This document shows positions 1-64,000 of a stretch of 64,000 nt of DNA, one piece after another; the stretch's first letter is position 1; the number at the start of each line of letters is the position of its first letter. Under the pieces are notes generated by a model, which was given only the letters and a program-made list of their open reading frames with translations, made no database searches and had not been told where the DNA came from. The translations under genes were made by a program, and so were the position numbers. Origin of the DNA: Actinomycetota bacterium (GTDB lineage Bacteria; Actinomycetota; UBA4738; HRBIN12); the NCBI GenBank assembly GCA_035640355.1, contig DASQWI010000011.1, forward strand, positions 124,001 to 188,000, written 5' to 3'.

Positions 1-1
1 C

Positions 2-580
2 GTCGGAACCTATATCGGGTGCTCGTCGGGTGATGTGCGACGGGTCGCCATCACGCCGCGCCGACCCCTCGTTCCCGGCGAGCACTACCGGATCGTCGTG
101 AACCCGGCGACCGCGGTGCATCGCGTCGCGGACCGCGCCGGCAACCCCACACCGAGCATCGTCCGCGCGTTCGTCGCGCCGACGGAGCTCGAACAGGGCA
201 GCACGGCGATCACCTACCGGCGGCCGGGTGCGTGGACGGTGCTTCCCGCGCGCGAGGGGCGCAGCGGGCGCGTGTCGGGCAGCGACGTGAACGGAGCGCG
301 CGCCGACGTGCGCTTCCGCGGGACGGGTGCCGTGTGGACCACGATCACCGGGCCGAACCATGGCCTCGCCGCCATCTGGATCGACGGGAAGCTCGAGCGT
401 GTCGTCGACACGTACTCCGCTCGGCGCGTGGATGGCGTGCGTCACCGTGTGACGGGGTTGTCGCCGGGCCTGCACACGATCCGGATCGAGGTGCTGGGCC
501 GATCCGACCCTCGCGCCACCGGGCGCGTCGTCTCGGTGGACGCGCTGTCCGTCGTGCCGCCCGCGCCGGTCGCTGGGTAG
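2..580 (+). CDS. C-terminal part of a secreted or surface protein (5' end outside window)
   Basis: The reading frame is open from the first base, so the start lies before the window. The visible part begins in a segment like the end of a bacterial Ig-like (Big_5) domain, with the 'ITPRRPLVPGEHYRIVV' strand pattern. A second beta-rich module follows, with 'AAIWIDGKLERVVDTY' and 'LSPGLHTIRIEVLG', which resembles the small jelly-roll domain repeated in actinobacterial secreted proteins. No catalytic motif is visible. The function of the whole protein cannot be judged from this end. An internal GTG at 35 is a possible but unlikely start. Confidence 0.6.
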   Translation, partial: VGTYIGCSSGDVRRVAITPRRPLVPGEHYRIVVNPATAVHRVADRAGNPTPSIVRAFVAPTELEQGSTAITYRRPGAWTVLPAREGRSGRVSGSDVNGARADVRFRGTGAVWTTITGPNHGLAAIWIDGKLERVVDTYSARRVDGVRHRVTGLSPGLHTIRIEVLGRSDPRATGRVVSVDALSVVPPAPVAG

Positions 581-621
581 CGCTCCTCGGCACGTCCCCG
601 GTGGTTACCCTTCCCCGGACG

Positions 622-1158
622 ATGCGCGCCGACCCCGAGTTCAAGCCGCTCGTGACGGAGCGCCTCGTTCTTCGGCGATCAAGACCTGAGGACGCGGAAC
701 CGATCTCGGCCTACCGCAGCGACCCGAACGTGAACCGGTACCAAGGGTGGGACCGCACGGACCCCGACGGCATCCGCGCGGAGATCGTGGAGATGGAGAG
801 CCGGCCACCGGGCGGCGCAGGCGGGTGGGTGCAGTTCAGTGTCGAGGAACGCGACGGCGGTCGCCTGGTCGGCGACGTCGGCATCAGCGCGGTCGACGGT
901 GAGTCGGGCGTGGCCAAGATCGGATACACGATCGCCCCGGCGTTCCAGGGGCGGGGGTACGCGACCGAATCAGTTCGCGCGTTAATCGATTACGCGTTCG
1001 AGACACTCGGCGCCGAGCGCGTCCGGGCGTTCGCGGCGGCAGAGAACGTCCCGTCGCTCCGCGTCGCGGAGAACGTCGGCCTGCGCCTCGTCGAACGCTT
1101 CGAGCACCGACACGGCGGCGAGGTCGTGCGCTACGAGCTCGCGCGCGCCGAACGCTGA
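622..1158 (+). CDS. GNAT-family N-acetyltransferase (RimJ/RimL-like)
   Basis: This 178-residue protein has the RimJ/RimL-type layout. It opens with 'LVTERLVLRRSRPEDAEPI', has the acetyl-CoA loop 'APAFQGRGYATESVRALIDYAF' around residues 95-118, and carries the 'SLRVAENVGL' motif near the C-terminus. Such enzymes move an acetyl group from acetyl-CoA to an amine, often a protein N-terminus or a small molecule; the substrate is unknown. The ATG at 622 was chosen because the longer open frame upstream overlaps the previous gene and gives arginine-rich non-homologous sequence. It lies 41 bases after the previous stop and appears to be its own unit. Confidence 0.85.
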   Translation: MRADPEFKPLVTERLVLRRSRPEDAEPISAYRSDPNVNRYQGWDRTDPDGIRAEIVEMESRPPGGAGGWVQFSVEERDGGRLVGDVGISAVDGESGVAKIGYTIAPAFQGRGYATESVRALIDYAFETLGAERVRAFAAAENVPSLRVAENVGLRLVERFEHRHGGEVVRYELARAER

Positions 1159-1182
1159 CGAACGCGAACGCTCGCGACGCAC

Positions 1183-1188
1183 TACGCT
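1183..1188 (+). promoter_or_regulatory. Candidate -10 hexamer for the agmatinase gene
   Basis: TACGCT matches the actinobacterial TANNNT -10 pattern and ends nine bases before the ATG at 1198. No ribosome binding site lies between them, so the transcript would be leaderless or nearly so. No clear -35 box is seen. Confidence 0.3.
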
Positions 1189-1197
1189 GCGCCGCGG

Positions 1198-2142
1198 ATG
1201 AGTGAACCGCGCGGGCCCGTCGATCCGCTCGTCGTCCCGCGTTTCGCCGGTCCATCGACGTTCGCGCGACTCCCGCGTCTGGACGAGGTCGAACGCGCCG
1301 ACGTGGCCGTCCTCGGCGTACCGTTCGACTCGGGCGTGACCTATCGGCCCGGCGCGCGGTTCGGGCCGATCGCCGTGCGGAACGCGTCTCGCCTGCTCCG
1401 CGCGTATCACCCGGGACTCGCCGTGCAGCCGTTTGCCGCGCAGCAGGTCGTCGACGCCGGCGACGTCGCGTGCAACCCCTTCTCGATCGACGAGGCGATC
1501 GGGCAGATCGAGCGGCACGCCACCGACTTACGTGACGGGGTGGGACGGCTCGTGTGCGTCGGCGGCGACCACACCATCGCCCTTCCGCTGCTCCGCTCGC
1601 TCCGCGAGCAACGCGGACCGCTCGCGCTCGTGCACTTCGACGCCCACCTCGACACGTGGGACACGTACTTCGGCGCGTCGTACACGCACGGGACGCCGTT
1701 CCGCCGCGCGTGGGAGGAGGGATTGCTCCTCGAGGACCGCTCGATCCACCTGGCGATCCGCGGCCCGCTGTTCTCGGCGCAGGACCTCGTCGACGACGCG
1801 AGCTTTGGGTTCCGCATCGTGACGGCGCTCGAAATCTTGTCGGAGGGGATCGACGCGGTCACCGGGCGGATCCGCGAACGCGTCGGCGACGCGCCCGTCT
1901 ACGTCTCGATCGACATCGACGCGCTCGACCCGGCGTTCGCGCCGGGAACGGGGACGCCCGAGGCGGGAGGCATGACCAGCCGGGAGATGCTGGGCATCCT
2001 CCGGGGCCTTCGAGGCCTCGATCTGGCCGGAGCCGACATCGTCGAGGTCGCGCCGGCGTACGACCACGCCGAGATCACTGCGGTTGCCGCATCGCACATC
2101 GCGTACGAGCTCATCGCGCTGTTCGCGGCCGACCGTAGCTAA
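1198..2142 (+). CDS. speB: Agmatinase / ureohydrolase family protein
   Basis: This 314-residue protein is of the arginase/agmatinase family, which hydrolyses a guanidino group to urea with a two-manganese centre. The metal ligands are visible: GGDHT (His125), HFDAHLD (Asp148, His150, Asp152) and SIDIDALDP (Asp239, Asp241). The ending 'GTGTPEAGG' loop is typical of agmatinases. It sits just upstream of a polyamine-type ABC transporter, which supports agmatine-to-putrescine conversion. Guanidinobutyrase or another ureohydrolase specificity cannot be excluded. The start at ATG 1198 has no Shine-Dalgarno sequence. Confidence 0.88.
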
Positions 2143-2210
2143 GAACGTCTGGCTTGCGCTCGGCGTCGCGAACCGCGATGGTCATCGATGAACGACAAGA
2201 GAGGGGGCGC

Positions 2211-3383
2211 ATGGTGGACCGCGAGAGGAGGATCACTCGTAGGGACCTGCTCAGGCGCGCGCCGGCTGCCGGCGCCGTCGGCCTCTCGCTCCCAGCGCTG
2301 CTGGCGGCGTGCGGCCGCAGGCCGGAGCAGCAGGCGGGAGCCGGGACGAGCCCGACGGCGGCCGCGATCCCGACCGGCGATCTCGAGGGCACCAGCATCA
2401 AGGTCAGCACGTACGGCGGGTTCTTCGAGGAGAACTTCGCGGCGATGTATCCGGCATTCACGGAGGAGACCGGCGTCGAGGTCGAATCCGTGGAACAGCC
2501 GACGTCGGAGGTCTGGGTCGTCCAGCTGAAGCAGGCCGTCGACTCCGGGACTCCTCCACCGGCCGACATCTCCATGCTCTCCGGCGTGGGGATCCAGCGC
2601 GCGATCAACGGCGACATCCTGGCGACGTACGACGTCTCGAACCTCACGAACGCCGACAACATCGCCGAGGGCTACATCCGGACGACCGACGACGGCGGCC
2701 TGGTCACCGGCGTGGGCAACGTTTCGTGGTACATCACGATCGTCTCGAACACCGAGCGGGTGCCGGAGAGCCCCACCAGTTGGAGCGCCTTCTGGGACTC
2801 CGAATGGGAGAACGAGCTGGCCCTGCTGCGGAACGCGGCGAACTCGTATCTGCTCGAGATCACCGCGACGTTGTACTTCGACGGCTACGACATCCTCGAC
2901 ACCGAGGACGGCATCGTCGAGGTCATGACGAAGCTTCAAGAGGTCAAGCCGAACGTCAAGCTGTTCTACCGCGACGAGGCACAGGCGCAACAAGCCTTCA
3001 ACACTGGTGAGGTGTCGCTAGGGCAGTTCTATCACGACATCACGACGTTCGCGGCGTCGCAGGGCGAGCCACTTCGAAGCGTGTTCCCCGACGAGGGCGC
3101 CATCCTGGACTCGGGGTTCTGGGCGGTGACCAGGACCACCGAGAACCTCGGGGGCTGCGTCGCGTTCATCGACTACTTCTGCCGGCCCGAGGTGCAGGCG
3201 GAACTGGCGAGGACGCTCGGCACCACGCCGACCGCGCGGAAGGAAACGATGGACCTCACCGAGAAGGAGTACGAGGCGGTCGGTGGTCCCGGCCCCGACG
3301 CCGCGCTGCGCCCGAAGTACGAGATCTACGACCAGTTCGAGGACTTCATCGACCAGCAGTGGACGGAGATGATCCTCTCGTAG
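2211..3383 (+). CDS. potD: Polyamine-type ABC transporter substrate-binding lipoprotein
   Basis: This 390-residue extracytoplasmic binding protein of the PotD/PotF class captures polyamines or related cations for PotABC. The N-terminus has a twin-arginine-like stretch 'TRRDLLRR' and a lipobox 'LLAAC' with Cys34, so it should be exported and lipid-anchored. The mature part starts with 'IKVSTYGGFFEENFAAMY', typical of the SBP_bac_8 fold. The ATG at 2211 is preferred because 'GAGAGGGGG' lies just before it; longer starts at 2154 and 2178 are possible. It is the first gene of the potDABC cluster, and the next gene starts ten bases after its stop. Confidence 0.88.
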   Translation: MVDRERRITRRDLLRRAPAAGAVGLSLPALLAACGRRPEQQAGAGTSPTAAAIPTGDLEGTSIKVSTYGGFFEENFAAMYPAFTEETGVEVESVEQPTSEVWVVQLKQAVDSGTPPPADISMLSGVGIQRAINGDILATYDVSNLTNADNIAEGYIRTTDDGGLVTGVGNVSWYITIVSNTERVPESPTSWSAFWDSEWENELALLRNAANSYLLEITATLYFDGYDILDTEDGIVEVMTKLQEVKPNVKLFYRDEAQAQQAFNTGEVSLGQFYHDITTFAASQGEPLRSVFPDEGAILDSGFWAVTRTTENLGGCVAFIDYFCRPEVQAELARTLGTTPTARKETMDLTEKEYEAVGGPGPDAALRPKYEIYDQFEDFIDQQWTEMILS

Positions 3384-3393
3384 CGACCGTGAC

Positions 3394-4458
3394 GTGGACG
3401 CACGCGGAGGACTGAAGCTCGAGGGAATCGTCAAGCACTTCGGCGACGTGGAAGCGGTCGCCGGGGTCGACCTCGAGCTGCCGCCGGCCAAGCTGATCTC
3501 GTTCCTGGGGCCGTCCGGATGCGGCAAGACGACGATGCTCCGGATGATCGCCGGGTTGGAGAAGCCGACGGAGGGCCGCGTCTACCTCGACGGCGCCGAC
3601 ATCACCGATCGACCCCCGCACCTGCGCGACATCGGGATGGTCTTCCAGACGCTCGCGTTGTTTCCGCATCTCTCCGTCGCAGGGAACATCGCATACGGCA
3701 TCCGGATCCGGGGCGTCGGCGACCGCGAGAGCCGAGTGCGCGTCGACGAGCTGCTCAGGCTTGTCTCTCTCGAGGGGATGGGGGACCGCCGCATCTCGCA
3801 GCTGTCGGGCGGGCAGCGCCAACGAGTGGCCACGGCCCGCGCCCTGGCCCTGGCTCCGAAGCTGTTCCTGCTCGACGAACCGCTCTCTGCGCTCGACGCG
3901 AACCTCCGCGAGCAGCTCCAGGTCGAGCTCCGGCTGCTGCAGCAGCAGCTCGGGATCACGACGATCATGGTCACGCATGATCAGCGCGAGGCAATGACGA
4001 TGTCGGATCTCGTCGTCGTGATGGACGCGGGACGCGTGGAGCAGGTCGGTCCACCACTGGAGGTCTACCGACGGCCGGCGACTGCATTCGTCGCGCGGTT
4101 CATCGGCAGCACGAACCTGCTGAAGGGGAGGGCGCTCCCGGACGGACGCGTCGACATCGAGGGGGCCGCGCTGCAGGTCGAAGGTGGCACGTCAGCACAC
4201 GAGGGCGACGAGGTGCTGATCTCGGTCAGGCCCGAAGACACACACCTCTCGACAGGTGAGACAGATGAGTCGAACGGCATCCACGGATCGGTCGTGTTCG
4301 TACGCGACCTCGGCGAGCTGTTCGAGTGCTACGTCGACTGCGGCCTGAACGAGAACGTCGTCGTCGCGGGAAGTCCTCGCGACCGTGTGCCGGTCGAGCA
4401 GGGCGACCGGGTCACCGTCAGATTCCCGCCCGAGGCCTGCGTCGTGGTGCGCGGATGA
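3394..4458 (+). CDS. potA: Polyamine-type ABC transporter ATP-binding protein
   Basis: This 354-residue ATPase powers the PotBC permease. Walker A is 'GPSGCGKTT' (residues 39-47), the ABC signature is 'LSGGQRQR' near residue 138, Walker B is 'LFLLDEP', and the H-loop is in 'MVTHDQREAM'. A TOBE regulatory domain follows from about residue 260, as in PotA. The start is GTG at 3394, ten bases after potD. Its TGA overlaps the ATG of the next gene in an ATGA arrangement, indicating translational coupling. Confidence 0.93.
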   Translation: MDARGGLKLEGIVKHFGDVEAVAGVDLELPPAKLISFLGPSGCGKTTMLRMIAGLEKPTEGRVYLDGADITDRPPHLRDIGMVFQTLALFPHLSVAGNIAYGIRIRGVGDRESRVRVDELLRLVSLEGMGDRRISQLSGGQRQRVATARALALAPKLFLLDEPLSALDANLREQLQVELRLLQQQLGITTIMVTHDQREAMTMSDLVVVMDAGRVEQVGPPLEVYRRPATAFVARFIGSTNLLKGRALPDGRVDIEGAALQVEGGTSAHEGDEVLISVRPEDTHLSTGETDESNGIHGSVVFVRDLGELFECYVDCGLNENVVVAGSPRDRVPVEQGDRVTVRFPPEACVVVRG

Positions 4459-5312
4459 GCGAGCGGCGAGATCCGACGTCCACCACCTACGGGGTCCTGG
4501 CGATCCCGATCGCCATCCTCGCCGTCTTCTTCCTCATCCCGTTCGGGATGATCGTGGCGACCTCGTTCTACCGGCGCATCCAGGGCGGGTTCTACGAGCC
4601 GGCGTTCGAGATCGCCAGCTGGCGGCGGCTCCTGTCCGAGGTGTTCGTGGAGCGGGCTGCGTTCTCGATCGGGATCTGCCTGCTCGCCGGCGCTGCGTGC
4701 ATCGCGATCGCGTTCCCGTTCACGTACTTCCTGACGCGGATGCGGCGGCGTCCGCACGTCGCGCTACTCATCCTGGTGCTCTCGGCGCTCTCGCTCTCCG
4801 AGGTCATCGTGGCGTTCACCTGGAGCGTGCTCCTGGGGCGTGCCGCGGGCATCTCGAACATCCTGGTGTGGCTCGGCGCGATGGACGAACCGGTGGCGTA
4901 CCAACCGAGCTTCATTGCCGTGTTGCTCGGACTGTCCTACATCGCGTTTCCGTACTGCGTCCTCACCCTGTACCCGTCGCTGACACGCTTGGACCGGGAG
5001 GTGACCGAGGCCGCGCAAACGCTGGGAGCGTCGCCGTGGCGGACGTTCTGGACGGTCGTCGTGCCGATCTCGCGACCGGTGATCATGGCGGGGTTCCTGC
5101 TGGTGTTCGTGTTCACGCTCGGGTCGTACCTGATCGCGGCGCTCCTCGGGCGGCCGGAGCACTGGACGCTGTCCGTCTTCATCTCCGATCAGGCGTCGTT
5201 CAACGCGAACGTGCCGTTCGCATCGGCGATGGCAATCTTCCTCACGGCCCTTTCCCTGATCGTGGTCGGCGTCGTCGCGCTGATCGAGTCGCGAACCCGG
5301 CGAGTCGCCTGA
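4455..5312 (+). CDS. potB: Polyamine-type ABC transporter permease, PotB class
   Basis: This 285-residue integral membrane protein has about six hydrophobic segments. The EAA loop is seen as 'EAAQTLGASPWRTFWTVVVP' around residues 181-200. That loop docks onto the ATPase. It is the first of the two permeases of the polyamine importer. The ATG at 4455 overlaps the potA stop by four bases, which rules out the longer open frame upstream. Its own stop overlaps the start of potC. Confidence 0.9.
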   Translation: MSERRDPTSTTYGVLAIPIAILAVFFLIPFGMIVATSFYRRIQGGFYEPAFEIASWRRLLSEVFVERAAFSIGICLLAGAACIAIAFPFTYFLTRMRRRPHVALLILVLSALSLSEVIVAFTWSVLLGRAAGISNILVWLGAMDEPVAYQPSFIAVLLGLSYIAFPYCVLTLYPSLTRLDREVTEAAQTLGASPWRTFWTVVVPISRPVIMAGFLLVFVFTLGSYLIAALLGRPEHWTLSVFISDQASFNANVPFASAMAIFLTALSLIVVGVVALIESRTRRVA

Positions 5313-6121
5313 TGCGAGCGCTCAAGTGGATCGTGACGGCGTTCACGATCGTGTTCCTGTTCGCCCCGCTCGTGGTGGTGGCGATCGTGTCGATCAACGA
5401 GAACCGGTACATGGACTTTCCGCCCGAAGGGTTCTCGCTGGCGTGGTACGGCGCGCTGTGGACGGACGCCGAGTGGCGCGATGCCATCGTCACCAGCCTC
5501 GTCATCGCCACCGCAAGTGCGGCACTCGCCGTGGCCGTCGCCACGCCTCTCGCCTACGTGCTCCGGGCGTACCGAATCCGCCTCACGCCGCTCCTGTACT
5601 CGCTGGGCATCCTGCCGTTCCTGCTGCCGCCGGTGATCACCGCGCTCGCCCTGCAGGTGTTCTGGAACGCCACCGGGCACGTCGGCCGCATCGAGAACGT
5701 GATCATCGCCCACGGGGTCTTCTTCTCGACCTTGCCTCTGATCGCGATCTCGCTCGGCATGGAGACGATGGACCCGGCGCTCCGAGAGGCCGCGCAGACG
5801 CTCGGGGCTAATCCACGGACAACGTTCCGAACGATCACGCTGCCGCTGCTCGTGCCGTCGATGGTCACGGGCTACGCCGCCGCGTTCGTGCTTTCGCTGA
5901 ACGAGTACATCATCTCGTTCCTCGTCGCCGGGTTCTCCGTCCAAACGCTGCCGATCAAGATCTTCAACAGCCTGCGCTATGGGTTCACTCCGACGATCGC
6001 GTCGGTGACGATCGTGTTCATCATCGTCGCCGCAACGGTGTTCACGTTCGCAGCGATGTTCGGGAACCTGCTGAGGTTCCTCGGAGCGGATCCCGCGATG
6101 CTCGAGCGCGAGCGCGGCTGA
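5312..6121 (+). CDS. potC: Polyamine-type ABC transporter permease, PotC class
   Basis: This 269-residue second permease has about six membrane segments and the EAA loop 'EAAQTLGANPRTTFRTITLP' near residues 159-178. It pairs with PotB to form the channel. The ATG shares one base with the potB stop (TGATG), again implying coupled translation. The gene ends five bases before the convergent aminotransferase gene, leaving no room for a long terminator. Confidence 0.9.
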   Translation: MRALKWIVTAFTIVFLFAPLVVVAIVSINENRYMDFPPEGFSLAWYGALWTDAEWRDAIVTSLVIATASAALAVAVATPLAYVLRAYRIRLTPLLYSLGILPFLLPPVITALALQVFWNATGHVGRIENVIIAHGVFFSTLPLIAISLGMETMDPALREAAQTLGANPRTTFRTITLPLLVPSMVTGYAAAFVLSLNEYIISFLVAGFSVQTLPIKIFNSLRYGFTPTIASVTIVFIIVAATVFTFAAMFGNLLRFLGADPAMLERERG

Positions 6122-6126
6122 CCGGG

Positions 6127-7290
6127 CTACGTCCGGAGCTTCTCCATACGCCGAGCGGCTTCTTCCAGCGTCTCGAGCTTCTTACAGAACGAGAAACGCA
6201 CGAGCGCGTGACCGAGCGAGGGATCGGAGAAGAACGACGAGCCGGGCACGACGGCCACCCCGATCTCCCGCGTCAGGTGTTCGGCCGTCTGCGTGTCGTC
6301 ACCCAGGCCGAGGTGCGAGATCCCCGCCATCACGTAGTACGCGCCTCGCGGCGGCTGCGCCTCGAACCCGTGATCCCACAGCGTCTTCATCATGAGCTCC
6401 CGCCGGTCGGCGTACTCCTCGGCCATGCGCGCGTAATACGTGTCGGGCAGGTTGAGGGCGGTTGCACCGGCGTGCTGCAGCGGCGTCGGCGCACCGACCG
6501 CTAGGAAGTCGTGGACCTTGCGGATCCCGGGCACCAGCGGCGGCGGAGCGATCGCCCAGCCGACTCGCCATCCGGTCACGGCGTAGGTCTTGGACAGCGC
6601 GCTGATCGTGACCGTTCGGTCCTCCATCCCGGGCACCGTGGCGATCGGCACGTGCTGCGCGCCGTCGTAGACGATGTGCTCGTAGATCTCGTCGGTGAAC
6701 GCGATCACGTCCCACTTCTGACACAGGCCCGCGATCCGCTCGAGCTCTTCGCGCGTGAACACCTTTCCGGTCGGGTTGTTCGGTGTATTGACGACGATCC
6801 CCCGCGTTCGCGGCCCGAACGCCTCCTCCAGCTCGCGGTCGTCGAACGTCCACTCGGGCGCCCGGAGCGAGACGTACCGAGGTACGGCGCCCGACAGGAT
6901 CGTGTCCGGTCCGTAGTTCTCGTAGTAGGGCTCGAAGATCACGACCTCGTCGCCCGGATCGATCACGCCGAGCAGCGACGAGATCATCGCCTCGGTCGAC
7001 CCACACGTGACGCAGAGCTGCGCCAGTGGATCGACGTGCATTCCATAACGCCTTTCGTAGTGCGCGGCGATCGCGCCGCGGAGCTCCGGCTCGCCCCACG
7101 TGATGGGGTACTGGTTCAGGTCCGCGTCGATGGCGTCCTTGGCGGCCTGCTTGACCTCCTCGGGCGCGGGGAAGTCGGGGAAGCCCTGCGCCAAGTTGAT
7201 GGCGTCGTGCTCCATGGCCAGGCGGGTCATCTCGCGGATCACGGACTCTGTGAACGACTCGGTGCGCCGAGAGGGACGAACGTTCGACAT
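6127..7290 (-). CDS. PLP-dependent class I/II aminotransferase
   Basis: This 387-residue fold-type I aminotransferase has the substrate/cofactor motif 'VNTPNNPTGKVF' and the PLP lysine in 'SALSKTYAVTGWRVGW' near residue 234. The N-terminal 'INLAQGFPDFPAPEEV' is typical of the group containing methionine/kynurenine aminotransferases and N-succinyldiaminopimelate aminotransferase. It transfers an amino group between an amino acid and a 2-oxo acid; the exact pair is unknown. Convergence with the polyamine operon raises but does not prove a link to polyamine or amino-acid catabolism. Confidence 0.88.
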   Translation of the reverse strand: MSNVRPSRRTESFTESVIREMTRLAMEHDAINLAQGFPDFPAPEEVKQAAKDAIDADLNQYPITWGEPELRGAIAAHYERRYGMHVDPLAQLCVTCGSTEAMISSLLGVIDPGDEVVIFEPYYENYGPDTILSGAVPRYVSLRAPEWTFDDRELEEAFGPRTRGIVVNTPNNPTGKVFTREELERIAGLCQKWDVIAFTDEIYEHIVYDGAQHVPIATVPGMEDRTVTISALSKTYAVTGWRVGWAIAPPPLVPGIRKVHDFLAVGAPTPLQHAGATALNLPDTYYARMAEEYADRRELMMKTLWDHGFEAQPPRGAYYVMAGISHLGLGDDTQTAEHLTREIGVAVVPGSSFFSDPSLGHALVRFSFCKKLETLEEAARRMEKLRT

Positions 7291-7296
7291 GGGCGG

Positions 7297-7302
7297 ATGC
7301 TA
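7297..7302 (-). promoter_or_regulatory. Candidate -10 hexamer for the aminotransferase gene
   Basis: Read on the minus strand this is TAGCAT, six bases before the ATG at 7290. With no ribosome binding site in between, a leaderless transcript is likely if this is the promoter. Confidence 0.3.
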
Positions 7303-7546
7303 GCTCTTCGCTCGATCGCGCCACGTTCGCGGCGGACTGGAGCTCGCAGAGGTGAGGCGGTCGTCGTGTCGTACCGATCACTCGGTAGTTTTGAGATCCC
7401 GTGGCCCGGGAAGAGGTGCACGAGAGCCCGAGTGCGGGGCAGTGGAGCGCGTTTCAGGTAGGTTCGCTGTCCATCCACCGGGGGTACGCGCAGAGGGGAG
7501 TGCGGTGGGCGCCTTCCGGAGCATCAGACCAGGTCCCATTCACAGG

Positions 7547-8290
7547 ATGCGGGACGGAGCTCACCTCGCCCTCGAGCGAGCGCGGAACCCCACTCGGGAC
7601 GCAATGTTCCGCTTCGCTGCCGTGGGTATCGCCAGCCTCGTCGCGGTGGCTGGGCTGCTGGCGGTGCTTGGTGCGTCCAGAGTTCCATGGGTTGGTGGAA
7701 GCGCAACCAGCGACGAGGCCGAATCAGACGCGGTATCCGTGCCTACTCTCGCGCCCCAACCAGCGCTGGGACTGATCGAAAACGACACCACCAAGCCACG
7801 ATCGGAGCCTGACGGCGGCCCGTCGCCGATCTCGCTCGTGCTTCCGCTTGTCGGTGAACTCCTCAACTTCAGCGGGGACGGCGGGGGCACGGGGGACATC
7901 AGCCGTCCCCGGTCCGATCCCAAGCCCTTCTCCGACCCGCAAGGCAATTCGCCGCCCGGTCCGAATACGGCGCCGAACCCGTCGCCCACAGCTACCAACG
8001 ATCCTCCCCCTCAAAAGGACGATCCACCGGCCGCGACGGGACCGGCGCCTGCGCCCACGTCGGAGCCCCCGCCCGAACCAACCGTAGATCCGACGACAGA
8101 TCCAGTGCCCACGACAGATCCACCGCCAACTCCTGAACCCCCGCCCGAACCAACCGTAGATCCGACGACAGATCCAGTGCCCACGACGGAACCACCGCCA
8201 ACTCCCGAACTCCCGCCCGAACCGACCGTGGATCCGGATCCAGGCTCCCTCACCGCGACAGTCCTCAACGCCATCGACCAAACGATCTGA
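7547..8290 (+). CDS. Proline-rich exported or membrane-anchored protein of unknown function
   Basis: The protein is about 247 residues from ATG 7547, or 228 from ATG 7604. It has one strong hydrophobic segment near the N-terminus (FRFAAVGIASLVAVAGLLAV) acting as signal peptide or anchor. The rest is low-complexity and rich in Pro, Thr, Asp and Glu. The C-terminal part holds a 24-residue repeat (PEPTVDPTTDPVPTT...). Such tails usually span or extend from the cell wall. No enzymatic domain is seen. The start is uncertain between the two ATGs. Confidence 0.6.
   Translation: MRDGAHLALERARNPTRDAMFRFAAVGIASLVAVAGLLAVLGASRVPWVGGSATSDEAESDAVSVPTLAPQPALGLIENDTTKPRSEPDGGPSPISLVLPLVGELLNFSGDGGGTGDISRPRSDPKPFSDPQGNSPPGPNTAPNPSPTATNDPPPQKDDPPAATGPAPAPTSEPPPEPTVDPTTDPVPTTDPPPTPEPPPEPTVDPTTDPVPTTEPPPTPELPPEPTVDPDPGSLTATVLNAIDQTI
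8071..8240 (+). repeat. Tandem 72-bp coding repeat (2.3 copies)
   Basis: Units begin at 8071, 8143 and 8215, each starting GCCCGAACC. They encode a 24-residue Pro/Thr/Asp block. The first two units are nearly identical at the DNA level and the third is partial and diverged, so the array could vary in length between strains. Confidence 0.8.
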
Positions 8291-8395
8291 GCATCCGACT
8301 CGCCGCTCCATCGCGACGGCGATGCAGCCTCTGATGACGCCCGCATCCGGATTGGGGCAGACTTGGCGCGCTCACGACCAACCGGGAGGAAACAC

Positions 8396-9769
8396 GTGAG
8401 GACGCTCATCGAGAACGGCACCGTCGTGACCGCGACCGAAACCGTCAAGGCAGACGTCGTCATCGAGGATGAGCGCGTCGCGGCGATCGGCCTGAACCTC
8501 GGCGTCACGGCGGACAGCGTCATCGACGCAAACGACCGCTACGTGATGCCGGGCGGCGTCGACGTCCACACCCACATGGAGCTTCCATTCGGCGGCAGCT
8601 TCTGCTCCGACGACTTCGAGACCGGCACGCGTGCCGCGGCGTTCGGCGGAACGACGACGATCGTCGACTTCGCCGTCCAGGACTACGGCGAAGGTCTTCG
8701 CGAGGGCCTCGATCGCTGGTTCGAGAAGGCCCGCAAGGCAACGACCGACTACGGACTCCACATGATCGTCCGGGAGGTGAACGACCAGGTCCTCAAGGAG
8801 ATGGACGAGCTCGTCGGGGAGGGCGTGACGTCTTTCAAGCTGTTCATGGCCTACCCAGGCGTGTTCATGCTGGACGACGCGTCGATCTTCCGCGCGATGC
8901 GCCAGGCCGCGGATTCTGGCGCGACCATCATGATGCATGCCGAGAACGGCGGTCCGATCGACGTGCTCGTTCGTCAGTTTGTGGAGGAGGGAAAGACCGA
9001 ACCCATTAACCACGGGCTGACGCGTCCCGCCGCGATGGAGGGCGAGGCCGTGCACCGTGCGTTCAAGCTCGCGGAGCTCGCCGGCGTTCCGGCGTACATC
9101 GTCCACCTCACCTCACGCGACGCATTGAATGCCGTGCGCGAGGCGCGCGACCGCGGTGTCCCCGCGTACGCCGAGACCTGTCCGCAATACCTGTATCTGA
9201 GCCTCGACGACCTCGGCCGTCCGGGGTTCGAGGGTGCGAAGTACGTGTGCTCTCCGCCGCTTCGGCCCGCCGATCACCAGGAGGAGCTTTGGAAGGGCTT
9301 GGTGGCGGGCGACCTCCAGGTCGTCTCGACCGATCACGCACCGTTCAACTACAGCGGGCAGAAGGATCTCGGGAAGGACGACTTCTCGAAGATTCCGAAC
9401 GGTCTCCCCTCGGTCGAGGACCGGTTCACGCTGCTGTACGGCGGCGTCGAGAAGGGCCACATCGGCTTGAACCGCTTCGTCGAACTCGTGGCGACGTCGC
9501 CGGCCAAGATGTTCGGGTTGTATCCGCGAAAGGGCACGATCGCCCCAGGCTCGGACGCCGATATCGTGGTCTTCGACCCCTCGCGTGAGCGAGAGATCTC
9601 GGCGCGAACCCACCACATGAACGTGGACTACTCCTGTTATGAGGGCGTCTCCGTCCGCGGGCTGCCGGAGGTCGTCATGCAGCGGGGGAACGTGCTCGTC
9701 GACCACGGGGCGTGGCGAGGAACGACGGGCGCCGGACGGTTCGTTCCGCGGAGTCGGATGACCGCTTAG
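8396..9769 (+). CDS. hydA: Dihydropyrimidinase / D-hydantoinase
   Basis: This 457-residue amidohydrolase opens cyclic amide rings such as dihydropyrimidines or 5-substituted hydantoins with a binuclear zinc centre. Visible motifs are 'VDVHTHMELPFGG' (metal histidines near residues 57-59), 'SFKLFMAYPG' (the carboxylated lysine near 148), 'MMHAENGG', and 'STDHAPFNY' (catalytic Asp near 311). The GTG start at 8396 is supported by GGGAGGA about six bases upstream. Longer upstream starts lack this. No beta-ureidopropionase or carbamoylase lies beside it, so pathway placement is open. Six bases separate it from the following STAS gene. Confidence 0.88.
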   Translation: MRTLIENGTVVTATETVKADVVIEDERVAAIGLNLGVTADSVIDANDRYVMPGGVDVHTHMELPFGGSFCSDDFETGTRAAAFGGTTTIVDFAVQDYGEGLREGLDRWFEKARKATTDYGLHMIVREVNDQVLKEMDELVGEGVTSFKLFMAYPGVFMLDDASIFRAMRQAADSGATIMMHAENGGPIDVLVRQFVEEGKTEPINHGLTRPAAMEGEAVHRAFKLAELAGVPAYIVHLTSRDALNAVREARDRGVPAYAETCPQYLYLSLDDLGRPGFEGAKYVCSPPLRPADHQEELWKGLVAGDLQVVSTDHAPFNYSGQKDLGKDDFSKIPNGLPSVEDRFTLLYGGVEKGHIGLNRFVELVATSPAKMFGLYPRKGTIAPGSDADIVVFDPSREREISARTHHMNVDYSCYEGVSVRGLPEVVMQRGNVLVDHGAWRGTTGAGRFVPRSRMTA

Positions 9770-9775
9770 CGGGCC

Positions 9776-10114
9776 ATGCAGGCGTTCGCGGCGACCTGGG
9801 GATCTGACGGCGTCCTGTATCTCGAAGGCGAGTTCGATCTGGAAGCGGAGGAGGCGGCTGTGGAGGCCCTCCGCGGTCGCCCCTACGACGAGAACGACGT
9901 TGTCATCGACGTATCACGCCTGACGTTCATGGACAGCACCGGGATCCGGGTCCTCCAGACGCTCGTCACGGGGCCTGTGGCCGCCCGCGTCGTCCTGCGA
10001 TCGCCCAGCCGAGGCGTCCAGAAGGTCCTCGAGGTCGTGGGCTTCACGAAGCGGCCGCCGATCGCCGTCGGCGAAGGCGATCCCGCTTCTCATGAAGATT
10101 TTTTCATCTTCTGA
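9776..10114 (+). CDS. STAS-domain anti-sigma factor antagonist
   Basis: This 112-residue single STAS domain is of the RsbV/SpoIIAA type. The phosphorylation-site loop is intact in 'TFMDSTGIRVLQTL', with Ser in the expected place. Unphosphorylated forms bind anti-sigma factors and free the sigma factor. It begins six bases after the hydantoinase gene and is followed 54 bases later by a degenerate RsbW-like gene, so the pair may act together. The last eight residues (SHEDFFIF) form an unusual acidic-aromatic tail. Confidence 0.85.
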   Translation: MQAFAATWGSDGVLYLEGEFDLEAEEAAVEALRGRPYDENDVVIDVSRLTFMDSTGIRVLQTLVTGPVAARVVLRSPSRGVQKVLEVVGFTKRPPIAVGEGDPASHEDFFIF

Positions 10115-10168
10115 ACCGCCACTTCGTCGCCTCTGGCCCGGCCGCCGATAGAACGGCGGAGGGTAACT

Positions 10169-10543
10169 GTGCGTACGAGAGCGGTTCCTGCCGATTCGAC
10201 GGCGCCCCGGCAGGCGCGCCGCTTCGTCGCGGACGCCATCCCGAGCGACCTGACCATGGTCGCGCAGCTGCTCGTCTCGGAGGTCGTGTCGAGCTGCATC
10301 CGGCACGAGCACGCCGACGACGCCGTCATCGAGATCGCCGTTCAGGACGTCAACGGATCGGTCCGCGTCGACGTGGCGCTGCGGGGCATCGTGCATTCGG
10401 TGCAAGTCGACGAGACCGTTCTGGAGGAGACCGGCATCGGTCTCGAGATCATGAACGCGCTCGCCTATCGCTGGGGTGTGGAGCGAGATCCGAGCGAATG
10501 GAGAGGGTGGTTCGAGCTCCGCGCCGAGTTCCCGTATGGCTGA
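10169..10543 (+). CDS. RsbW-like ATPase-fold protein lacking ATP-binding residues
   Basis: This 124-residue protein aligns by eye with HATPase_c_2 anti-sigma kinases. The N-box equivalent is 'LLVSEVVSSCIRH', where the asparagine that binds magnesium is Ser42. The DxGxG box is replaced by 'LRGIV' (71-75). The later 'GIGLEIMNALAYRWGVE' segment is kept, so the fold seems present but ATP binding is doubtful. It could be an anti-sigma protein or a pseudo-kinase partner of the adjacent STAS protein. The ORF start is GTG at 10169. Confidence 0.7.
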   Translation: MRTRAVPADSTAPRQARRFVADAIPSDLTMVAQLLVSEVVSSCIRHEHADDAVIEIAVQDVNGSVRVDVALRGIVHSVQVDETVLEETGIGLEIMNALAYRWGVERDPSEWRGWFELRAEFPYG

Positions 10544-10549
10544 GCGCGC

Positions 10550-10768
10550 TCAGCGCGTGGGCGCGCCTTCGTCCTCCGACTCCTCAGCGTCCGGAGTCGG
10601 AAGGTCGTCGTCGAGTGGCTCGTTCGCCTGGATCGGTGAACCCGCCTCGATCAGCCCGGCCTCGCGGTCGCTCTTGCGCTGAGCGCGGGCCACCCGCCGC
10701 TCCTCGCGGGCGGCGGCCTTCCTCTGCTTGACGTTCTGTCGCTGGCGTTTTCCGAAGGTCTCAGGCAT
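10550..10768 (-). CDS. Small highly charged conserved protein
   Basis: This 72-residue protein has a very basic N-terminal half ('MPETFGKRQRQNVKQRKAA', then a run of E/R) and an acidic C-terminal tail. The basic part should be helical. It resembles short actinobacterial hypothetical proteins of unknown role. ATG at 10768 is preferred over a longer frame that has no homologous look. It converges on the previous gene; their stops lie within a TGAGCGCGCTCA palindrome. A nucleic-acid-binding role is possible only from charge. Confidence 0.55.
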   Translation of the reverse strand: MPETFGKRQRQNVKQRKAAAREERRVARAQRKSDREAGLIEAGSPIQANEPLDDDLPTPDAEESEDEGAPTR

Positions 10769-10854
10769 CGCAATTAAGCCTACGGGACGAACGGGGATCT
10801 GGCTTGCCTCAGCTCTTTGCGGGGGCCGCACCAACGCTCGCTTCGCTCGCTGTG

Positions 10855-11889
10855 CTACCCCCCCGCGCCCCCCGCGAACTCGGCCCGAACGCCGAGCAGG
10901 CGAACCGGCCGGTCGAGCTCGAACTTCGTCAGCGCCGCCATCGCGGCCGCCCGGACGGCGTCGGCGTCTGAGGTGGGCTCGAGCAGCGCGGCACCGTGGG
11001 TCCTCGTGAAGAACGGCGCGAACCGAACCTTCACGACCACCCTGGCAACAGGACGGCCGTCTCGGCGCAGGTCCTCCATCAGCTCCGAAACGAGCTCGCC
11101 GAGGCGTTCCCGGATCTCATCCTTATCCGTGACGTTCTCCTGATACGTCCGCTCGTGGCCGTGGCCCCGCGCCACGTAGGGCTCGTCCGAGACGCGGCGC
11201 GTTGACTCGCCCGCGGCGAGCGAGCGAAGCCACGGTCCCGTGTTCGGCCCGAACCGCCAAGCGAGTCTCTCGTCGTCCGCGTCGGCAAGCTCCCGGACGG
11301 TTCGAAGGCCGAGCTCGGACAGCTTGTCGGCAGTCTTCTTCCCGATGCCCCAGAGCTCGCGCGTCGAGCGGCGGCCCATGACGTCGAACCACTCCTCGCG
11401 CGTGAGCCGGTACACCCCTTTCGGCTTGGCGAACCCGCTCGCGAGCTTCGCCCGCAGTCTGTTGTCGCCGATGCCGATGGAGCACCACAGCCGAGTTCGC
11501 TCGAGGACGGCCTGCTGGATCCGTCGGGCGAACGATTCGGGGTCGTCGGTATCGACCGCGAGAAACGCCTCATCCCAGCCGGCCTCCTCGACGACAGCCG
11601 GGAACGACCTGAGCGTGTCCATGACGGTCCTCGACGCCGCGTGGTAGGCATCCGCGTCGACGGGGAGGAACACCGCGTCGGGCGCTCGCTTGTACGCGGT
11701 TCGAAGCGGCATCGCGCTCGTGATGCCGAACGCGCGGGCCGCGTAGTTGGCAGTCGAGACGACGCCGCGTTTGCTCGGATCGCCGTCGCCGCCGACGACG
11801 ATGGGGCGGCCCGCGAGCTCCGGTCGTCGGAGCATCTCCACCGCCGCGATGAACTGATCGAGGTCCATGTGAAGGACCCACCCGGTCAT
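10855..11889 (-). CDS. dinB: Y-family DNA polymerase, DinB2-like
   Basis: This 344-residue translesion polymerase has its metal ligands in 'HMDLDQFIAAVE' (Asp9) and 'GWDEAFL' (Asp106, Glu107). The 'GWDEAFL' form instead of 'SIDEA' places it near mycobacterial DinB2. The steric-gate position, normally Phe or Tyr, is Ile14. A helix-hairpin-helix ('LWGIGKKTADKLSEL') and little-finger region follow. No beta-clamp motif is obvious at the short C-terminus. The ATG at 11889 begins MTGWVLHMDL; the long open frame upstream overlaps the histone-like gene and is not coding. Confidence 0.85.
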   Translation of the reverse strand: MTGWVLHMDLDQFIAAVEMLRRPELAGRPIVVGGDGDPSKRGVVSTANYAARAFGITSAMPLRTAYKRAPDAVFLPVDADAYHAASRTVMDTLRSFPAVVEEAGWDEAFLAVDTDDPESFARRIQQAVLERTRLWCSIGIGDNRLRAKLASGFAKPKGVYRLTREEWFDVMGRRSTRELWGIGKKTADKLSELGLRTVRELADADDERLAWRFGPNTGPWLRSLAAGESTRRVSDEPYVARGHGHERTYQENVTDKDEIRERLGELVSELMEDLRRDGRPVARVVVKVRFAPFFTRTHGAALLEPTSDADAVRAAAMAALTKFELDRPVRLLGVRAEFAGGAGG

Positions 11890-11932
11890 CAGTGCGATGG
11901 GTTCGCGGCGCCGTGCCGCAGCTCGAGGGAGG

Positions 11933-12409
11933 TTAGGAGCTGCTGCTCGGGCGCTTGGCGGTCGACTTCTTCGTGGTCGAGCGCTTCGCCGTCGGCTTCT
12001 TCGTCGTCGAGCGCTTTGGCGCGCTGGTCTTCTTGCTCGACGTGGTGCTCGACGCTCGCGCCGGTGACGACGTCTTCGCGGTGGAGCCGCGTCCAGTGCG
12101 GGATGCCGTGCGCTTCGCGGCCGACGCGACGCGATCGGCCATCTTGGGCGCGTTGTCCTTGATGGCCTTTCCGATCTGTGGAGCGCGCCTGGCCACCTGA
12201 TCACCCGCCGCCCGGATGGCTTTGCCGACACGCCCGGGGGTGCGCGACGCAATCTTGCGGGCCGTCTCCGGCGCCTTGTCCCGAACGGTCCTGGCGATCT
12301 TCGGAGCTCGATCCGCGACGGCCTTGCCGACCGCAGGGGCCTTGTTGGCGATGCCGGTCACCAGATCCCCGATGCGGTCTGTTGGTCGTTTCGACTTGTT
12401 GTTCGCCAT
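11933..12409 (-). CDS. Histone H1-like basic protein
   Basis: This 158-residue protein opens with MANNKSKRPTDR. Residues about 10-100 hold repeated amphipathic segments of the form 'xxAPxxxKxxxDxAPK'. The C-terminal 50 residues are almost only Lys, Arg, Ser, Thr, Ala and Pro ('KRSTTKKPTAKRSTTKKSTA'). Such tails bind DNA non-specifically, as in bacterial H1-like proteins. It lies 43 bases upstream of the DinB2-like gene on the same strand and could be co-transcribed with it. A longer start at 12427 is possible. Confidence 0.7.
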   Translation of the reverse strand: MANNKSKRPTDRIGDLVTGIANKAPAVGKAVADRAPKIARTVRDKAPETARKIASRTPGRVGKAIRAAGDQVARRAPQIGKAIKDNAPKMADRVASAAKRTASRTGRGSTAKTSSPARASSTTSSKKTSAPKRSTTKKPTAKRSTTKKSTAKRPSSSS

Positions 12410-12493
12410 GTCGGCAGGGTACGTCATACGAGGACGCCCTCGCATCCCTGGACGGACACGGACGTCACACGGCAGCGATGATGCCTGGTGCCC

Positions 12494-12718
12494 CTACGCA
12501 GCGCTCCTGACGACGACTGGCTCTTCGGGGATCGCCGTCCACGGGACCCCATCGAAGGTGGTCACGTCGTCGGCGGGAACCAGAACGCGGCCGGGGCCTT
12601 GCAGCTCCACGATCGCGCCGTCGGCCTTCGCCGCTGTTCGGCCACATGGGCACGCGGTGCGCCCGTCGGCGAGCTCTGTGATCTCGCCGCAGGCGAAACA
12701 CTTCAGGAGTGTCGTCAT
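12494..12718 (-). CDS. Small zinc-ribbon-like protein
   Basis: This 74-residue protein has an N-terminal 'LKCFACGEITELADGRTACPCG' type motif giving C-x2-C and C-x-C pairs that could hold one zinc. The rest is beta-like. The ATG at 12718 is preceded by a strong AGGAGGG, supporting a real gene. Function unknown. Confidence 0.6.
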   Translation of the reverse strand: MTTLLKCFACGEITELADGRTACPCGRTAAKADGAIVELQGPGRVLVPADDVTTFDGVPWTAIPEEPVVVRSAA

Positions 12719-13023
12719 GTCCCTGCCCTCCTACCCGTTGGCCGCTCCGGTGGAACATTGGATCGACGGTATCCGGACGTCGCGCGGGCGACGACGCCCG
12801 GGTTCTCCTTCCGACGGCGTTGCCCCGACGCCGGGCCCTGGTGGTCGGGACTTCGGCGAGGTCCCCCGCCCTCGCCTCGCGCCGCCGATTCCGCTGTTCG
12901 ACGACGCACTTGTACCCCCCTGTTCGATCAGGGCAAACGGACCGCCCGGCACGGAGCGACCGCGGACGGTGTGCGGTGCAGGTGCGCTGCCCTGAACCAG
13001 GCAACCTGCAGTCGAAAAGCGAG
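12719..13023. other. Intergenic stretch without a convincing gene
   Basis: All six frames here give arginine/proline-rich translations with no ribosome binding site or family look. Apart from the Shine-Dalgarno of the minus-strand zinc-ribbon gene at its left edge, I see nothing I can name. Confidence 0.5.
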
Positions 13024-13051
13024 GAGCCCCGGCGCCGAGGCGCCGAGGCTC
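13024..13051 (-). terminator. Minus-strand intrinsic terminator
   Basis: GAGCC (13024-13028) and GGCTC (13047-13051) enclose a further GGCGCC pairing. On the minus strand the hairpin is followed by CTCGCTTTTCG. It lies downstream of the 36-residue membrane peptide gene and would end that transcript. Confidence 0.55.
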
Positions 13052-13060
13052 CACAGTCGC

Positions 13061-13128
13061 GGAGGCCGGTCCAGACGCAGGCGGTGGAGGGGCCACCGAC
13101 TTTTGGGCAGGGGGGCGGACCGGCCTCC
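13061..13128. repeat. Long-range 12-bp inverted repeat with an inner hairpin
   Basis: GGAGGCCGGTCC (13061-13072) is matched exactly by GGACCGGCCTCC (13117-13128). Inside are GGTGG (13084-13088) and CCACC (13093-13097), which can form a second stem. It sits between the microprotein stop and the terminator, so it would be in the 3' untranslated region of that transcript. It could be an RNA structure or a DNA site. Confidence 0.5.
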
Positions 13129-13142
13129 CCGTTCGGGTCGAT

Positions 13143-13253
13143 CTACGCCGTGTGGCCGCTCCTCGCTGCCGCTCGATGCGCGAGCAGCGCCACGACGAGG
13201 CGGGCGAGGGCACCAACGACGAGACCGGCGATCAGCCACACAAAAACGGCCAC
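13143..13253 (-). CDS. 36-residue single-span membrane peptide
   Basis: Starting at GTG 13253, the peptide MAVFVWLIAGLVVGALARLV... has one membrane segment followed by a short basic tail ending RSGHTA. A purine-rich GGGAAGGGGAAGGAG ends about nine bases upstream, a good ribosome binding site. The 'WLIAGLVVGALA' pattern recalls GlsB/YeaQ/YmgE stress membrane proteins, but it is less than half their length. It lies downstream of the sigma-factor operon on the same strand. Confidence 0.55.
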   Translation of the reverse strand: MAVFVWLIAGLVVGALARLVVALLAHRAAARSGHTA

Positions 13254-13359
13254 GCCCGGAAACTCCTTCCCCTTCCCAGCCCGGAGATCCAGGCTGGCGT
13301 ACCCCCATCAGGGCGGGCCAAACCAAAACACGAGCGATGCCCGCCGTCGGCTGGTTCCC

Positions 13360-13587
13360 TCAGGCGAGGAGCTTGTTCGTGCGGAACCGCCGCACGTTCA
13401 GCAGGTACGGGGTGGGCTGCGTGTGCTCCCAGCAGAGATCCCCCGTGTTGTAGACGGACAGCACCGTCAGGCACGACCCCTCAGCGCATACGCGTCCCAA
13501 GCGCCCACGTCGAGGTGCCTTGCTGGTGCCGCCGGGGAGCTTGCCGCGCAGCCAGAGCCGCGCATTGAGATCGGCGGCTTCACCCAT
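13360..13587 (-). CDS. Small Cys/His protein, possible zinc finger
   Basis: This 75-residue protein has the motif C-x4-C-x12-C-x2-H in 'RVCAEGSCLTVLSVYNTGDL' followed by CWEH. The 'TVLSxYNxGDxC' core recurs in small actinobacterial proteins that I recognise only as a pattern. The motif could bind one zinc. The gene follows the sigma factor by about 100 bases on the same strand and may be part of its operon or regulon. The longer frame upstream was rejected because it overlaps the sigma gene. Confidence 0.6.
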   Translation of the reverse strand: MGEAADLNARLWLRGKLPGGTSKAPRRGRLGRVCAEGSCLTVLSVYNTGDLCWEHTQPTPYLLNVRRFRTNKLLA

Positions 13588-13688
13588 GATGGGCGACGAC
13601 GTACCCGGGGATCCGGGAGGCGAAACCGAACGCGCGAACACTTTCTTCGAATCCCGGTGCCGGGATGATTCCGGCTGATCGGCTTGGG

Positions 13689-14417
13689 CTAGGTTTCCAC
13701 GCGGCGTAACGACCGAAGCGTTTTGGACAGCAGCCGCGAGACGTGCATCTGGCTGATCCCGAGCTCCTGCGCGATCTCGCTCTGCGTGCGTTCCTCGAAG
13801 AAGCGCAGGTACAGGATGCGGCGTTCTCGCTCCGGCAGTCGCCGGATCAGCGGGCCCACGCTCTGCCAGCTCTCCAGACTCTCGAACCCATCGTCCTTCG
13901 CGGCCAGCGTATCTATGGGCGAGAAGTCGTCCTCGAACCCGGTCGGCGCGTCGAGCGAGTCGGCCGTGTACGCCCTCGACGCGTCGAGCGCCTCGATGAC
14001 GTCTTCCTCCGACGCGCCGACCCGCTGCGCGATCTCTCGGATGGTCGGCGACCGCCCCAACTCCTGGGTCAGCGAAGCCATGACGCGCGTAACCCGGACG
14101 GCAAGCTCCTGGATGGGACGTGGGACGCGAACGGCCCACCCCTTGTCGCGGAGGTGACGTTTCAGCTCGCCGATGATCGTGATCGTCGCGAACGTCGAGA
14201 ACTTCACCTCGCGTTCCGGGTCGAGACGGTCGATCGCCTTGAGCAGCGCGAGCGTCGCCACCTGTTCGAGATCCTCGAGCGTCTCGCCGCGCCCGGTGAA
14301 CTTGCGTGCGAGATACCGCGCGAGCGGCCGGTGTCGGACCAGGAGCTCCTCGCGCGCCTTCTGATCGGGGAGCATCCCGAACAGCTGCGTGTCGCCGAGC
14401 TCGGAAACCGGCGTCAT
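13689..14417 (-). CDS. SigB/SigF-family RNA polymerase sigma factor
   Basis: This 242-residue group 3 sigma factor has region 2 'GRGETLEDLEQVATLALLKA' and 'VKFSTFATITIIGELKRHLR' and region 4 'RTQSEIAQELGISQMHVSRL'. Such factors direct general-stress genes and are held by RsbW-type anti-sigma proteins. The ATG at 14417 overlaps the stop of the upstream anti-sigma gene (ATGA), fixing the start and showing coupling. It is a paralogue of the factor at 53549-54358, with the same DKGWA(V/I)RVPR segment. Confidence 0.92.
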   Translation of the reverse strand: MTPVSELGDTQLFGMLPDQKAREELLVRHRPLARYLARKFTGRGETLEDLEQVATLALLKAIDRLDPEREVKFSTFATITIIGELKRHLRDKGWAVRVPRPIQELAVRVTRVMASLTQELGRSPTIREIAQRVGASEEDVIEALDASRAYTADSLDAPTGFEDDFSPIDTLAAKDDGFESLESWQSVGPLIRRLPERERRILYLRFFEERTQSEIAQELGISQMHVSRLLSKTLRSLRRVET

Positions 14418-14812
14418 TGCGTGTTCGTGCTTCCCACGGCTCGTTTCGCCACCCGAACCGCGGGCACTCCGTCCATTCGTTCCCAGGCCACGTTGTCGGT
14501 GAGCCCCTGCAAGACCTGCGACGCGAGCGAATGCTCGACGCCGTCCGGCGGCCACTCCGGCACGTTGGCGTTCGTGCTGCATGTCGCCTGAACCCCGACG
14601 GGGGTCGGCTCCAGCCGAACCGTCAGCTCGGTTCCGCGCGCGATCAGCAACTGAGCACAGGCCTCGTCGACCGCGATGCGCAGGTCCTCGATCGCATCGA
14701 TGGTCAGGTCGTTCCGTGCGGCTACGCTTCCCACCACCGTTCGGACGACGTGCAGGAACTCCGCCCGCGCGGGGACCGTGATCAGAACGGTGTCCTGCGG
14801 ATGCGCAAGCAC
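14414..14812 (-). CDS. RsbW-like anti-sigma factor with degenerate ATP site
   Basis: This 132-residue protein is coupled to the sigma gene by a four-base overlap, which is strong evidence for an anti-sigma role. The N-box equivalent 'LRIAVDEACAQLL' has Gln54 where kinases have Asn. No DxGxG is seen; the region reads 'ATCSTNANVPEWP'. It aligns closely with the protein at 53136 ('VPARAEF', 'VDEACA', 'WPP(D/S)G'). It probably holds the sigma factor without acting as an ATP-dependent kinase, though that is inference. The GTG at 14812 has no ribosome binding site. Confidence 0.8.
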   Translation of the reverse strand: MLAHPQDTVLITVPARAEFLHVVRTVVGSVAARNDLTIDAIEDLRIAVDEACAQLLIARGTELTVRLEPTPVGVQATCSTNANVPEWPPDGVEHSLASQVLQGLTDNVAWERMDGVPAVRVAKRAVGSTNTQ

Positions 14813-14817
14813 GGGTG

Positions 14818-14823
14818 CCTATA
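14818..14823 (-). promoter_or_regulatory. Candidate -10 element of the anti-sigma/sigma operon
   Basis: On the minus strand the sequence is CAGTATAGGC, with TATAGG ending five bases before the GTG at 14812. The message would be leaderless. The same AGTATAGG string lies directly upstream of the paralogous gene at 53136. Confidence 0.3.
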
Positions 14824-14902
14824 CTGACATCGCGCCGATCGCGACGTCCTGACGAGAGGATCTCGAGTAGCAGGTACGTCGGCACGACAAAGGGGCCCGA
14901 AG

Positions 14903-15004
14903 GTCGAACTCCGACTCTATTTGCGGACCGAAAGCGACTGGACGGTGCTCGAGGTGGGCGGCGAGCTGGACCCCCGCGGGGCCATCACCGAGGCAGTTGG
15001 CTGA
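14903..15004 (+). pseudogene. Remnant of a STAS-domain gene (N-terminal third only)
   Basis: The frame reads VELRLYLRTESDWTVLEVGG then ELDPRGAITEAVG and stop. It lines up with the N-terminus of the intact STAS protein at 52721-53056 (MDLQLENRTAGDWTVIRVNG). The start position holds GTC, not GTG, after a purine-rich AAAGGGG. The phosphosite and the rest of the domain are missing. Its TGA overlaps the ATG of the next gene as TGATG. It is most likely a decayed antagonist gene, possibly kept as a short leader. Confidence 0.55.
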
Positions 15005-15381
15005 TGGGCGACGATCTGTTCGAGCTCCAGCTGCCGTCGCTGGCGGAGCATCTGGCCACTGCACGGTCGTTCGCGGCCGCCGTCGCCAGGCACTATGACG
15101 TTGCGGGCGAGGCGGTGGAAGACCTCAAGATCGCCATCTCCGAGGCGTGCGTCGATGCGCTCGTCGCCGGTTCCGGCATCCGGGTGAGGGCGGAGGACGT
15201 CGGGCGGGCCGTCACGTTCGAGGTCGACTCTCCCGACGCGCCGGAGACCCCCGAACAGGAGGCGCTCGACGAGTTGGGTGCGCCGGCCAGGCTCGAGCTC
15301 ATCCGGTCGCTGTTCGCCGACGCCACGATCGAGACGGACCACGGCAGGCGCGCCATCCGATTTTCGCTGCCAATCGACTAA
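15004..15381 (+). CDS. RsbW-like ATPase-fold protein lacking ATP-binding residues
   Basis: This 125-residue protein has the N-box equivalent 'LKIAISEACVDALV', with Asp51 in place of Asn. The expected DxGxG region reads 'EVDSPDAPETPE'. The C-terminal 'RLELIRSLFADATIE' matches the G2-side helix of anti-sigma factors. It probably binds a sigma factor or STAS protein. The ATG at 15004 shares a base with the stop of the STAS remnant, which supports this start. No sigma gene is directly downstream on this strand. Confidence 0.7.
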   Translation: MGDDLFELQLPSLAEHLATARSFAAAVARHYDVAGEAVEDLKIAISEACVDALVAGSGIRVRAEDVGRAVTFEVDSPDAPETPEQEALDELGAPARLELIRSLFADATIETDHGRRAIRFSLPID

Positions 15382-15529
15382 GCGCGCCGTTTGTCCCAGC
15401 GCCACCCATGAGCCCCGAGCTCGTCGTAGCAACCCAGTCGGACGCGTTCCGCGCTCGTTCCGGTTCGCTCTGGCTTCGCAGGGGAATCCTCGTCGTGTCG
15501 AACAGCGTGTCGAACCGAAGGAGGCGACG

Positions 15530-15721
15530 ATGGGCGAGAAGCTCGACGAGACGAAGGGCCGGGCGAAGGAAGCCGCCGGCGACCTGACCGGTAACAAGGA
15601 CCTGGAACGCGAGGGTCGGATGGATCAGGCCGGCGCGAAGGTCAAGAAGAACGCCGGTGCCGCCGTCGACAAGACGAAGGAAGCGGTCGACAACGTGATG
15701 GATCGCGACGAGGACCGCTAG
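15530..15721 (+). CDS. CsbD-family stress protein
   Basis: This 63-residue hydrophilic helical protein begins 'MGEKLDETKGRAKEAAGDLT', the signature of CsbD, a general-stress protein controlled by SigB in Bacillus. Its biochemical role is unknown. AAGGAGG lies five bases before the ATG at 15530. It ends one base before the convergent DUF6328-like gene. Its position among sigma-regulator genes fits a stress regulon. Confidence 0.9.
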   Translation: MGEKLDETKGRAKEAAGDLTGNKDLEREGRMDQAGAKVKKNAGAAVDKTKEAVDNVMDRDEDR

Positions 15722-16222
15722 TCAAACTGACCCGGATTCGTCTTCCAGCTGGCGACCCAGCGGCAGGGCGAACCACAGACCCGCGATGAGTGCGGCGGTC
15801 GCGACTACCGTGGCCGCCGCACCCGCCGTCCCGAACAGAACGTCGGCGATCACGAATGCCGCCCCGCATATCGCGAGCGCCAGGAACGCGAGGCCGGTGA
15901 TCGCCGTTCGGTTGGAGATCCGGAGCATTCGCTCCTTGTCGTAGCGACGCCACCGCAACCGGTGATACGCCGGCGGCGTCATCAGGAAGGCGGTCGAGGC
16001 GATCGTGGCGCAGAACGTTCCGAAATAGATGTCGCGCTGCACGTCGGTGAGCTCTCGGAACGTGTCGGTGAACGGGATCGTGAGTAGGAACGCGAACAGC
16101 ACTTGCACCCCGGGGAGGGCCACACGAAGTTCGTTCAGCAGCTCGATCAGCTCGCGGTCGAGCCGTTCGTCCCGGCTCTCGTCCTTCCCGCCGGCTTGAT
16201 CTTTCGGGTCGCTGGCCACCAT
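15722..16222 (-). CDS. DUF6328-like four-span membrane protein
   Basis: This 166-residue protein opens with a charged stretch, then 'LLNELRVALPGVQVLFAFLL', followed by about four membrane segments and the conserved 'MTPPAYHRLRWRRYDKERML'. This pattern matches the family I know as DUF6328, common in actinobacteria and of unknown function. The ATG at 16222 was chosen; two ATGs further upstream are possible. Confidence 0.7.
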   Translation of the reverse strand: MVASDPKDQAGGKDESRDERLDRELIELLNELRVALPGVQVLFAFLLTIPFTDTFRELTDVQRDIYFGTFCATIASTAFLMTPPAYHRLRWRRYDKERMLRISNRTAITGLAFLALAICGAAFVIADVLFGTAGAAATVVATAALIAGLWFALPLGRQLEDESGSV

Positions 16223-16295
16223 GAGGCTTGGGTTTACCCGCATGTCGCTTCGGGAATCCACTGGTCGAGCGGGACACCGCTGACAGGAGGAGCAG

Positions 16296-16445
16296 ATGAG
16301 CTACCAGGAGCACCACAGCCACGACGCTCCGCCCGAGGGCGGCGGCTACGTCGGCTACGCTGCGATCAAGTACACGGCGATCGTAGTCATCGTGCTCGCC
16401 ATCCTGGCGTTCGTCGCCTGGTACATCCTGCCGCGCGTCGGGTAA
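16296..16445 (+). CDS. 49-residue single-span membrane protein
   Basis: The ORF reads MSYQEHHSHDAPPEGGGYVG, then a membrane segment (YTAIVVIVLAILAFVAWYIL) and a short PRVG end. ACAGGAGG lies five bases before the ATG. The N-terminal His-rich part would face one side of the membrane. Function unknown; it sits with other small stress-type membrane proteins. Confidence 0.65.
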   Translation: MSYQEHHSHDAPPEGGGYVGYAAIKYTAIVVIVLAILAFVAWYILPRVG

Positions 16446-16496
16446 CGCCGGCGAAGAAGTCCCCAGACGTACGAGCCAACACGGAAGGGAGCACAG

Positions 16497-16679
16497 ATGC
16501 TTGCTGTCCTGATGCAGGCCGGCAACAACGGCGGAGCCGAGACGCTGCTGTGGATCATCGCCGCGATCCTCGTGATCGCCGGGATCGTCAGCCTCATCCG
16601 CGGTGCCGTCGTCGCAGGGATCGTGCTGATCATCGTTGGACTGTTGGTCGGTCCCGGCGGGGTCAGCATCTTCAGCTAG
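16497..16679 (+). CDS. 60-residue two-span membrane protein
   Basis: The protein has two hydrophobic segments (LLWIIAAILVIAGIVSLI and VVAGIVLIIVGLLV) joined by a short RGA turn and ends GPGGVSIFS. Similar short hairpins occur in many actinobacteria. It starts 51 bases after the previous small membrane gene and is followed by a strong terminator, so the two probably form one transcript. Function unknown. Confidence 0.65.
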   Translation: MLAVLMQAGNNGGAETLLWIIAAILVIAGIVSLIRGAVVAGIVLIIVGLLVGPGGVSIFS

Positions 16680-16717
16680 CCGTTCTCAGCGCGTAGCGCT
16701 GCGAACGTAGCGCGAGA

Positions 16718-16756
16718 CGAGGTCGCCGTCCTTGGGGCGGCGACCTCGCCGTTTCT
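16718..16756 (+). terminator. Strong intrinsic terminator
   Basis: An 11-bp perfect stem CGAGGTCGCCG (16718-16728) / CGGCGACCTCG (16738-16748) with a nine-base loop is followed by CCGTTTCT. It closes the small-membrane-protein transcript before the hub gene. Confidence 0.8.
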
Positions 16757-16808
16757 ATGCCCAGCGGAGCGGAGTTCGTCTCAGATCGCACGTACTACCC
16801 TGCAATGC

Positions 16809-19800
16809 ATGCCAACCATGGGTCCGCCCGGCCGCACTCGAACCCCGGCCGACCTGCTCATCGAGCGACACCTCCCATCGGAGCCGGCGACGGTGGGGGT
16901 AGCTCGTCGAGCGATCGACGCCATCGGCGCGCGCCTGCGGCCCTCGGCGCTCGAGGGCGCGAGGCTGCTCGTGAGCGAACTGACCTCAAATGCCGTCCGC
17001 CACGGTCCTCACGACGTCGGCGCCGACCTCGCGCTTCGGATCGGATTGCGAGAGGACGTCCTCCGCGTCGAGGTGGCCGACGAGGGCGTCGGGTTCGACC
17101 CGCCGGCGCCGACCGGTCTGCTCGATGCCGGAGGGTGGGGTCTCGTCCTCGTCGATCGCGTCGCCGACCGTTGGGGCGTCGAGCCCGGGGCGCCGACGAC
17201 CGTGTGGTTCGAGATCGACCGTGCGGCGCGCGACGGCGCGCGTTCGTTGTGGCCGGAGACGCTCGATCCACTGCTGCTGGACGTCCTGGGGTCCGCCATC
17301 GTCGCGGCCGACACGAACGGGGTCGTGACCCGGTGGAACCGGCGTGCCGAGCAGATGCTCGGGATCGACGAAGCGAAGACGATCGGCCGGTCGATCGGGG
17401 ATGTCCTGTTCGGTTCACGGAACGACGAGACCGCCGAGACGCTCGTGAAGTGCATCCGCGATGGCGAGGCGTGGGAGACGGAGTGGCAGATTCCGCGCGG
17501 CGCCCGGTTACGGCTCTCGATCACGCCCGTGCACGACGAGCACGGAGAGCTGCTCGGGACGATCGGCGTGCTCGTCGACGTCTCCGAACGCAGGACGATC
17601 GAAGCCGCACTTGGAGAGAGCGAGCGGCGGCGCGGCGAGGCGGAACGAGGTCGCGTGGTGTTGTACGCCATCGCCCGCGCGCTGTCGACGGCGTCGACGC
17701 TCGAGGAGGCCACACCGCAGCTGATCGCGGCCATCGGCGAGGCCCTCGGATGGGAGGTCGGCGGGATGTGGCGCGTCGACCAGGATGCCGGGGTGCTGCT
17801 GTTCGTGGGGGGCTGGAGCGCAACACCGGCCACAGGTCCACGGTTCCTGCGCAAGAGCGCGAGCTTTCGCCTCCCGAAAGGCACCGGACTTCCCGGACGC
17901 GTGTGGGAGCAACGCCGGCCGGCATGGATCCCCGACGTTGCGACGGATACGAACTTCCCTCGATCCGCCGACGGACTCGAAGCCGGATTGCACGCGGCAT
18001 TCGCGTTCCCGGTGACGCTCGCCGGTGAGGTTCTCGGGGTCGTCGAGTTCTTCAGTCGAAGCATCCGGGAGCCCGACGAGCCGCTCCTCAGCCTCATGGC
18101 CGCGATCGGCGCGCAGCTCGGCCAGTTCGTCGAGCGTCAGCGGACCGAGAGCGAGCTCGCCGAGAGTGAGGCGCGCAAGACAGCCGTGTTCGAGTCCGCG
18201 CTCGAGGCCATCTTCACGATGGGCGAGGACGGCCGGATCGTCGAGATGAACGGGACGGCTGCCCAGATGTTCGGGTATGCGCGGGAAGACGTGATAGGTC
18301 GGGAGCTCGTCGCGCTGATCATCCCGCCGTCGCTCCGCAGCCGGCATCGGCAGGGCCTCGAGCGGTATCGACGGACGCGCAAGGGCCGGATCTTCGGGCG
18401 ACGCCTCGAGCTCACTGGGATGCGGGCCGACGGCACCGAGTTCCCCATCGAGCTCACCGTGACGGAGGTGGACCTCCCGAGCTCTGAACCGGCGCTGTTC
18501 ACCGGATACATCCGCGACATCACCGACCGGCGTCGCGCACAGGAATTGCAAGCGGCGATGATGGAGAGTGAACGTGCTGCCCGCGAGCAGGTGGAGAGGG
18601 CGCACGAGCGCCTCGCGTTCCTCGCCGAGGCCAGCATGTTGCTCTCCGCGTCGCTCGATCCACGGAAGACGCTCGCGAAGATCGCGCCGCTCGTCGTGCC
18701 GAGGCTTGCCGACTGGTGCAGCATCCACGTGCTCGAGTCGGACGGGAGGATCCAGACCGTGGCGGTCGAGCACTCCGATCCCGACAAGCTGGCGGTCGCT
18801 CGCGAGTATCAGGAACGGTTTCCGTCGCGGCCCGAGGACGCGGCCGGCGTTGGTCTGGCCATCAGGACCCGGGAGCCGCAGCTGTTTCCCGAGATGACCG
18901 ACGAGATGTTGGAGCAGATCCCCGAGGAGCGGCGTCGCGCCGTGCGAGAGCTGGGCATCAGCTCGGCCATGGTGGTTCCGTTGCAGGCCCGGGGACGGTC
19001 CCTCGGAGCGATCACGTTCGCGTCGTCCACCCCGGGGCGTGCGTTCGGGAAGGACGATCTGGAGCTCGCCCAGGACCTGGCGCGTCGGGCGGCGCTCGCG
19101 TTCGACAACGCGCGGCTGTACGAGGAGCGCAGTCACATCGCGCGGACCCTGCAGCGCTCGCTGCTCCCGCGTCGCCTCCCCGAGCTGCCCGGCATCGAGG
19201 TCGCGTCGTTCTATCAGCCCGCGGGCGCGATGCGAACGGAGGTGGGCGGCGACTTCTACGACGTTTTCCCGGTCGGCGAGGGCGCATGGGGTGTCGTCGT
19301 CGGAGACGTGTGCGGCAAGGGTGTCGAGGCGGCAGCGCTCACCGGCATGGCTCGGCACACGATCCGCGCGTCGGCGCTCCGGGAACACTCACCATGTGTC
19401 GCGCTCGAGGACCTGAACGACGTGATGCTGCGAGAGGATGGCGAGAGGTTTTGCACCGTCGCGCTCGCTCGGGTCGAGGTCAACGAGCGCGACGTCGCCC
19501 TCACCGTCGCATGCGGCGGCCATCCGTCCCCGTTCGTCTTGCGGCGGCGGGGAAAGCTCGAGACCGTCGGCGCGCCGGGAACGCTCCTCGGTGTGTTCGA
19601 CAAGATCGCGATCGAAGATCGGTCGGCCAGGTTGAAGGCCGGCGACCTCGCCGTCTTCTACACCGACGGTCTGATCGACGCGCGTCATCCCACGCCGCTC
19701 GACGAGGCCGCGCTGCGTGCCCTGGTGCAGTCTTCGGCGGGCAAGACGGCGCAGGAGACGGTCGACGCGATCGCCGACGCGGTCGCCGACCCGTCGGGCG

Positions 19801-19853
19801 AGTCGCCGGACGACATCTGCATCGTTGCCTTGCGGGTGACACCCTCGACGTAG
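16809..19853 (+). CDS. Multidomain HATPase-PAS-GAF-PAS-GAF-SpoIIE phosphatase (partner-switching hub)
   Basis: This is a 1014-residue cytosolic regulator. Residues about 25-140 form an RsbW-type ATPase domain with an intact N-box ('LLVSELTSNAVRHG', Asn61) and G1 box ('VADEGVGFD', Asp91, Gly93, Gly95). Then come PAS (about 150-265), GAF (285-430), PAS (445-575), a short coiled coil, GAF (610-770) and a PP2C-like SpoIIE domain from about 780 ('LQRSLLP', 'EVGGDFYDVFPV', 'GDVCGKGVEAA'). It should sense signals and dephosphorylate STAS proteins, and may also phosphorylate them. No membrane span. ATG at 16809; a second in-frame ATG follows three codons later. Confidence 0.9.
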   Translation: MPTMGPPGRTRTPADLLIERHLPSEPATVGVARRAIDAIGARLRPSALEGARLLVSELTSNAVRHGPHDVGADLALRIGLREDVLRVEVADEGVGFDPPAPTGLLDAGGWGLVLVDRVADRWGVEPGAPTTVWFEIDRAARDGARSLWPETLDPLLLDVLGSAIVAADTNGVVTRWNRRAEQMLGIDEAKTIGRSIGDVLFGSRNDETAETLVKCIRDGEAWETEWQIPRGARLRLSITPVHDEHGELLGTIGVLVDVSERRTIEAALGESERRRGEAERGRVVLYAIARALSTASTLEEATPQLIAAIGEALGWEVGGMWRVDQDAGVLLFVGGWSATPATGPRFLRKSASFRLPKGTGLPGRVWEQRRPAWIPDVATDTNFPRSADGLEAGLHAAFAFPVTLAGEVLGVVEFFSRSIREPDEPLLSLMAAIGAQLGQFVERQRTESELAESEARKTAVFESALEAIFTMGEDGRIVEMNGTAAQMFGYAREDVIGRELVALIIPPSLRSRHRQGLERYRRTRKGRIFGRRLELTGMRADGTEFPIELTVTEVDLPSSEPALFTGYIRDITDRRRAQELQAAMMESERAAREQVERAHERLAFLAEASMLLSASLDPRKTLAKIAPLVVPRLADWCSIHVLESDGRIQTVAVEHSDPDKLAVAREYQERFPSRPEDAAGVGLAIRTREPQLFPEMTDEMLEQIPEERRRAVRELGISSAMVVPLQARGRSLGAITFASSTPGRAFGKDDLELAQDLARRAALAFDNARLYEERSHIARTLQRSLLPRRLPELPGIEVASFYQPAGAMRTEVGGDFYDVFPVGEGAWGVVVGDVCGKGVEAAALTGMARHTIRASALREHSPCVALEDLNDVMLREDGERFCTVALARVEVNERDVALTVACGGHPSPFVLRRRGKLETVGAPGTLLGVFDKIAIEDRSARLKAGDLAVFYTDGLIDARHPTPLDEAALRALVQSSAGKTAQETVDAIADAVADPSGESPDDICIVALRVTPST

Positions 19854-19864
19854 CTGTACGCAAA

Positions 19865-19894
19865 TTCGACTGGCGACGCACACGCGCGTATAGG
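19865..19894 (+). promoter_or_regulatory. Candidate promoter for the lipoprotein gene
   Basis: TTCGAC (19865-19870) and TATAGG (19889-19894) are 18 bases apart, close to a housekeeping -35/-10 layout. They lie 38 bases before the ATG at 19933. Confidence 0.35.
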
Positions 19895-19932
19895 CTCCCC
19901 GGGACTAATCGACCGGCGCAAAGGGGAGTGGC

Positions 19933-20817
19933 ATGGCGCGAAGGTGGCGAACCGCGGGACGCGTGGCGGCGATCGGGGTCCTGGCTCTGCTGCTGAGCGC
20001 CTGTCTGAAGCTCGACGTCGACCTGCAGGTGAACGCCGACAACACCGTTGGCGGATCCATCATCTTCGGCGTCGACAAGCAGCTCCTCGAGCTGAGCGGC
20101 AGCTCGATCGAGGACGTCCTCGACACCACCGCGCCGATCCCCGAGGACGTCGAAGGCGTCACGACCGAACCGTTCGAGGACGACCGCTTCGCCGGGCAGC
20201 GATTCACCTTCGAAGGCGTGCCGCTCGAGGAGTTCAGCAGCGGCGACCTCGCCATCACCCGGGACGGCGACGTTTTCACCGTGAACGGGGTGCTCGACCT
20301 GTCCTCTGGTCTTTCCGGTGCGACCGGGCTATCGGGGCTGACGGGACCGTTCGGCAACCCCGAGGAGCTCTTCCGCAATGCGGAGATGCGGGTCCGCATC
20401 ACGTTCCCCGGCGAGGTCACCGAAGCGAACGGCGAGGTCGACGGCAACAGCGTCACGTGGGTTCCCGTCGTCGGGGAGCGTCTAGAGATCCGGGCCACGG
20501 CGGGCGCGATCGACTCCGGCGACTCGAACCTGACGCTCCTGCTCATCATCGGCGCCATCGTGCTCGCCGCCGCGATCGTCATCGGGATCGTGATGTCGCG
20601 CCGTCGCGCGGCTCCGGCGGCCGCCGGAGCCGGCGGTCCTGCCGCCGGCGAGGGCACGGCACCGGCGCCACCACCCGGGGTACCGCCTCCGCCGATGTCG
20701 GCGACCCCGCCCACGTCGCCGCCCCCGCCGACATCGCCGCCACCGACCACACCGCCGCCCCCGCCGACATCGCCGCCACCGCACACACCGCCGTCACCGC
20801 CGGCACCGCCCGACTGA
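19933..20817 (+). CDS. LppM-like lipoprotein with membrane span and proline-rich tail
   Basis: This 294-residue protein has a signal peptide with lipobox 'LLLSAC' (Cys near residue 23). An extracytoplasmic domain starting 'LKLDVDLQVNADNTVGGSII' recalls the LppM/DUF3153 fold. A membrane helix ('LTLLLIIGAIVLAAAIVIGI') comes around residue 200. The C-terminal 80 residues are Pro/Ser/Thr-rich and probably cytoplasmic or unstructured. AAAGGGGAG lies upstream of the ATG. Function unknown; the mycobacterial relative affects cell-envelope traffic. Confidence 0.75.
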   Translation: MARRWRTAGRVAAIGVLALLLSACLKLDVDLQVNADNTVGGSIIFGVDKQLLELSGSSIEDVLDTTAPIPEDVEGVTTEPFEDDRFAGQRFTFEGVPLEEFSSGDLAITRDGDVFTVNGVLDLSSGLSGATGLSGLTGPFGNPEELFRNAEMRVRITFPGEVTEANGEVDGNSVTWVPVVGERLEIRATAGAIDSGDSNLTLLLIIGAIVLAAAIVIGIVMSRRRAAPAAAGAGGPAAGEGTAPAPPPGVPPPPMSATPPTSPPPPTSPPPTTPPPPPTSPPPHTPPSPPAPPD

Positions 20818-20908
20818 GCCGAACGCGAGGTTCCTAACAGACGCGCACGGTCGCGGTCGGCAAGCTGGATGTGCGCGAAGCGCGCGCGACTCGCGGGAGG
20901 GATGATTC

Positions 20909-21229
20909 GTGCTCACGGTCGACGAGGGGGACGACGGGAAGACGCTCGTCCTGCAAGGCGAGATCGACATGGCGAACGTCGAGGATCTCGTCAATGCCGC
21001 GCTTTCGCGGCCTGAGAGGGGGCGCCTGCGATTGCACATGGAGCGCGTGACGTTCATCGACAGCACCGGGATCCGCGGGCTGCTCCGCATCGCCGAGGCC
21101 TATGGCGGCGAGCTGGAGGTCGTGGCACCACACCCCACCGTCCGGAAGGTGCTCCGGGTGCTAGGTCTCGACTCGACGTCACCGCTCCGCGTCGTCGACG
21201 ACCCGGATGTCGACGCCCGTAGGTCCTGA
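20909..21229 (+). CDS. STAS-domain anti-sigma factor antagonist
   Basis: This 106-residue RsbV-like protein has the phosphosite 'VTFIDSTGIRGLLRI' intact. It should bind and sequester an anti-sigma factor when unphosphorylated. GTG at 20909 follows CGGGAGGG at suitable spacing. Its 3' end overlaps the next gene by 23 bases if that gene starts at 21207. No partner anti-sigma gene lies directly beside it. Confidence 0.88.
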   Translation: MLTVDEGDDGKTLVLQGEIDMANVEDLVNAALSRPERGRLRLHMERVTFIDSTGIRGLLRIAEAYGGELEVVAPHPTVRKVLRVLGLDSTSPLRVVDDPDVDARRS

Positions 21230-21956
21230 CGGTCACATGCACCCGTTCCCCGCCGAGATCGACAACCTCCTCCTCGAGGCGATGACCTCGGGGGATCGCG
21301 CGGCGCTCCTCGAGGGAGGCGAACGCGTGAAGTTCGGCCTGGGCGACCGGATGTTCAGCGCCGGCCGTGACGTTCCGTACGTGTACTTCCCGACCGCGGG
21401 CATGCTCTCGGTCGTGACCAGGATGGCTGACGGGGCGAGTGTCGAGGCCGTCACGATCGGCAAGGAGGGGGTCAGCGGCCCGCCGATCATCATCGAGAGC
21501 GGCTCCATCTCGAATGTGGATTGCCTGTGCCAGCTCCCAGGCGGTGGTCTTCGCGTTCCGGCCCGCACGTTTTTCGATCTACGTCGTCAGTCCTCGACGT
21601 TCGACGAGCTCGTCGACCGATACGCACTGGCCGTGTTCGGCCAGATCGCGCAGACCGCGGCGTGCAATCGCCTGCACGGTGTCGAGGCTCGCGCCAGCCG
21701 TTGGTTGCTTCAGGCGCACGATCGGTTCGGCGAGGAGATCGTCCCCATCACGCATGAGTTCCTGGCCGAGATGCTCGGCGTCCGCCGCGAGACCGTGAGC
21801 CTGACGCTGCGGATCCTTCAGAGTGCTGGGTTGGTCGAGACCCGCCGTGGGGGCGTTCGCGTGGTCGACCGGGACGGCCTCGAGTCGACGTGCTGCGAGT
21901 GCTACGGCGTGATGCGCTCCGAGCTGGAGCGGTTGTTCCCGTTCCTGCAGGGGTGA
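21207..21956 (+). CDS. Crp/Fnr-family transcriptional regulator
   Basis: This 249-residue protein (or 239 from ATG 21237) has an N-terminal cNMP-binding beta-barrel ('GDRMFSAGRDVPYVYFPTAG'), a dimer helix, and a C-terminal winged helix with 'THEFLAEMLGVRRETVSLTL', typical of Crp. The barrel departs from cAMP-binding Crp: no clear 'GExxxRSA' phosphate-binding cassette is visible, so its ligand may differ. 'STCCECYGV' near the end could bind metal. It follows a STAS gene and converges on the two-component pair. Confidence 0.82.
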   Translation: MSTPVGPDGHMHPFPAEIDNLLLEAMTSGDRAALLEGGERVKFGLGDRMFSAGRDVPYVYFPTAGMLSVVTRMADGASVEAVTIGKEGVSGPPIIIESGSISNVDCLCQLPGGGLRVPARTFFDLRRQSSTFDELVDRYALAVFGQIAQTAACNRLHGVEARASRWLLQAHDRFGEEIVPITHEFLAEMLGVRRETVSLTLRILQSAGLVETRRGGVRVVDRDGLESTCCECYGVMRSELERLFPFLQG

Positions 21957-21984
21957 ACGATATCCGCACGACGCCGTCGACTGC

Positions 21985-22653
21985 TCACTGCGCGTGTGCA
22001 GGTTCGACGATCCGATAGCCGACCCCTCGAACGGTCTGGATCCTGTCGTCGCCGACCTTGCGCCGGAGGTATCGGATATAGACGTCGACGAGGTTCGATC
22101 GTGGGTCGAAGTCGAGCCCCCACACGTTCGAGAGGAGATCGCTGCGGGGAACGGCCCTTCCCGCGTGGCGCATGAGCATCTCGAGGAGCGCGAACTCGCG
22201 CGACGTGAGCTCGACGATCTTTCCGGTGAGGCGCGCTCGGTGCGCGATCAGATCGAGCTCGAGATCGCCGACGTTCAGCTTGGTCGATGTTCTGTCCGGC
22301 TGTGGTCGAAGGCGCGCGCGGATCCGCGCGACGAGCTCGTCGATGGCGAACGGCTTGGGAACGTAGTCGTCGGCACCGAGGTCGAGTCCGACGACCCGGT
22401 CGTCGATGTCACCCCGCGCGCTCAGGATCACGACCGGCAGCGACGCCCACGATCTCCGTAACGCGCGGAGGACGTCGAGGCCGTCGATGTCGGGGAGTCC
22501 GAGGTCGAGGACGACGATGTCGACGCTGGCCGAGACGGCGCCGAGCGCTTCACCTCCGGTCCCGACGCGAACCACGTCGAACCCGCGGCGCTGCAGGGCC
22601 TTCTCCACGAACGAGGCGATCCGGTCCTCGTCCTCGACGAGCAGCACGTTCAT
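21985..22653 (-). CDS. OmpR/PhoB-family response regulator
   Basis: This 222-residue protein has a receiver domain with acidic pocket 'VEDED', the phosphoacceptor in 'DIVVLDLGLPDIDG' (Asp near residue 51) and Lys in 'GADDYVPKPF', then a winged-helix DNA-binding domain ('RSNLVDVYIRYLRRKVG'). Start ATG 22653 overlaps the stop of the sensor kinase gene. Target genes are unknown. Confidence 0.93.
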   Translation of the reverse strand: MNVLLVEDEDRIASFVEKALQRRGFDVVRVGTGGEALGAVSASVDIVVLDLGLPDIDGLDVLRALRRSWASLPVVILSARGDIDDRVVGLDLGADDYVPKPFAIDELVARIRARLRPQPDRTSTKLNVGDLELDLIAHRARLTGKIVELTSREFALLEMLMRHAGRAVPRSDLLSNVWGLDFDPRSNLVDVYIRYLRRKVGDDRIQTVRGVGYRIVEPAHAQ

Positions 22654-23861
22654 CGCGGGACCGCCAGCCAGAATGTCGCCCCCGTTCCCGGCGCGTTGTC
22701 CACGCCGGCGTCGCCACCGTGGGCGCGCGCGATGCTCCGGACGACGGCGAGGCCCAGCCCGGATCCAGGCGAGCGCGTTCCGTGCGTGAACTGGCGAAAC
22801 ACGAGCTCCTCCTCGCCGGGCGTCACGCCGGGTCCTCGATCCGCGACCTCGAAGCGCCACGCGCGATGGGCAGCGGCGAACCGTAGCTCGACCTCGGTCC
22901 CGGCCGGCGTGTGCACTGCCGCGTTGTGCAACAGGTTCACGAGCGCCTGGGCGAGCCGGTCGGGGTCGGCGTCGATCCGAACGGGGGACGGCATCGACCG
23001 CACCCGGAGGCGACCGTCAAGGAGGGGCATCACCTTTCGCGCCACGCCGGCCATCAGCTCGCCCGCATCGACCGACTCCCGACTGAGGAACGAACGGTCC
23101 TCCTCGCGCACGACGGTCGTGATGTCCTGAACGAGCCGGCCCATGCGGTCGAGCTCGTCCAGCACGAGATCGATCGTCTCGCGTGCGTCGTCCGGGAGCG
23201 CATCCTCGCGGAGCACCTCGAGGTGGCCGCGACAGATCGTGATCGGTGTTCGAAGCTCGTGGGAGACAGCGGACATGACCGTCGTCTTCATCTCGTCGAC
23301 GTATCTGAGCTTCGAGGCAATCTCCCGCTCCTCGCGGAGCTCGACTTCCGTCCTCGTGAGATGCCGGGAGCCACGCGATAACGCCTCACCGATCATGACG
23401 CATGCCGGGATCGTGATGGCGGCTGAGGCGAGACCGGTCCCGACGCTCCCCGGCAGGTCATACAGCGGAATGATGTACGCGACCGCGGCTGGTGGCGCCA
23501 TCGCGACCGATGTCCAGGGCCGGTGCGCGAGCCCGATCCACACGAACGCGATGACGAAGAACACGCCGTAGCTGTGGAGCGCCGAGCCTCCGTACAGATT
23601 CCCGAACGCGATCAAGCCGAACGCGGGTGGTACGAGGACGAGACTCGCGGGCTGTGGCCACCTATCCCACGGGGCAACCCAGGCGAAGCCACCGAGCGCG
23701 ATCGACGCGACCGAGACGACGATCGTGCCGGGATCGTTCGCGTCCTCCGGCGCGAGCGGGGAGGTGACGAGGACGAGCGCCCCGGAGCCCAGGAACAGCA
23801 GCGCGGCGAGCCGCCCCATGAGGCGGCGGCGCTCCGACGGCGAAGACCCGACCAGCGCCAC
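22650..23861 (-). CDS. Membrane sensor histidine kinase
   Basis: The protein is about 403 residues. The N-terminal part has around five or six hydrophobic segments with no large extracellular domain, so it probably senses the membrane or an intramembrane signal. HisKA has 'MSAVSHELRTPITICRGHLE' (H-box), and the ATPase domain has 'NLLHNAAVH', 'DRGPGV' and 'GLGLAVV'. The kinase stop and regulator start overlap as ATGA. The start is uncertain: GTG 23861, ATG 23819 and ATG 23951 are all in frame. Confidence 0.88.
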   Translation of the reverse strand: MALVGSSPSERRRLMGRLAALLFLGSGALVLVTSPLAPEDANDPGTIVVSVASIALGGFAWVAPWDRWPQPASLVLVPPAFGLIAFGNLYGGSALHSYGVFFVIAFVWIGLAHRPWTSVAMAPPAAVAYIIPLYDLPGSVGTGLASAAITIPACVMIGEALSRGSRHLTRTEVELREEREIASKLRYVDEMKTTVMSAVSHELRTPITICRGHLEVLREDALPDDARETIDLVLDELDRMGRLVQDITTVVREEDRSFLSRESVDAGELMAGVARKVMPLLDGRLRVRSMPSPVRIDADPDRLAQALVNLLHNAAVHTPAGTEVELRFAAAHRAWRFEVADRGPGVTPGEEELVFRQFTHGTRSPGSGLGLAVVRSIARAHGGDAGVDNAPGTGATFWLAVPR

Positions 23862-23952
23862 GGACTGAGTATGCGACGTTGCGTGTGGGTCGCGTCGGCT
23901 CGGGAACCGGACACCTCCCGAGCGGTCGACAACGCGGCGCTCGCGACTCACC

Positions 23953-23958
23953 TACACT
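23953..23958 (+). promoter_or_regulatory. Candidate -10 hexamer, leaderless type
   Basis: TACACT ends eight bases before the ATG at 23967 with no ribosome binding site between. It lies in the gap between the divergent kinase gene and the small gene that follows. Confidence 0.3.
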
Positions 23959-23966
23959 CACCCGCC

Positions 23967-24218
23967 ATGACCGCTGACGCCTCCGAGGGGTTGCTCCGGT
24001 CGCTCGAGGAGCTCGAGCGCGTCGCCGAGTCGGTGACCGCCGACGAGGCGGCTCGGACGCTCGACGAGGCGACCCTTCAGGTCTTCTGGCAGCGCTGGCC
24101 ACAGGCGAGCTCGTGGGCGGGAGCGCTGTGGCGTCAGTTGAATGCGGACCTCGCAGACGCGGCGACGCCCCACGACCGTTCGGAGTTCCACGACGTCGGT
24201 GGAGAAGGCGGCGGCTGA
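23967..24218 (+). CDS. Small hypothetical protein
   Basis: This 83-residue, mainly helical and acidic protein opens MTADASEGLLRSLEELERVA, with several Trp in 'VFWQRWPQASSWAGALW'. I recognise no family. It is the first of three closely spaced genes with the CBS protein (11 bases later) and the protease, and is divergent from the sensor kinase. Confidence 0.5.
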   Translation: MTADASEGLLRSLEELERVAESVTADEAARTLDEATLQVFWQRWPQASSWAGALWRQLNADLADAATPHDRSEFHDVGGEGGG

Positions 24219-24229
24219 CCCGGGGGACG

Positions 24230-24625
24230 ATGGCGACCCTTCAGGACATCATGACCCGCAACGTCTTCACGACGGGTGGCGACGCATCGGTCGCCGAGGT
24301 CGCCGAGAGCATGCTCAAAGGCCGCTTCGGATCCGCAGTCATCGTCGACGGCGCCTGGATCGTCGGGATGTTCACCGAACGAGACGTCCTGCGCGCGGCG
24401 GCGGCAGGAACGGATCCAAGAGCAGCTCGGGTCACCGACTGGATGACCTCCGATCCGGTCACCGCGGCGCCCGACATGGATGCGGAGGAGGCCGCCGAGA
24501 TCATGATGACGCAGGGCTTCCGCCATCTCCCCGTCGTCGACGGCACCAAGCTGCTCGGCATCGTGAGCCTCCGCGACGTCCTGCGTGTTCGGATCCGGCG
24601 GGCGTCCGGTAGCACCGAGCGGTGA
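24230..24625 (+). CDS. Two-CBS-domain protein
   Basis: This 131-residue protein is made of a CBS pair: 'IMTRNVFTTGGDASVAEVAE' and 'WMTSDPVTAAPDMDAEEAAE', each followed by a 'GIVSLRDV'-type end. CBS pairs bind adenine nucleotides and regulate partners. No enzymatic domain is attached. ATG 24230 is preferred over a longer frame. Its stop shares a base with the start of the next gene. Confidence 0.85.
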   Translation: MATLQDIMTRNVFTTGGDASVAEVAESMLKGRFGSAVIVDGAWIVGMFTERDVLRAAAAGTDPRAARVTDWMTSDPVTAAPDMDAEEAAEIMMTQGFRHLPVVDGTKLLGIVSLRDVLRVRIRRASGSTER

Positions 24626-25560
24626 TGAGGAAACTCTCCGTCGTTCTCGCCGCGGGCGCGATCGTGTGGTCCGCGATACCCGCGAACGCGATCGTCAACG
24701 GGCAGGACGACGGCGGAGAGCACCCGTACGTCGGGGAGATCATGCAGTTCGCCGCCGACTTCGTGGATCCGGCGTTCGACGACCCGGGCGCCTGGTTCGT
24801 CTGCACCGGGACCCTGGTCAGCCCGACGGTGGTCATCACCGCGGGTCACTGCACCTTCGGGGTCGGTCTCGACGGCGAGTCCACGACTGCCGGGGACGGA
24901 GACGGGTCTGGCGGCAACGACATCTGGATCGACTTCAGCGAGGCGGCGCACGTGGCGGGATTCCCGGCGAGCGAGGACTACGAGCGCGGCGAGAACCACG
25001 AGGCATACGAGGATCGCAGGGACTTTCTGAACGACAGCGCGTTCTGGGTCCGGGGGACCGCGTTCGCGCACCCGGAGTTCGCGAGCGGGCCGTTCATCCT
25101 CCACGACCTCGGCGTCGTCGTGTTGGAGACGCCCGTGACAAGCGTCGGTTTCGGCGAGGTCTCGCCGGAGGGACACCTCACCGACGCGTACGCGCACGCG
25201 GCGCGCAACCATGTCTTCGAGCTCGTCGGTTACGGGCTCGAAGAGAGCAGGCCCTTCTTCTCTGCGGGCGGTCACACGCGACAGAAGGCCCAGATCAAGC
25301 TGAATTCGCTGAACCCGGGGGCGCAGGACGCGTTCGCGTTCTTCTCGAACAACAATGGGGCAGCCCACCAGGGCGGCGGGTGCCATGGCGACTCCGGTGG
25401 TCCCATCTTCGACAGCACCGATTCGGACATGGTCGTCGCGGTGCAGTCGTTCTCGTTGGGACCGCGTGCGACGTGCTCGGGCATCGCGGGCGGGTATCGC
25501 GTCGATGGGGATGACGACCTCGCGTTCTTGGCCGAGTTCGGAATCGCACCTGCGGTTTGA
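24625..25560 (+). CDS. Secreted trypsin-like serine protease
   Basis: This 311-residue protein has a signal peptide (MRKLSVVLAAGAIVWSAIPA) then 'AIVNGQDDGGEHPYVG', like the start of a mature chymotrypsin-fold protease. The catalytic triad is visible: His in 'ITAGHC', Asp in 'HDLGVVVLE', Ser in 'CHGDSGGPIF'. It should cleave proteins outside the cell. ATG at 24625 overlaps the CBS stop (TGATG); a GTG one codon earlier is also possible. Confidence 0.85.
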   Translation: MRKLSVVLAAGAIVWSAIPANAIVNGQDDGGEHPYVGEIMQFAADFVDPAFDDPGAWFVCTGTLVSPTVVITAGHCTFGVGLDGESTTAGDGDGSGGNDIWIDFSEAAHVAGFPASEDYERGENHEAYEDRRDFLNDSAFWVRGTAFAHPEFASGPFILHDLGVVVLETPVTSVGFGEVSPEGHLTDAYAHAARNHVFELVGYGLEESRPFFSAGGHTRQKAQIKLNSLNPGAQDAFAFFSNNNGAAHQGGGCHGDSGGPIFDSTDSDMVVAVQSFSLGPRATCSGIAGGYRVDGDDDLAFLAEFGIAPAV

Positions 25561-25729
25561 CGCCTCGTCCGCCGCGTGTGATTCGCGGCCGTTTGGCTTC
25601 CGCGCCATGCGGAAACGATCACATGCGGTGTCGTAGCGTGAGGAATGATCGCGATCTGTCATCGGGACGTGCATCAAGGGGGCAGGAAGAAGTAGAAAGG
25701 GAATATCGGGGAGACGGAAGGAGCGTGTG

Positions 25730-26392
25730 ATGTCGGAGGGACGAAGGCCGTTCGGCGAAGAGGAAGACGAGGGTATGGACCGGGAGCCCATAGGAGGTGG
25801 CGGGCCGACGGGCGGCGCCGGGCCGACGGGAGGTGCCTGGCCCATGCCGGAGCCGGCCGGCGCTGGCACCGGTGGGCTGTTCGGCGGGGAGATGCCGCGG
25901 CAGGAGATGCCGGGAGAGGCGCCCGCCGCCGATGAGATGGAGTCGCCCGCACGGGCGACGAGGCGAGCGCCGACCCGCAGGCCTGCGACGCGTAAGAAGA
26001 CGACGACCCGCAAGACCACCGCACGCAAGAAGGCGACCACACGCAAGACCACGGGGCGCAAGAAGACGACCGGGCGCAAGAAGACGACCGCTCGCAAGAC
26101 CACGGGGCGCAAGAAGACGACCGCTCGCAAGTCGACCGGTCGGAGGAAGACGACCGCTCGCAAGACCACGGGGCGCAAGAAGACGACCGCTCGCAAGTCG
26201 ACCGGGCGCAAGAAGACGACCGCTCGCAAGTCGACGGGTCGGAAAACAACCAGACGGAAGACAACGGGACGAAAGACGGCGCGCCGCAAGACGACCGCTC
26301 GCAAATCGACCGGCCGGAAGACGACGCGTCGTAAGACGACCGCCCGGAAGAGCACGGGCCGGAAGACCACGCGCCGGAAGTCGACGCGCTAG
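25730..26392 (+). CDS. Histone H1-like protein with pentapeptide repeats
   Basis: This 220-residue protein has an N-terminal 80 residues that are acidic then Gly/Pro-rich. From about residue 85 it is nearly pure Lys/Arg/Thr/Ala/Gly/Ser in units like RKTTG, RKKTT, ARKST. This matches bacterial H1-like DNA-binding proteins, but the tail is unusually long and regular. AAGGAG lies five bases before the ATG. It is the second H1-like gene in this window. The function is inferred to be chromosome compaction or protection. Confidence 0.75.
   Translation: MSEGRRPFGEEEDEGMDREPIGGGGPTGGAGPTGGAWPMPEPAGAGTGGLFGGEMPRQEMPGEAPAADEMESPARATRRAPTRRPATRKKTTTRKTTARKKATTRKTTGRKKTTGRKKTTARKTTGRKKTTARKSTGRRKTTARKTTGRKKTTARKSTGRKKTTARKSTGRKTTRRKTTGRKTARRKTTARKSTGRKTTRRKTTARKSTGRKTTRRKSTR
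25988..26390 (+). repeat. 15-bp-periodic coding repeat array
   Basis: The DNA repeats blocks such as CGCAAGAAGACGACCGCT and CGCAAGACCACGGGG, giving a 15-base period (five residues). Some 45-60 base blocks occur almost unchanged several times. Such arrays are prone to length change and to assembly error. Confidence 0.8.
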
Positions 26393-26405
26393 TCAACGTC
26401 GCTGT

Positions 26406-26445
26406 TCGAGGAGCTCGAGAGCGGAAAGCTACTCGAGCTCCTCGA
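26406..26445. terminator. 14-bp perfect inverted repeat between convergent genes
   Basis: TCGAGGAGCTCGAG (26406-26419) pairs with CTCGAGCTCCTCGA (26432-26445), loop of 12. It includes the last codons of the minus-strand hydrolase gene and lies just past the histone-like gene. It probably ends transcription from both sides; no T-run is present. Confidence 0.5.
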
Positions 26446-27667
26446 GGAGCCTGAGGTCGATCGCCCGGAACGCGTCCCATCGCGGGCCGCCGAGGTAGGA
26501 GTTCGTGAGCGTGACGACGCCCACGCGCGTGTCGGGGCGGAAGAACATCCTGGTGCTCACGCCGAAGTCGCCGCCGGTGTGACCCATTCGGAAGTAGCCG
26601 CGCGGAGCGGCCCCGTACCACACGAGACCCTGCCGCCAGCCCGCGTCGTACGAAAGCTGATGACGACGGGTCTCGCGGACGGTGCTTCGCTCGAGGACGC
26701 GGACGCCCTCGAAGGAGCCGTAGTTCATGAACGCCGCTAGCCAACGAGCCAGGTGGGCGGCGCTCGTTCGGAGCGCGCCGTCGGGATAATCCGGATAGCC
26801 GTACTGGAAGTACGGCTCGAGCGACCCCGTCCTCTTGTTCAGCTTGTACGGCATCGCCAGGTTCGTCGTGGTGATATCGGCCAGGCGGAACCCCGACTGG
26901 TCCATCCCGAGCGGCTCCAGGATGCGCTGCTTGCAGAGCTCGTTGAAGTCACGGTGGGCGACGACTTCCGCAACGAACGCGGCGAGCGCCACGGCAATGT
27001 TCGAGTACGCGTATGCCCTGCCCGGGCGGCGCTCGTAGAAGTTGGCGCCCTCCCGGTACCTGCTCTCACCCGGTACGAGGTACGAGCGTAGGAACTCTCC
27101 AAGCTCGATCGGTGAGTCGCCCTGGAAGTACAGGGAATCCCGGGAGTAGGGCGTTCCCCACACGGAGAAGCGGTCGCGGATCGCGGAGGTGTGGATGAGC
27201 AGCATCCGCGTTGTGATCGGCTCCCTCGGTGCTGCGGGGATTCGAACCTCGAACGGCAGGTAGTCGTTGACGTCGGCGTCGAGATCCAGATCGCCGTCCT
27301 CGACCACCGACATCACGCCCGCGCACGTAACGGTCTTTGAAACGGACGCGAGCATGAACACGGTGTCGGGAGTCACGCGGATGTCGTTCTCTCGATCTGC
27401 CCACCCCGCGCCGATCGTCCAGGCGATCTCGTCGCCTCGAACGAGCGAGACGGCTATTCCGGGAGTTTGCGCCTCGCGCATCTGTTCGTGGACGAACGAC
27501 TCGAAGCGTGCCGGAGCCGCGATTGCACGAACGAACGAGAACGGCGCGATCGTCGCGGCGCCACCGGCGAGGGCGCTCCCCAGGAATCGGCGTCGGGTCA
27601 TGGCGGGGCCGCGGGGGGCCGCCCGGTCGACCGCCATCTCTCGCAGTGGCGCGTCGGCTCGGATCAT
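26429..27667 (-). CDS. Serine hydrolase of the beta-lactamase / class C family
   Basis: This 412-residue exported protein has a twin-arginine signal ('TRRRFLGSALAGGAATIAPF'). The active-site motifs are SVSK (SxxK), 'YSN' (YxN) and 'GHTGG' (HTG). Members include beta-lactamases, esterases and D-aminopeptidases; resistance should not be assumed. ATG 27667 is favoured by GGAGAG upstream; ATG 27601 starts directly at the Tat motif. It is divergent from the cupin gene. Confidence 0.82.
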   Translation of the reverse strand: MIRADAPLREMAVDRAAPRGPAMTRRRFLGSALAGGAATIAPFSFVRAIAAPARFESFVHEQMREAQTPGIAVSLVRGDEIAWTIGAGWADRENDIRVTPDTVFMLASVSKTVTCAGVMSVVEDGDLDLDADVNDYLPFEVRIPAAPREPITTRMLLIHTSAIRDRFSVWGTPYSRDSLYFQGDSPIELGEFLRSYLVPGESRYREGANFYERRPGRAYAYSNIAVALAAFVAEVVAHRDFNELCKQRILEPLGMDQSGFRLADITTTNLAMPYKLNKRTGSLEPYFQYGYPDYPDGALRTSAAHLARWLAAFMNYGSFEGVRVLERSTVRETRRHQLSYDAGWRQGLVWYGAAPRGYFRMGHTGGDFGVSTRMFFRPDTRVGVVTLTNSYLGGPRWDAFRAIDLRLLEELE

Positions 27668-27772
27668 CACGATCTCTCCGCGCTGAACGCTAGCGAACCG
27701 CGCCCGCGCGCGCGCGCGACGCCTTCGTCGTCGCGCACCGTTTATCGTGCCGACACTCGTACTCGAGGAGGC

Positions 27773-28189
27773 ATGTGCATGCGAGCCGTCGAGGCACGTC
27801 GAGAGGACGCGCACCCCCACGCGAGGCCCGAATGGTTCAGCGGGCCGGTCGCCATCCAGGAGCTGAGCGAGGCGTCCGACGCTCCTGGGCTCGAGATCTT
27901 CGCCGTGTTCTTCGATCCCGGCGCACGAACGCTCCCGCACACGCACTCGACGGACCAGCTCCTGTATTTCCTTGAGGGCGAGGGCGTGGTCGGCGCGCAG
28001 GGTGACCGACGGCTGTACCGGCCCGGCGGGATGGCGGTGATCCCGGCCAACGAATGGCACTGGCACGGCGCGACGCCGACCTCCGCGATGTGCCATCTCT
28101 CGATCCGGCCCGGCGGTCCGTCCGCGTGGGCGCCGGACGTTCCGATGCACGACTGGGACGAATACATGACCGGCGCGCGCGTCACCTGA
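27773..28189 (+). CDS. Cupin-domain protein
   Basis: This 138-residue small beta-barrel has the cupin motif 'LPHTHSTDQLLYFLEGEG' (metal His/His/Glu type) and 'VIPANEWHWHGATP' as the second motif. The fold binds a metal and often acts as isomerase, dioxygenase or sensor. CGAGGAG precedes the ATG at 27773. It is divergent from the hydrolase gene with 105 bases between them, so the two may share regulation. Confidence 0.82.
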   Translation: MCMRAVEARREDAHPHARPEWFSGPVAIQELSEASDAPGLEIFAVFFDPGARTLPHTHSTDQLLYFLEGEGVVGAQGDRRLYRPGGMAVIPANEWHWHGATPTSAMCHLSIRPGGPSAWAPDVPMHDWDEYMTGARVT

Positions 28190-28312
28190 CTCGTTACCCA
28201 AGCTGCGTGGCGACCTTCTGATCGCTGCACGCGAGCGTCGACCCCACGTCTCGCCGCCGTCCCCGGTGAGGGCTTCCTGATCGAACCGGCCCGACGCGAG
28301 CCGAGCCACCGA

Positions 28313-29134
28313 CTAACGCGTCAGTGAGTCATGTGGTTTCGACTGCTCCCGTCCGGCTTGCCCGAACCAGTAGCCGACGATCGTGCCGGCGATGCCTACG
28401 ACGGGGGCCATATACGTCCCGAACTCCGTCGCTTCGAGCCCGCTCAAGATGGCGATGATCGGCATCGAAACGATGGCAGCCACGATTAGGACAAGCACAA
28501 CCCCACGCCACCTATAGGAGTTACGGACCTCAGAATCGATCGCCACGTCCTTGCCGCGCGTGTAGGCGTCCAAGATCCGCTGAGCGACCAGTGCCTGGAA
28601 TTCCCGCTGGTTCTGAGCAACTTTTTGCTCCGCGTTGAACCTCGTCTCGGCGCGCTTTTCCGGTGTTTCGCCGGGCGGGTAGTAGGGCACCGACGTCATC
28701 ACTCTTGCGGCCATCTCCATGAGGCCGCTGATTTCGAGCTGAGACATGCTGATGTCGGCAGGTAGGTCGGGAACCGTTGTTGGCATCGTTTGGAGGCCCT
28801 TCGAGGTGCGCAGGTTCTCGTACGCCTCTTGCTCCGTCCGAAGGTCGGCGTCAGCCTTCGCCTGAGATTCCTCCCGCTCTTTCTCCCACTCGCGCTGCCG
28901 CCTGGCCAGCTCCTCCTCCCATTCCTCGCGTGCCTGATCGAGCGGCACAGCCGGCACCTCGTCGGCGACCTGACCGTTCCCGTCCGCATTGAACAGACCG
29001 ACCACTTCTGCGGCCGGCTCCGGTTCTACCTGCGCCTGGGGCTCTCCCATCGTTTCTGCCCCGGACGACTCGTGGGTTGGCGACGGCTCCGTCTCTTCCA
29101 GAAAACCTCGCGGCTCGTGCCATTCCTCCGCCAT
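28313..29134 (-). CDS. Coiled-coil protein with two C-terminal membrane spans
   Basis: This 273-residue protein of unknown family has an acidic first 65 residues. Residues about 68-105 form a charged coiled coil rich in Glu/Arg ('REEWEEELARRQREWEKER'). A helical middle follows, then two hydrophobic segments (VVLVLIVAAIVSMPIIAIL and YMAPVVGIAGTIVGYWFG), so it is anchored with a large cytoplasmic part. The gene is alone on the minus strand. I cannot suggest a function. Confidence 0.6.
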   Translation of the reverse strand: MAEEWHEPRGFLEETEPSPTHESSGAETMGEPQAQVEPEPAAEVVGLFNADGNGQVADEVPAVPLDQAREEWEEELARRQREWEKEREESQAKADADLRTEQEAYENLRTSKGLQTMPTTVPDLPADISMSQLEISGLMEMAARVMTSVPYYPPGETPEKRAETRFNAEQKVAQNQREFQALVAQRILDAYTRGKDVAIDSEVRNSYRWRGVVLVLIVAAIVSMPIIAILSGLEATEFGTYMAPVVGIAGTIVGYWFGQAGREQSKPHDSLTR

Positions 29135-29295
29135 GGCGGCCCTCCTTCGCTCCTCAACTACTTCGCTACTTATCGGCCGTAAGCCACACGAACGTGAGCA
29201 ACGGCGCGCGCAGGCTCAACCGAAGGGAGCGAGGACCTGAGCCCTCTCAATGCGCTGGGCAAAGGTGCCGATGTCTCGTTCGGAGGTCTCCGAGC

Positions 29296-29730
29296 ATGCA
29301 GGGTCAGGACGTCGAGGGGTTGGTTCAGGATGTCCTGTCACGGGCGGACGAGGCCGAAGCCATGTACCGGACCCTCGTCGACCTCGTACCTGCGATCACG
29401 TATGTCGAGGCACTCGACACTCGGCGAACGTTCTCGATCAGCCCCCAAGTCGAGTCGATCCTCGGATTCACGCCGGAGGAGTGGCTCGGTGACTCAGCCC
29501 GGTGGGAGGGTGCGCTCCACCCCGACGACAGGGATCGCGTGGTGGCGTCGTGCGCTCGTGCGAACGTTACGTTCGAGCCATGGCGTGAGGAGTACCGCAT
29601 GATCGCGAAGGACGGGCGCGTCGTCTGGATCCACGACCAGGCGGTCCTCGTCCGAGGTGCCAACGGCACGCCGCTTTGCTGGCAAGGCATCATGGTCGAC
29701 GTCACAGCGCAGCGACAGCCGCCCGCCTGA
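29296..29730 (+). CDS. Stand-alone PAS-domain protein
   Basis: This 144-residue protein is a PAS_3/PAC unit: 'SISPQVESILGFTPEEWLG', 'WEGALHPDDRDRVV', and the PAC end 'EYRMIAKDGRVVWIHD'. No output domain is attached, so it may sense a signal and act on another protein, or be a fragment of a larger sensor. CGGAGG lies upstream of the ATG. Confidence 0.75.
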   Translation: MQGQDVEGLVQDVLSRADEAEAMYRTLVDLVPAITYVEALDTRRTFSISPQVESILGFTPEEWLGDSARWEGALHPDDRDRVVASCARANVTFEPWREEYRMIAKDGRVVWIHDQAVLVRGANGTPLCWQGIMVDVTAQRQPPA

Positions 29731-29736
29731 GCGGGC
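29721..29736 (+). terminator. Short GC hairpin at the end of the PAS gene
   Basis: GCCCGC (29721-29726), loop CTGA containing the stop, GCGGGC (29731-29736), then a pyrimidine-rich CACTCATTCTTCCTC. Plausible terminator. Confidence 0.45.
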
Positions 29737-29743
29737 GCGTCAC

Positions 29744-30121
29744 TCATTCTTCCTCGAGCTCGTCCTGCTCCACGTCGTGCTGATCGTCGTGGTCGGTCCC
29801 GCCAGGAACACTGTCGCGGACCGAGAGCGCGGCCTCCTCCGGCGAGGCGAACTCGTCTCGCTCCAAGACGGCCTCGCCCGCCAGCTGCTCATCGAGATCC
29901 GGCACGCCGTCATCCACGACCGAAACCACCTCGTCGATGGCGGCTCGCTCCGGCCGCTCCTCGGCGAGCGCCCGTTCCAGCCCCTCACCGGCTTGCGCCT
30001 CAGCAGCCGTCGTTCCGGGTAGTTCGGCGCCGAACGCGTGGTCCGCTTGCAAGATGTCGGCCTCGAGCTCGTCGCCCTCTACCTCGTCGTCGCCCTCGTC
30101 TCGGGGGTCGTATTCGGTCAT
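29744..30121 (-). CDS. Small acidic protein (DUF5709-like)
   Basis: This 125-residue protein is very rich in Asp and Glu, opening MTEYDPRDEGDDEVEGDELE and ending HDVEQDELEEE. The 'SPEEAALSV' segment near the end resembles DUF5709 proteins of actinobacteria, but I am not certain. ATG 30121 has GGGAG upstream; a longer start at 30157 exists. It probably follows the redoxin gene in one transcript, 47 bases apart. Confidence 0.6.
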   Translation of the reverse strand: MTEYDPRDEGDDEVEGDELEADILQADHAFGAELPGTTAAEAQAGEGLERALAEERPERAAIDEVVSVVDDGVPDLDEQLAGEAVLERDEFASPEEAALSVRDSVPGGTDHDDQHDVEQDELEEE

Positions 30122-30168
30122 CAACTCACTCCCGGTCCGCCTGTCCGTCAACAGCATGAACGACGTAC

Positions 30169-31245
30169 CTATCCGAACGTGAATGCAAACGCCTCGATTC
30201 CCGGACCCTCGAGCGCGATCTCGAACGTGCGCTCCCGAACGTCACCCCGTTGGCGAACGAGCTGATACAGCCGCGGCTCCGTGACTGCACCCTTGCCCTG
30301 TTCGTCAACGTCCGTCCCGTGATCAGTGCCTGCTGGTTGCCCATCGAGGAGCACTCGGAACGGCACCGACGCGCCACTCGCGGGCGGCGCCATCACCATG
30401 TGCAGGTCGCGCGCGTGGAAACGGAACGCGATCCGTCCGCGGGAGTCGTTCGACATGGCGGCCTGTCGCTCGACCGTCCAGTCGCCCGAGAGCGCCCACT
30501 CGTTGAGATCCAGGCGCGGAGGAATGGCATACACGTTCCGCCTATCCACCAAGCCACCAGGAGAGGCGAAATTCGTGGTGCGCTCGTACCCGACGTATGT
30601 TTCCGGAGACCGCAGGCTGTCCCAGTCCGCTCCGACTTCGAAGCCGGCCGGATCGACCGCAACCAGGTCGGTGGCGACGCTTTCGATCCCGGCCTCGGTG
30701 AGGAGCCGCTGGATCGTTCGTTCCGATCGTTCGTAGTCCTCCTCGCCGAAGTGATGACCTCGCAGGTGCCCGTTCGCGCCGACGAAGTACAGGGCCGGCC
30801 AGTAGTGGTTCTCGAAAGCCGTCCAGATCGCGTAGTCGCTGTCGGTCACGATCGGAAAGGGAACGTCGAGGTCCTTCGCTGCCTGCCGCACGTTGTCAAC
30901 GTCGCTCTCGAACCCGAACTCGGGCGTGTGCACGCCCACCACGGTCAGCCCATTCGCACCGTACCGCTCGTACCAGGCGCGCACGTAGGGGAGGGTCCGA
31001 AGCCAGTTGATGCACGTGTACGTCCAGAACTGAACGAGGACGACGCGGTCGCGAAGTCCCGAAGCGGTCAACGGGGGAGAGTTCAGCCACTCCGAAGCCG
31101 TGTCGAACGCCGTCAGGATCCCTGTGGCCTGCGCGTCCGCCTCGATTGTCAGGCCTAGCGGAACGCCCTCACGCTCCGATATCTCCTCGAGCGATGTCCC
31201 GCTCGCGCCGTGCAGTGTTGCCCCCAACAGTTCGCGCCCCGCCAT
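30169..31245 (-). CDS. TlpA/DipZ-like redoxin with single active-site cysteine
   Basis: This 358-residue thioredoxin-fold protein has the active-site segment 'FWTYTCINWLRTLPYV'. Cys78 is kept, but the partner position in CxxC is Trp81. The rest matches the DipZ C-terminal type ('GVHTPEFGFE', 'DYAIWTAFENHYWPALYFV'), followed by a beta-rich 150-residue domain ('FRFHARDLHMVM'). No signal peptide is seen, so it is probably cytoplasmic. With one cysteine it cannot act as a normal disulfide reductase; a peroxidase-like or binding role is possible. AAGGAGG precedes the ATG. Confidence 0.8.
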   Translation of the reverse strand: MAGRELLGATLHGASGTSLEEISEREGVPLGLTIEADAQATGILTAFDTASEWLNSPPLTASGLRDRVVLVQFWTYTCINWLRTLPYVRAWYERYGANGLTVVGVHTPEFGFESDVDNVRQAAKDLDVPFPIVTDSDYAIWTAFENHYWPALYFVGANGHLRGHHFGEEDYERSERTIQRLLTEAGIESVATDLVAVDPAGFEVGADWDSLRSPETYVGYERTTNFASPGGLVDRRNVYAIPPRLDLNEWALSGDWTVERQAAMSNDSRGRIAFRFHARDLHMVMAPPASGASVPFRVLLDGQPAGTDHGTDVDEQGKGAVTEPRLYQLVRQRGDVRERTFEIALEGPGIEAFAFTFG

Positions 31246-31257
31246 CTCGAACCTCCT

Positions 31258-31395
31258 TCAGTCGCCGTCCACTTCCACTTTGGCCTCCGCGAACGCGGGG
31301 GCCTCTTGTGGCAGGTTGTGTCCGACACCGCCGTCAATGGTCCGGTCCACGTATCTGCCCGAAACTTCGTTGCGTAGCTCCACGGAGCGCCTCCC
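31258..31395 (-). pseudogene. C-terminal remnant of an alpha/beta hydrolase
   Basis: The minus frame ends 'YVDRTIDGGVGHNLPQEAPA' then FAEAKVEVDGD and stop. It has the look of the last 40 residues of alpha/beta hydrolases, including the catalytic-His loop 'GVGHNLPQEAP'. Upstream of about 31395 the frame no longer resembles the family and has no nucleophile motif. It lies just before the redoxin gene and contains that gene's ribosome binding site at its end. Confidence 0.5.
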
Positions 31396-31795
31396 GAGCG
31401 GGAGTTGGACCTCCCCAGGTGGCACACTACGGCCGATCGGAGATGTCGTTTGCGGGACTGCGTAGATGGACGTCCGCGCTACGCGCGCTCCTCCATCGCC
31501 GCCGGCTGACAATCTCTGAGTGATGTACGTCAGTCGCATTAGTTTGGGCGACTGCGTCGTGGGTACGTTCCGACTCGCGCCGGCCACTAAATCGATTTGC
31601 ACCGCAGAAGGATCGGCGGGCGCGGGCCGGTGCGGGGGTGCTCGTGAGGGCTGGTCGGGTCGTTGCCCTGCCAGCTGGGTCGCGCGTCGGCTCGGCGTGC
31701 CGCCCCATCAGGTGCAGATCTCCGTAGCGGATTGCTGCCGTCTTCGAGTGGGTCCAAACGTGCGCCCGAGCGGGCGCGAATTGGGGAGGGAGACG
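31396..31795. other. 400-base stretch without a gene, containing two hairpins
   Basis: No convincing coding frame. CAGTCGC (31531-31537) and GCGACTG (31548-31554) can pair. GCGCCC (31762-31767) and GGGCGC (31772-31777) form a tight hairpin just before the GGGGAGGGA ribosome binding site of the GH10 gene, where it could affect translation. Confidence 0.45.
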
Positions 31796-32977
31796 ATGCG
31801 GACAGAAAGGACGCTGACCCGGCGAAGGTTCCTCGCGCGAAGCGGTGTGGGCGCGGCGGCGCTGCTGGGCGGGGGTGCGTCGACGCTAGCGGGTATCGGA
31901 ACGGCGTTGGCCGCGCCGACAGGCCAGCTGGTCCAGGCAGCCGCGGGGAAGGGACTCATGTACGGCTCGTCGCTCGCCACGTGGCAGTACGCGGGCTCGG
32001 AGTTCTCGCAACCCGATCCCGAGTACGGAGCCCTCCATGCTCGCGAGGCCGGAATGATGTTCACCGAGGACGACCTGCTCTGGTGGCGGCTCAGGCCATC
32101 GCGCACGGCCGCGCTCGACTTCTCGTACGGGGACCGGATCATCGGGGACGCGGAGACCAACGCGCAGCAGGTGTTCGCGGCGCACATGGTCTGGGACTCG
32201 GGCTTCGGCGACGGCTGGACGGAAGACGAGCTTCGCTCACTGCCTCAGCAAGAGGCCCGTGACCTCCTGTTCGGCACGATCGATGCCGAGGCCGCTCGGT
32301 ACGCCGGACGGGCCAGGGCATGGGTCGTCGCGAACGAGGTCGTCAGCCACAACCGAGTGGACGCGAATGGTTTCTGGACCGTGACGCCGTGGTACCAAAC
32401 GATCGGCCCGACCCACGTCGACGAGGCCTTCTTCCACGCGCGCCAGCACGATCCGAGCGCGATCCTCGTGATCAACGACTTCGGGTTCGAGGTGGGGTCG
32501 ACCGCGACTGGGCGCCGAACGAACATCCTCAAGGCGATCGACCACCTCCAAACCGTGGGCGCGGACGTGGGCGCGCTCGGGGTGGAGGCGCACCTCAACT
32601 ACCAGGGGTTCGCCCGAAGCTTCAATCCGACGGCGTACCGGTCGTTCCTCGCGAGCGTCGCGTCTCGCGGCCTGCACATCTTCGTCACGGAATTGGACGT
32701 CCTCGACGATGGGCTTCGAGGCGACATCGCGACCATCGACGCCGGCGTCGCGGACGTCTATAAGCGCTACCTCGACGTGGTGCTTCAAGAGCAAGCGGTG
32801 AAGATCGTGATCACGTTCGGGCTTACGGACCGGTACACATGGCTGCAAGAGGATTTCCCGCGGCGCGACGGCCAACCTCGGCGTCCTCTCCCATTCGACG
32901 CGAACCTGCAGCCGAAGCCCGCATACAACGCGATCCTCCAGGCTTTCCAGGGGGCACCGTCGAGGACGCCGTTATGA
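31796..32977 (+). CDS. Exported GH10-family endo-beta-xylanase-like glycosidase
   Basis: This 393-residue protein has a twin-arginine signal 'TRRRFLARSGVGAAALLGGG'. GH10 hallmarks are the acid/base Glu in 'AWVVANEVVSH' near residue 181 and the nucleophile Glu in 'FVTELDVLDD' near residue 299, with 'HMVWDSG' corresponding to the conserved HxLVWH. GH10 enzymes cut beta-1,4-xylan in the periplasm or outside the cell. GGGGAGGGA precedes the ATG at 31796. No other xylan genes are near. Confidence 0.85.
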   Translation: MRTERTLTRRRFLARSGVGAAALLGGGASTLAGIGTALAAPTGQLVQAAAGKGLMYGSSLATWQYAGSEFSQPDPEYGALHAREAGMMFTEDDLLWWRLRPSRTAALDFSYGDRIIGDAETNAQQVFAAHMVWDSGFGDGWTEDELRSLPQQEARDLLFGTIDAEAARYAGRARAWVVANEVVSHNRVDANGFWTVTPWYQTIGPTHVDEAFFHARQHDPSAILVINDFGFEVGSTATGRRTNILKAIDHLQTVGADVGALGVEAHLNYQGFARSFNPTAYRSFLASVASRGLHIFVTELDVLDDGLRGDIATIDAGVADVYKRYLDVVLQEQAVKIVITFGLTDRYTWLQEDFPRRDGQPRRPLPFDANLQPKPAYNAILQAFQGAPSRTPL

Positions 32978-33016
32978 CCTCGACGTGACGACGCTGTCTC
33001 GATAGACAGAGGGATC

Positions 33017-33046
33017 CGGCGGCGCCGGCCTAGGCCGGCGCCGCCG
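33017..33046. terminator. Perfect 14-bp palindromic hairpin between convergent genes
   Basis: CGGCGGCGCCGGCC, TA, GGCCGGCGCCGCCG form a perfect inverted repeat between the GH10 gene and the minus-strand repair gene. A second hairpin TCGCGACA/TGTCGCGA follows at 33056-33075. No T-run; a bidirectional terminator is likely. Confidence 0.55.
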
Positions 33047-33086
33047 ACAACCTCATCGCGACACCCTTGTCGCGACGGCCCTGTCG

Positions 33087-33252
33087 TCAACCATGAGTTC
33101 GCTCTTCCCGCCGAGAGGGAATGACATCGGCCGACCACAGGTATTGCATCGCGTAGGCGCGCCACGGGCGCCATCGCGTGCTGTGCTCGTTCAGTTCGTC
33201 GGCGCCGACCGGCAAACCCAACGTAGCTGCGCCGCCCAATGCTCCGCATCAC
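33087..33252 (-). pseudogene. Out-of-frame C-terminal end of the Ada-AlkA gene
   Basis: In the next reading frame the minus strand reads ATLGLPVGADELNEHSTRW then RPWRAYAMQYLWSADVIPS to a TGA at 33087. 'RWRPWRAYAMQYLW' is the conserved final helix of AlkA glycosylases. It joins the main frame if one base is gained or two are lost near 33250. It is either a true mutation or a sequence error. Confidence 0.7.
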
Positions 33253-34552
33253 CTGGAAGGAACGCATCGGGGTCGTTGAGCGCACGCATCGCGATGTACG
33301 ACGCCGTCCACGGTCCGATCCCCGGCATGGCCAAGAGCCGGCCGCGGACATCGTTCCTGTCTGCGCCGGCGTCGAGCACAAGGTCCCCTGCGGCAAGCGC
33401 CTGCGCAAGTCGAATGACGGCTCGACGTCGGGATTCCGGCATCCCGATCGGCGATAGGTCTGCCTCGGCGATCGTCTCGGCACTCGGGAACAGGTGGGTT
33501 AGGCCGTGGACGGCGGTGTCCACTGGAGGACCGATCAGCTCCACGAGGCGCTGCGCAGCGGTTCTCGCGGCCTTGACGGACACTTGTTGTCCCAGCACGG
33601 CGCGTACGGCCAGCTCGTGCGCGTCGAGCGTGCCGACTACCCGAAGGCCGGGCAACTGGGCGAGCGCTGGGCGAAGACACGGGTCTCCGCCCAGCACATC
33701 GTGGATCGCGGCCGGATCGCAGTTCAGGTCGAGGAATGAGCGACATCGTTGTACGAGCGTGCCGAGATCTCGGACATCCCGAACCTGCGTTCGGCATGTG
33801 AAGTGGTCATCGCCCGGGAGCAGCTCCACCAGGCCGTACTCGTGCGGCAGCCGCACCGTTCGGCGGTAGATGCCGTCCGACACGACCTCAACGCCAGGCA
33901 CGCACCGGGCACCGAGAAAGCGCAACGTGCCCTCGATCGCGTACGGCGATCGGAAGGGCATGCGCACCGAAACGCCGCCGTTCATCGGAGGCTGCTTCGA
34001 ACGCGAGCGCAGTTGGCTCGGCGTCGCGCCGAATACCTGGCGGGTGACGTCGTTGAACTGCCGAACGCTCGCGAAGCCGGAGGCGAACGCCACGTCGGCC
34101 ATCGGCATCTGCGTGGCGTCCAAGAGCATCCGGGCAGTCTGAGCACGGTGCGCTCTCGCGACGGCCAGCGGTCCGACTCCGACCTCTTCCACCAGCTGAC
34201 GGTGGATGTGCCGGCTCGTGTATCCAAGCCGGCGGCTGAGACCTTCGACTCCTTCGCGGTCGACGACGCCGTCCGCGATCAAGCGCATGGCGCGTCCCAC
34301 GACGTCGGCGCGCGCGTCCCACTCCGGTGATCCGGGGGCGATTTCGGGTCGGCATCGCCGGCATGCCCGGAAGCCCGCCGCCTGCGCGCCGGCAGCGGTC
34401 GGGAAGAACGACACGTTCGATCGCTTGGGCATGGTCGCGGGGCAGCTCGGTCGGCAGTAGATCCCCGTTGACCTCACCCCGATGTACACGACACCGTCGA
34501 ACCGCTCGTCGCGGCTCTCGGCGGCGCGATACCAGCTCTCGAAGTCCTGCAC
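33191..34552 (-). CDS. alkA: Ada-AlkA fusion: methylphosphotriester-sensing regulator and 3-methyladenine glycosylase, frameshifted
   Basis: The protein has 453 residues in this frame. N-terminal Ada zinc domain: 'STGIYCRPSCPATMPKRS' (Cys33, Cys37) and 'ACRRCRPE'. Next an AraC-type helix-turn-helix ('LSRRLGYTSRHIHRQLVEEV'), then the AlkA N-domain and HhH-GPD glycosylase ('MPGIGPWTASYIAMRAL', catalytic Asp in 'DPDAF'). It removes alkylated bases and should sense methylated DNA. The frame ends early in 'CRSAPTN'; the normal C-terminus lies in another frame. GTG at 34552 starts VQDFESWYRA. Divergent from an MFS gene. Confidence 0.82.
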   Translation of the reverse strand: MQDFESWYRAAESRDERFDGVVYIGVRSTGIYCRPSCPATMPKRSNVSFFPTAAGAQAAGFRACRRCRPEIAPGSPEWDARADVVGRAMRLIADGVVDREGVEGLSRRLGYTSRHIHRQLVEEVGVGPLAVARAHRAQTARMLLDATQMPMADVAFASGFASVRQFNDVTRQVFGATPSQLRSRSKQPPMNGGVSVRMPFRSPYAIEGTLRFLGARCVPGVEVVSDGIYRRTVRLPHEYGLVELLPGDDHFTCRTQVRDVRDLGTLVQRCRSFLDLNCDPAAIHDVLGGDPCLRPALAQLPGLRVVGTLDAHELAVRAVLGQQVSVKAARTAAQRLVELIGPPVDTAVHGLTHLFPSAETIAEADLSPIGMPESRRRAVIRLAQALAAGDLVLDAGADRNDVRGRLLAMPGIGPWTASYIAMRALNDPDAFLPGDAEHWAAQLRWVCRSAPTN

Positions 34553-34673
34553 GGCTCGAATCTTCCGCGTTGACGGCGACAGGCGCTGGCGGGATTCGGA
34601 CTCGATCCCGCGAACGCCGTTGACGTCCGTTTGCCGCCAGACTGTTGCGTCCGGCCGGGCTACAAGGATCACC

Positions 34674-35882
34674 ATGCCTCGCACACAACTCGGCACGCAG
34701 TACGCGAAGCTCTGGAGCGCCAGCTCGATCTCGAACCTGGGTGACGGCGTATCCCTCGCGGCAGTGCCGCTGCTCGCCGCGGCTCTCACGCGAGATCCCG
34801 TGGTGTTCGCTGGGGTTACGGTCGCGAGTCGCCTCCCATGGCTCGCGTTCTCGCTCACGGCCGGGGAAGTTGCCGACACCGTCGATCGGAAGAAGCTCGT
34901 TGCGTTCGTCGATGGCGGGCGCTTCGTCGTGTCGGCGCTCGTCGGACTGGGCGTGCTCCAAGGCTGGGTGACGATCTGGCACCTGTACGGTGCTGCCTTC
35001 CTGCTCGGTACGGGTGAGGTCTTCGCCGACATCGCGGCGCAGGTTCTGATGCCGGCGATCGTGCCGCGCTCGGAGCTCGAGCGGGCGAACGGACGCCTGT
35101 TCGGCGCGGAGATCGTGACCAACCAATTCGCGGGTCCGCCGCTCGGGAGCTGGTTGTTCGCAGCAGTGGCCGCATCGCCGTTCCTCTTCGACGCCGCAAC
35201 ATTCGCAGCTGCGGCGCTGCTCGTTTCGTGGATCCGTGTCTCACCGCAGTCGCACGTCGCTCCCAGCGGAGAGCGAGAAAGGCCGCGGATCCGCGAAGGC
35301 ATCGAGCTCCTGTGGAGGAACCGCTTGATCCGTACGCTGGCGCTGCTCGGCTCCGCGATGAACGCGTTGTGGACCGCCGGCGCTTCGATCCTGGGTCTGT
35401 ACGCCCTCGAGGTCCTGGGGATCGAGGAGGCCGCGTTCGGCCTCCTCCTAACGGCGTCCGGCGTCGGCTACGCAGCCGGCAGCTTCACCGCGGCGCGAGC
35501 GATCGAGCGGCTCTCGCGGTCGCGTTCGCTGATCGCCGCCGCCGCCTCGGAGATCCTTCTGTTCGTGCTCTTCGCGGCCTGGCCTCAGCCGGTCGTGGCA
35601 GGAGTGGGTCTGGCCGTCTTCGGTTACTTCTCGGCGCTCTGGGATGTAACGGCCGTGTCGCTACGACAGTCCGTCGTGCCGGACGAGCTGTTGGGTCGTG
35701 TCAACGGCGCCTACCGATTCATCCAGTGGGGCTCGATGCCCATCGGCGCGTTACTCGGTGGAACGATCGCAGGTGCTTTTGGCTTGCGATGGCCCTGGAT
35801 CGTCGCCGCCGGCGTGCTGACATTGGCGCTGCTCGTCGCCATACGGCCGCTTGCGTCGGCCGGAGTGCCGGCGTCGACCTGA
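34674..35882 (+). CDS. MFS transporter (enterobactin-exporter/MDR-like)
   Basis: This 402-residue protein has about 11-12 membrane segments. It opens 'LWSASSISNLGDGVSLAAVP', the motif of the MFS_3 (EntS/MdfA-like) exporters, with 'VADTVDRKKLVAFVD' as the cytoplasmic loop 2-3 motif A variant. It probably exports a small molecule; the substrate is unknown. ATG 34674 follows AAGGA. It is divergent from the alkylation-repair gene. The following cyclase frame begins before its stop. Confidence 0.8.
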   Translation: MPRTQLGTQYAKLWSASSISNLGDGVSLAAVPLLAAALTRDPVVFAGVTVASRLPWLAFSLTAGEVADTVDRKKLVAFVDGGRFVVSALVGLGVLQGWVTIWHLYGAAFLLGTGEVFADIAAQVLMPAIVPRSELERANGRLFGAEIVTNQFAGPPLGSWLFAAVAASPFLFDAATFAAAALLVSWIRVSPQSHVAPSGERERPRIREGIELLWRNRLIRTLALLGSAMNALWTAGASILGLYALEVLGIEEAAFGLLLTASGVGYAAGSFTAARAIERLSRSRSLIAAAASEILLFVLFAAWPQPVVAGVGLAVFGYFSALWDVTAVSLRQSVVPDELLGRVNGAYRFIQWGSMPIGALLGGTIAGAFGLRWPWIVAAGVLTLALLVAIRPLASAGVPAST

Positions 35883-35958
35883 CGAGGACCTGGTCGATCC
35901 CACGAGCGCGGGCCCCCTGCGTTTGTCGTTCCAAGCGGCAAACCTTGAAGATGCGCCC

Positions 35959-37257
35959 GTGGACGCACCGGAGACCGCGACCTCGTTCGGGCGCGCCCAG
36001 CCGAGGGTCGGCTGGCTCGCCAACGCCGCCACGCTTCTCGCCAGGATCGGCGCCGATCCCGCAGACGACGAGGATCTGCGCCACAAGAAGGCGCTCCTCG
36101 TCCTGATTTCGATCCTGATCGCACCGGTGTCCGTCGTGTGGGGCATCCTGTACCTCACCCTCGGTTCGGCGGTGGGCATCGCTCCGCTCGTCTACTTCGC
36201 CATTTCGGTCGTGTCCCTGGTCGTATTCGCGCGAACCAAGAGCTTCCGGTTCCTCCTCGTCGTTCAGCTCCTTGACATCCTCGTTGCGCCGACGGCCGGT
36301 GGGCAGATGCTCATCGGCGGATTCCTCCCCTCTGGAGGAGTCGGGCTGTGGGGGATCTTGGCCCCGCTGGGAGCCCTCGTCTTCCTCGAGGTCCGTCAGG
36401 CGATCCGCTGGTTCGGCGCATTCCTTCTCGTCTTCGTTCTCACGGGGATCCTTGGCGAGGTCCTCTTCGCCGACGCGGATCTACCGGTGTGGTTCACGAG
36501 CACGATGCTGGCTCTCAACGTCATCGGAGCCGGCTCGGTCGCCTTCACGCTCCTCGCGTCGTTCGCCAACCAACGCAACAGGGCGCTAGTCGCGCTCACG
36601 GCCGAGCAGGCGAAGTCGGAAGCGCTCCTCACGAACGTACTGCCGAGCTCGGTCGCCGAGCGGCTGAAGGTCGCCACACAGACGATCGCGGACCACTTCG
36701 ATGCGGCCTCGATCCTGTTCGCCGACGTCGTCGACTTCACGCCGCTCGCGCGGCGCCTTCCGCCGGCCGACGTCGTCGGCATCCTCGACCGCCTGTTCTC
36801 GCACTTCGACACGCTCGTCGAGCGTCACGGACTCGAGAAGATCAAGACGATCGGCGATTGCTACATGGCCGTAGCGGGCGTGCCCGAGCCGTGCGCCGAC
36901 CACGCGCGCAGGACCGCACTCCTGGCGCTCGACATGCGGAACATGATCGCGACGTCGGCCATCGCCGGACAGGCGAGGCTCGAGCTGAGGATCGGCATCA
37001 ACTCTGGTCCGGTCGTCGCCGGGGTGATCGGGACGAAGCGGTTCCTCTACGACCTCTGGGGCGACACCGTGAACACGGCGAGCCGGATGGAGGAGCACGG
37101 CACGCCCGGCGAGATACAGATCACGAGCGCGACGTACGAGCTGCTCAAGGATGAGTTCATCTGCAAGGAACGCGGAACGATCTCCGTCAAGGGACAGGGC
37201 CAGACGGAGACGTGGTACCTCGAGGGGCCACGATCTGATCGCGCTCGCACGACATAG
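35959..37257 (+). CDS. Membrane-anchored class III adenylate/guanylate cyclase
   Basis: The protein is about 432 residues, with roughly six hydrophobic segments in the first 240, then a cytoplasmic helix and a class III cyclase domain. Metal-binding Asp lies in 'ILFADVVDFT'. 'KIKTIGDCYMAVAG' gives the second Asp and an ATP-type Lys. 'YDLWGDTVNTASRMEEHG' supplies the base-recognition and transition-state residues. It should make cAMP from ATP. The start is uncertain: GTG 35959 is proposed; TTG 35923 or 35851 are in frame. Confidence 0.87.
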   Translation: MDAPETATSFGRAQPRVGWLANAATLLARIGADPADDEDLRHKKALLVLISILIAPVSVVWGILYLTLGSAVGIAPLVYFAISVVSLVVFARTKSFRFLLVVQLLDILVAPTAGGQMLIGGFLPSGGVGLWGILAPLGALVFLEVRQAIRWFGAFLLVFVLTGILGEVLFADADLPVWFTSTMLALNVIGAGSVAFTLLASFANQRNRALVALTAEQAKSEALLTNVLPSSVAERLKVATQTIADHFDAASILFADVVDFTPLARRLPPADVVGILDRLFSHFDTLVERHGLEKIKTIGDCYMAVAGVPEPCADHARRTALLALDMRNMIATSAIAGQARLELRIGINSGPVVAGVIGTKRFLYDLWGDTVNTASRMEEHGTPGEIQITSATYELLKDEFICKERGTISVKGQGQTETWYLEGPRSDRARTT

Positions 37258-37266
37258 AGGGCTGCG

Positions 37267-38226
37267 ATGGGCGGCAACGAGATCCGCGATGGAGTAACGC
37301 TCACCAACCTTGACGAACCGCTATTCGAGGGCGCGAACGCGACGAAGCGCGATCTGGTGGACTACGTCGACGCGGTTTCCGATCGACTGATCGCGGTTCT
37401 GTTCGATCGACCGCTCTCCGTGATCCGAGTTGTCCGCGGCGGGCCACCGTTCATGCAGAAGAACGTTCCCAAGTACAAACCTGAGTGGGTGCGCACCGTG
37501 TCGCTGTGGGCGGAAACCTCCAAACGCGACGTCTCCTACGCGCTGTGCAACGATCGTCGCACGCTTCTGTGGTTCGCGAATCAACGCGCGGTCGAGTACC
37601 ACCCGACACTGGTTCGCGCCGACGGCTGGGACCACGTCACGCACATCGTCTTGGATCTCGACCCACCCGATGCCGGCTCGTTCCCGGCGGCGGTCCGGGC
37701 GGCGCACCTCGTCCGTCAGGCGTTGTCGGATGCCGGCCTGACGGGTGCGCTCAAGACAAGCGGCGCGAAGGGGTTGCACGTGTTCGTACCGATCGACACG
37801 GATGCCACGATCGAAGACGCAGCCGCGGCGACCCGTGCCCTCGCTGCACGCGCTGAGCGGCTCGACCCCTCACTGGCGACGACTGCGTTCGTCCGGGAAG
37901 ACCGCGAGGGCAAGGTGTTCATCGATTCGACCCGAGCCGGCGGAGCCACGGTCGTGTCGGCGTACAGCCCGCGAGTCCGGCCGGGCGCGCCGGTTTCGTT
38001 CCCGGTGGGCTGGGATCAGCTCGATCGGGTCACACCCGCGGAATTCACCGTTCATAGCGTCGTCCCGTTGATCGGTGAGCGTGATCCATGGGCCGAGCAG
38101 ATGCAGAAACCGCAGCGACTGGACCCCGATCTGGTCGCGGAGGGACGTGAGATCCCCATCGCGCGCGTGCAGGCGATGCACGAGGGCAGGCGACGAGCCC
38201 GCCGCTCCTCGAAATCGTCCACGTAA
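37267..38226 (+). CDS. Stand-alone LigD-type primase-polymerase domain
   Basis: This 319-residue protein is like the polymerase domain of LigD used in bacterial end joining. Catalytic Asp pair in 'HIVLDLDPPD'; 'LKTSGAKGLHVFVP' and 'TAFVREDREGKVFIDSTRAG' are family signatures. It adds nucleotides, often ribonucleotides, at broken ends. No ligase or phosphoesterase domain is attached and no Ku gene is in view. It starts nine bases after the cyclase, so they may share a transcript. Confidence 0.9.
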   Translation: MGGNEIRDGVTLTNLDEPLFEGANATKRDLVDYVDAVSDRLIAVLFDRPLSVIRVVRGGPPFMQKNVPKYKPEWVRTVSLWAETSKRDVSYALCNDRRTLLWFANQRAVEYHPTLVRADGWDHVTHIVLDLDPPDAGSFPAAVRAAHLVRQALSDAGLTGALKTSGAKGLHVFVPIDTDATIEDAAAATRALAARAERLDPSLATTAFVREDREGKVFIDSTRAGGATVVSAYSPRVRPGAPVSFPVGWDQLDRVTPAEFTVHSVVPLIGERDPWAEQMQKPQRLDPDLVAEGREIPIARVQAMHEGRRRARRSSKSST

Positions 38227-38241
38227 TTCCTTCTGAAAGCT

Positions 38242-38255
38242 GCTGCGATCGCAGC
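38242..38255. terminator. 14-bp palindrome after the LigD-type gene
   Basis: GCTGCGATCGCAGC is perfectly self-complementary and is followed by CTTGTTG. It may be a weak terminator or a protein-binding site ahead of the next small gene. Confidence 0.3.
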
Positions 38256-38294
38256 CTTGTTGAGCACCACCACCTCGATTACGGTGCCGCCAGG

Positions 38295-38582
38295 ATGATG
38301 TATCGCGTCGAGGTGGTCCTCAGCGCGAACGTGGACGACGACACACTGCATGAGATTCTGATACGAGCGAACACCTACGCGATCGTCGAGCACGTCGAGG
38401 CGACGCGCACCGATCGCCGGGACTGCCTCGTCGTGGCACGCGTCGATGCTCCGGGTCCGGTCGCGGCACTCGGCTCAGTGCTAACCGTGCTCGCCCAGAC
38501 CTCGGAACATCTGGGGTTGGGGGAGGAAGGCTCGCTTCGTCGGGTCGCCGTCGAGCGCGAGGAGCCGTCCGGCTCGCCGTGA
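38295..38582 (+). CDS. Small hypothetical protein
   Basis: This 95-residue protein with a mixed alpha/beta pattern opens MMYRVEVVLSANVDDDTLHE. No family recognised. The 'DCLVVARVDAPGPVAALGSV' segment might form a small ferredoxin-like fold. Its reading frame has normal high-GC codon use, supporting a gene, but there is no strong ribosome binding site. Confidence 0.45.
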   Translation: MMYRVEVVLSANVDDDTLHEILIRANTYAIVEHVEATRTDRRDCLVVARVDAPGPVAALGSVLTVLAQTSEHLGLGEEGSLRRVAVEREEPSGSP

Positions 38583-38766
38583 CCATCGGGGCATACCCTG
38601 CGGGCCGACGAGGGCACGCGCGCTAGGCCCCGTCCTGGTGCGCCACCCTAGCTGGGGGCGTCGATATCATTACCGACTCAGGCGGTTTGCAGATCCACGC
38701 GTCGCACGGCTGACAAGCAGTCGCTCCGGCGACCACGGTTGTCGGTACCAGCCAGCTGGCGAGGGA

Positions 38767-40110
38767 ATGATGGACTCGATCGACAGATCTTCTTCGGAGG
38801 AACGGCCGTCGGCGCTGCTCAGCCTTCGTCGGCTGCGGCTGCGGTTTCGCGAGCCGTCCCTCGAGGCGGCGTTCCGCGCCGATCAGTACCGGCACAATCT
38901 CGGCAACATCCGGTTCGCGTTCGTGGCGGGTATCGGGCTCTGGGTATCGTGGGGGTTCCTTCTGCGCCCCCACATGCTCGCCCTCTCCGACCAGAGGCTC
39001 GATGCAGCGATCCGGTTCGGCGTGTTCATCCCCATGTTGATCATCGCTTTCGGGCTCACGTTCACGCGGTTCTTCGAGCGCGAATGGGAGTGGGTATCGG
39101 TCGTCATCGCCATAGCGACCCTCCTGACGTGGGTCTTCTACATCTCGCAGGTGCTGACGTTGCCTGCGGAGTATGGCTATGTGGGTGTCATCCTGATCAC
39201 CGCGTTCACCTACACGCTGCTGCGGCTGCGGTTCATCTTCGTCGTCCTGATCACGGTGGTCGGTATCGCGACATACCTGCCGTACGCGTTCACGGCTCGG
39301 TACGTCGTCGACGTGAGCCGAGTGCTGGCGACGCTCTACCTGGTCTCGTTTGGCGCCCTCGGTGGTCTGGCCGCGTATCGGATGGAACGTTTCACGCGCC
39401 AGCTATTCCTGCGGGAGCGCCAGCTCGACGAGGAACGGCTACGGTCCGACCGCCTGTTGCTGAACATCCTGCCGCAGGCCATCGTCGACCAGCTCAAGAC
39501 CTCCTCGGGCGGACGCATCGCGCAGGCCTTCGATGAGGTCAGCGTGGTCTTCGCCGACGCGGTCGGCTCCACCGATCAGGCGGCGCGGTGCAGCCCCGAG
39601 GCGTTTGCCGATTCGCTCGACGCGCTCTTCCGGCGGTTCGACGAGATCGCCGACCGACACGGCCTCGAGAAGATCAAGACCATCGGAGACGCATACATGG
39701 CTGTCGCAGGTGCACCGGTTCCGGTCGCGGACCATGCTGAAGCCGCGGTTGCAATGGCCCTCGACATGCTTGCCGAAGCGAGAGACATCCGGTGGCCGTC
39801 GGGGGATCCGATCATCGTGCGGGGCGGCGTAGCCAGCGGGCCGGCCGTCGCCGGAGTGATCGGGCATAAGAAGTTCGCGTACGACCTGTGGGGAGATACC
39901 GTGAACCTCGCGAGCAGGCTGGAGGAGCATGGAGAGCCCGGTCGCGTCCTGGTCTCGGAGTCGACGGCTGTGCGACTGGCCGATCGGTACGACTTCGCGC
40001 CCACTCAGATTCTGGATGTCGAGGGCAAGGGCCCCACGCCCATCCGCGTCCTGCTGGGCCGCCGCGCGGATGCCCCAATCACAGTGCCGTCCTTGGCTCA
40101 TCCGGATTGA
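38767..40110 (+). CDS. Membrane-anchored class III adenylate/guanylate cyclase
   Basis: The protein has 447 residues, about six membrane segments up to residue 215, then a class III cyclase domain. Metal Asp in 'VVFADAVGST', second Asp and ATP-type Lys in 'KIKTIGDAYMAVAG', and 'YDLWGDTVNLASRLEEHG'. It is a paralogue of the enzyme at 35959, sharing 'HGLEKIKTIGD'. GAGGGA precedes the double ATG (38767/38770). Five bases after its stop begins an OpuAC-like lipoprotein gene, suggesting a shared message and perhaps shared signalling. Confidence 0.88.
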   Translation: MMDSIDRSSSEERPSALLSLRRLRLRFREPSLEAAFRADQYRHNLGNIRFAFVAGIGLWVSWGFLLRPHMLALSDQRLDAAIRFGVFIPMLIIAFGLTFTRFFEREWEWVSVVIAIATLLTWVFYISQVLTLPAEYGYVGVILITAFTYTLLRLRFIFVVLITVVGIATYLPYAFTARYVVDVSRVLATLYLVSFGALGGLAAYRMERFTRQLFLRERQLDEERLRSDRLLLNILPQAIVDQLKTSSGGRIAQAFDEVSVVFADAVGSTDQAARCSPEAFADSLDALFRRFDEIADRHGLEKIKTIGDAYMAVAGAPVPVADHAEAAVAMALDMLAEARDIRWPSGDPIIVRGGVASGPAVAGVIGHKKFAYDLWGDTVNLASRLEEHGEPGRVLVSESTAVRLADRYDFAPTQILDVEGKGPTPIRVLLGRRADAPITVPSLAHPD

Positions 40111-40115
40111 CGCAC

Positions 40116-41027
40116 ATGAGAAGGGCAGTCCGGGTGGCGGCCGTCATGCCGATGTGCGTCGCGCTGGTCAGCTGCAGCGCGTTTAGTTCGGTACGGGAGG
40201 TGCCAGTCGGAGAGAGCGGCTCGATCGTTGTCGGCGTCTCCGGCGCCTTCCCGGAGAACCAGATCGTGGCGGAATTGTATGCACAGGTCCTGGAACGCGC
40301 CGGCTACACCGTCGAGCGGCAGCTCGATCTGCGGTCCCGAGAGGTATCGCAGAACGCTTTGGAGTCGGGCCGGATCGATCTGAAACCGGAGTATCTCTCG
40401 TCCCTCCTCCTTTCCATGGACCGGAACGCGCGGGCCTCGGACGATCCGGCCTACGTCGCCGGCCAGCTGAGGGCCCTACTCCGACCCAGGGGGATCGCCA
40501 TCCTCAAGCCATCGCCCGCGGAGGACACCAACCAGTTCGTGGCGAACGCGAAGACGGCGCAGCGTTTCGACTTGACCACGATGAGCTCCCTGACACCCGT
40601 GGCGGGGGAATTGACCCTCGGGGCGCCACCCGAATGCGTTCAGCGAGCGTTCTGCCTGCCCGGGCTCTACCGAACCTACGGCATCATCTTCAACGATTTC
40701 CTTCCGCTGGACGTCGGAGGCCCGCAGACCGTCGCTGCGCTTCTGAACGACGAGGTGCAGATCGGCCTGCTGTTCTCCACGGATCCACGCATCCGTGAGC
40801 ACGGGTTCGTTCCACTCGCCGACGACAGGTCCCTCCAGAATGCGGAGAACATCACGCCCGTTATCCGGTCGGAGGAGCTCAACGACGAGGTCCGCGAGGT
40901 GCTCAACTCCGTCAGCGCCGAGCTCTCGAGCTACACGGTGACAGAACTCGTGCGGCAGGTCGTTATCGACGGTGAGGACGTGTCGACCGTGGCCCGACGA
41001 TTCCTCACCTCGAACGATCTGTCGTAA
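40116..41027 (+). CDS. OpuAC/ProX-like substrate-binding lipoprotein without transporter
   Basis: This 303-residue lipoprotein has lipobox 'ALVSC' near residue 19. The mature domain 'IVVGVSGAFPENQIVAELYA' and 'LKPEYLSSLLLSMDRNA' follows the glycine-betaine-binding OpuAC fold. Normally it would feed an ATPase and permease, but neither is nearby. It follows the membrane cyclase by five bases, so it may be a sensor component rather than an importer part. That role is inference. Confidence 0.8.
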   Translation: MRRAVRVAAVMPMCVALVSCSAFSSVREVPVGESGSIVVGVSGAFPENQIVAELYAQVLERAGYTVERQLDLRSREVSQNALESGRIDLKPEYLSSLLLSMDRNARASDDPAYVAGQLRALLRPRGIAILKPSPAEDTNQFVANAKTAQRFDLTTMSSLTPVAGELTLGAPPECVQRAFCLPGLYRTYGIIFNDFLPLDVGGPQTVAALLNDEVQIGLLFSTDPRIREHGFVPLADDRSLQNAENITPVIRSEELNDEVREVLNSVSAELSSYTVTELVRQVVIDGEDVSTVARRFLTSNDLS

Positions 41028-41150
41028 AGCGACTTGAGCTCGCGCCGACGGCCGTCTTCCGTTCGCGCTCAAGACACCGGTCCTTCGGTCACGACTGCTC
41101 CGGTCACGAGGCGAACTATGGTGAGCTCGTCGTCGTGCTAGGGAGTCGAT

Positions 41151-41612
41151 ATGGCCGGAGGCAGAGTTCGCCTACCACCACGGTGGTTCGTCGTCAGCGC
41201 CTGGTACGTGCACCGTCTTATCGTCCGGGTGAGCGGTCGGCGAAGAGGACTGTGGCCACCTCGCTCGACTAAGTGGGGAGCCCTGAGGCTCACCACACGA
41301 GGTCGACGCACCGGCGAGCCGCGAAACGTGATCCTCGGCTACTTCGAGGATGGGCCCAACCTGGTCGCGATGGCCATGAACGGTTGGGGTGCAGCCGAAC
41401 CTGCTTGGTGGCTGAATCTCCAGACCCACCCCGACGCGACCGTCGAGTTGGCCGGTGGTATCCGCCGCCAGGTGCTCGGGAGGGCCGCGGCAGGCGAGGA
41501 ACGTGAACGGCTTTGGCAGCGTTTTCGCGAGCTAGACCCGAACCTCGACGCCTACGCTGCGCGACGCCCGCGACAGACTGCCGTGGTCGTCTTCGAGCCA
41601 CGCGGCGACTGA
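41151..41612 (+). CDS. F420-dependent nitroreductase/quinone reductase (DDN family)
   Basis: This 153-residue split-barrel protein has the family pattern 'LRLTTRGRRTGEPRNVILGY' and 'AEPAWWLNLQTHPDATVEL'. Relatives use deazaflavin F420H2 to reduce quinones or nitro compounds. The N-terminal amphipathic helix could associate with membranes. TAGGGAG lies upstream of the ATG. It supports an F420-using actinobacterial host. Confidence 0.82.
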   Translation: MAGGRVRLPPRWFVVSAWYVHRLIVRVSGRRRGLWPPRSTKWGALRLTTRGRRTGEPRNVILGYFEDGPNLVAMAMNGWGAAEPAWWLNLQTHPDATVELAGGIRRQVLGRAAAGEERERLWQRFRELDPNLDAYAARRPRQTAVVVFEPRGD

Positions 41613-41689
41613 ATAAGTCAGTGCTCGTCCATCGAGGGATTGCGCTTCAAATAGCTTGACCTCGATCGTGACGGTTTGGGCCATCGCGA

Positions 41690-42049
41690 TCAGTCCCTCT
41701 TACTCGGCTCGTCGGGACGATCCGGTGGCGTCGACGATCCTTTCTGCCTTAGACGCTCCCGGATCGCCAGCTGCGCCTCGTTCACGGTGGCCGAGACAGC
41801 GTCGCCAATCGCGCCGACGGCGTCGCGAAGGTCCCGCTTCGCCTGCTCGTCGCGGAGCGTGTCGCCGAGCGCGGTGAACGCCCGGTTCAACTGGTCGCCG
41901 AGTTCGCGCGCCGCCTCCTCGAGTTTCCGCTCCGTCTCCTGCGGCGTCTCGGTCGCACCCGCTTCCTTGTACTGGTCGGCCAGCCGCCGTCCCCACGACG
42001 AGAACCGTTCGCCAACATTGGTCCAAGCGTCCCTCGCGGAATCTGCCAT
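41690..42049 (-). CDS. Small amphipathic helical protein
   Basis: This 119-residue protein is almost entirely helical and charged ('RKLEEAARELGDQLNRAFTA'), like apolipoprotein- or phasin-type proteins. No signal peptide or catalytic motif. GGGAGGTGGG precedes the ATG at 42049. It is alone on the minus strand between an F420 enzyme and a hybrid kinase. Function unknown. Confidence 0.6.
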   Translation of the reverse strand: MADSARDAWTNVGERFSSWGRRLADQYKEAGATETPQETERKLEEAARELGDQLNRAFTALGDTLRDEQAKRDLRDAVGAIGDAVSATVNEAQLAIRERLRQKGSSTPPDRPDEPSKRD

Positions 42050-42246
42050 CGGCCCCACCTCCCGGTGCAGCCTACGTCGTCGAAGTCGGAGCGCTTCCAC
42101 ACCCGCTCGACGCCGCTCCGGAGGGGCCCCGGTGAGCACGGGCCCCACTCCGCCCGCCGCTACCTGTGCCCGGTCAAGGGGGTTGCGCTTCGTGCCGACA
42201 CCCAACAGACCGGGTGGCGCCATGCTGCCCGGGTGTCAGGAGCGGC

Positions 42247-44469
42247 ATGGTGGAACGGATCACGATCATCCTCGGTTTCTGTTCCACCGGAGTCTTTCTC
42301 GCCCTTGCCGCGATAGGTGTGCGGCGGGTACTCCGCGGGAGCGCGGCCGATCGGTGGCTCGCCGGCTGCTTTGCCTCGCTCGCCGCGGTCCTGCTCGCGA
42401 CGTTGGTGCTCCCCGAGAAGGCCCCCGATTGGGTGGGGAAGGTCACGATCTGCGTGATCCTCCTATTCCCGTACCTGCTCTATCGGTTCACCTCGTCTTT
42501 CCATGCATCGAACCGCCGGCTCGACGCCGTCGCGCTCGCGGGGTTCGCGGTCGTGGCGGTGGTGTCTCTGTTCCTGCCTTCGGTGACCGAAACGGGGGGC
42601 CAAGGCCGCCCCGCGTGGCTCCTGGCCTATCTGGTGCTGTTCCTCGTGTATTGGTGTGGGCTGTCGACGATCGTGGTTGCGCGCTTGTCGCGATCGGGGC
42701 AGGGGCATCCCACCCTCACGCGTCGGCGGATGCGCCTGATGAGCATCGCCGCGGCGGGGCTCACCGTGGGCGTCTTGATCGCGAGCGCCGCGCCACAGGG
42801 GTCAGCGACATTCGAGCTGGTCCTGCAGTTGTTCGTGCTTGCGTCTGGGATTGCATTCCTGCTGGGCTTCAGCCCGCCTCGGACCCTGCGCCTCGCGTGG
42901 CGAACCCCGGAGCAGGAGGCCGCCCGCGCCGCCGTCAGCGAGCTCTTGCGCGCCGAGACAGCCACGGACGTCGCCCGGGTGCTGCTGCCGCACGTCGCCG
43001 CCATCGCCGGCGCCTCGGGCGCCGCCTTCGTCGATCCGGACGGACGAGTCATCGACTCGCACGACGCAACACCCCAGATGTTGGCCGCGATCGCCTCAAC
43101 GGGTGCGTCCGACGACGGACACCATTACGAGCGGATCCCCGTGAGCGGGCACGGGTCGCTCGTGGTGTGGACCACGCCGTACACGCCGTTCTTCGGCAAG
43201 GAGGATCTCGACCTCGTTCGCGAGCACGGAGCCGTCGCCGCCCTCGCGCTCGAGCGCGCCGACCTGCTCGAGAGCGAGCGCGACTCGGCGGCCGCGGCCG
43301 AGCTCGCCCGTGAAGTCGCCGAACGAGCGAACCAGGCCAAGAACGAGTTCATGTCCAGCATGAGCCACGAACTCCGGACGCCGATGAACGCCATCCTGGG
43401 TTTCGGCCAGCTGCTGCAGGTGGCGCCGCTCTCGGAGGAAGATCGCGACAGCGTCGAGCACATCGTCAAAGCCGGTCGCCATCTCCTCGAACTGATCAAC
43501 GAGATCCTCGACCTTTCAAGGATCGAGGCGGGCCGCCTGACGCTCTCCCCGGAGGCCGTAGAGGTGGGAGAGCTGCTGCACGAGACCGTGGATCTGATGC
43601 GCCCGACGGCCGCCAACCGGGCCATCGCGATCGAGATAGACACAATCCCCGACGGAGTCCACGTCTACGCCGACCGACAACGCCTGAAGCAGGTGCTGCT
43701 CAACCTGCTCTCCAACGCGGTCAAGTACAACCGGGACGCAGGCCGCATCGACGTGCGGACCACTCCCATCGAGCCGGACCGCCTACGGCTGGTCGTCGTC
43801 GACACCGGACCGGGCATCGCGGCGGCTCGGATGGACGGATTGTTCGAGCCGTTCGAGCGCCTCGGCGCCGAGGGAACGTCGATCGAGGGCACCGGTCTCG
43901 GCCTTGCTCTCGTCAAGCGCCTCACGGAGGCGATGGGCGGCACGATCGGCGTCGAAAGCGATCCTGGTCGTGGGTCGACGTTCTGGGTTGAGCTCGGCGT
44001 GGCCGAGTCGCCCGTCGCCGCGTTCGAGCGACTCAACGGGCAGGACGACCAAGCGGCTGACGAAGCTCCGAAGCACACCCTGCTGCTGATCGAGGACAAC
44101 CTGTCAAACCTGGCGCTCATCGAACGCATCCTCCAGGCAAGGCCCGGCGTCGCTCTGCTCTCGGCCATGCAGGGCGGGCTCGGTCTCGAACTGGCGCGGC
44201 AGCATCTTCCCGAGCTGATCCTGCTCGACCTCCACCTGCCCGACATCACTGGGAGCGAGGTCCTGCATCGGCTGCGGGCAGATCCAGCCACTCGCGAAAC
44301 GCCCGTCGTCATCGTCAGCGCAGATGCGACCCGCGGACGGATCAAGCGCCTCCAGGAGGAGGGCGCGAACGCCTATCTGACCAAACCGCTCGACGTCGTC
44401 CAGCTGCTCACGCTGATCGACGACGCATTGATGAACGGACACGCGATGAGGGCCGATGCGGGCACTTGA
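42247..44469 (+). CDS. Hybrid sensor histidine kinase with C-terminal receiver
   Basis: The protein has 740 residues. The first 220 contain about seven hydrophobic segments. A GAF-like region follows (about 235-340), a coiled-coil linker, HisKA ('[20 protein letters not shown]'), and an ATPase domain ('[12 protein letters not shown]', 'VVDTGPGIA', '[12 protein letters not shown]'). A receiver domain closes the protein ('[12 protein letters not shown]', Lys in 'AYLTKPLD'). The signal is unknown. Its last 14 bases overlap the HD-GYP regulator gene, so both are made together. Confidence 0.92.
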
Positions 44470-45610
44470 TCAAAAGCTCGGTTCGAGCTCGGATGGAGAG
44501 GTCCGCACCGCCGTCGACTTTGCGTCGCCCGGGAGCGACGACGCATCGTTCGGTTCATTGGCCGATTCGAGGATCCTGATCGTGGACGACGAGCCGGGCA
44601 ATGTGCAGCTCCTCAAGCGGATCCTGGTTCGCGAGGGCTACCGCCGCGTGACCGGGCTGTCGAATCCGCGCGAGGCGATGGCCGTGATCGACGAAGGTCG
44701 ACTCGACCTGGTTCTCCTCGACCTCCATATGCCCGTCCTGGACGGGTACCAGATCCTGGAATCGATCACGACCTCGCTCGATCCCGCGCGTCGCGCACTG
44801 CCAGTCATCGTGCTGACGGCCGACGCGACGCCGGAGGCACGCCGCCGAGCGCTCACGTCCGGCGCCGCGGACTTCATCACCAAGCCGTTCGACGTGGTCG
44901 AGGTCGCCCTTCGGATCCGAAACACGCTGGAACGGCAACAACTCCACTCCGAGGTGCGCCGGCACAACGAGCTCCTGGAAGACCGCGTCCGGGCCCGCAC
45001 CATGGACCTCGAACGCGCCCAACTGGAGACCTTCGAGCGCCTTGCCTTGGCGGCCGAGTACCGCGACGACGACACCGGCAAACACACGCGTCGAGTCGGG
45101 GGCGTCGCCAGGGCGATCGCGGAACAGCTGGGAATGGCCGCCAACGATCTCGACCTGCTCGAGCGGGCCGCCGGGCTCCACGACGTCGGGAAGATCGGCG
45201 TCCCCGACGGGATCCTGCTGAAGCCGGATCGCCTCACGCCGGAGGAGTTCGAGGTCGTCAAGACCCACACGGTGATCGGGGCGCGGATCCTGTCGGGAAG
45301 TCATTCCCCGCTTCTCCAGCTAGGAGAGATCATCGCGGGCTCGCACCACGAGCGGTGGGACGGGCGCGGGTATCACGGGCTTGCCGGTGAAGACATCCCA
45401 CTTCATGCGCGCATCACCACGCTCGCTGATGCGCTCGACGCGATGACCACCGATCGTCCTTACCGAGCCGCGCGATCCAGAGAAGAAGCGATTGAAGAGA
45501 TCCGACGGGAGCGCGGGGGCCAGTTCGATCCCAACGTGGTGGATGTCTTCCTGGACCTCGGGATCGATTCCCTGCGACATGCCTCCAGCGTGGTAGACGG
45601 CCAGGTGTAG
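44456..45610 (+). CDS. Response regulator with HD-GYP phosphodiesterase domain
   Basis: The protein has 384 residues: a receiver ('[10 protein letters not shown]', phosphoacceptor in '[13 protein letters not shown]', Lys in 'FITKPFD'), a helix, then an HD-GYP domain with '[15 protein letters not shown]' and '[20 protein letters not shown]'. HD-GYP enzymes hydrolyse cyclic di-GMP. Here the name-giving GYP reads GYH. Metal histidines and aspartates look present, so activity is plausible. It is probably the output partner of the overlapping hybrid kinase. Confidence 0.9.
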
Positions 45611-45738
45611 TTCCACAACACGCTCTTCACGACGCTCATCGTTTGCTGACGGCCGTGACTGGTGCGCAGGTTCTGTGTGAGGAGTTGGAACACGTCACTC
45701 AATCGAACGGCCGTTGACCCCTGTGTCATCCTCCGTGG

Positions 45739-47373
45739 GTGAGGCGAAGGAGCCGGTCCCGGTCCCTCGTCGCCGTCAAGACGGTATTCGCCAACTTCGA
45801 GCTTCGGCGGGTGGAGCTCGCGTACCTGCTGTTCTACATCGCGAGGTGGGGGATGCGGGTCGCCATCCTCGTCTTCGCCTACCAACGCGGTGGGGTGGAG
45901 GAGGCCAGCCTCGTCGCGGTGATCATCGAGGTGCCGGCCGCGATCGTCGCTCCGATGGCGTCAGTGATCGGCGACGAGATCCGGCGGGATCGGGCGCTGC
46001 TCGCTGGGTACGTGGCGCAGGCCGCGGCCCTGGCGGGAACCGCCGGAGCGATCTATGCGGATGCTCCCAGCACCGTCGTTTACGGACTGACCGCGGTCGC
46101 GGCGGGATGCATGACGCTGACGCGTCCCGTGCAGTCGGCGCTCTTCCCGATGCTCGCGAACTCACCCGACCAGTTGGTCGCTGCGAACGTGGTCGCTGGG
46201 TCGATCTCCGCTGCGATGGCGTTCGTCGGTCCGGTCACGTCGGGCGTCCTGCTCGGCCTCGGCGGCGCGGAGCTCGCGCTGGCCGTGTACGGCGGACTGC
46301 TCTTGATCTCGGCGCCGCTCGTCGTCCGTCTCCAGCCGCATCCACCGCAGGCGCGGATCGGTGGTCACCCCCTCCACGAGGCGGCAGCCGGCTTCCGCGC
46401 CGTCGCTCGCGACCCGGACCAGCGACTGGTGGTCGGCCTCCTCCTCGGTCAGTCCTTCGTCCGAGGGTCGGTGGACGTGTTGGTGGTCGTCATCGCGCTG
46501 GAGCTCTTCGGGCTGCCATCCTCGGCTGTCGGCTTCCTCGCGTCGGCCCTGGGGGCGGGAGGACTCCTGGGGGCGGTGTGGGGGTTGCGGCTGGTGGGCA
46601 GGCCTTACCTGGCCGCCGCGATCGCTCTCGGTCTGCTCGTGTACGGGTTCGGGATATCGGCCGTCTCGCTGGCCGTGGTGGTCGCGATGGCCTTCGCGAC
46701 CCTCGTCGGCGCCGGCTCCGGGCATGCCCTGGCCGACATGGCCGGACGGACCCTTCTACAGCGCATCGTGCCCGACCCGATCCTGGCCCGAGTGTTCGGC
46801 GTGCTCGAGGGACTGCATCAGGCGGGCGTCGCCGGCGGGTCCGCAGTGGCGCCGCTCCTCGTGTACGTCTTCGGGATCCGCGGAGGGATCCTCGTCGCCG
46901 GCCTCTTGTTGCCCACGGCGATCCTGATACTTCGCGGCCGGATCCGAAGCCTGGACGATCGCGCGATGCCGATCCCCGAGCGCGAGCTGGAGATCCTACG
47001 GTCGGTGGACATGTTCGCCTCACTACCTGCTCCCGAACTGGAGGGGCTCGCCGCGCGTCTTGCGGTGGTCAAGGCGGCGCCGGGTACCGCGATCGTGACC
47101 GAGGGGGAGACGGGCCATCACCTCTACGTGATCGAGGACGGCGAGGTAGAGGTCGTCCGGGACGGTCAACCCATGGCCATGCTCGGACCCGGCGACTACT
47201 TCGGGGAGATCGCGCTCCTTCGACACGTCCCGCGGACGGCGACCGTAGTGGCCAAGTCTCACTCGACGCTTCTCTCACTCGAACGCGAGGCCTTCCTCGA
47301 GGAGGTGACCGGTCATCCCGTCGTTCGCAAGACGGTGGACCTCACTGTGCAGGAGCGCATGCGGAACGAGTAG
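45739..47373 (+). CDS. MFS transporter fused to a C-terminal cyclic-nucleotide-binding domain
   Basis: The protein has 544 residues. Residues about 15-410 form a 12-span MFS transporter ('LAYLLFYIARWGMRVAILVF', 'LTRPVQSALFPMLANSPDQL'). Residues about 425-540 form a cNMP-binding domain: 'GTAIVTEGETGHHLYVIEDG' and 'GDYFGEIALLRHVPRTATV', matching the GExALxxxxxRxAT phosphate-binding cassette with Glu and Arg. Binding of cAMP or cGMP could gate transport; this is inference. The start is GTG 45739. Three cyclase genes lie within 10 kb. Confidence 0.88.
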   Translation: MRRRSRSRSLVAVKTVFANFELRRVELAYLLFYIARWGMRVAILVFAYQRGGVEEASLVAVIIEVPAAIVAPMASVIGDEIRRDRALLAGYVAQAAALAGTAGAIYADAPSTVVYGLTAVAAGCMTLTRPVQSALFPMLANSPDQLVAANVVAGSISAAMAFVGPVTSGVLLGLGGAELALAVYGGLLLISAPLVVRLQPHPPQARIGGHPLHEAAAGFRAVARDPDQRLVVGLLLGQSFVRGSVDVLVVVIALELFGLPSSAVGFLASALGAGGLLGAVWGLRLVGRPYLAAAIALGLLVYGFGISAVSLAVVVAMAFATLVGAGSGHALADMAGRTLLQRIVPDPILARVFGVLEGLHQAGVAGGSAVAPLLVYVFGIRGGILVAGLLLPTAILILRGRIRSLDDRAMPIPERELEILRSVDMFASLPAPELEGLAARLAVVKAAPGTAIVTEGETGHHLYVIEDGEVEVVRDGQPMAMLGPGDYFGEIALLRHVPRTATVVAKSHSTLLSLEREAFLEEVTGHPVVRKTVDLTVQERMRNE

Positions 47374-47541
47374 ATCGTCAGTCCCAGTGCACGACGATCC
47401 ACCCCCTCGAGCGGTAGGGACTCCACCTCCGCGACCACCGCGTTGCGTGCGGTCTTCAGGGGTCATCGTCACGGCTGCACGCTCAACTGGCCACAACTCC
47501 TACTCTTCAGAACGCTTAGCGGAAGCGCTTCACCCTAGCTG

Positions 47542-48348
47542 GTGGCGTTGTTACCGCACACCATCGTGGTAGGAGGTCACCTGGACTCGGTTGCCGCGGG
47601 CCCAGGGGTCAACGACAACGGGAGCGGCTCAGCGACGATCCTCGAGCTCGCCGAGGTCTACGCAGCCCAGGACCGGGAACCGCAGAACAAACTTCGCTTC
47701 ATGTGCTACGGCGCGGAGGAGAACGGGCTCTTGGGCTCCGAGTTCTATGTCGGCAGCCTCTCCGAGGCGGAGCTCGACGATATCGAGCTGATGCTGAACT
47801 TCGACATGCTCGGCTCACCGAACTACGTCAGGTTCGTCTACGACGGGAACAACTCCACGTTCCCTGCCGGCGTCGATGGGGTGCAGCCCGGTCCTCCCGG
47901 ATCGGGCGCGATCGAGCAGATTTTCCTGGACTACTTCGGGGCGGTGTTCGGCACCGCGTCGTTCATTGGCAGCGATCCGACGCCGTTCAACGGGCGTTCG
48001 GACTACGGCCCGTTCATCCTCGAAGGGATTCCGGCGGGTGGGCTGTTCTCAGGCGCCGAGGGATCCAAGACCGCTCAGCAGGTGACCGACTACGGTGGGC
48101 TGCTGGACGTCGCCTACGACCCCTGCTACCACCAGGCCTGCGACACGTTCGCGGGTACGGCGGGCGGCACCGCTCCCGGACTCGCCTTGCGGTCGCTCGA
48201 CGAGCTGTCCGACGGCGTGGCGCACACCTTCCTGCTGCTGTCGAGACAGGACTTCGTTCGCAATCCGCTTGAGGACCCGGAGGTGGACGTCAGCGCGGCT
48301 GGCCTGAGCCGCGGTGGGTTCGCGCGAGTGGAGCTTCCAGCCGCATAG
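47542..48348 (+). CDS. M28-family zinc aminopeptidase, 5'-truncated
   Basis: This 268-residue protein carries the M28 catalytic core. Zinc ligands and base are His13 ('VGGHLDSV'), Asp25 ('GVNDNGSG'), Glu59/Glu60 ('GAEENGLLGSEF'), Asp88 ('LNFDMLGS') and His in 'CYHQACDT'. Full-length secreted relatives have a signal peptide and about 75 or more residues before the first ligand; here a TAG stands two codons before the GTG at 47542. It is therefore probably a 5'-deleted gene, not secreted and perhaps inactive. Confidence 0.7.
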   Translation: MALLPHTIVVGGHLDSVAAGPGVNDNGSGSATILELAEVYAAQDREPQNKLRFMCYGAEENGLLGSEFYVGSLSEAELDDIELMLNFDMLGSPNYVRFVYDGNNSTFPAGVDGVQPGPPGSGAIEQIFLDYFGAVFGTASFIGSDPTPFNGRSDYGPFILEGIPAGGLFSGAEGSKTAQQVTDYGGLLDVAYDPCYHQACDTFAGTAGGTAPGLALRSLDELSDGVAHTFLLLSRQDFVRNPLEDPEVDVSAAGLSRGGFARVELPAA

Positions 48349-48362
48349 AGCGCAAGGGTCTC

Positions 48363-48396
48363 GGTGAGGGGGTGGCCCCGTTGGTCACCCCTCGCC
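48363..48396 (+). terminator. Imperfect GC hairpin after the M28 gene
   Basis: GGTGAGGGG and CCCCTCGCC pair, extended inward by GTGGCC/GGTCAC with a bulge. No T-run follows. Plausible terminator between the peptidase and the next gene. Confidence 0.45.
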
Positions 48397-48486
48397 GGGA
48401 TCACGATTGATTCACGAGCTCGCCACGGCCGCACGGCGTGCTTCCGCGCCTTGCTCCCGAGTGATCACCGGCAGACACTTCAGGCC

Positions 48487-49854
48487 ATGGAGGCGCCGGA
48501 GGTCCGGTTCGCGAGGAGCGGCGATGTCAGCATCGCATTCTCCGTTTTGGGTGATGGCCCGTTCGATCTCGTGTTCGTGAGCGGATGGGTGCTCTCGGCG
48601 TTGGGATCGGCGTGGGAGGGCCCGGCCGCCGATACCTTGAGCAGGCTCGCTTCTTTCTCTCGGCTGATCTTGTTCGACAAGCGGGGAACCGGCCTTTCCG
48701 ATCGGGCGACGGGGATCCCGGATCTCGAGACGCGGATGGACGACATCCGGGCCGTGATGGACGCGGTGGGATCCAAGCGAGCGGCCATCATGGGGGTCTC
48801 CGAGGGCGGGCCGATGACCATCCTGTTCGCAGCCACGTATCCGGAGCGCACCGCGGCCGCCATCCTGTACGGCGCCGGAGCGTCGAATATGCGGGCCGAA
48901 GACTACCCCTGGGCGTTCACCGGGGACGAATGGGCGGACATCATCCGGCGAGAGGCTCCGCGATTGGGGACCGAGGGGTGGCTGGATGAGAGGCTCGAGC
49001 TCTTCTCGCCGAGTCTCGCTCGAGATGAACAGGCGAAGCGATGGTGGCGGAAGTGGGTGCTCACAAGCGCCAGTCCCGGCGCCGTCGCGGCCCTTCGTCA
49101 GATGAACCGGGAGATCGACGTGAGGCACGCCCTCCCCGCGATCCGCGTCCCGACGCTCGTGATCCATCCCGTGGGGGACGAGGTGAACCGAATCGAAGAG
49201 GGTCGGTACATCGCGGAGCGAATCGCGGGAGCGGAGCTAGTCGAACTTCCGGGCGAGGATCACGGGTGGTGGGTTCATCCGGAGGAGATCGGGCGTGAGA
49301 CCGAGCGATTCCTGCGAGGCATCTGGGACCGCAATGAGTGGGAGCTCGTCGAATCCGAACGCGTGCTGGCTACCGTGCTCTTCACCGACATCGTCGGCTC
49401 GACGTACAAGCTGGCCGAGCTGGGGGACCGTCGGTGGGGAGAGCTCCTTCAACAGCACCATGCGGTCGTGCGGCGGCAGCTGACTCGCTTCTCCGGTCGC
49501 GAGATCGACACCGCGGGCGACGGTTTCTTCGCCAGCTTCGACGGGCCGGCGCGGGCGATCCGATGTGCGTGTGCGATCGGCAAGGCGGTGAGCGACCTGG
49601 GGCTGGACGTGCGGGCGGGGCTTCATACGGGCGAGTGCGAGATCGTGGATGGCAAGGTGGGAGGGATCGCCGTGCACATCGGCGCGCGGGTGGCGGCGGA
49701 GGCGGCACCAGGAGAGGTGCTGGTCTCGAGCACCGTCAAGGACCTCGTCGCCGGATCCGGTATCGGATTCGATGAACGCGGCGTCGCGGATCTGAAGGGC
49801 GTCCCCGGCGAGTGGCACCTGTATGCGGTTGATCGGCGCACCGCCAACGGCTGA
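48487..49854 (+). CDS. Alpha/beta hydrolase fused to a class III nucleotidyl cyclase
   Basis: The protein has 455 residues. N-terminal hydrolase (1-285): nucleophile Ser in 'GVSEGG', acid near 'HPVGDEV', His in 'GEDHGWW'. C-terminal cyclase (about 295-455): 'VLFTDIVGSTYKLAELGDRR' and 'DTAGDGFFASF' carry both metal aspartates. No membrane segment, so it is cytosolic. Hydrolysis or binding of a small ester may control cyclic nucleotide synthesis. ATG 48487 starts MEAPEVRFARS; longer frames upstream have no homology look. Confidence 0.87.
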   Translation: MEAPEVRFARSGDVSIAFSVLGDGPFDLVFVSGWVLSALGSAWEGPAADTLSRLASFSRLILFDKRGTGLSDRATGIPDLETRMDDIRAVMDAVGSKRAAIMGVSEGGPMTILFAATYPERTAAAILYGAGASNMRAEDYPWAFTGDEWADIIRREAPRLGTEGWLDERLELFSPSLARDEQAKRWWRKWVLTSASPGAVAALRQMNREIDVRHALPAIRVPTLVIHPVGDEVNRIEEGRYIAERIAGAELVELPGEDHGWWVHPEEIGRETERFLRGIWDRNEWELVESERVLATVLFTDIVGSTYKLAELGDRRWGELLQQHHAVVRRQLTRFSGREIDTAGDGFFASFDGPARAIRCACAIGKAVSDLGLDVRAGLHTGECEIVDGKVGGIAVHIGARVAAEAAPGEVLVSSTVKDLVAGSGIGFDERGVADLKGVPGEWHLYAVDRRTANG

Positions 49855-50024
49855 CCGGCTCTCGGTCGCGGCGCCGCACCTATCAAATCGTGGGGCCAAC
49901 GGTGCTCTAGCTGTTGTCTGGCGAGATGCTCTGATTGAGGCGGAAGAAGTTGGAATTGGGATCGGAGGAGTGATCCGGCAGCCGAGCTCCGCCATGACGA
50001 TTTCTCTCCGTGCCCACCGGTTTG

Positions 50025-50096
50025 TGCCCCCGGGAGGAATCGAACCTCCGCACGCGGTTTAGGAAACCGCTGCTCTATCCACTGAGCTACGAGGGC
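50025..50096 (-). tRNA. tRNA-Arg: tRNA-Arg (anticodon CCT)
   Basis: On the minus strand GCCCTCG opens the acceptor stem and CGGGGGC closes it, with A as discriminator; no CCA is encoded. D-stem GCTC/GAGC, anticodon stem GCGGT/ACCGC around TTCCTAA, T-stem GGAGG/CCTCC with TTCGATT loop. The anticodon CCT reads AGG, a rare arginine codon in high-GC genomes. Confidence 0.95.
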
Positions 50097-50244
50097 AAGC
50101 GACAGCTTCGCGTACAAGCATAGTTTGCCGGCTGCGACCGTCAGGGGACTCAGCAAGCTTCGTCGCCCCAGCAACGGAATCCGGCCACACCGGCTCGTTC
50201 CTTCACTAGACTCGGCGGTTCCCGAGGCCGGGAGAGCGATTGGA

Positions 50245-51195
50245 TTGAAGGTCGTCGAGCACCTCGCCAACGCCACACGGCCGCTCGTCAGCGTCGAGAT
50301 CATCCCGCCGCGTCGCGGCGGCGACGTCCGGCGCATCTACGACGCCGTGCGTTCGATCATGCCGTTCGACCCACCGTTCATCGACATCACGAGCCACGCA
50401 GGCGAGGCCGTGTGGGACGAGCTTCCCGACGGAACATGGCGTCGGCGCGTGACGCGGAAAGCACCAGGCACGTTCGGGCTGTGCGCGGCCATCAAGCATC
50501 GCTTCGACGTCGATCCCGTGCCGCACGTCCTGTGCAACGGGTTCACGCGCGAGGAGACCGAGGACGCGCTGATCGAGCTGAACTACCTGGGCATCGAGAA
50601 CGTGCTCGTGATCCGGGGCGACGCCGGCCCGCGCCCGGCGTCCGAAGGACGAACCGTGAACGAGACCGGCCTCGATCTGGTCCGGCAGGTCGCGGCGATG
50701 AACCGCGGCGTGTACCTCGAGGAGCTCGTGGAGTCGACGCCGACCGACTTCTGCATCGGTGTAGCCGCGTACCCCGAGAAGCACGTCGAGGCGCCGAACT
50801 TCGACCGCGACATCGCCATGTTGCTCGAGAAGCAACGCTCCGGCGCTCACTACGCCGTGACGCAGATCTTCTACGACAACGAGCTCTATTTCCGGTTCGT
50901 CAAGGCCTGTCGTGACCAGGGCGTCACGATCCCCATCGTTCCGGGGCTCAAGATCCTCACGCGGCGGGAGCAGCTGAACATCGTGCCGAAGCACTTCGGC
51001 GCGACGATCCCGCAGCTTCTCGTGGAGCGGATCGAGGCGAGCCCGCCGGAGCTGGTTGTCGAAGCGGGGATCGGCTGGGCGCTCGAGCAGACGACGGAGC
51101 TGTTCGATCGCGGTGCGCCGTCGGTGCACTTCTACGTCATGCAGAACACACGGCCGTTCGTGGCGATGATGGAGCGATTGCAGCGCGAGGCGTAG
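50245..51195 (+). CDS. metF: 5,10-methylenetetrahydrofolate reductase
   Basis: This 316-residue TIM-barrel flavoprotein reduces methylene-THF to methyl-THF for methionine synthesis. Family motifs are 'RPLVSVEIIPPRRG' near the N-terminus, 'LGIENVLVIRGDAGP', 'FCIGVAAYPEKHVEAPNFDR', and 'GAHYAVTQIFYDNELYFRFV'. The start is unclear; TTG 50245 (MKVVEHLA) is 8-9 bases after GGGAGAGCGA and fits the family length of about 300. A homocysteine methyltransferase gene occurs 10 kb further on. Confidence 0.9.
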   Translation: MKVVEHLANATRPLVSVEIIPPRRGGDVRRIYDAVRSIMPFDPPFIDITSHAGEAVWDELPDGTWRRRVTRKAPGTFGLCAAIKHRFDVDPVPHVLCNGFTREETEDALIELNYLGIENVLVIRGDAGPRPASEGRTVNETGLDLVRQVAAMNRGVYLEELVESTPTDFCIGVAAYPEKHVEAPNFDRDIAMLLEKQRSGAHYAVTQIFYDNELYFRFVKACRDQGVTIPIVPGLKILTRREQLNIVPKHFGATIPQLLVERIEASPPELVVEAGIGWALEQTTELFDRGAPSVHFYVMQNTRPFVAMMERLQREA

Positions 51196-51207
51196 CGTCT
51201 CGTCGTA

Positions 51208-51507
51208 TCAGGAGGCGCGGCGGTCTCGGTCCGTTCGCGCTTCGTTTCCGTCTTCCCGAGGCAAGGGGTCGTCGACTGGCGCCGGAGGGCCGAGCGCCGA
51301 CATTCCGGCCCAGAATCCACCGAGCGCGCCGAAGATGACCCCGGCGACGATGGCTCCCCACATGCCGGGCGCTCCGACCTTGAAGATGATCGAGCCGAGC
51401 GCGAACCCCACCGCTCCTCCGATCAACACTCCAACGACGAGGCCAATCCCCACACGTGTTCCGGTGCGAGGACCAACGCGATCGGACCGATGTGGATCCG
51501 TAGACAT
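51208..51507 (-). CDS. Small two-span membrane protein
   Basis: This 99-residue protein has two glycine-rich hydrophobic segments (GIGLVVGVLIGGAVGFALG and MWGAIVAGVIFGALGGFW) and a charged tail ending in RTDRDRRAS. The Gly/Ala zipper pattern suggests tight helix packing. ATG 51507 begins MSTDPHRSD. Function unknown. It converges on metF and is divergent from the LLM gene. Confidence 0.55.
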   Translation of the reverse strand: MSTDPHRSDRVGPRTGTRVGIGLVVGVLIGGAVGFALGSIIFKVGAPGMWGAIVAGVIFGALGGFWAGMSALGPPAPVDDPLPREDGNEARTDRDRRAS

Positions 51508-51630
51508 GCCTATGGGAGTACCCAGCGGTGCGTTGAGCCAACCCGAGGGTTTTCCCGTGCGCCGCGGCGGGGTACGGCGTCTGTGCGAGCGGCCCGGCAC
51601 AGGGCCGAGTGAGCACGAAGGGGAGGCTCC

Positions 51631-52611
51631 GTGGTCGATTTCGGTTTCACGCTCTCCGCCGAAGAACAGCAGCCCAGCGAGCTCGTTCGGCTCGCTGGTG
51701 AAGCCGAGCGCGCGGGGTTCTCGTTCGCTACGATCTCGGACCACTTCCACCCGTGGACGTCGACGCAGGGAAACTCTCCATTCGTGTGGTCGGTTCTCGG
51801 CGGGATCGCGTCGGCGACCAAGCGGATCCGCGTCGGCACGGCCGTCACGTGTCCGCTGATCAGGATGCACCCCGCGATCGTTGCGCATGCCGCAGCGACG
51901 GTGGCGGCGATGATGCCGGGCCGGTTCTTCCTCGGGCTTGGAACGGGCGAGAACCTGAACGAGCACGTTACGGGAGCTCGCTGGCCCTCCGCGAGCGAGC
52001 GTCGCGACATGCTCGAGGAGGCCGTTGAGGTGATCCGCGAGCTGTGGGGCGGCGACCTGGTCGACCACCGCAGTCGGTGGTACCGGGTCGTCGATGCGCA
52101 GCTGTTCACGAAGCCCGAGCAACCGCCGCCGATCTACGTCGCCGCGGGTGGGCCGAAGGCCGCCGAGTTCGCCGCTCGTCACGCGGATGGACTCATTGCC
52201 ACGTCCCCCGACCGCGAGCTGCTAGACGCGTTCGAGAATTCAGGCGGGCAGGGCAAGCCGCGATACGCGCAGATCACGGTGTGCTTCGACCGCGACGAAC
52301 GGCAGGCAGTGGAGACGGCGATGAAGTGGTGGCCGACGGCCGCCCTCGAGGGCGAGCTCATGCAGGAGCTCCCGTTGCCGCGTCACTTCGAGCAGGCGGC
52401 GTCGATCGTGGCGGAAGACCAGCTGACGCAGGCGATCGTGTGCGGACCAGATCCAGAACGCCACGTGGAGAAGCTTGGCCAGTACGTCGATGCAGGGTTC
52501 GACCACGTGTTCATCCATCAGGTTGGACCCGATCAGTCGAGCGGGCTCGCCTTCTACGCTCGGGAGATCCTGCCGCGCTTCGACGAGACGCCGTCGCGGA
52601 AGGCCGGATAG
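51631..52611 (+). CDS. LLM-class F420-dependent oxidoreductase
   Basis: This 326-residue luciferase-like monooxygenase fold is of the F420 group related to F420-dependent glucose-6-phosphate dehydrogenase: 'AGFSFATISDHFHPWTSTQG', 'PGRFFLGLGTGENLNEHV', 'LWGGDLVDHRSRWYRV', and 'PIYVAAGGPKAAEFAARHAD'. The substrate is unknown. GTG 51631 follows GGGGAGG at good spacing. It supports F420 use by the host, as does the DDN-family gene at 41151. Confidence 0.85.
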   Translation: MVDFGFTLSAEEQQPSELVRLAGEAERAGFSFATISDHFHPWTSTQGNSPFVWSVLGGIASATKRIRVGTAVTCPLIRMHPAIVAHAAATVAAMMPGRFFLGLGTGENLNEHVTGARWPSASERRDMLEEAVEVIRELWGGDLVDHRSRWYRVVDAQLFTKPEQPPPIYVAAGGPKAAEFAARHADGLIATSPDRELLDAFENSGGQGKPRYAQITVCFDRDERQAVETAMKWWPTAALEGELMQELPLPRHFEQAASIVAEDQLTQAIVCGPDPERHVEKLGQYVDAGFDHVFIHQVGPDQSSGLAFYAREILPRFDETPSRKAG

Positions 52612-52720
52612 TTCGCGCGTTTGCGCGCATTGGGCGGGGGTACTCCTGCTGCTACGGCGGTTTCGTCCGGGTTGTGCGATTAGGGCCGGGGGACGTCGCT
52701 CGTTGCCCGTTCGAGAGGTG

Positions 52721-53056
52721 TCAGTCGCTGGGAAGGTCGTCCGGGGAAGAGACGATGTCGAACACGCGATCCAACCCAGTGAGCGCGAAGACCTTCATCG
52801 GTGAGCCCGATACACCGACGAGAACGAGGCGTCCGTCCCGTTCGCGGACGCGTTTCAGGCATGTCACGAGCGTGCCGAGGCTGCTGGAATCCATGAACCC
52901 GACGCCCGAGAGATCGAGGGCAATGCGAACAGGAGGATCGTCGACGAGCGCGAGGACATGTTCGCGGAGCTGGGGTGACGTGTGGAGGTCGAGCTCGCCG
53001 TTCACACGGATCACGGTCCAGTCGCCCGCGGTCCGGTTCTCGAGCTGTAGGTCCAT
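52721..53056 (-). CDS. STAS-domain anti-sigma factor antagonist
   Basis: This 111-residue RsbV-like protein opens MDLQLENRTAGDWTVIRVNG. The phosphosite is 'GVGFMDSSSLGTLVTC', with serines in the key positions. It is divergent from the anti-sigma/sigma pair at 53136-54358 and is its likely antagonist. Its N-terminus is the template that identifies the STAS remnant at 14903. Confidence 0.9.
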   Translation of the reverse strand: MDLQLENRTAGDWTVIRVNGELDLHTSPQLREHVLALVDDPPVRIALDLSGVGFMDSSSLGTLVTCLKRVRERDGRLVLVGVSGSPMKVFALTGLDRVFDIVSSPDDLPSD

Positions 53057-53135
53057 ACGTCCCTCCGTTGTCGCCGTTCAGCCCGCGCCGCAACGCTATC
53101 CGCATGCGCCGTGGGAGCTGGAGGGGCAAGTATAG

Positions 53136-53552
53136 GTGGTCAGGTCCCTCACCTCGGTGGGCTCTGAGTCCGTTCGGCTGTCCGTGCCGGCACGCGCCGA
53201 GTTCGTCCATGTCCTTCGTTCGGTGACGGCGGCCGTGGCGAGCCGTGTCCCGTTGTCCCTCGACGACGTCGACGATCTGCGGCTCGCCGTCGACGAGGCA
53301 TGCGCGCGCCTAGTCTCGCTCCCGTCCGACCCGACGTCGTTCCGGCTGGACCTCCGAAGCCTTCCCGACCGATTCGAGGTCGTCGTCGCCGTCGACGCCG
53401 CGACGCCAGCGTGGCCGCCGTCGGGGTTCGAGGACACGCTCGCGTGGCGCGTCCTCGGAGGCCTCGCCGAGAGCGTCCGATTCGAGCTGTGGAACGGTGC
53501 GCCCGCGGTCCGGATCGTCAAGCGCTCGATCGTCGGACGCAATGGGCGATGA
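53136..53552 (+). CDS. RsbW-like anti-sigma factor with degenerate ATP site
   Basis: This 138-residue protein is ATGA-coupled to the sigma gene that follows. The N-box equivalent 'LRLAVDEACARLVS' has Arg where kinases have Asn. The G1 region reads 'VAVDAATPAWPPSG', with no DxGxG. It is a clear paralogue of the protein at 14414. It should bind the sigma factor, but phosphorylation of STAS proteins by it looks impossible from these residues. GTG 53136 follows GGAGGGG; GTG 53157 would match the paralogue better. Confidence 0.8.
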   Translation: MVRSLTSVGSESVRLSVPARAEFVHVLRSVTAAVASRVPLSLDDVDDLRLAVDEACARLVSLPSDPTSFRLDLRSLPDRFEVVVAVDAATPAWPPSGFEDTLAWRVLGGLAESVRFELWNGAPAVRIVKRSIVGRNGR

Positions 53553-54358
53553 GCCCATCGCGACCACGCATCCGACACGACGCGCAGGAGCGGGAGCTCT
53601 TCGCGCTTCGTCCCGATGCCGCCGCGCGCGAGGAGCTCGTCCGGAGGTTCCTGCCGCTCGCCGAATACCTGGCGCGCCGCTTCTCCGGGCGCGGTGAGTC
53701 GCATGACGACCTGTTCCAGGTGGCGAGCCTCGGTCTGCTGAACGCGATCGATCGGTTCGACACCGAGCGCGAGGTGCAGTTCACGACGTACGCGGCGGCG
53801 ACGATCGTCGGCGAGATCAAACGGCACTTCCGTGACAAGGGATGGGCCATTCGCGTCCCCCGGCGGCTCCAGGAGGTCGGTCTCCGGATGAACTCGGTCC
53901 TTCCCGAGTTGTCGCAGGAACTCGGCCGCGCACCCACGGTCGAAGAGCTCGCCGCGAAATCCGAAGCCACGCCCGAAGAGATCCTCGAGGCGATGGAGGC
54001 GAGTCAGGCGTACTCGACGAGCTCGCTCGAGGCGCCGGCGGGAGACGATGGTGCCGCTCCGATCGACGTTCTCGGCTCAGAGGACGAATCGATGACGCTC
54101 CTCGAGGAGTGGGCGACCGTCGCGCCCGCTGTTCGCCGGCTACCGAAACGGGAACGGACGGTCCTGTATCTCCGGTTCTTCAGAGGTCTCACTCAATCGG
54201 AGATCGCGCGCGACGTCGGCGTTTCGCAGATGCACGTCAGCCGTATCCTCGCGCAGACCCTGCGAACCCTCCGCGAGACAGTAGGGCCGGCAGATCTGCC
54301 GGCCGCCCTCGAAGACCTCTCGAACGAGGACGACGCGGCGTCGGCCGAAAGGGCCTAA
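53549..54358 (+). CDS. SigB/SigF-family RNA polymerase sigma factor
   Basis: This 269-residue group 3 sigma factor has 'GRGESHDDLFQVASLGLLNA' and 'VQFTTYAAATIVGEIKRHFR' (region 2), 'TQSEIARDVGVSQMHVSRIL' (region 4). A 30-residue acidic C-terminal extension ('ALEDLSNEDDAASAERA') is absent in the paralogue at 13689. The start overlaps the anti-sigma stop. It ends two bases before the convergent CBS gene. Confidence 0.93.
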   Translation: MSPSRPRIRHDAQERELFALRPDAAAREELVRRFLPLAEYLARRFSGRGESHDDLFQVASLGLLNAIDRFDTEREVQFTTYAAATIVGEIKRHFRDKGWAIRVPRRLQEVGLRMNSVLPELSQELGRAPTVEELAAKSEATPEEILEAMEASQAYSTSSLEAPAGDDGAAPIDVLGSEDESMTLLEEWATVAPAVRRLPKRERTVLYLRFFRGLTQSEIARDVGVSQMHVSRILAQTLRTLRETVGPADLPAALEDLSNEDDAASAERA

Positions 54359-54360
54359 CT

Positions 54361-54873
54361 TCAGGACGCCTCTCGGCGTTTGCGGGCGTCGTTGCGGCGA
54401 ACGCGTTCGGGCGTACCTCGCGCCGGTCCGCTCTGCGGCGCATCCGTGGTGTTCGGCGACTCCGAAACGTCGTGCAGTGCCTCGCCGACGGCGCGCTTCG
54501 ACGCGTCCGCCACCGCGATGTCGCCGAGGGCAAGGATCCCGACCAGCTTCCCTTCCTTGACGACGGGGAGCCGGCGGACCTTGTTCTCCGCCATCAGGTC
54601 GCGCGCGTCGCTGACGTTCGTGTCCGGCGTCGTGGTGATGACGTTCCTCGTCGCGACGTCGCCAAGCTTCATCTCGCGGGGGTCCTGTTGTTTGGCGATG
54701 ATTCGGAGGACGAGGTCTCGGTCGGTCACGAGGCCGACGAGTTTCCCATCCTCGTCCGCAAGTGGGATTACGCCCACGTCGTACTGCTCCATCAGACCGG
54801 CCGCGTCGGCAATGGTCCGGTCCGGGCTCAGTGTCTTGGGCGCCTCGGTCATGATGTGTCGAACAAGGATCAT
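54361..54873 (-). CDS. Two-CBS-domain protein with basic tail
   Basis: The protein has 170 residues. The CBS pair has 'HIMTEAPKTLSPDRTIADAA' and 'VATRNVITTTPDTNVSDARD', with 'GLVTDRDLVLRI' between. A 45-residue charged tail follows ('RGTPERVRRNDARKRREAS'). Such proteins sense adenine nucleotides. It converges on the sigma factor gene. A second CBS protein is at 24230. Confidence 0.88.
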   Translation of the reverse strand: MILVRHIMTEAPKTLSPDRTIADAAGLMEQYDVGVIPLADEDGKLVGLVTDRDLVLRIIAKQQDPREMKLGDVATRNVITTTPDTNVSDARDLMAENKVRRLPVVKEGKLVGILALGDIAVADASKRAVGEALHDVSESPNTTDAPQSGPARGTPERVRRNDARKRREAS

Positions 54874-54983
54874 GGCTCATCCCCCTTCGCTCACGGCGAG
54901 CAAGCCCGTGCCTTGTGCCTACCCCGAGCCGCTCGGCCGGAAACGACGCTTCGGACGGTTGTCGCGCCGGGTGCCCGGGAACG

Positions 54984-55229
54984 ATGTCGGCAGCCGAACA
55001 GCAGAACAGTAGAGGAGACCGGGACGTGTCGTCGAACGGCGTTGAGCGACTTCGTGAAAAGCGCGGCGATCAGGAGGTGACGTTCGCGGACGTAGCCGAC
55101 CACCTCGAGGATTTCGTGAACCGCCACCCCGAATCGCAGGAGACGATCGACAAGCTCGCCTCGTTCATCGCCGGGGTCGAGGACGTCGACCATCAACATC
55201 GAGAGGAGGGTTCGACACTCGATCGCTAG
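54984..55229 (+). CDS. Small hypothetical helical protein
   Basis: This 81-residue charged, helical protein has 'DQEVTFADVADHLEDFVNRH' as its core. No family recognised. The ATG at 54984 begins MSAAEQQNSRG; GGGA precedes it. It is divergent from the CBS gene and converges on the hemerythrin gene. Confidence 0.5.
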   Translation: MSAAEQQNSRGDRDVSSNGVERLREKRGDQEVTFADVADHLEDFVNRHPESQETIDKLASFIAGVEDVDHQHREEGSTLDR

Positions 55230-55256
55230 GCAAGGTCTCCTCGCGGATTCGCTGGG

Positions 55257-55700
55257 TCAGGCGGCGAGTCCGGCCCGTTTGCGAGCCTGCATCCGCTCGC
55301 CAAGCTCCTCGAGTGTGTCCTTGTCGAAGACCTGACGAGCCTGCTTGAACATCTCCCCTTCTTCTTCCTCGATGTGATGCTCCAGGTTCTCCTTCATCAC
55401 CGTGAACTTCGCGATCCACGTCTCGTCCTCGACGGGCGTCTGCTCAATCTCCGACATGATCATGTCGACGACACCGTGCTCCTCGTATGCCTCGAGCGCG
55501 ATCTCTCGCGTCTTCGCGTGCTCCTTTAGCGCGGGGTAGAAGATCTCCTCCTCGATGGCCTCGTGGATCGTGAGCTCCTGCTTGAGCCTCGCGAGCTCAC
55601 TCGTACGGGTCTTCACAGCTCGCTCCGTCGTGGACTCGATGTCCGACAGCAACTTCTCGACCTTCTCGTGGTCTTCTTTCAGGAGCTTCAGCGCGTCCAC
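55257..55700 (-). CDS. Hemerythrin HHE-domain protein
   Basis: This 147-residue four-helix bundle has the iron-binding pattern 'KEDHEKVEKLL', 'LTIHEAIEEEIFYP', 'EEHGVVDMI' and 'LEHHIEEEEGEMF'. It binds a di-iron centre and may sense or store oxygen, or respond to oxidative stress. GAAGGAGGG precedes the ATG at 55700. Confidence 0.9.
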   Translation of the reverse strand: MDALKLLKEDHEKVEKLLSDIESTTERAVKTRTSELARLKQELTIHEAIEEEIFYPALKEHAKTREIALEAYEEHGVVDMIMSEIEQTPVEDETWIAKFTVMKENLEHHIEEEEGEMFKQARQVFDKDTLEELGERMQARKRAGLAA

Positions 55701-55874
55701 GGTCCCTCCTTCGTTCGTGCCCGATACCCTTTTGCTCGGGGCGGCCGTGCGCGCTGTGTGGTTGGCGCACGATCAACCGCTGCGTGCGTACCCACACGTG
55801 CGCGCAGCTACGCCTGTTTGCGTGTTTGTCCGGGGCGATTTGAAGGGAACAGTCGCGCCGGAGGCGATTGAAAG

Positions 55875-56909
55875 ATGCCGCTCCGGAGGGCGACCATCGA
55901 CGGTCCGGCGATCTCGCGACGCCGGCGCGGGCGAGGGTTCTCGTACGTCGGCCCGTACGGGCCTGTGACCGACGCCGAGGCGCTCGAGCGCATCCGCGCC
56001 TTGGTCATCCCGCCCGCATGGACGGATGTGCGGATCAGCCCTGATCCGCTCGGGCACATCCAGGCCGTGGGGATGGATGCTGCCGGGCGGCGGCAGTACC
56101 TGTATCACGCTGATTGGCGCGTTCGCCGCGACGAAGAGAAGTTCGAGCGCATGGTCGAGTTCGCCCATACGCTCCCCATCCTGCGCGAGCGCGTCTCGGC
56201 AGACCTGTCGCTCCGAGGAGTTCCGAAGCCTCGCGCGTTGGCGTGCGCCGTTCGTCTGCTCGATCACGCGTTCTTCCGCGTGGGGTCCGAGGCCTACGCC
56301 CGTCAGAACGGCTCGTTCGGTCTGGCAACAGTCCGCAAGGAGCACGTCACCGTCCGCCGCGATCTCGTCGTTTTCGACTTCGTTGCGAAGAGCGGCAAGC
56401 GGCACGTGCAGGAGATCGCCGACGTTGACCTTCTCCCGGTTGTCCGAACCATGCGGCGGCGTCGCAACGGCGGCCACGAGCTGCTCGCGTACCGCGAAGG
56501 CGACCGCTGGCGCGACATCCGATCGAGCGACATCAACGAGTACATCCGCGATGCGGCGGGTGGCGACTTCTCCGCCAAAGACTTCCGCACGTGGCACGCG
56601 ACCGTGCTCGCGGCTGTGCACCTCGCGATCGGCCACGCCGAGTCGACATCGCTCACGTCGCGGCGGCGGGTCGTCTCGGGAGCCGTGCGTGAGGTGGCGG
56701 GATTCCTCGGCAACACGCCCGCCGTCGCTCGCGCCTCGTACATCGACCCGCGAGTGATCGCACGGTTCGAGGAGGGCGTCACGATCGGCGGGACACTCGC
56801 GGGACTCCAGACGGACGACCCGACCGACCCCGAGATCCGCGCGAGTGCGGAGGCGGCGGTCTTGGAGTTGCTCGAGGCCGACCCGTCAACGCACGCGCAG
56901 GCTGCGTGA
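55875..56909 (+). CDS. Bacterial DNA topoisomerase IB
   Basis: This 344-residue enzyme is of the small poxvirus/Deinococcus-like type IB class, which relaxes supercoils through a 3'-phosphotyrosine. The N-terminal 'GRGFSYVGPYGPVTDAEALE' is typical. The catalytic domain has 'GSFGLATVRKEHVTV', 'KDFRTWHATVLAA' and the active Tyr in 'VARASYIDPRVI'. Start ATG 55875; no strong ribosome binding site. It stands alone. Confidence 0.92.
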   Translation: MPLRRATIDGPAISRRRRGRGFSYVGPYGPVTDAEALERIRALVIPPAWTDVRISPDPLGHIQAVGMDAAGRRQYLYHADWRVRRDEEKFERMVEFAHTLPILRERVSADLSLRGVPKPRALACAVRLLDHAFFRVGSEAYARQNGSFGLATVRKEHVTVRRDLVVFDFVAKSGKRHVQEIADVDLLPVVRTMRRRRNGGHELLAYREGDRWRDIRSSDINEYIRDAAGGDFSAKDFRTWHATVLAAVHLAIGHAESTSLTSRRRVVSGAVREVAGFLGNTPAVARASYIDPRVIARFEEGVTIGGTLAGLQTDDPTDPEIRASAEAAVLELLEADPSTHAQAA

Positions 56910-56954
56910 CCGTTTGCCCCGCCGAGAGCCGGGGTACACGTCAGTTCCTACTGA

Positions 56955-57626
56955 ATGGGGGGTTTCATGCTCGCGCCCGAGCCGGCCGAGAACGTGACGA
57001 CGATCCCCGAAGCCAATGAGCCGCGCGATTGGGACGTCTTGCTCGGTGTCCTGGACGAAACGATGCAGACGCTGCGCGATGCCGGCATCCCGTTCCTTCT
57101 GATCGGGGGCATCGGGTCGGCAGTCTTCGGGCGCGACCGAGGGACCCGCGACATCGACCTGTTCGTTCGACCGGAGAACGCGAAGAAGGTGCTCGAGCTT
57201 CTCGGCGAGCGCGACTACAGCACGAAGGTCGAGTACGAGCATTGGCTCTACAAGGCCCTCAAGCACGACGTGCTCGTCGACGTCATCTTCCGCTCCTCTC
57301 GCGACATCCTGCTCGACGAAGAGATGCTGCGGCGCGGCCGAACGATGCGATTCCGCGGGCGCGAGGTTCCCGTGGCACCGCCGGAAGATCTCATGGTCAT
57401 GAAGGCGATCGCGGCGAGCGAGGACACGCCGCGGTACTGGTACGACGCGATTGCGATCATCGCCGCCGCCGAGCTCGATTGGGACTATGTGTTGGCGCGA
57501 GCACGCCAACACGGCGCCCGCCGGATCCTCAGCCTGTTGCTGTTCGCCGACTCCGTCGACCTCGTGGTGCCGCGGGGTCCGATCGAGACGCTCTACGAGG
57601 CCGTGAGTTCGAGAAGGACGGCCTAA
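56955..57626 (+). CDS. Nucleotidyltransferase-fold protein
   Basis: This 223-residue protein has the polymerase-beta-like motif 'LLIGGIGSAVFG' with 'GTRDIDLFV' (two acidic residues) and a third Asp in 'DVLVDVIF'. This resembles DUF6036/AbiEii-type nucleotidyltransferases, some of which are toxins, but no antitoxin gene lies beside it. Substrate unknown. ATG 56955 or 56967. Its TAA overlaps the start of the BON gene. Confidence 0.7.
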   Translation: MGGFMLAPEPAENVTTIPEANEPRDWDVLLGVLDETMQTLRDAGIPFLLIGGIGSAVFGRDRGTRDIDLFVRPENAKKVLELLGERDYSTKVEYEHWLYKALKHDVLVDVIFRSSRDILLDEEMLRRGRTMRFRGREVPVAPPEDLMVMKAIAASEDTPRYWYDAIAIIAAAELDWDYVLARARQHGARRILSLLLFADSVDLVVPRGPIETLYEAVSSRRTA

Positions 57627-57880
57627 TGTCCGAACCCGCCGATCCGTACGCCGCTGCGCACGTTCAGGAGGCGTTGGCTCGTGACAGCAGGGTGAACGAG
57701 CCGGAGCTCGAAGTGCAGGTCGTCGGGGGGCGCGTATTCGTCACCGGCGTTGTCCCGACGGACGAACGCAGGCGTGCGATCGAAGACGTCGTGCACGAGT
57801 GTTGTCCGGACCTCCGCGTCGAGAACAAGACCACGGTTGCGCGATACCCCGAGACGGGCGAGACGGAGCGCGTTCGGTGA
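57626..57880 (+). CDS. BON-domain protein
   Basis: This 84-residue single BON domain has 'HVQEALARDSRVNEPELEVQ' then 'VVGGRVFVTGVVPTDERRRA', the usual phospholipid- or polymer-binding fold, but no signal peptide, so it is cytoplasmic. It overlaps the previous stop by one base and the next start by four, so three genes form one operon. Confidence 0.75.
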   Translation: MSEPADPYAAAHVQEALARDSRVNEPELEVQVVGGRVFVTGVVPTDERRRAIEDVVHECCPDLRVENKTTVARYPETGETERVR

Positions 57881-58647
57881 TCCGCGTCGCCGCGGTCGGC
57901 GACGTCCACGTCGGCCCGGACTCGGCGGACATCGTCCGCGAACAGCTTGCTTCGGTGCGCGACCGCGCCGACGTGCTCCTCCTCGCCGGCGACCTCACGA
58001 AGTCGGGTGCACCGGACGAGGCCGAAGCGCTCGCCGATGTGCTTCAGGACGTGCAGCTTGACGTCGTCGGAGTCTTGGGCAACCACGATCACCACTCGGA
58101 TCAGCAACACGCCGTCGCGCGCATCCTTCGTGACGTGGGCGTCGTGATCCTCGAGGGCGATGGGACACTCATCGAGACCGAGAACGGCACCATCGGCATC
58201 GCCGGCGTGAAGGGATTCGGCGGCGGTTTCGCGGGTGCCTCGGCGTCGGAGTTCGGCGAGCAAGAGATGAAGGTGTTCATCCGACACACCAAGGAGCGCG
58301 CCGACGCGCTCGAGCGCGCGCTCGCCGCCCTCGACTCGGATGTCCGGATCGCCTTGATGCACTACTCACCGGTGCGCGAGACCCTGCAGGGGGAGCCGCC
58401 CGAGATCTTCCCCTTCCTGGGCAGCTACCTGCTCGCCGAGGCGATCGACCGTGCGGGCGCGGATCTCGCCATCCACGGTCACGCGCACCGCGGACGGGAG
58501 CACGGTCTCACGCCGGCCGGCGTCAACGTGCGCAACGTTGCACAGACGGTCATCCGCCAGGGGTACGCGGTCTACGAGTTCGAGACGTCGAGCTCGCGCC
58601 GGCGCCCCGTCGTCGGTGTGACGAGCTCGCCAGCCGTGGCCGACTGA
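57877..58647 (+). CDS. Calcineurin-like metallophosphoesterase
   Basis: The protein has 256 residues. Motifs in order: 'AAVGDVHVG' (D, H), 'LLLAGDLTKSG' (GDxx), 'VLGNHDHHSD' (GNHD), 'ALMHYSPV' and 'IHGHAHRG' (GHxH). It uses two metals to cleave phosphoesters; the substrate is unknown. GTG 57877 overlaps the BON stop (GTGA). Confidence 0.87.
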   Translation: MIRVAAVGDVHVGPDSADIVREQLASVRDRADVLLLAGDLTKSGAPDEAEALADVLQDVQLDVVGVLGNHDHHSDQQHAVARILRDVGVVILEGDGTLIETENGTIGIAGVKGFGGGFAGASASEFGEQEMKVFIRHTKERADALERALAALDSDVRIALMHYSPVRETLQGEPPEIFPFLGSYLLAEAIDRAGADLAIHGHAHRGREHGLTPAGVNVRNVAQTVIRQGYAVYEFETSSSRRRPVVGVTSSPAVAD

Positions 58648-58678
58648 GCGAGTCAAGCGGCGTCAATCAGCGTGGGGC

Positions 58679-59071
58679 TCACGGCATGTCCCCGTCTTCG
58701 TTTCGCGAAGGTGTTTCGGCCAAGTGCGCGTGCTCGACGCAGAATCGGGCGGCGGGGCGCGCGCGCAACCGGTCGGCGTCGATCGCACGACCGCATGCCT
58801 CACACGTCCCGAACTCGCCCCTCTCGAGTCGCTCGATGGCACGGTCGACGTCCGCGAGGCGGGCGTCGACGTGCTCGAGAATAGTGATGTCGCCTTCCAC
58901 GAGGCCCAGATCCGCGTCGGGCGCTCGTTCATGAACATCCTGCAGCTCGATCACGGCGTCGGGCGACGATGGACCGTCGCCGTGTTCGAGCGCGACACGT
59001 ATCTGTTGCAGGCGTGCCCGCTCCTCTTGGAGGAGAGTCCGCGCCTCGTCACGCTCGAGTGACGGTCTCAT
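58679..59071 (-). CDS. DksA/TraR-like zinc-finger protein
   Basis: This 130-residue protein has a helical coiled-coil N-terminal 85 residues with paired acidic residues, then 'GTCEACGRAIDADRLRARP' and 'ARFCVEHAHL'. The finger is C-x2-C-x17-C-x2-H, the last cysteine of DksA being His. Relatives act in the RNA polymerase secondary channel. ATG 59071 chosen. Confidence 0.82.
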   Translation of the reverse strand: MRPSLERDEARTLLQEERARLQQIRVALEHGDGPSSPDAVIELQDVHERAPDADLGLVEGDITILEHVDARLADVDRAIERLERGEFGTCEACGRAIDADRLRARPAARFCVEHAHLAETPSRNEDGDMP

Positions 59072-59111
59072 CGCCGGCCTCGACGCTGGTGAGGCCCCTC
59101 ACGCGTCGCTA

Positions 59112-59255
59112 TCAGATCCAGCGACGCCTGCGGCGCGGACCGGCGGGCCGGCGAACGATGACCCGGCGGCCGCCGCCACCGGCGCGCCCGCGGAAGAGCA
59201 GCAACAGGAACAACACGGCGGCGATCGCGATCACGACCCACACCCATGGCTCCAT
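59112..59255 (-). CDS. 47-residue single-span membrane protein with arginine tail
   Basis: MEPWVWVVIAIAAVLFLLLL forms one membrane helix, followed by a Gly/Arg-rich cytosolic tail (RRVIVRRPAGPRRRRRWI). GGAAGGAG lies about eight bases before the ATG at 59255. Function unknown. It lies downstream of the YihY gene on the same strand. Confidence 0.6.
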   Translation of the reverse strand: MEPWVWVVIAIAAVLFLLLLFRGRAGGGGRRVIVRRPAGPRRRRRWI

Positions 59256-59353
59256 GTCGGGTCTCCTTCCTTCCCTCGGTGACTGTTCCTCGTGGCCAGC
59301 CGTACCCATCGTCGACGTGCCCGAACCCCGAGCGATCCGGCTGCCGGCGTCCG

Positions 59354-60424
59354 TCAGGTCCCGCCCCGCCCGGGGCCGTCGTCGGTCTCGTCGAAGTCCA
59401 CGTGGACCTGTTCGCGAGGCCGGGCCGCTTCTTCGGTCGCCTGCGCGGCGAGCGATTCCTTGTCGGACTTGCTGAGCGGCGGAGCCTGGAGGCTCCTCGG
59501 CCACAGGCGCCTCGCGAGCACGACGTTGAGCTCGGCCGACAGCAGCATCAGCTGGGCCCCGACGTAGATCCACGACAGGAGGCCGAGCACGATCCCGAAG
59601 AAACCGTAGAGCGCCTCGGAGCCGCGTAACTGTCGGTCTACGAGCCAGGCGCCAAGCGCGAGCAACGCCATCCACACGGCGGACGACAGGAGCGCACCCG
59701 GCACGACGTCTCGCCACCGGATCCGCGCGACGGTGAGGTATCGGAACGCCGAGCCGATGACGAGGGCGTTCAGCACGAACGTCGCGGCGATGGTGACGAT
59801 CCGGAGCGCCCAGCCGAACGACCCGCCGGTTGTCCCCAGTCCAGCAAGCACGCTCGATGTGATGATCGCCGCGCCGAAGACGAACAGCGCGAGGAATGCG
59901 CGCAGGCGTCCCTTGAGGAAGTTCGGCCGCGATCGCCTCGGCACGTCCCACAACTCGTCCATCGCCGTCTGCAGGGTGAGGAGCACGCCCATGCCGGCCC
60001 ACAGGGAACCGACGATCCCGATGGCGAGCGCCGTGAACGAGCCCTCGATCTTCCCGAGGTTGTTCCGGATCGTTTCGCCGATGATGGGGAACTGCGCGAG
60101 CGCCGATTCGAGGATCCGTTCCTGAAGCTCCTGGTTGCCCTGCAACACGAATCCCAGGATCGTCGTGAACACGAGTAGGAGCGGGAACAGCGAGAAGAAC
60201 CCGTAGTACGCGATCAGAGCGGCCCAGTGGCCGCCCTGATCGTCGCCGAACTTCTTGAACACGGCGATCGGAACCGCCAGCAGCGCGCGGCGGCGCTGGA
60301 TCTCGTCGGCCGCCGTTGTGAGCGTGTTGATGCGGCCGCCGATCCCGCCGCCGGAAGCGGGAGCCCCAGGGCCGTCCTCGCGCCCGGGGCTTTCCTGGTT
60401 GCTTCGGTCGCTTCTCGACGTCAC
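59354..60424 (-). CDS. YihY/BrkB-family membrane protein
   Basis: The protein is about 356 residues, with six membrane segments and the family start 'HWAALIAYYGFFSLFPLLLV'. 'DVPRRSRPNFLKGRLRAFLA' and 'FRYLTVARIRWRDVVPGALL' are conserved loops. The C-terminal 50 residues are acidic and cytosolic. YihY proteins are often annotated as ribonuclease BN in error; their role is unknown. GTG 60424 is proposed; a longer in-frame start at 60613 would overlap the divergent gene. Confidence 0.85.
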   Translation of the reverse strand: MTSRSDRSNQESPGREDGPGAPASGGGIGGRINTLTTAADEIQRRRALLAVPIAVFKKFGDDQGGHWAALIAYYGFFSLFPLLLVFTTILGFVLQGNQELQERILESALAQFPIIGETIRNNLGKIEGSFTALAIGIVGSLWAGMGVLLTLQTAMDELWDVPRRSRPNFLKGRLRAFLALFVFGAAIITSSVLAGLGTTGGSFGWALRIVTIAATFVLNALVIGSAFRYLTVARIRWRDVVPGALLSSAVWMALLALGAWLVDRQLRGSEALYGFFGIVLGLLSWIYVGAQLMLLSAELNVVLARRLWPRSLQAPPLSKSDKESLAAQATEEAARPREQVHVDFDETDDGPGRGGT

Positions 60425-60605
60425 CGCCACCCACTGGTTGTACGCCGTCCGCGCCGGCTCGTTCTCGTCGATCGTCTCACCGATGACGGAGATACGCGAA
60501 CCGCCTTCCCACCCTCCGACCGCCCATCTGGGCGGGACGGACGCGACGCGTAGCACGGGGAGGTGACGGGTAGGGAAAGTGCGAGACCTTGAAAGGAGGT
60601 CGGAT

Positions 60606-61280
60606 ATGCGCACGCGCTACGCGACAACCACCGCGACACCGGCGCTCGGGTCTTCGGACCCACAGCGGATCCGGTGGGGCGCCGTGTTCGCTGGAGCGGT
60701 GCTCGGCATCGCGCTCCTCGCCTTGCTCACGACGCTCTGGTTTGCGTTGGCATACGGATCGGGCATCGACCAGATCCGGACGAACATCGAGTGGTATGTC
60801 GGCATCTCCGCGATCGTCTGCCTGTTCCTGGCGGGCCTGTTCGCCGGGCTGCTCTCCGGCGTGCACGGGTTCGGCTCAGGGTTCTTCAACGGCATGACGA
60901 TCTGGGCTCTGATGCTGATCCTCACGGTGTCCGTCGGCGTGCCGGCCGTCTTGAACGTGTTCAACCTCGGCCGGGTGACGCAGTTGGACGCCGAGACCGG
61001 TGGCCTGCTCTCGACTAATAGCAGCAACGTCCTGTGGGCCACGTTCTTCGCGATCGTCGGCGGGCTCATCGCTTCGGGCCTCGGTGGGGCCATCGGCGGT
61101 TCGATCACGCGGCCGGCGAACGCGCACCTGTACGACGAGGACGTTCAGACCGAGGTTGTCGACCGCCCCGAACATGACCGGGCCGTCGAGCGGCCAGAGC
61201 GTGACACCGTCGTGGTCGGCGAGGCGGAGGACGCCGACGTCGACGAGGACGAGCGCGCTCGCTACAACCGAGCGTCGTAA
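60606..61280 (+). CDS. Four-span membrane protein with acidic tail
   Basis: This 224-residue protein has about four hydrophobic segments ('WGAVFAGAVLGIALLALLTT', 'AIVCLFLAGLFAGLLSGVHG', and two more), then a 55-residue acidic cytosolic tail. The 'RIRWGAVFAGAVLGIAL' opening is common in actinobacterial membrane proteins of unknown role. AAAGGAGGTCGG is a strong ribosome binding site before ATG 60606. It is divergent from YihY and followed by a good terminator. Confidence 0.7.
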   Translation: MRTRYATTTATPALGSSDPQRIRWGAVFAGAVLGIALLALLTTLWFALAYGSGIDQIRTNIEWYVGISAIVCLFLAGLFAGLLSGVHGFGSGFFNGMTIWALMLILTVSVGVPAVLNVFNLGRVTQLDAETGGLLSTNSSNVLWATFFAIVGGLIASGLGGAIGGSITRPANAHLYDEDVQTEVVDRPEHDRAVERPERDTVVVGEAEDADVDEDERARYNRAS

Positions 61281-61294
61281 GAGACCGGATACAA

Positions 61295-61329
61295 CGAGAG
61301 GGCCCGGCTCTTCGAGCCGGGCCTCCTCG
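61295..61329 (+). terminator. Intrinsic terminator
   Basis: GGCCCGGCTC (61301-61310), loop TTC, GAGCCGGGCC (61314-61323) with outer CGAG/CTCG pairs. It follows the four-span membrane gene by 14 bases. Confidence 0.75.
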
Positions 61330-61477
61330 TTGCGGCGCTCCGAAGGGGGTGAGGACGGAGGGCCGTGCGCGTTGCCTATCTCTGGTGACGAGTGCGGGTC
61401 CGTGCTCCTCGGTGCTTCGGACCCGCCGCCGCCACCTTGATCCTCGCTCTACCCATGGCCGCCACGAGCAAACGGGG

Positions 61478-62404
61478 TCACGCACTCGACCGCGCGCGGA
61501 GCGCGTTCGCGATGCTCGAGACGTCTTCCGGGGTCGTTCCGCAACAGCCGCCGATCAACCGCGCGCCGGCGTCGCGCCACTCGAGCGGCCGGAGCGACGG
61601 CCGCGCGTCCTGGCGAGGCGGGTCGACCCATTGCTTGCGAAGCGGGTTCCAGAAGGCACCGCGATTCGGATAGCACACGACCGGCCGGTCGGTCCTCGCC
61701 GCTGCGATCTCGACGAGCGCGGTGATGTGGAGCGGTGACGTGCAGTTCACGCCGACAGCGACCACCGACGGCGCGGAGTCGGCCGCGTCGACGGCTTGCT
61801 CGAACGGCGTCCCGTCGCAGATGTGGGCGCCGTCGCGGCAGCTGAAGCTCAGCCACGCAGGGATATCGGGGACATGCTCGAGCGCGCCGACGATCGCACG
61901 CGCCTCCACGATCGACGGGATCGTCTCGACGGCGAACACGTCCGGCTGTGCCTCGGCGAGTGCCTCGAGACGTGGCAGGTGGAACTCGCGGAGCTCCGCC
62001 TCCCCGATGTCGTAGTCGCCCCTGTATTCGGCTCCGTTGCCGAGGTATGCCCCGTAGGGGCCGATCGACGCGGCCACCAGGCGCTCGCCCGGTGCGTCCC
62101 GCGCCGCGTCACGGGCGAGCTCGACGCTCCGGCGAAGCACGTCCGCGGCGGCGTCGCGGTCGAGTCCGCGGCGGGCGAGGCCGGCGAAGCTCGCCTGGTA
62201 GCTGGCCGAGATGGCCACGTCGGCGCCGGCGGCGAAGTACTCGGTGTGGACGTCGCGGACGAGCTCCGGCGACTCGAGCAACACTCTTGCCGACCAGAGG
62301 GGATCGCGGAGGTCCGCGCCGCGCCGCCCGAGCTCCGTCCCCAGACCGCCGTCGAGGACGACCACCCCGTCGCGAGCGAGGACCTCCTCGAACGGTGACC
62401 GCAT
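61478..62404 (-). CDS. mmuM: Homocysteine S-methyltransferase
   Basis: This 308-residue zinc enzyme methylates homocysteine from S-methylmethionine or a related donor. Motifs: 'VVLDGGLGTELGRRG' at the N-terminus, 'ISASYQASFAGLARRG', 'VGVNCTSP' (first zinc Cys) and 'LIGGCCGTTPEDV' (Cys pair). ATG 62404 was chosen; ATG 62430 is possible. With metF it contributes to methionine supply, though they are not in one operon. Confidence 0.9.
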   Translation of the reverse strand: MRSPFEEVLARDGVVVLDGGLGTELGRRGADLRDPLWSARVLLESPELVRDVHTEYFAAGADVAISASYQASFAGLARRGLDRDAAADVLRRSVELARDAARDAPGERLVAASIGPYGAYLGNGAEYRGDYDIGEAELREFHLPRLEALAEAQPDVFAVETIPSIVEARAIVGALEHVPDIPAWLSFSCRDGAHICDGTPFEQAVDAADSAPSVVAVGVNCTSPLHITALVEIAAARTDRPVVCYPNRGAFWNPLRKQWVDPPRQDARPSLRPLEWRDAGARLIGGCCGTTPEDVSSIANALRARSSA

Positions 62405-62500
62405 GGCTTCAGCGTAAAGCGCGTGACGCATCAACGGTCGAGACGTTGACCCGTCGCCGCATTCGCACCAGGATGCAGCCCGGTTCGGATAGGAGGGGTA

Positions 62501-63031
62501 ATGGTCTCGGCAAGCACGTACATGCTCGTCTTCCGCATCCTGCACGTCCTCGGCGCGATCGCGTGGGGCGGCGCCATCTTCCTGTTGGTGTTCTTCCTGC
62601 AGCCGACGGCCAAGGCGATCGGGCCGGCGGCCGGTCCGTTCATGCGCGAACTCCTCGGGAACCGCCGTCTCACGAACGTCATCCTGTGGATCGCCGGGGT
62701 GACGATCGTCGCCGGCGGCTTCCTCTATTGGCACTACGTCGACGTCGCCGGCGGCCTCGGCTCGTTCCTCGAGACGGCATTCGGGCTGTGGCTGGCCATC
62801 GGAGCGATCTCGGCGCTGGTCGCGTTCTCGATCGGGTTGTTCATCACGCGCCCGACGCTGGCGCGCGCCACCACCGTCGGCGCCCAGATCGCCGCGGCGG
62901 GCGACGCCCCGCCGTCCGAGCTCGTTCAGGAGCTGCAGCGGCTCCAGGCGCGTGGCCGAACGCTGGCCATCATGAACTTCACGTTCGTCGCCATCGCCGC
63001 GTTCGCCATGGCGACGGCGCGCTATTGGTAG
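62501..63031 (+). CDS. Four-span membrane protein (CopD/DUF2269-like)
   Basis: This 176-residue protein has about four hydrophobic segments, with His in the first ('FRILHVLGAIAWGGAIFLLV') and in the second ('GGFLYWHYVDVAGG'). The 'ILHVLGAIAWGG' pattern resembles CopD/DUF2269-type proteins, some of which bind haem or copper. AGGAGGGG precedes ATG 62501. Confidence 0.65.
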   Translation: MVSASTYMLVFRILHVLGAIAWGGAIFLLVFFLQPTAKAIGPAAGPFMRELLGNRRLTNVILWIAGVTIVAGGFLYWHYVDVAGGLGSFLETAFGLWLAIGAISALVAFSIGLFITRPTLARATTVGAQIAAAGDAPPSELVQELQRLQARGRTLAIMNFTFVAIAAFAMATARYW

Positions 63032-63086
63032 CCGTTCGAGCAGCCGGTACCGTTGACCGCCGGGCGTGCAACGCGCCCACGAACCA

Positions 63087-64000
63087 ATGGGGTATCTCGA
63101 GCTCACCGACGTGTCGTACGCGCTGCCCGGAGGGTGGACGCTCTTCGAGGGCGTGAGCTTCCGCGTCCCCTCCGGCGAGCACGCCGCGATGGTCGGCGCG
63201 AACGGGATCGGCAAGACGACGCTCCTACGCGTCATCGGAGGGCTCGACTCGCCGAAGTCGGGCGTCGTCCACCTCGACGGCCGCCTCGGCCTGATGCAGC
63301 AGTTCATCGGCTCGGACGCTCGGCCCACGACGATCCGCGACTTCCTCCTCGCGTATGCCGAACCATCGATCGCCGATGCGGCGAAGCGGCTGACGAAGGC
63401 CGAGCGATGGATGCGCGACCACGCCGGCGAGGACGCGCAGATCCGGTACGCCGAGGCGCTCGCACACTGGGGCGAATCGGGTGGCTACGAGGCCGAGGCG
63501 ATGTTCGACCGGTGCACGAAATCAGCGTTCGGAGGCCGATACCCGCAGTCTGCCGAGCGTCACATCGAAACGCTCTCGGGCGGGGAGCGCAAGCGGCTCG
63601 CCCTCGAGGTGATGTTCAACTCGCCGTTCGACGTGCTCCTTCTGGACGAGCCGGACAACACGCTCGACATCGAGGGCAAGCGGTGGCTCGAGGAGACGGT
63701 GAACGCGAGTGACCGGACGATCCTGATGGTGACCCACGACCGAACCGTCCTTGACCGAACGGCGCAGCGCATCGTCACGCTCGAGGGGAAGGCGGCGTGG
63801 ACGCACGTGGGTCCGTTCGCGACGTACGCGGACGCGCGGGGTGCGCGCATCGAGCGGCTCCAGGAGGACCATCGTCGCTACGAGGAGGAGCGCAAACGCC
63901 TGGCCGAGATGATCAAGGAGATGAAGCGCAAGGCCGCGTACAACTCGGACTGGTCGATCAAAGCGAGGAACGTCCAGCACCGCCTCGATCGGTTCGAGGC
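63087..64000 (+). CDS. ABC-F family ATPase (3' end outside window)
   Basis: The first 304 residues are visible. First ABC domain: Walker A 'GANGIGKTTLL' near residue 42, signature 'LSGGERKRLAL', Walker B 'DVLLLDEPDNTLD', H-loop in 'MVTHDRTVLD'. It is followed by the ABC-F linker ('RRYEEERKRLAEMIKEMKRK'). ABC-F proteins act on ribosomes and have no membrane part. ATG 63087 or an in-frame GTG at 63066. It is likely to continue into a second ABC domain. Confidence 0.88.
   Translation, partial: MGYLELTDVSYALPGGWTLFEGVSFRVPSGEHAAMVGANGIGKTTLLRVIGGLDSPKSGVVHLDGRLGLMQQFIGSDARPTTIRDFLLAYAEPSIADAAKRLTKAERWMRDHAGEDAQIRYAEALAHWGESGGYEAEAMFDRCTKSAFGGRYPQSAERHIETLSGGERKRLALEVMFNSPFDVLLLDEPDNTLDIEGKRWLEETVNASDRTILMVTHDRTVLDRTAQRIVTLEGKAAWTHVGPFATYADARGARIERLQEDHRRYEEERKRLAEMIKEMKRKAAYNSDWSIKARNVQHRLDRFE

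Follow-up and report, generated by a model that had tools for sequence, protein, structure and literature searches.

Four RsbW-like genes and their neighbors

The window, by which we mean the whole 64-kb stretch of DNA analyzed here, encodes four small RsbW-like proteins (A to D), whose open reading frames lie where the initial annotation had placed them. The gene for protein A (positions 10169 to 10543, plus strand; 124 amino acids) follows a STAS gene (9776 to 10114, plus strand; 41.3 bits to STAS) whose product keeps its serine (FMDSTG). The gene for protein B (14414 to 14812, minus strand; 132 amino acids) stands directly before a sigma factor gene of the SigB/SigF/SigG family (13689 to 14417, minus strand) and is divergent from the gene for protein C (15004 to 15381, plus strand; 125 amino acids). 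Likewise, the gene for protein D (53136 to 53552, plus strand; 138 amino acids) directly precedes a sigma gene of the same family (53549 to 54358, plus strand) and is divergent from a gene for a STAS anti-anti-sigma factor (52721 to 53056, minus strand; 81.8 bits to STAS; FMDSSSLG). A third STAS protein (20906 to 21226, plus strand; coordinates run from stop to stop) carries FIDSTG; like the other two read in the window, it keeps the phosphorylatable serine.

B and D each overlap the downstream sigma gene by ATGA, and the two sigma factors score 268 bits (B coupled) and 277 bits (D coupled) against TIGR02980, over its cut-off of 234. The initial annotation had described two of the proteins as coupled in this way to SigB/SigF-type sigma genes, and the overlaps proved real.

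Fold and loss of ATP-binding motifs

All four proteins share the RsbW/SpoIIAB fold, as had been proposed. C and D score 38.1 and 39.2 bits against the Pfam family HATPase_c_2, above the gathering cut-off of 27.4 bits; B falls just below it at 27.3 bits, and A lies below it at 21.1 bits. The AlphaFold2 model of D (pLDDT 90) ranked the Mycobacterium tuberculosis structures 8jzt (E = 1e-9), a SigF/anti-sigma complex, and 8ih8, a UsfX-RsfB complex, first by Foldseek. For A, the fold is supported by a model (pLDDT 84) that was built from only five aligned sequences and that matched SpoIIAB by Foldseek (E = 6e-7). Against the NCBIfam equivalog for classical RsbW, TIGR01924, the four proteins score at most 41.9 bits versus a curated cut-off of 155.

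Residue-by-residue inspection of the N-box column revealed Ser42 in A, Gln54 in B, Asp51 in C, and Arg58 in D, the four different replacements of asparagine that had been reported. C, in which Asp51 aligns opposite the asparagine of Bacillus subtilis RsbW, contains no asparagine anywhere in its sequence. When all four full sequences were searched, no intact DxGxG box was present at any position, so that none of them combines the N-box asparagine and DxGxG of classical RsbW/SpoIIAB. B and C lack both the G1 and G2 boxes. The initial annotation's broader statement that the ATP-binding residues are lost holds for the N-box asparagine and DxGxG in every protein; A, however, has lost the G1 aspartate and retains G2 (TGIGL). 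Loss of these motifs does not automatically entail loss of ATP binding. In Bacillus, RsbW and SpoIIAB have the same fold and take part in partner switching with STAS and PP2C proteins, but there one protein is both sigma binder and kinase and keeps its ATP motifs, unlike the four proteins described here.

The four proteins fall into three clades

The initial annotation had treated the four proteins as one family of paralogues with a shared loss. To place them, relatives were sought in 61 genomes, in 297 genomes, and in additional named genomes, with motif status read by alignment column; B and C entered the tree through their 95% identical orthologues in genome G001. The tree ruled out a single family. 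The orthologue of B, D, and UsfX form one supported clade (100/98); C belongs to a second clade (99/96), which holds intact as well as degenerate members; and A sits on a long branch inside the canonical HATPase clade. The assignment of B and D was decided by the tree, since profile searches score Bacillus RsbW about equal to UsfX for these two proteins. On this topology, B and D go back to one ancient loss of asparagine common to the whole UsfX clade, and C and A lost it separately, C later and A as a lone exception; the idea of a shared loss in four paralogues does not hold.

B and D are UsfX/RsbW1-type proteins

Searches of the PDB by phmmer matched both B (E = 8e-10) and D (E = 2e-10) to UsfX in 8jzt, and the nearest solved structures of the two proteins are complexes of M. 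tuberculosis UsfX, with its partner SigF in 8jzt and with RsfB in 8ih8. UsfX itself carries arginine in its N-box (AVDEVCTRLI), in the same column as Arg58 of D. B and D thus resemble UsfX (Rv3287c) of M. tuberculosis and RsbW1 (MSMEG_1803) of Mycobacterium smegmatis in sequence, fold, clade, placement just ahead of a SigF-type sigma gene, and absence of the N-box asparagine. Unlike in the mycobacterial case, two such pairs occur within 64 kb, one divergent from a degenerate C-type gene and the other from a STAS gene. B is under purifying selection: its dN/dS is 0.16, compared with 0.13 for the sigma gene (NG86, G000 versus G001), and we rejected pseudogene decay of B on this basis.

The best explanation for B and D is an anti-sigma role of the UsfX/RsbW1 type, in which each would hold its own sigma factor inactive without a kinase role. 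Could they instead bind or use ATP through a noncanonical site, perhaps together with C, and act as atypical kinases or ATPases rather than pure binders? Such a site is conceivable because UsfX, which lacks the N-box asparagine, has been reported, according to the title of the cited work, to bind and hydrolyze nucleotide (Malik 2008). B and D, however, lack the N-box asparagine, G1, and G2; the N-box column varies freely across their clade; and the M. smegmatis counterpart RsbW1, which binds SigF, did not phosphorylate RsfB in vitro (PMC7693655). We therefore consider atypical catalysis quite unlikely.

The asparagine-less type across Actinomycetota

UsfX-type proteins were found in 174 of the 297 genomes, spread across Actinomycetota, and at no fewer than 497 loci. 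None of about 109 true UsfX-type sequences keeps the asparagine; two asparagine-bearing sequences first classed with them fell in another clade of the tree. Among the 129 non-redundant related sequences, the UsfX-type members carry Met, Leu, Gln, Ile, Tyr, Arg, and other residues in this column. A sigma gene follows directly at 28 of 29 genome-handle loci and at 46 of 80 loci in the named genomes. These data show that the asparagine-less anti-sigma type is the rule across the phylum.

The loci without a sigma gene directly downstream are mostly from Micromonosporaceae. The UsfX-type genes there (L135 to L142 and others) perhaps encode orphan anti-sigma factors or RsbW3-like antagonists.

C is a degenerate member of a kinase-like clade

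C-type genes are divergent from UsfX-sigma pairs in many genomes; a STAS gene usually adjoins them, and in some cases a PP2C gene does too. C shares the clade and the divergent position but not the intact N, G1, and G2 boxes. All three boxes are retained by 4 of the 16 C-type sequences in the tree (L116, L117, L119, and L130), and they are lost in the orthologue of C and in at least 11 other C-type relatives. A single loss within the clade is not rejected by the AU test (P = 0.37), while the best tree suggests more losses. One C-type gene (L120, positions 4910 to 5458, in genome G060) is intermediate: its asparagine is replaced by serine, G1 is half kept (DASYGF), and G2 is lost.

The intact relatives resemble M. 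smegmatis RsbW2 (MSMEG_6129), a separate kinase that keeps N, G1, and G2 and whose gene adjoins a STAS gene (PMC7693655). They would likewise be separate kinases encoded beside STAS genes, a likeness drawn from the published description of RsbW2 rather than from its sequence; C, unlike RsbW2, has lost all three boxes. C is best explained as an orthologue, now degenerate, of a STAS-linked kinase, and it lost its boxes later.

Is C simply decaying? Its dN/dS between G000 and G001 is 0.11 by NG86 and 0.035 by YN00. C is under purifying selection, with an NG86 value similar to that of the sigma gene. Pseudogene decay, which could be proposed for A and C alike from their lost motifs, the long branch of A, and the lack of a close orthologue of A, is largely refuted for C by these ratios and by the persistence of degenerate C-type genes in several families; A, for its part, has an intact open frame and is predicted to fold. 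We regard decay of the two genes as very improbable.

C is most likely kept as a binding protein, whose partner would be either a STAS protein or B. The latter possibility is modeled on M. smegmatis RsbW3 (MSMEG_1787), an antagonist that frees the sigma factor and whose gene lies near a STAS gene (PMC7693655). Like RsbW3, C and A are RsbW-like proteins near STAS genes that, from their motif losses, would have no kinase activity. By this analogy, C might pair with B and release the sigma factor, and the two are conserved, divergent neighbors. RsbW3, however, is described by its authors as highly similar to RsbW1, whereas C sits outside the UsfX-type clade and A in a third clade, and the STAS gene adjoining most C-type genes fits STAS binding better. 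An antagonist role for C is therefore possible but doubtful. C could also be a further anti-sigma factor, kinase-dead and binding sigma directly, which would be in keeping with its fold, its conserved locus, and its position divergent from the sigma operon; yet C lacks coupling to a sigma gene, and those of its relatives that keep the boxes resemble kinases, making this alternative unlikely. We thus favor retention of C as a binder, with a STAS protein as the better-fitting partner.

A is a lone exception among its relatives

The N-box asparagine is retained in about 30 relatives of A, nearly all of which also have the G1 aspartate; only A has lost both. No orthologue of A was found in the genomes searched. 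A, which sits behind a STAS gene, probably binds this STAS neighbor, and its loss is unrelated to those in B, C, and D.

A nearby candidate kinase

The intact HATPase domain nearest to C, 1.4 kb away, belongs to a 1,014-amino-acid HATPase-PAS-GAF-PAS-GAF-SpoIIE (PP2C) protein (16809 to 19853, plus strand) with intact SELTSNAVRH, DEGVGF, and GWGL motifs. This fusion protein is the nearest candidate for both kinase and phosphatase, and the STAS proteins of the window, with their serines retained, are putative substrates of such kinases. Further intact HATPase proteins adjoin STAS genes on contigs C11, C13, and C14.

By a neighborhood scan in which motif status was called by regular expression, an intact HATPase lies near the degenerate C-type gene in the window and in genomes G001, G006, G007, G010, G018, and G021. 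As a general replacement for degenerate C, a nearby intact HATPase failed in the f41/f45 genomes and in G060, G019, G020, and G024. In those f41/f45 genomes that carry degenerate C-type genes, no intact HATPase of this type was seen within about 9 kb, so a kinase-phosphatase close by does not serve as a general substitute.

SigF-type promoter motifs cluster around both sigma loci

The mycobacterial SigF consensus is GGWWT-N16-17-GGGTAY (PMC7693655). In the window, GTTT-N14-18-GGGWA occurs 13 times (positions 3660 to 61473) versus 0.9 expected from shuffles, with a spacing peak at 15 to 17. Genome-wide, 9 of the 15 occurrences of GTTT-N14-17-GGGTA lie in these 64 kb (binomial P = 8e-12). A survey of 16 related loci, 301 kb in all, found the SigF-type motif 28 times and its reversed form not at all. 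Three GTTT-N15-17-GGGTA sites on the minus strand (12913, 13300, and 13602; 12913 to 13626) lie downstream of the B-coupled sigma gene, and the motif search placed five around D on both strands (51549+, 52619+, 54920-, 55824+, and 56912+; 51549 to 56936). Genes that follow such sites encode a luciferase-like monooxygenase, a CBS protein, and topoisomerase IB, while the gene for a CsbD-like protein follows a GTTC variant. The concentration of motifs suggests a stress-regulon island around both sigma loci. It supports a SigF-type stress regulon, while the motifs do not single out the reader among the sigma factors.

Genes for CsbD-like, CBS, hemerythrin, and topoisomerase IB proteins (15530 to 15721, 54361 to 54873, 55257 to 55700, and 55875 to 56909) lie near the sigma loci, several just after SigF-type motifs. 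Two small proteins without a Pfam match (12494 to 12718 and 16296 to 16445) are each encoded directly downstream of such a motif.

A proposed divided partner switch

On the basis of these results, we propose, at a probability of roughly 80%, that B and D would each be made with their own SigB/SigF-type sigma factor and hold it inactive by direct binding, with no kinase action. Unphosphorylated STAS proteins, such as that encoded at 52721, would displace the sigma factor, and how far the STAS proteins are phosphorylated would be controlled by separate proteins with an intact HATPase, such as the fusion at 16809. C is retained by selection, most likely as a binding protein, and A, in its STAS-A gene pair, would bind its neighbor. 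Gene coupling, conserved gene order, the three clades, the motif losses, the local SigF-type motifs, and the purifying selection acting on B and C are observed directly; from them we infer the binding partners, which protein phosphorylates which, and the loss of the kinase reaction itself. A parallel in Streptomyces is UshX, whose translation is coupled to that of SigH and which BldG sequesters; BldG, in turn, is phosphorylated by several RsbW homologues (PMC8346170).

The initial annotation had suggested that the sigma-binding protein is not the kinase. This remains the best reading for B and D and does not extend to C and A, which have no sigma coupling. The split between sigma binder and kinase is not new, having been established by the M. 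smegmatis RsbW1 and RsbW2 experiments (PMC7693655). More tentatively, and in our estimate rather unlikely as a whole, both arms of the switch may be kinase-dead: the anti-sigma arm long ago and, in this lineage, the adjoining kinase gene as well, possibly by several independent losses, the latter being kept as a binder. A HATPase-PP2C fusion would then have taken over the kinase reaction, phosphorylating the STAS protein as well as dephosphorylating it.

What is added here is the breadth of the scheme, a conserved locus with divergently oriented genes, and, as a modest novelty, the disappearance of catalytic residues from the kinase-side gene. The mycobacterial division of labor, with the sigma binder apart from the kinase, would thereby reach into a lineage of uncultured actinobacteria. 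The conserved locus, whose kinase-side gene appears to have turned into a pseudokinase, offers a good place to study the switch from enzyme to binding protein.
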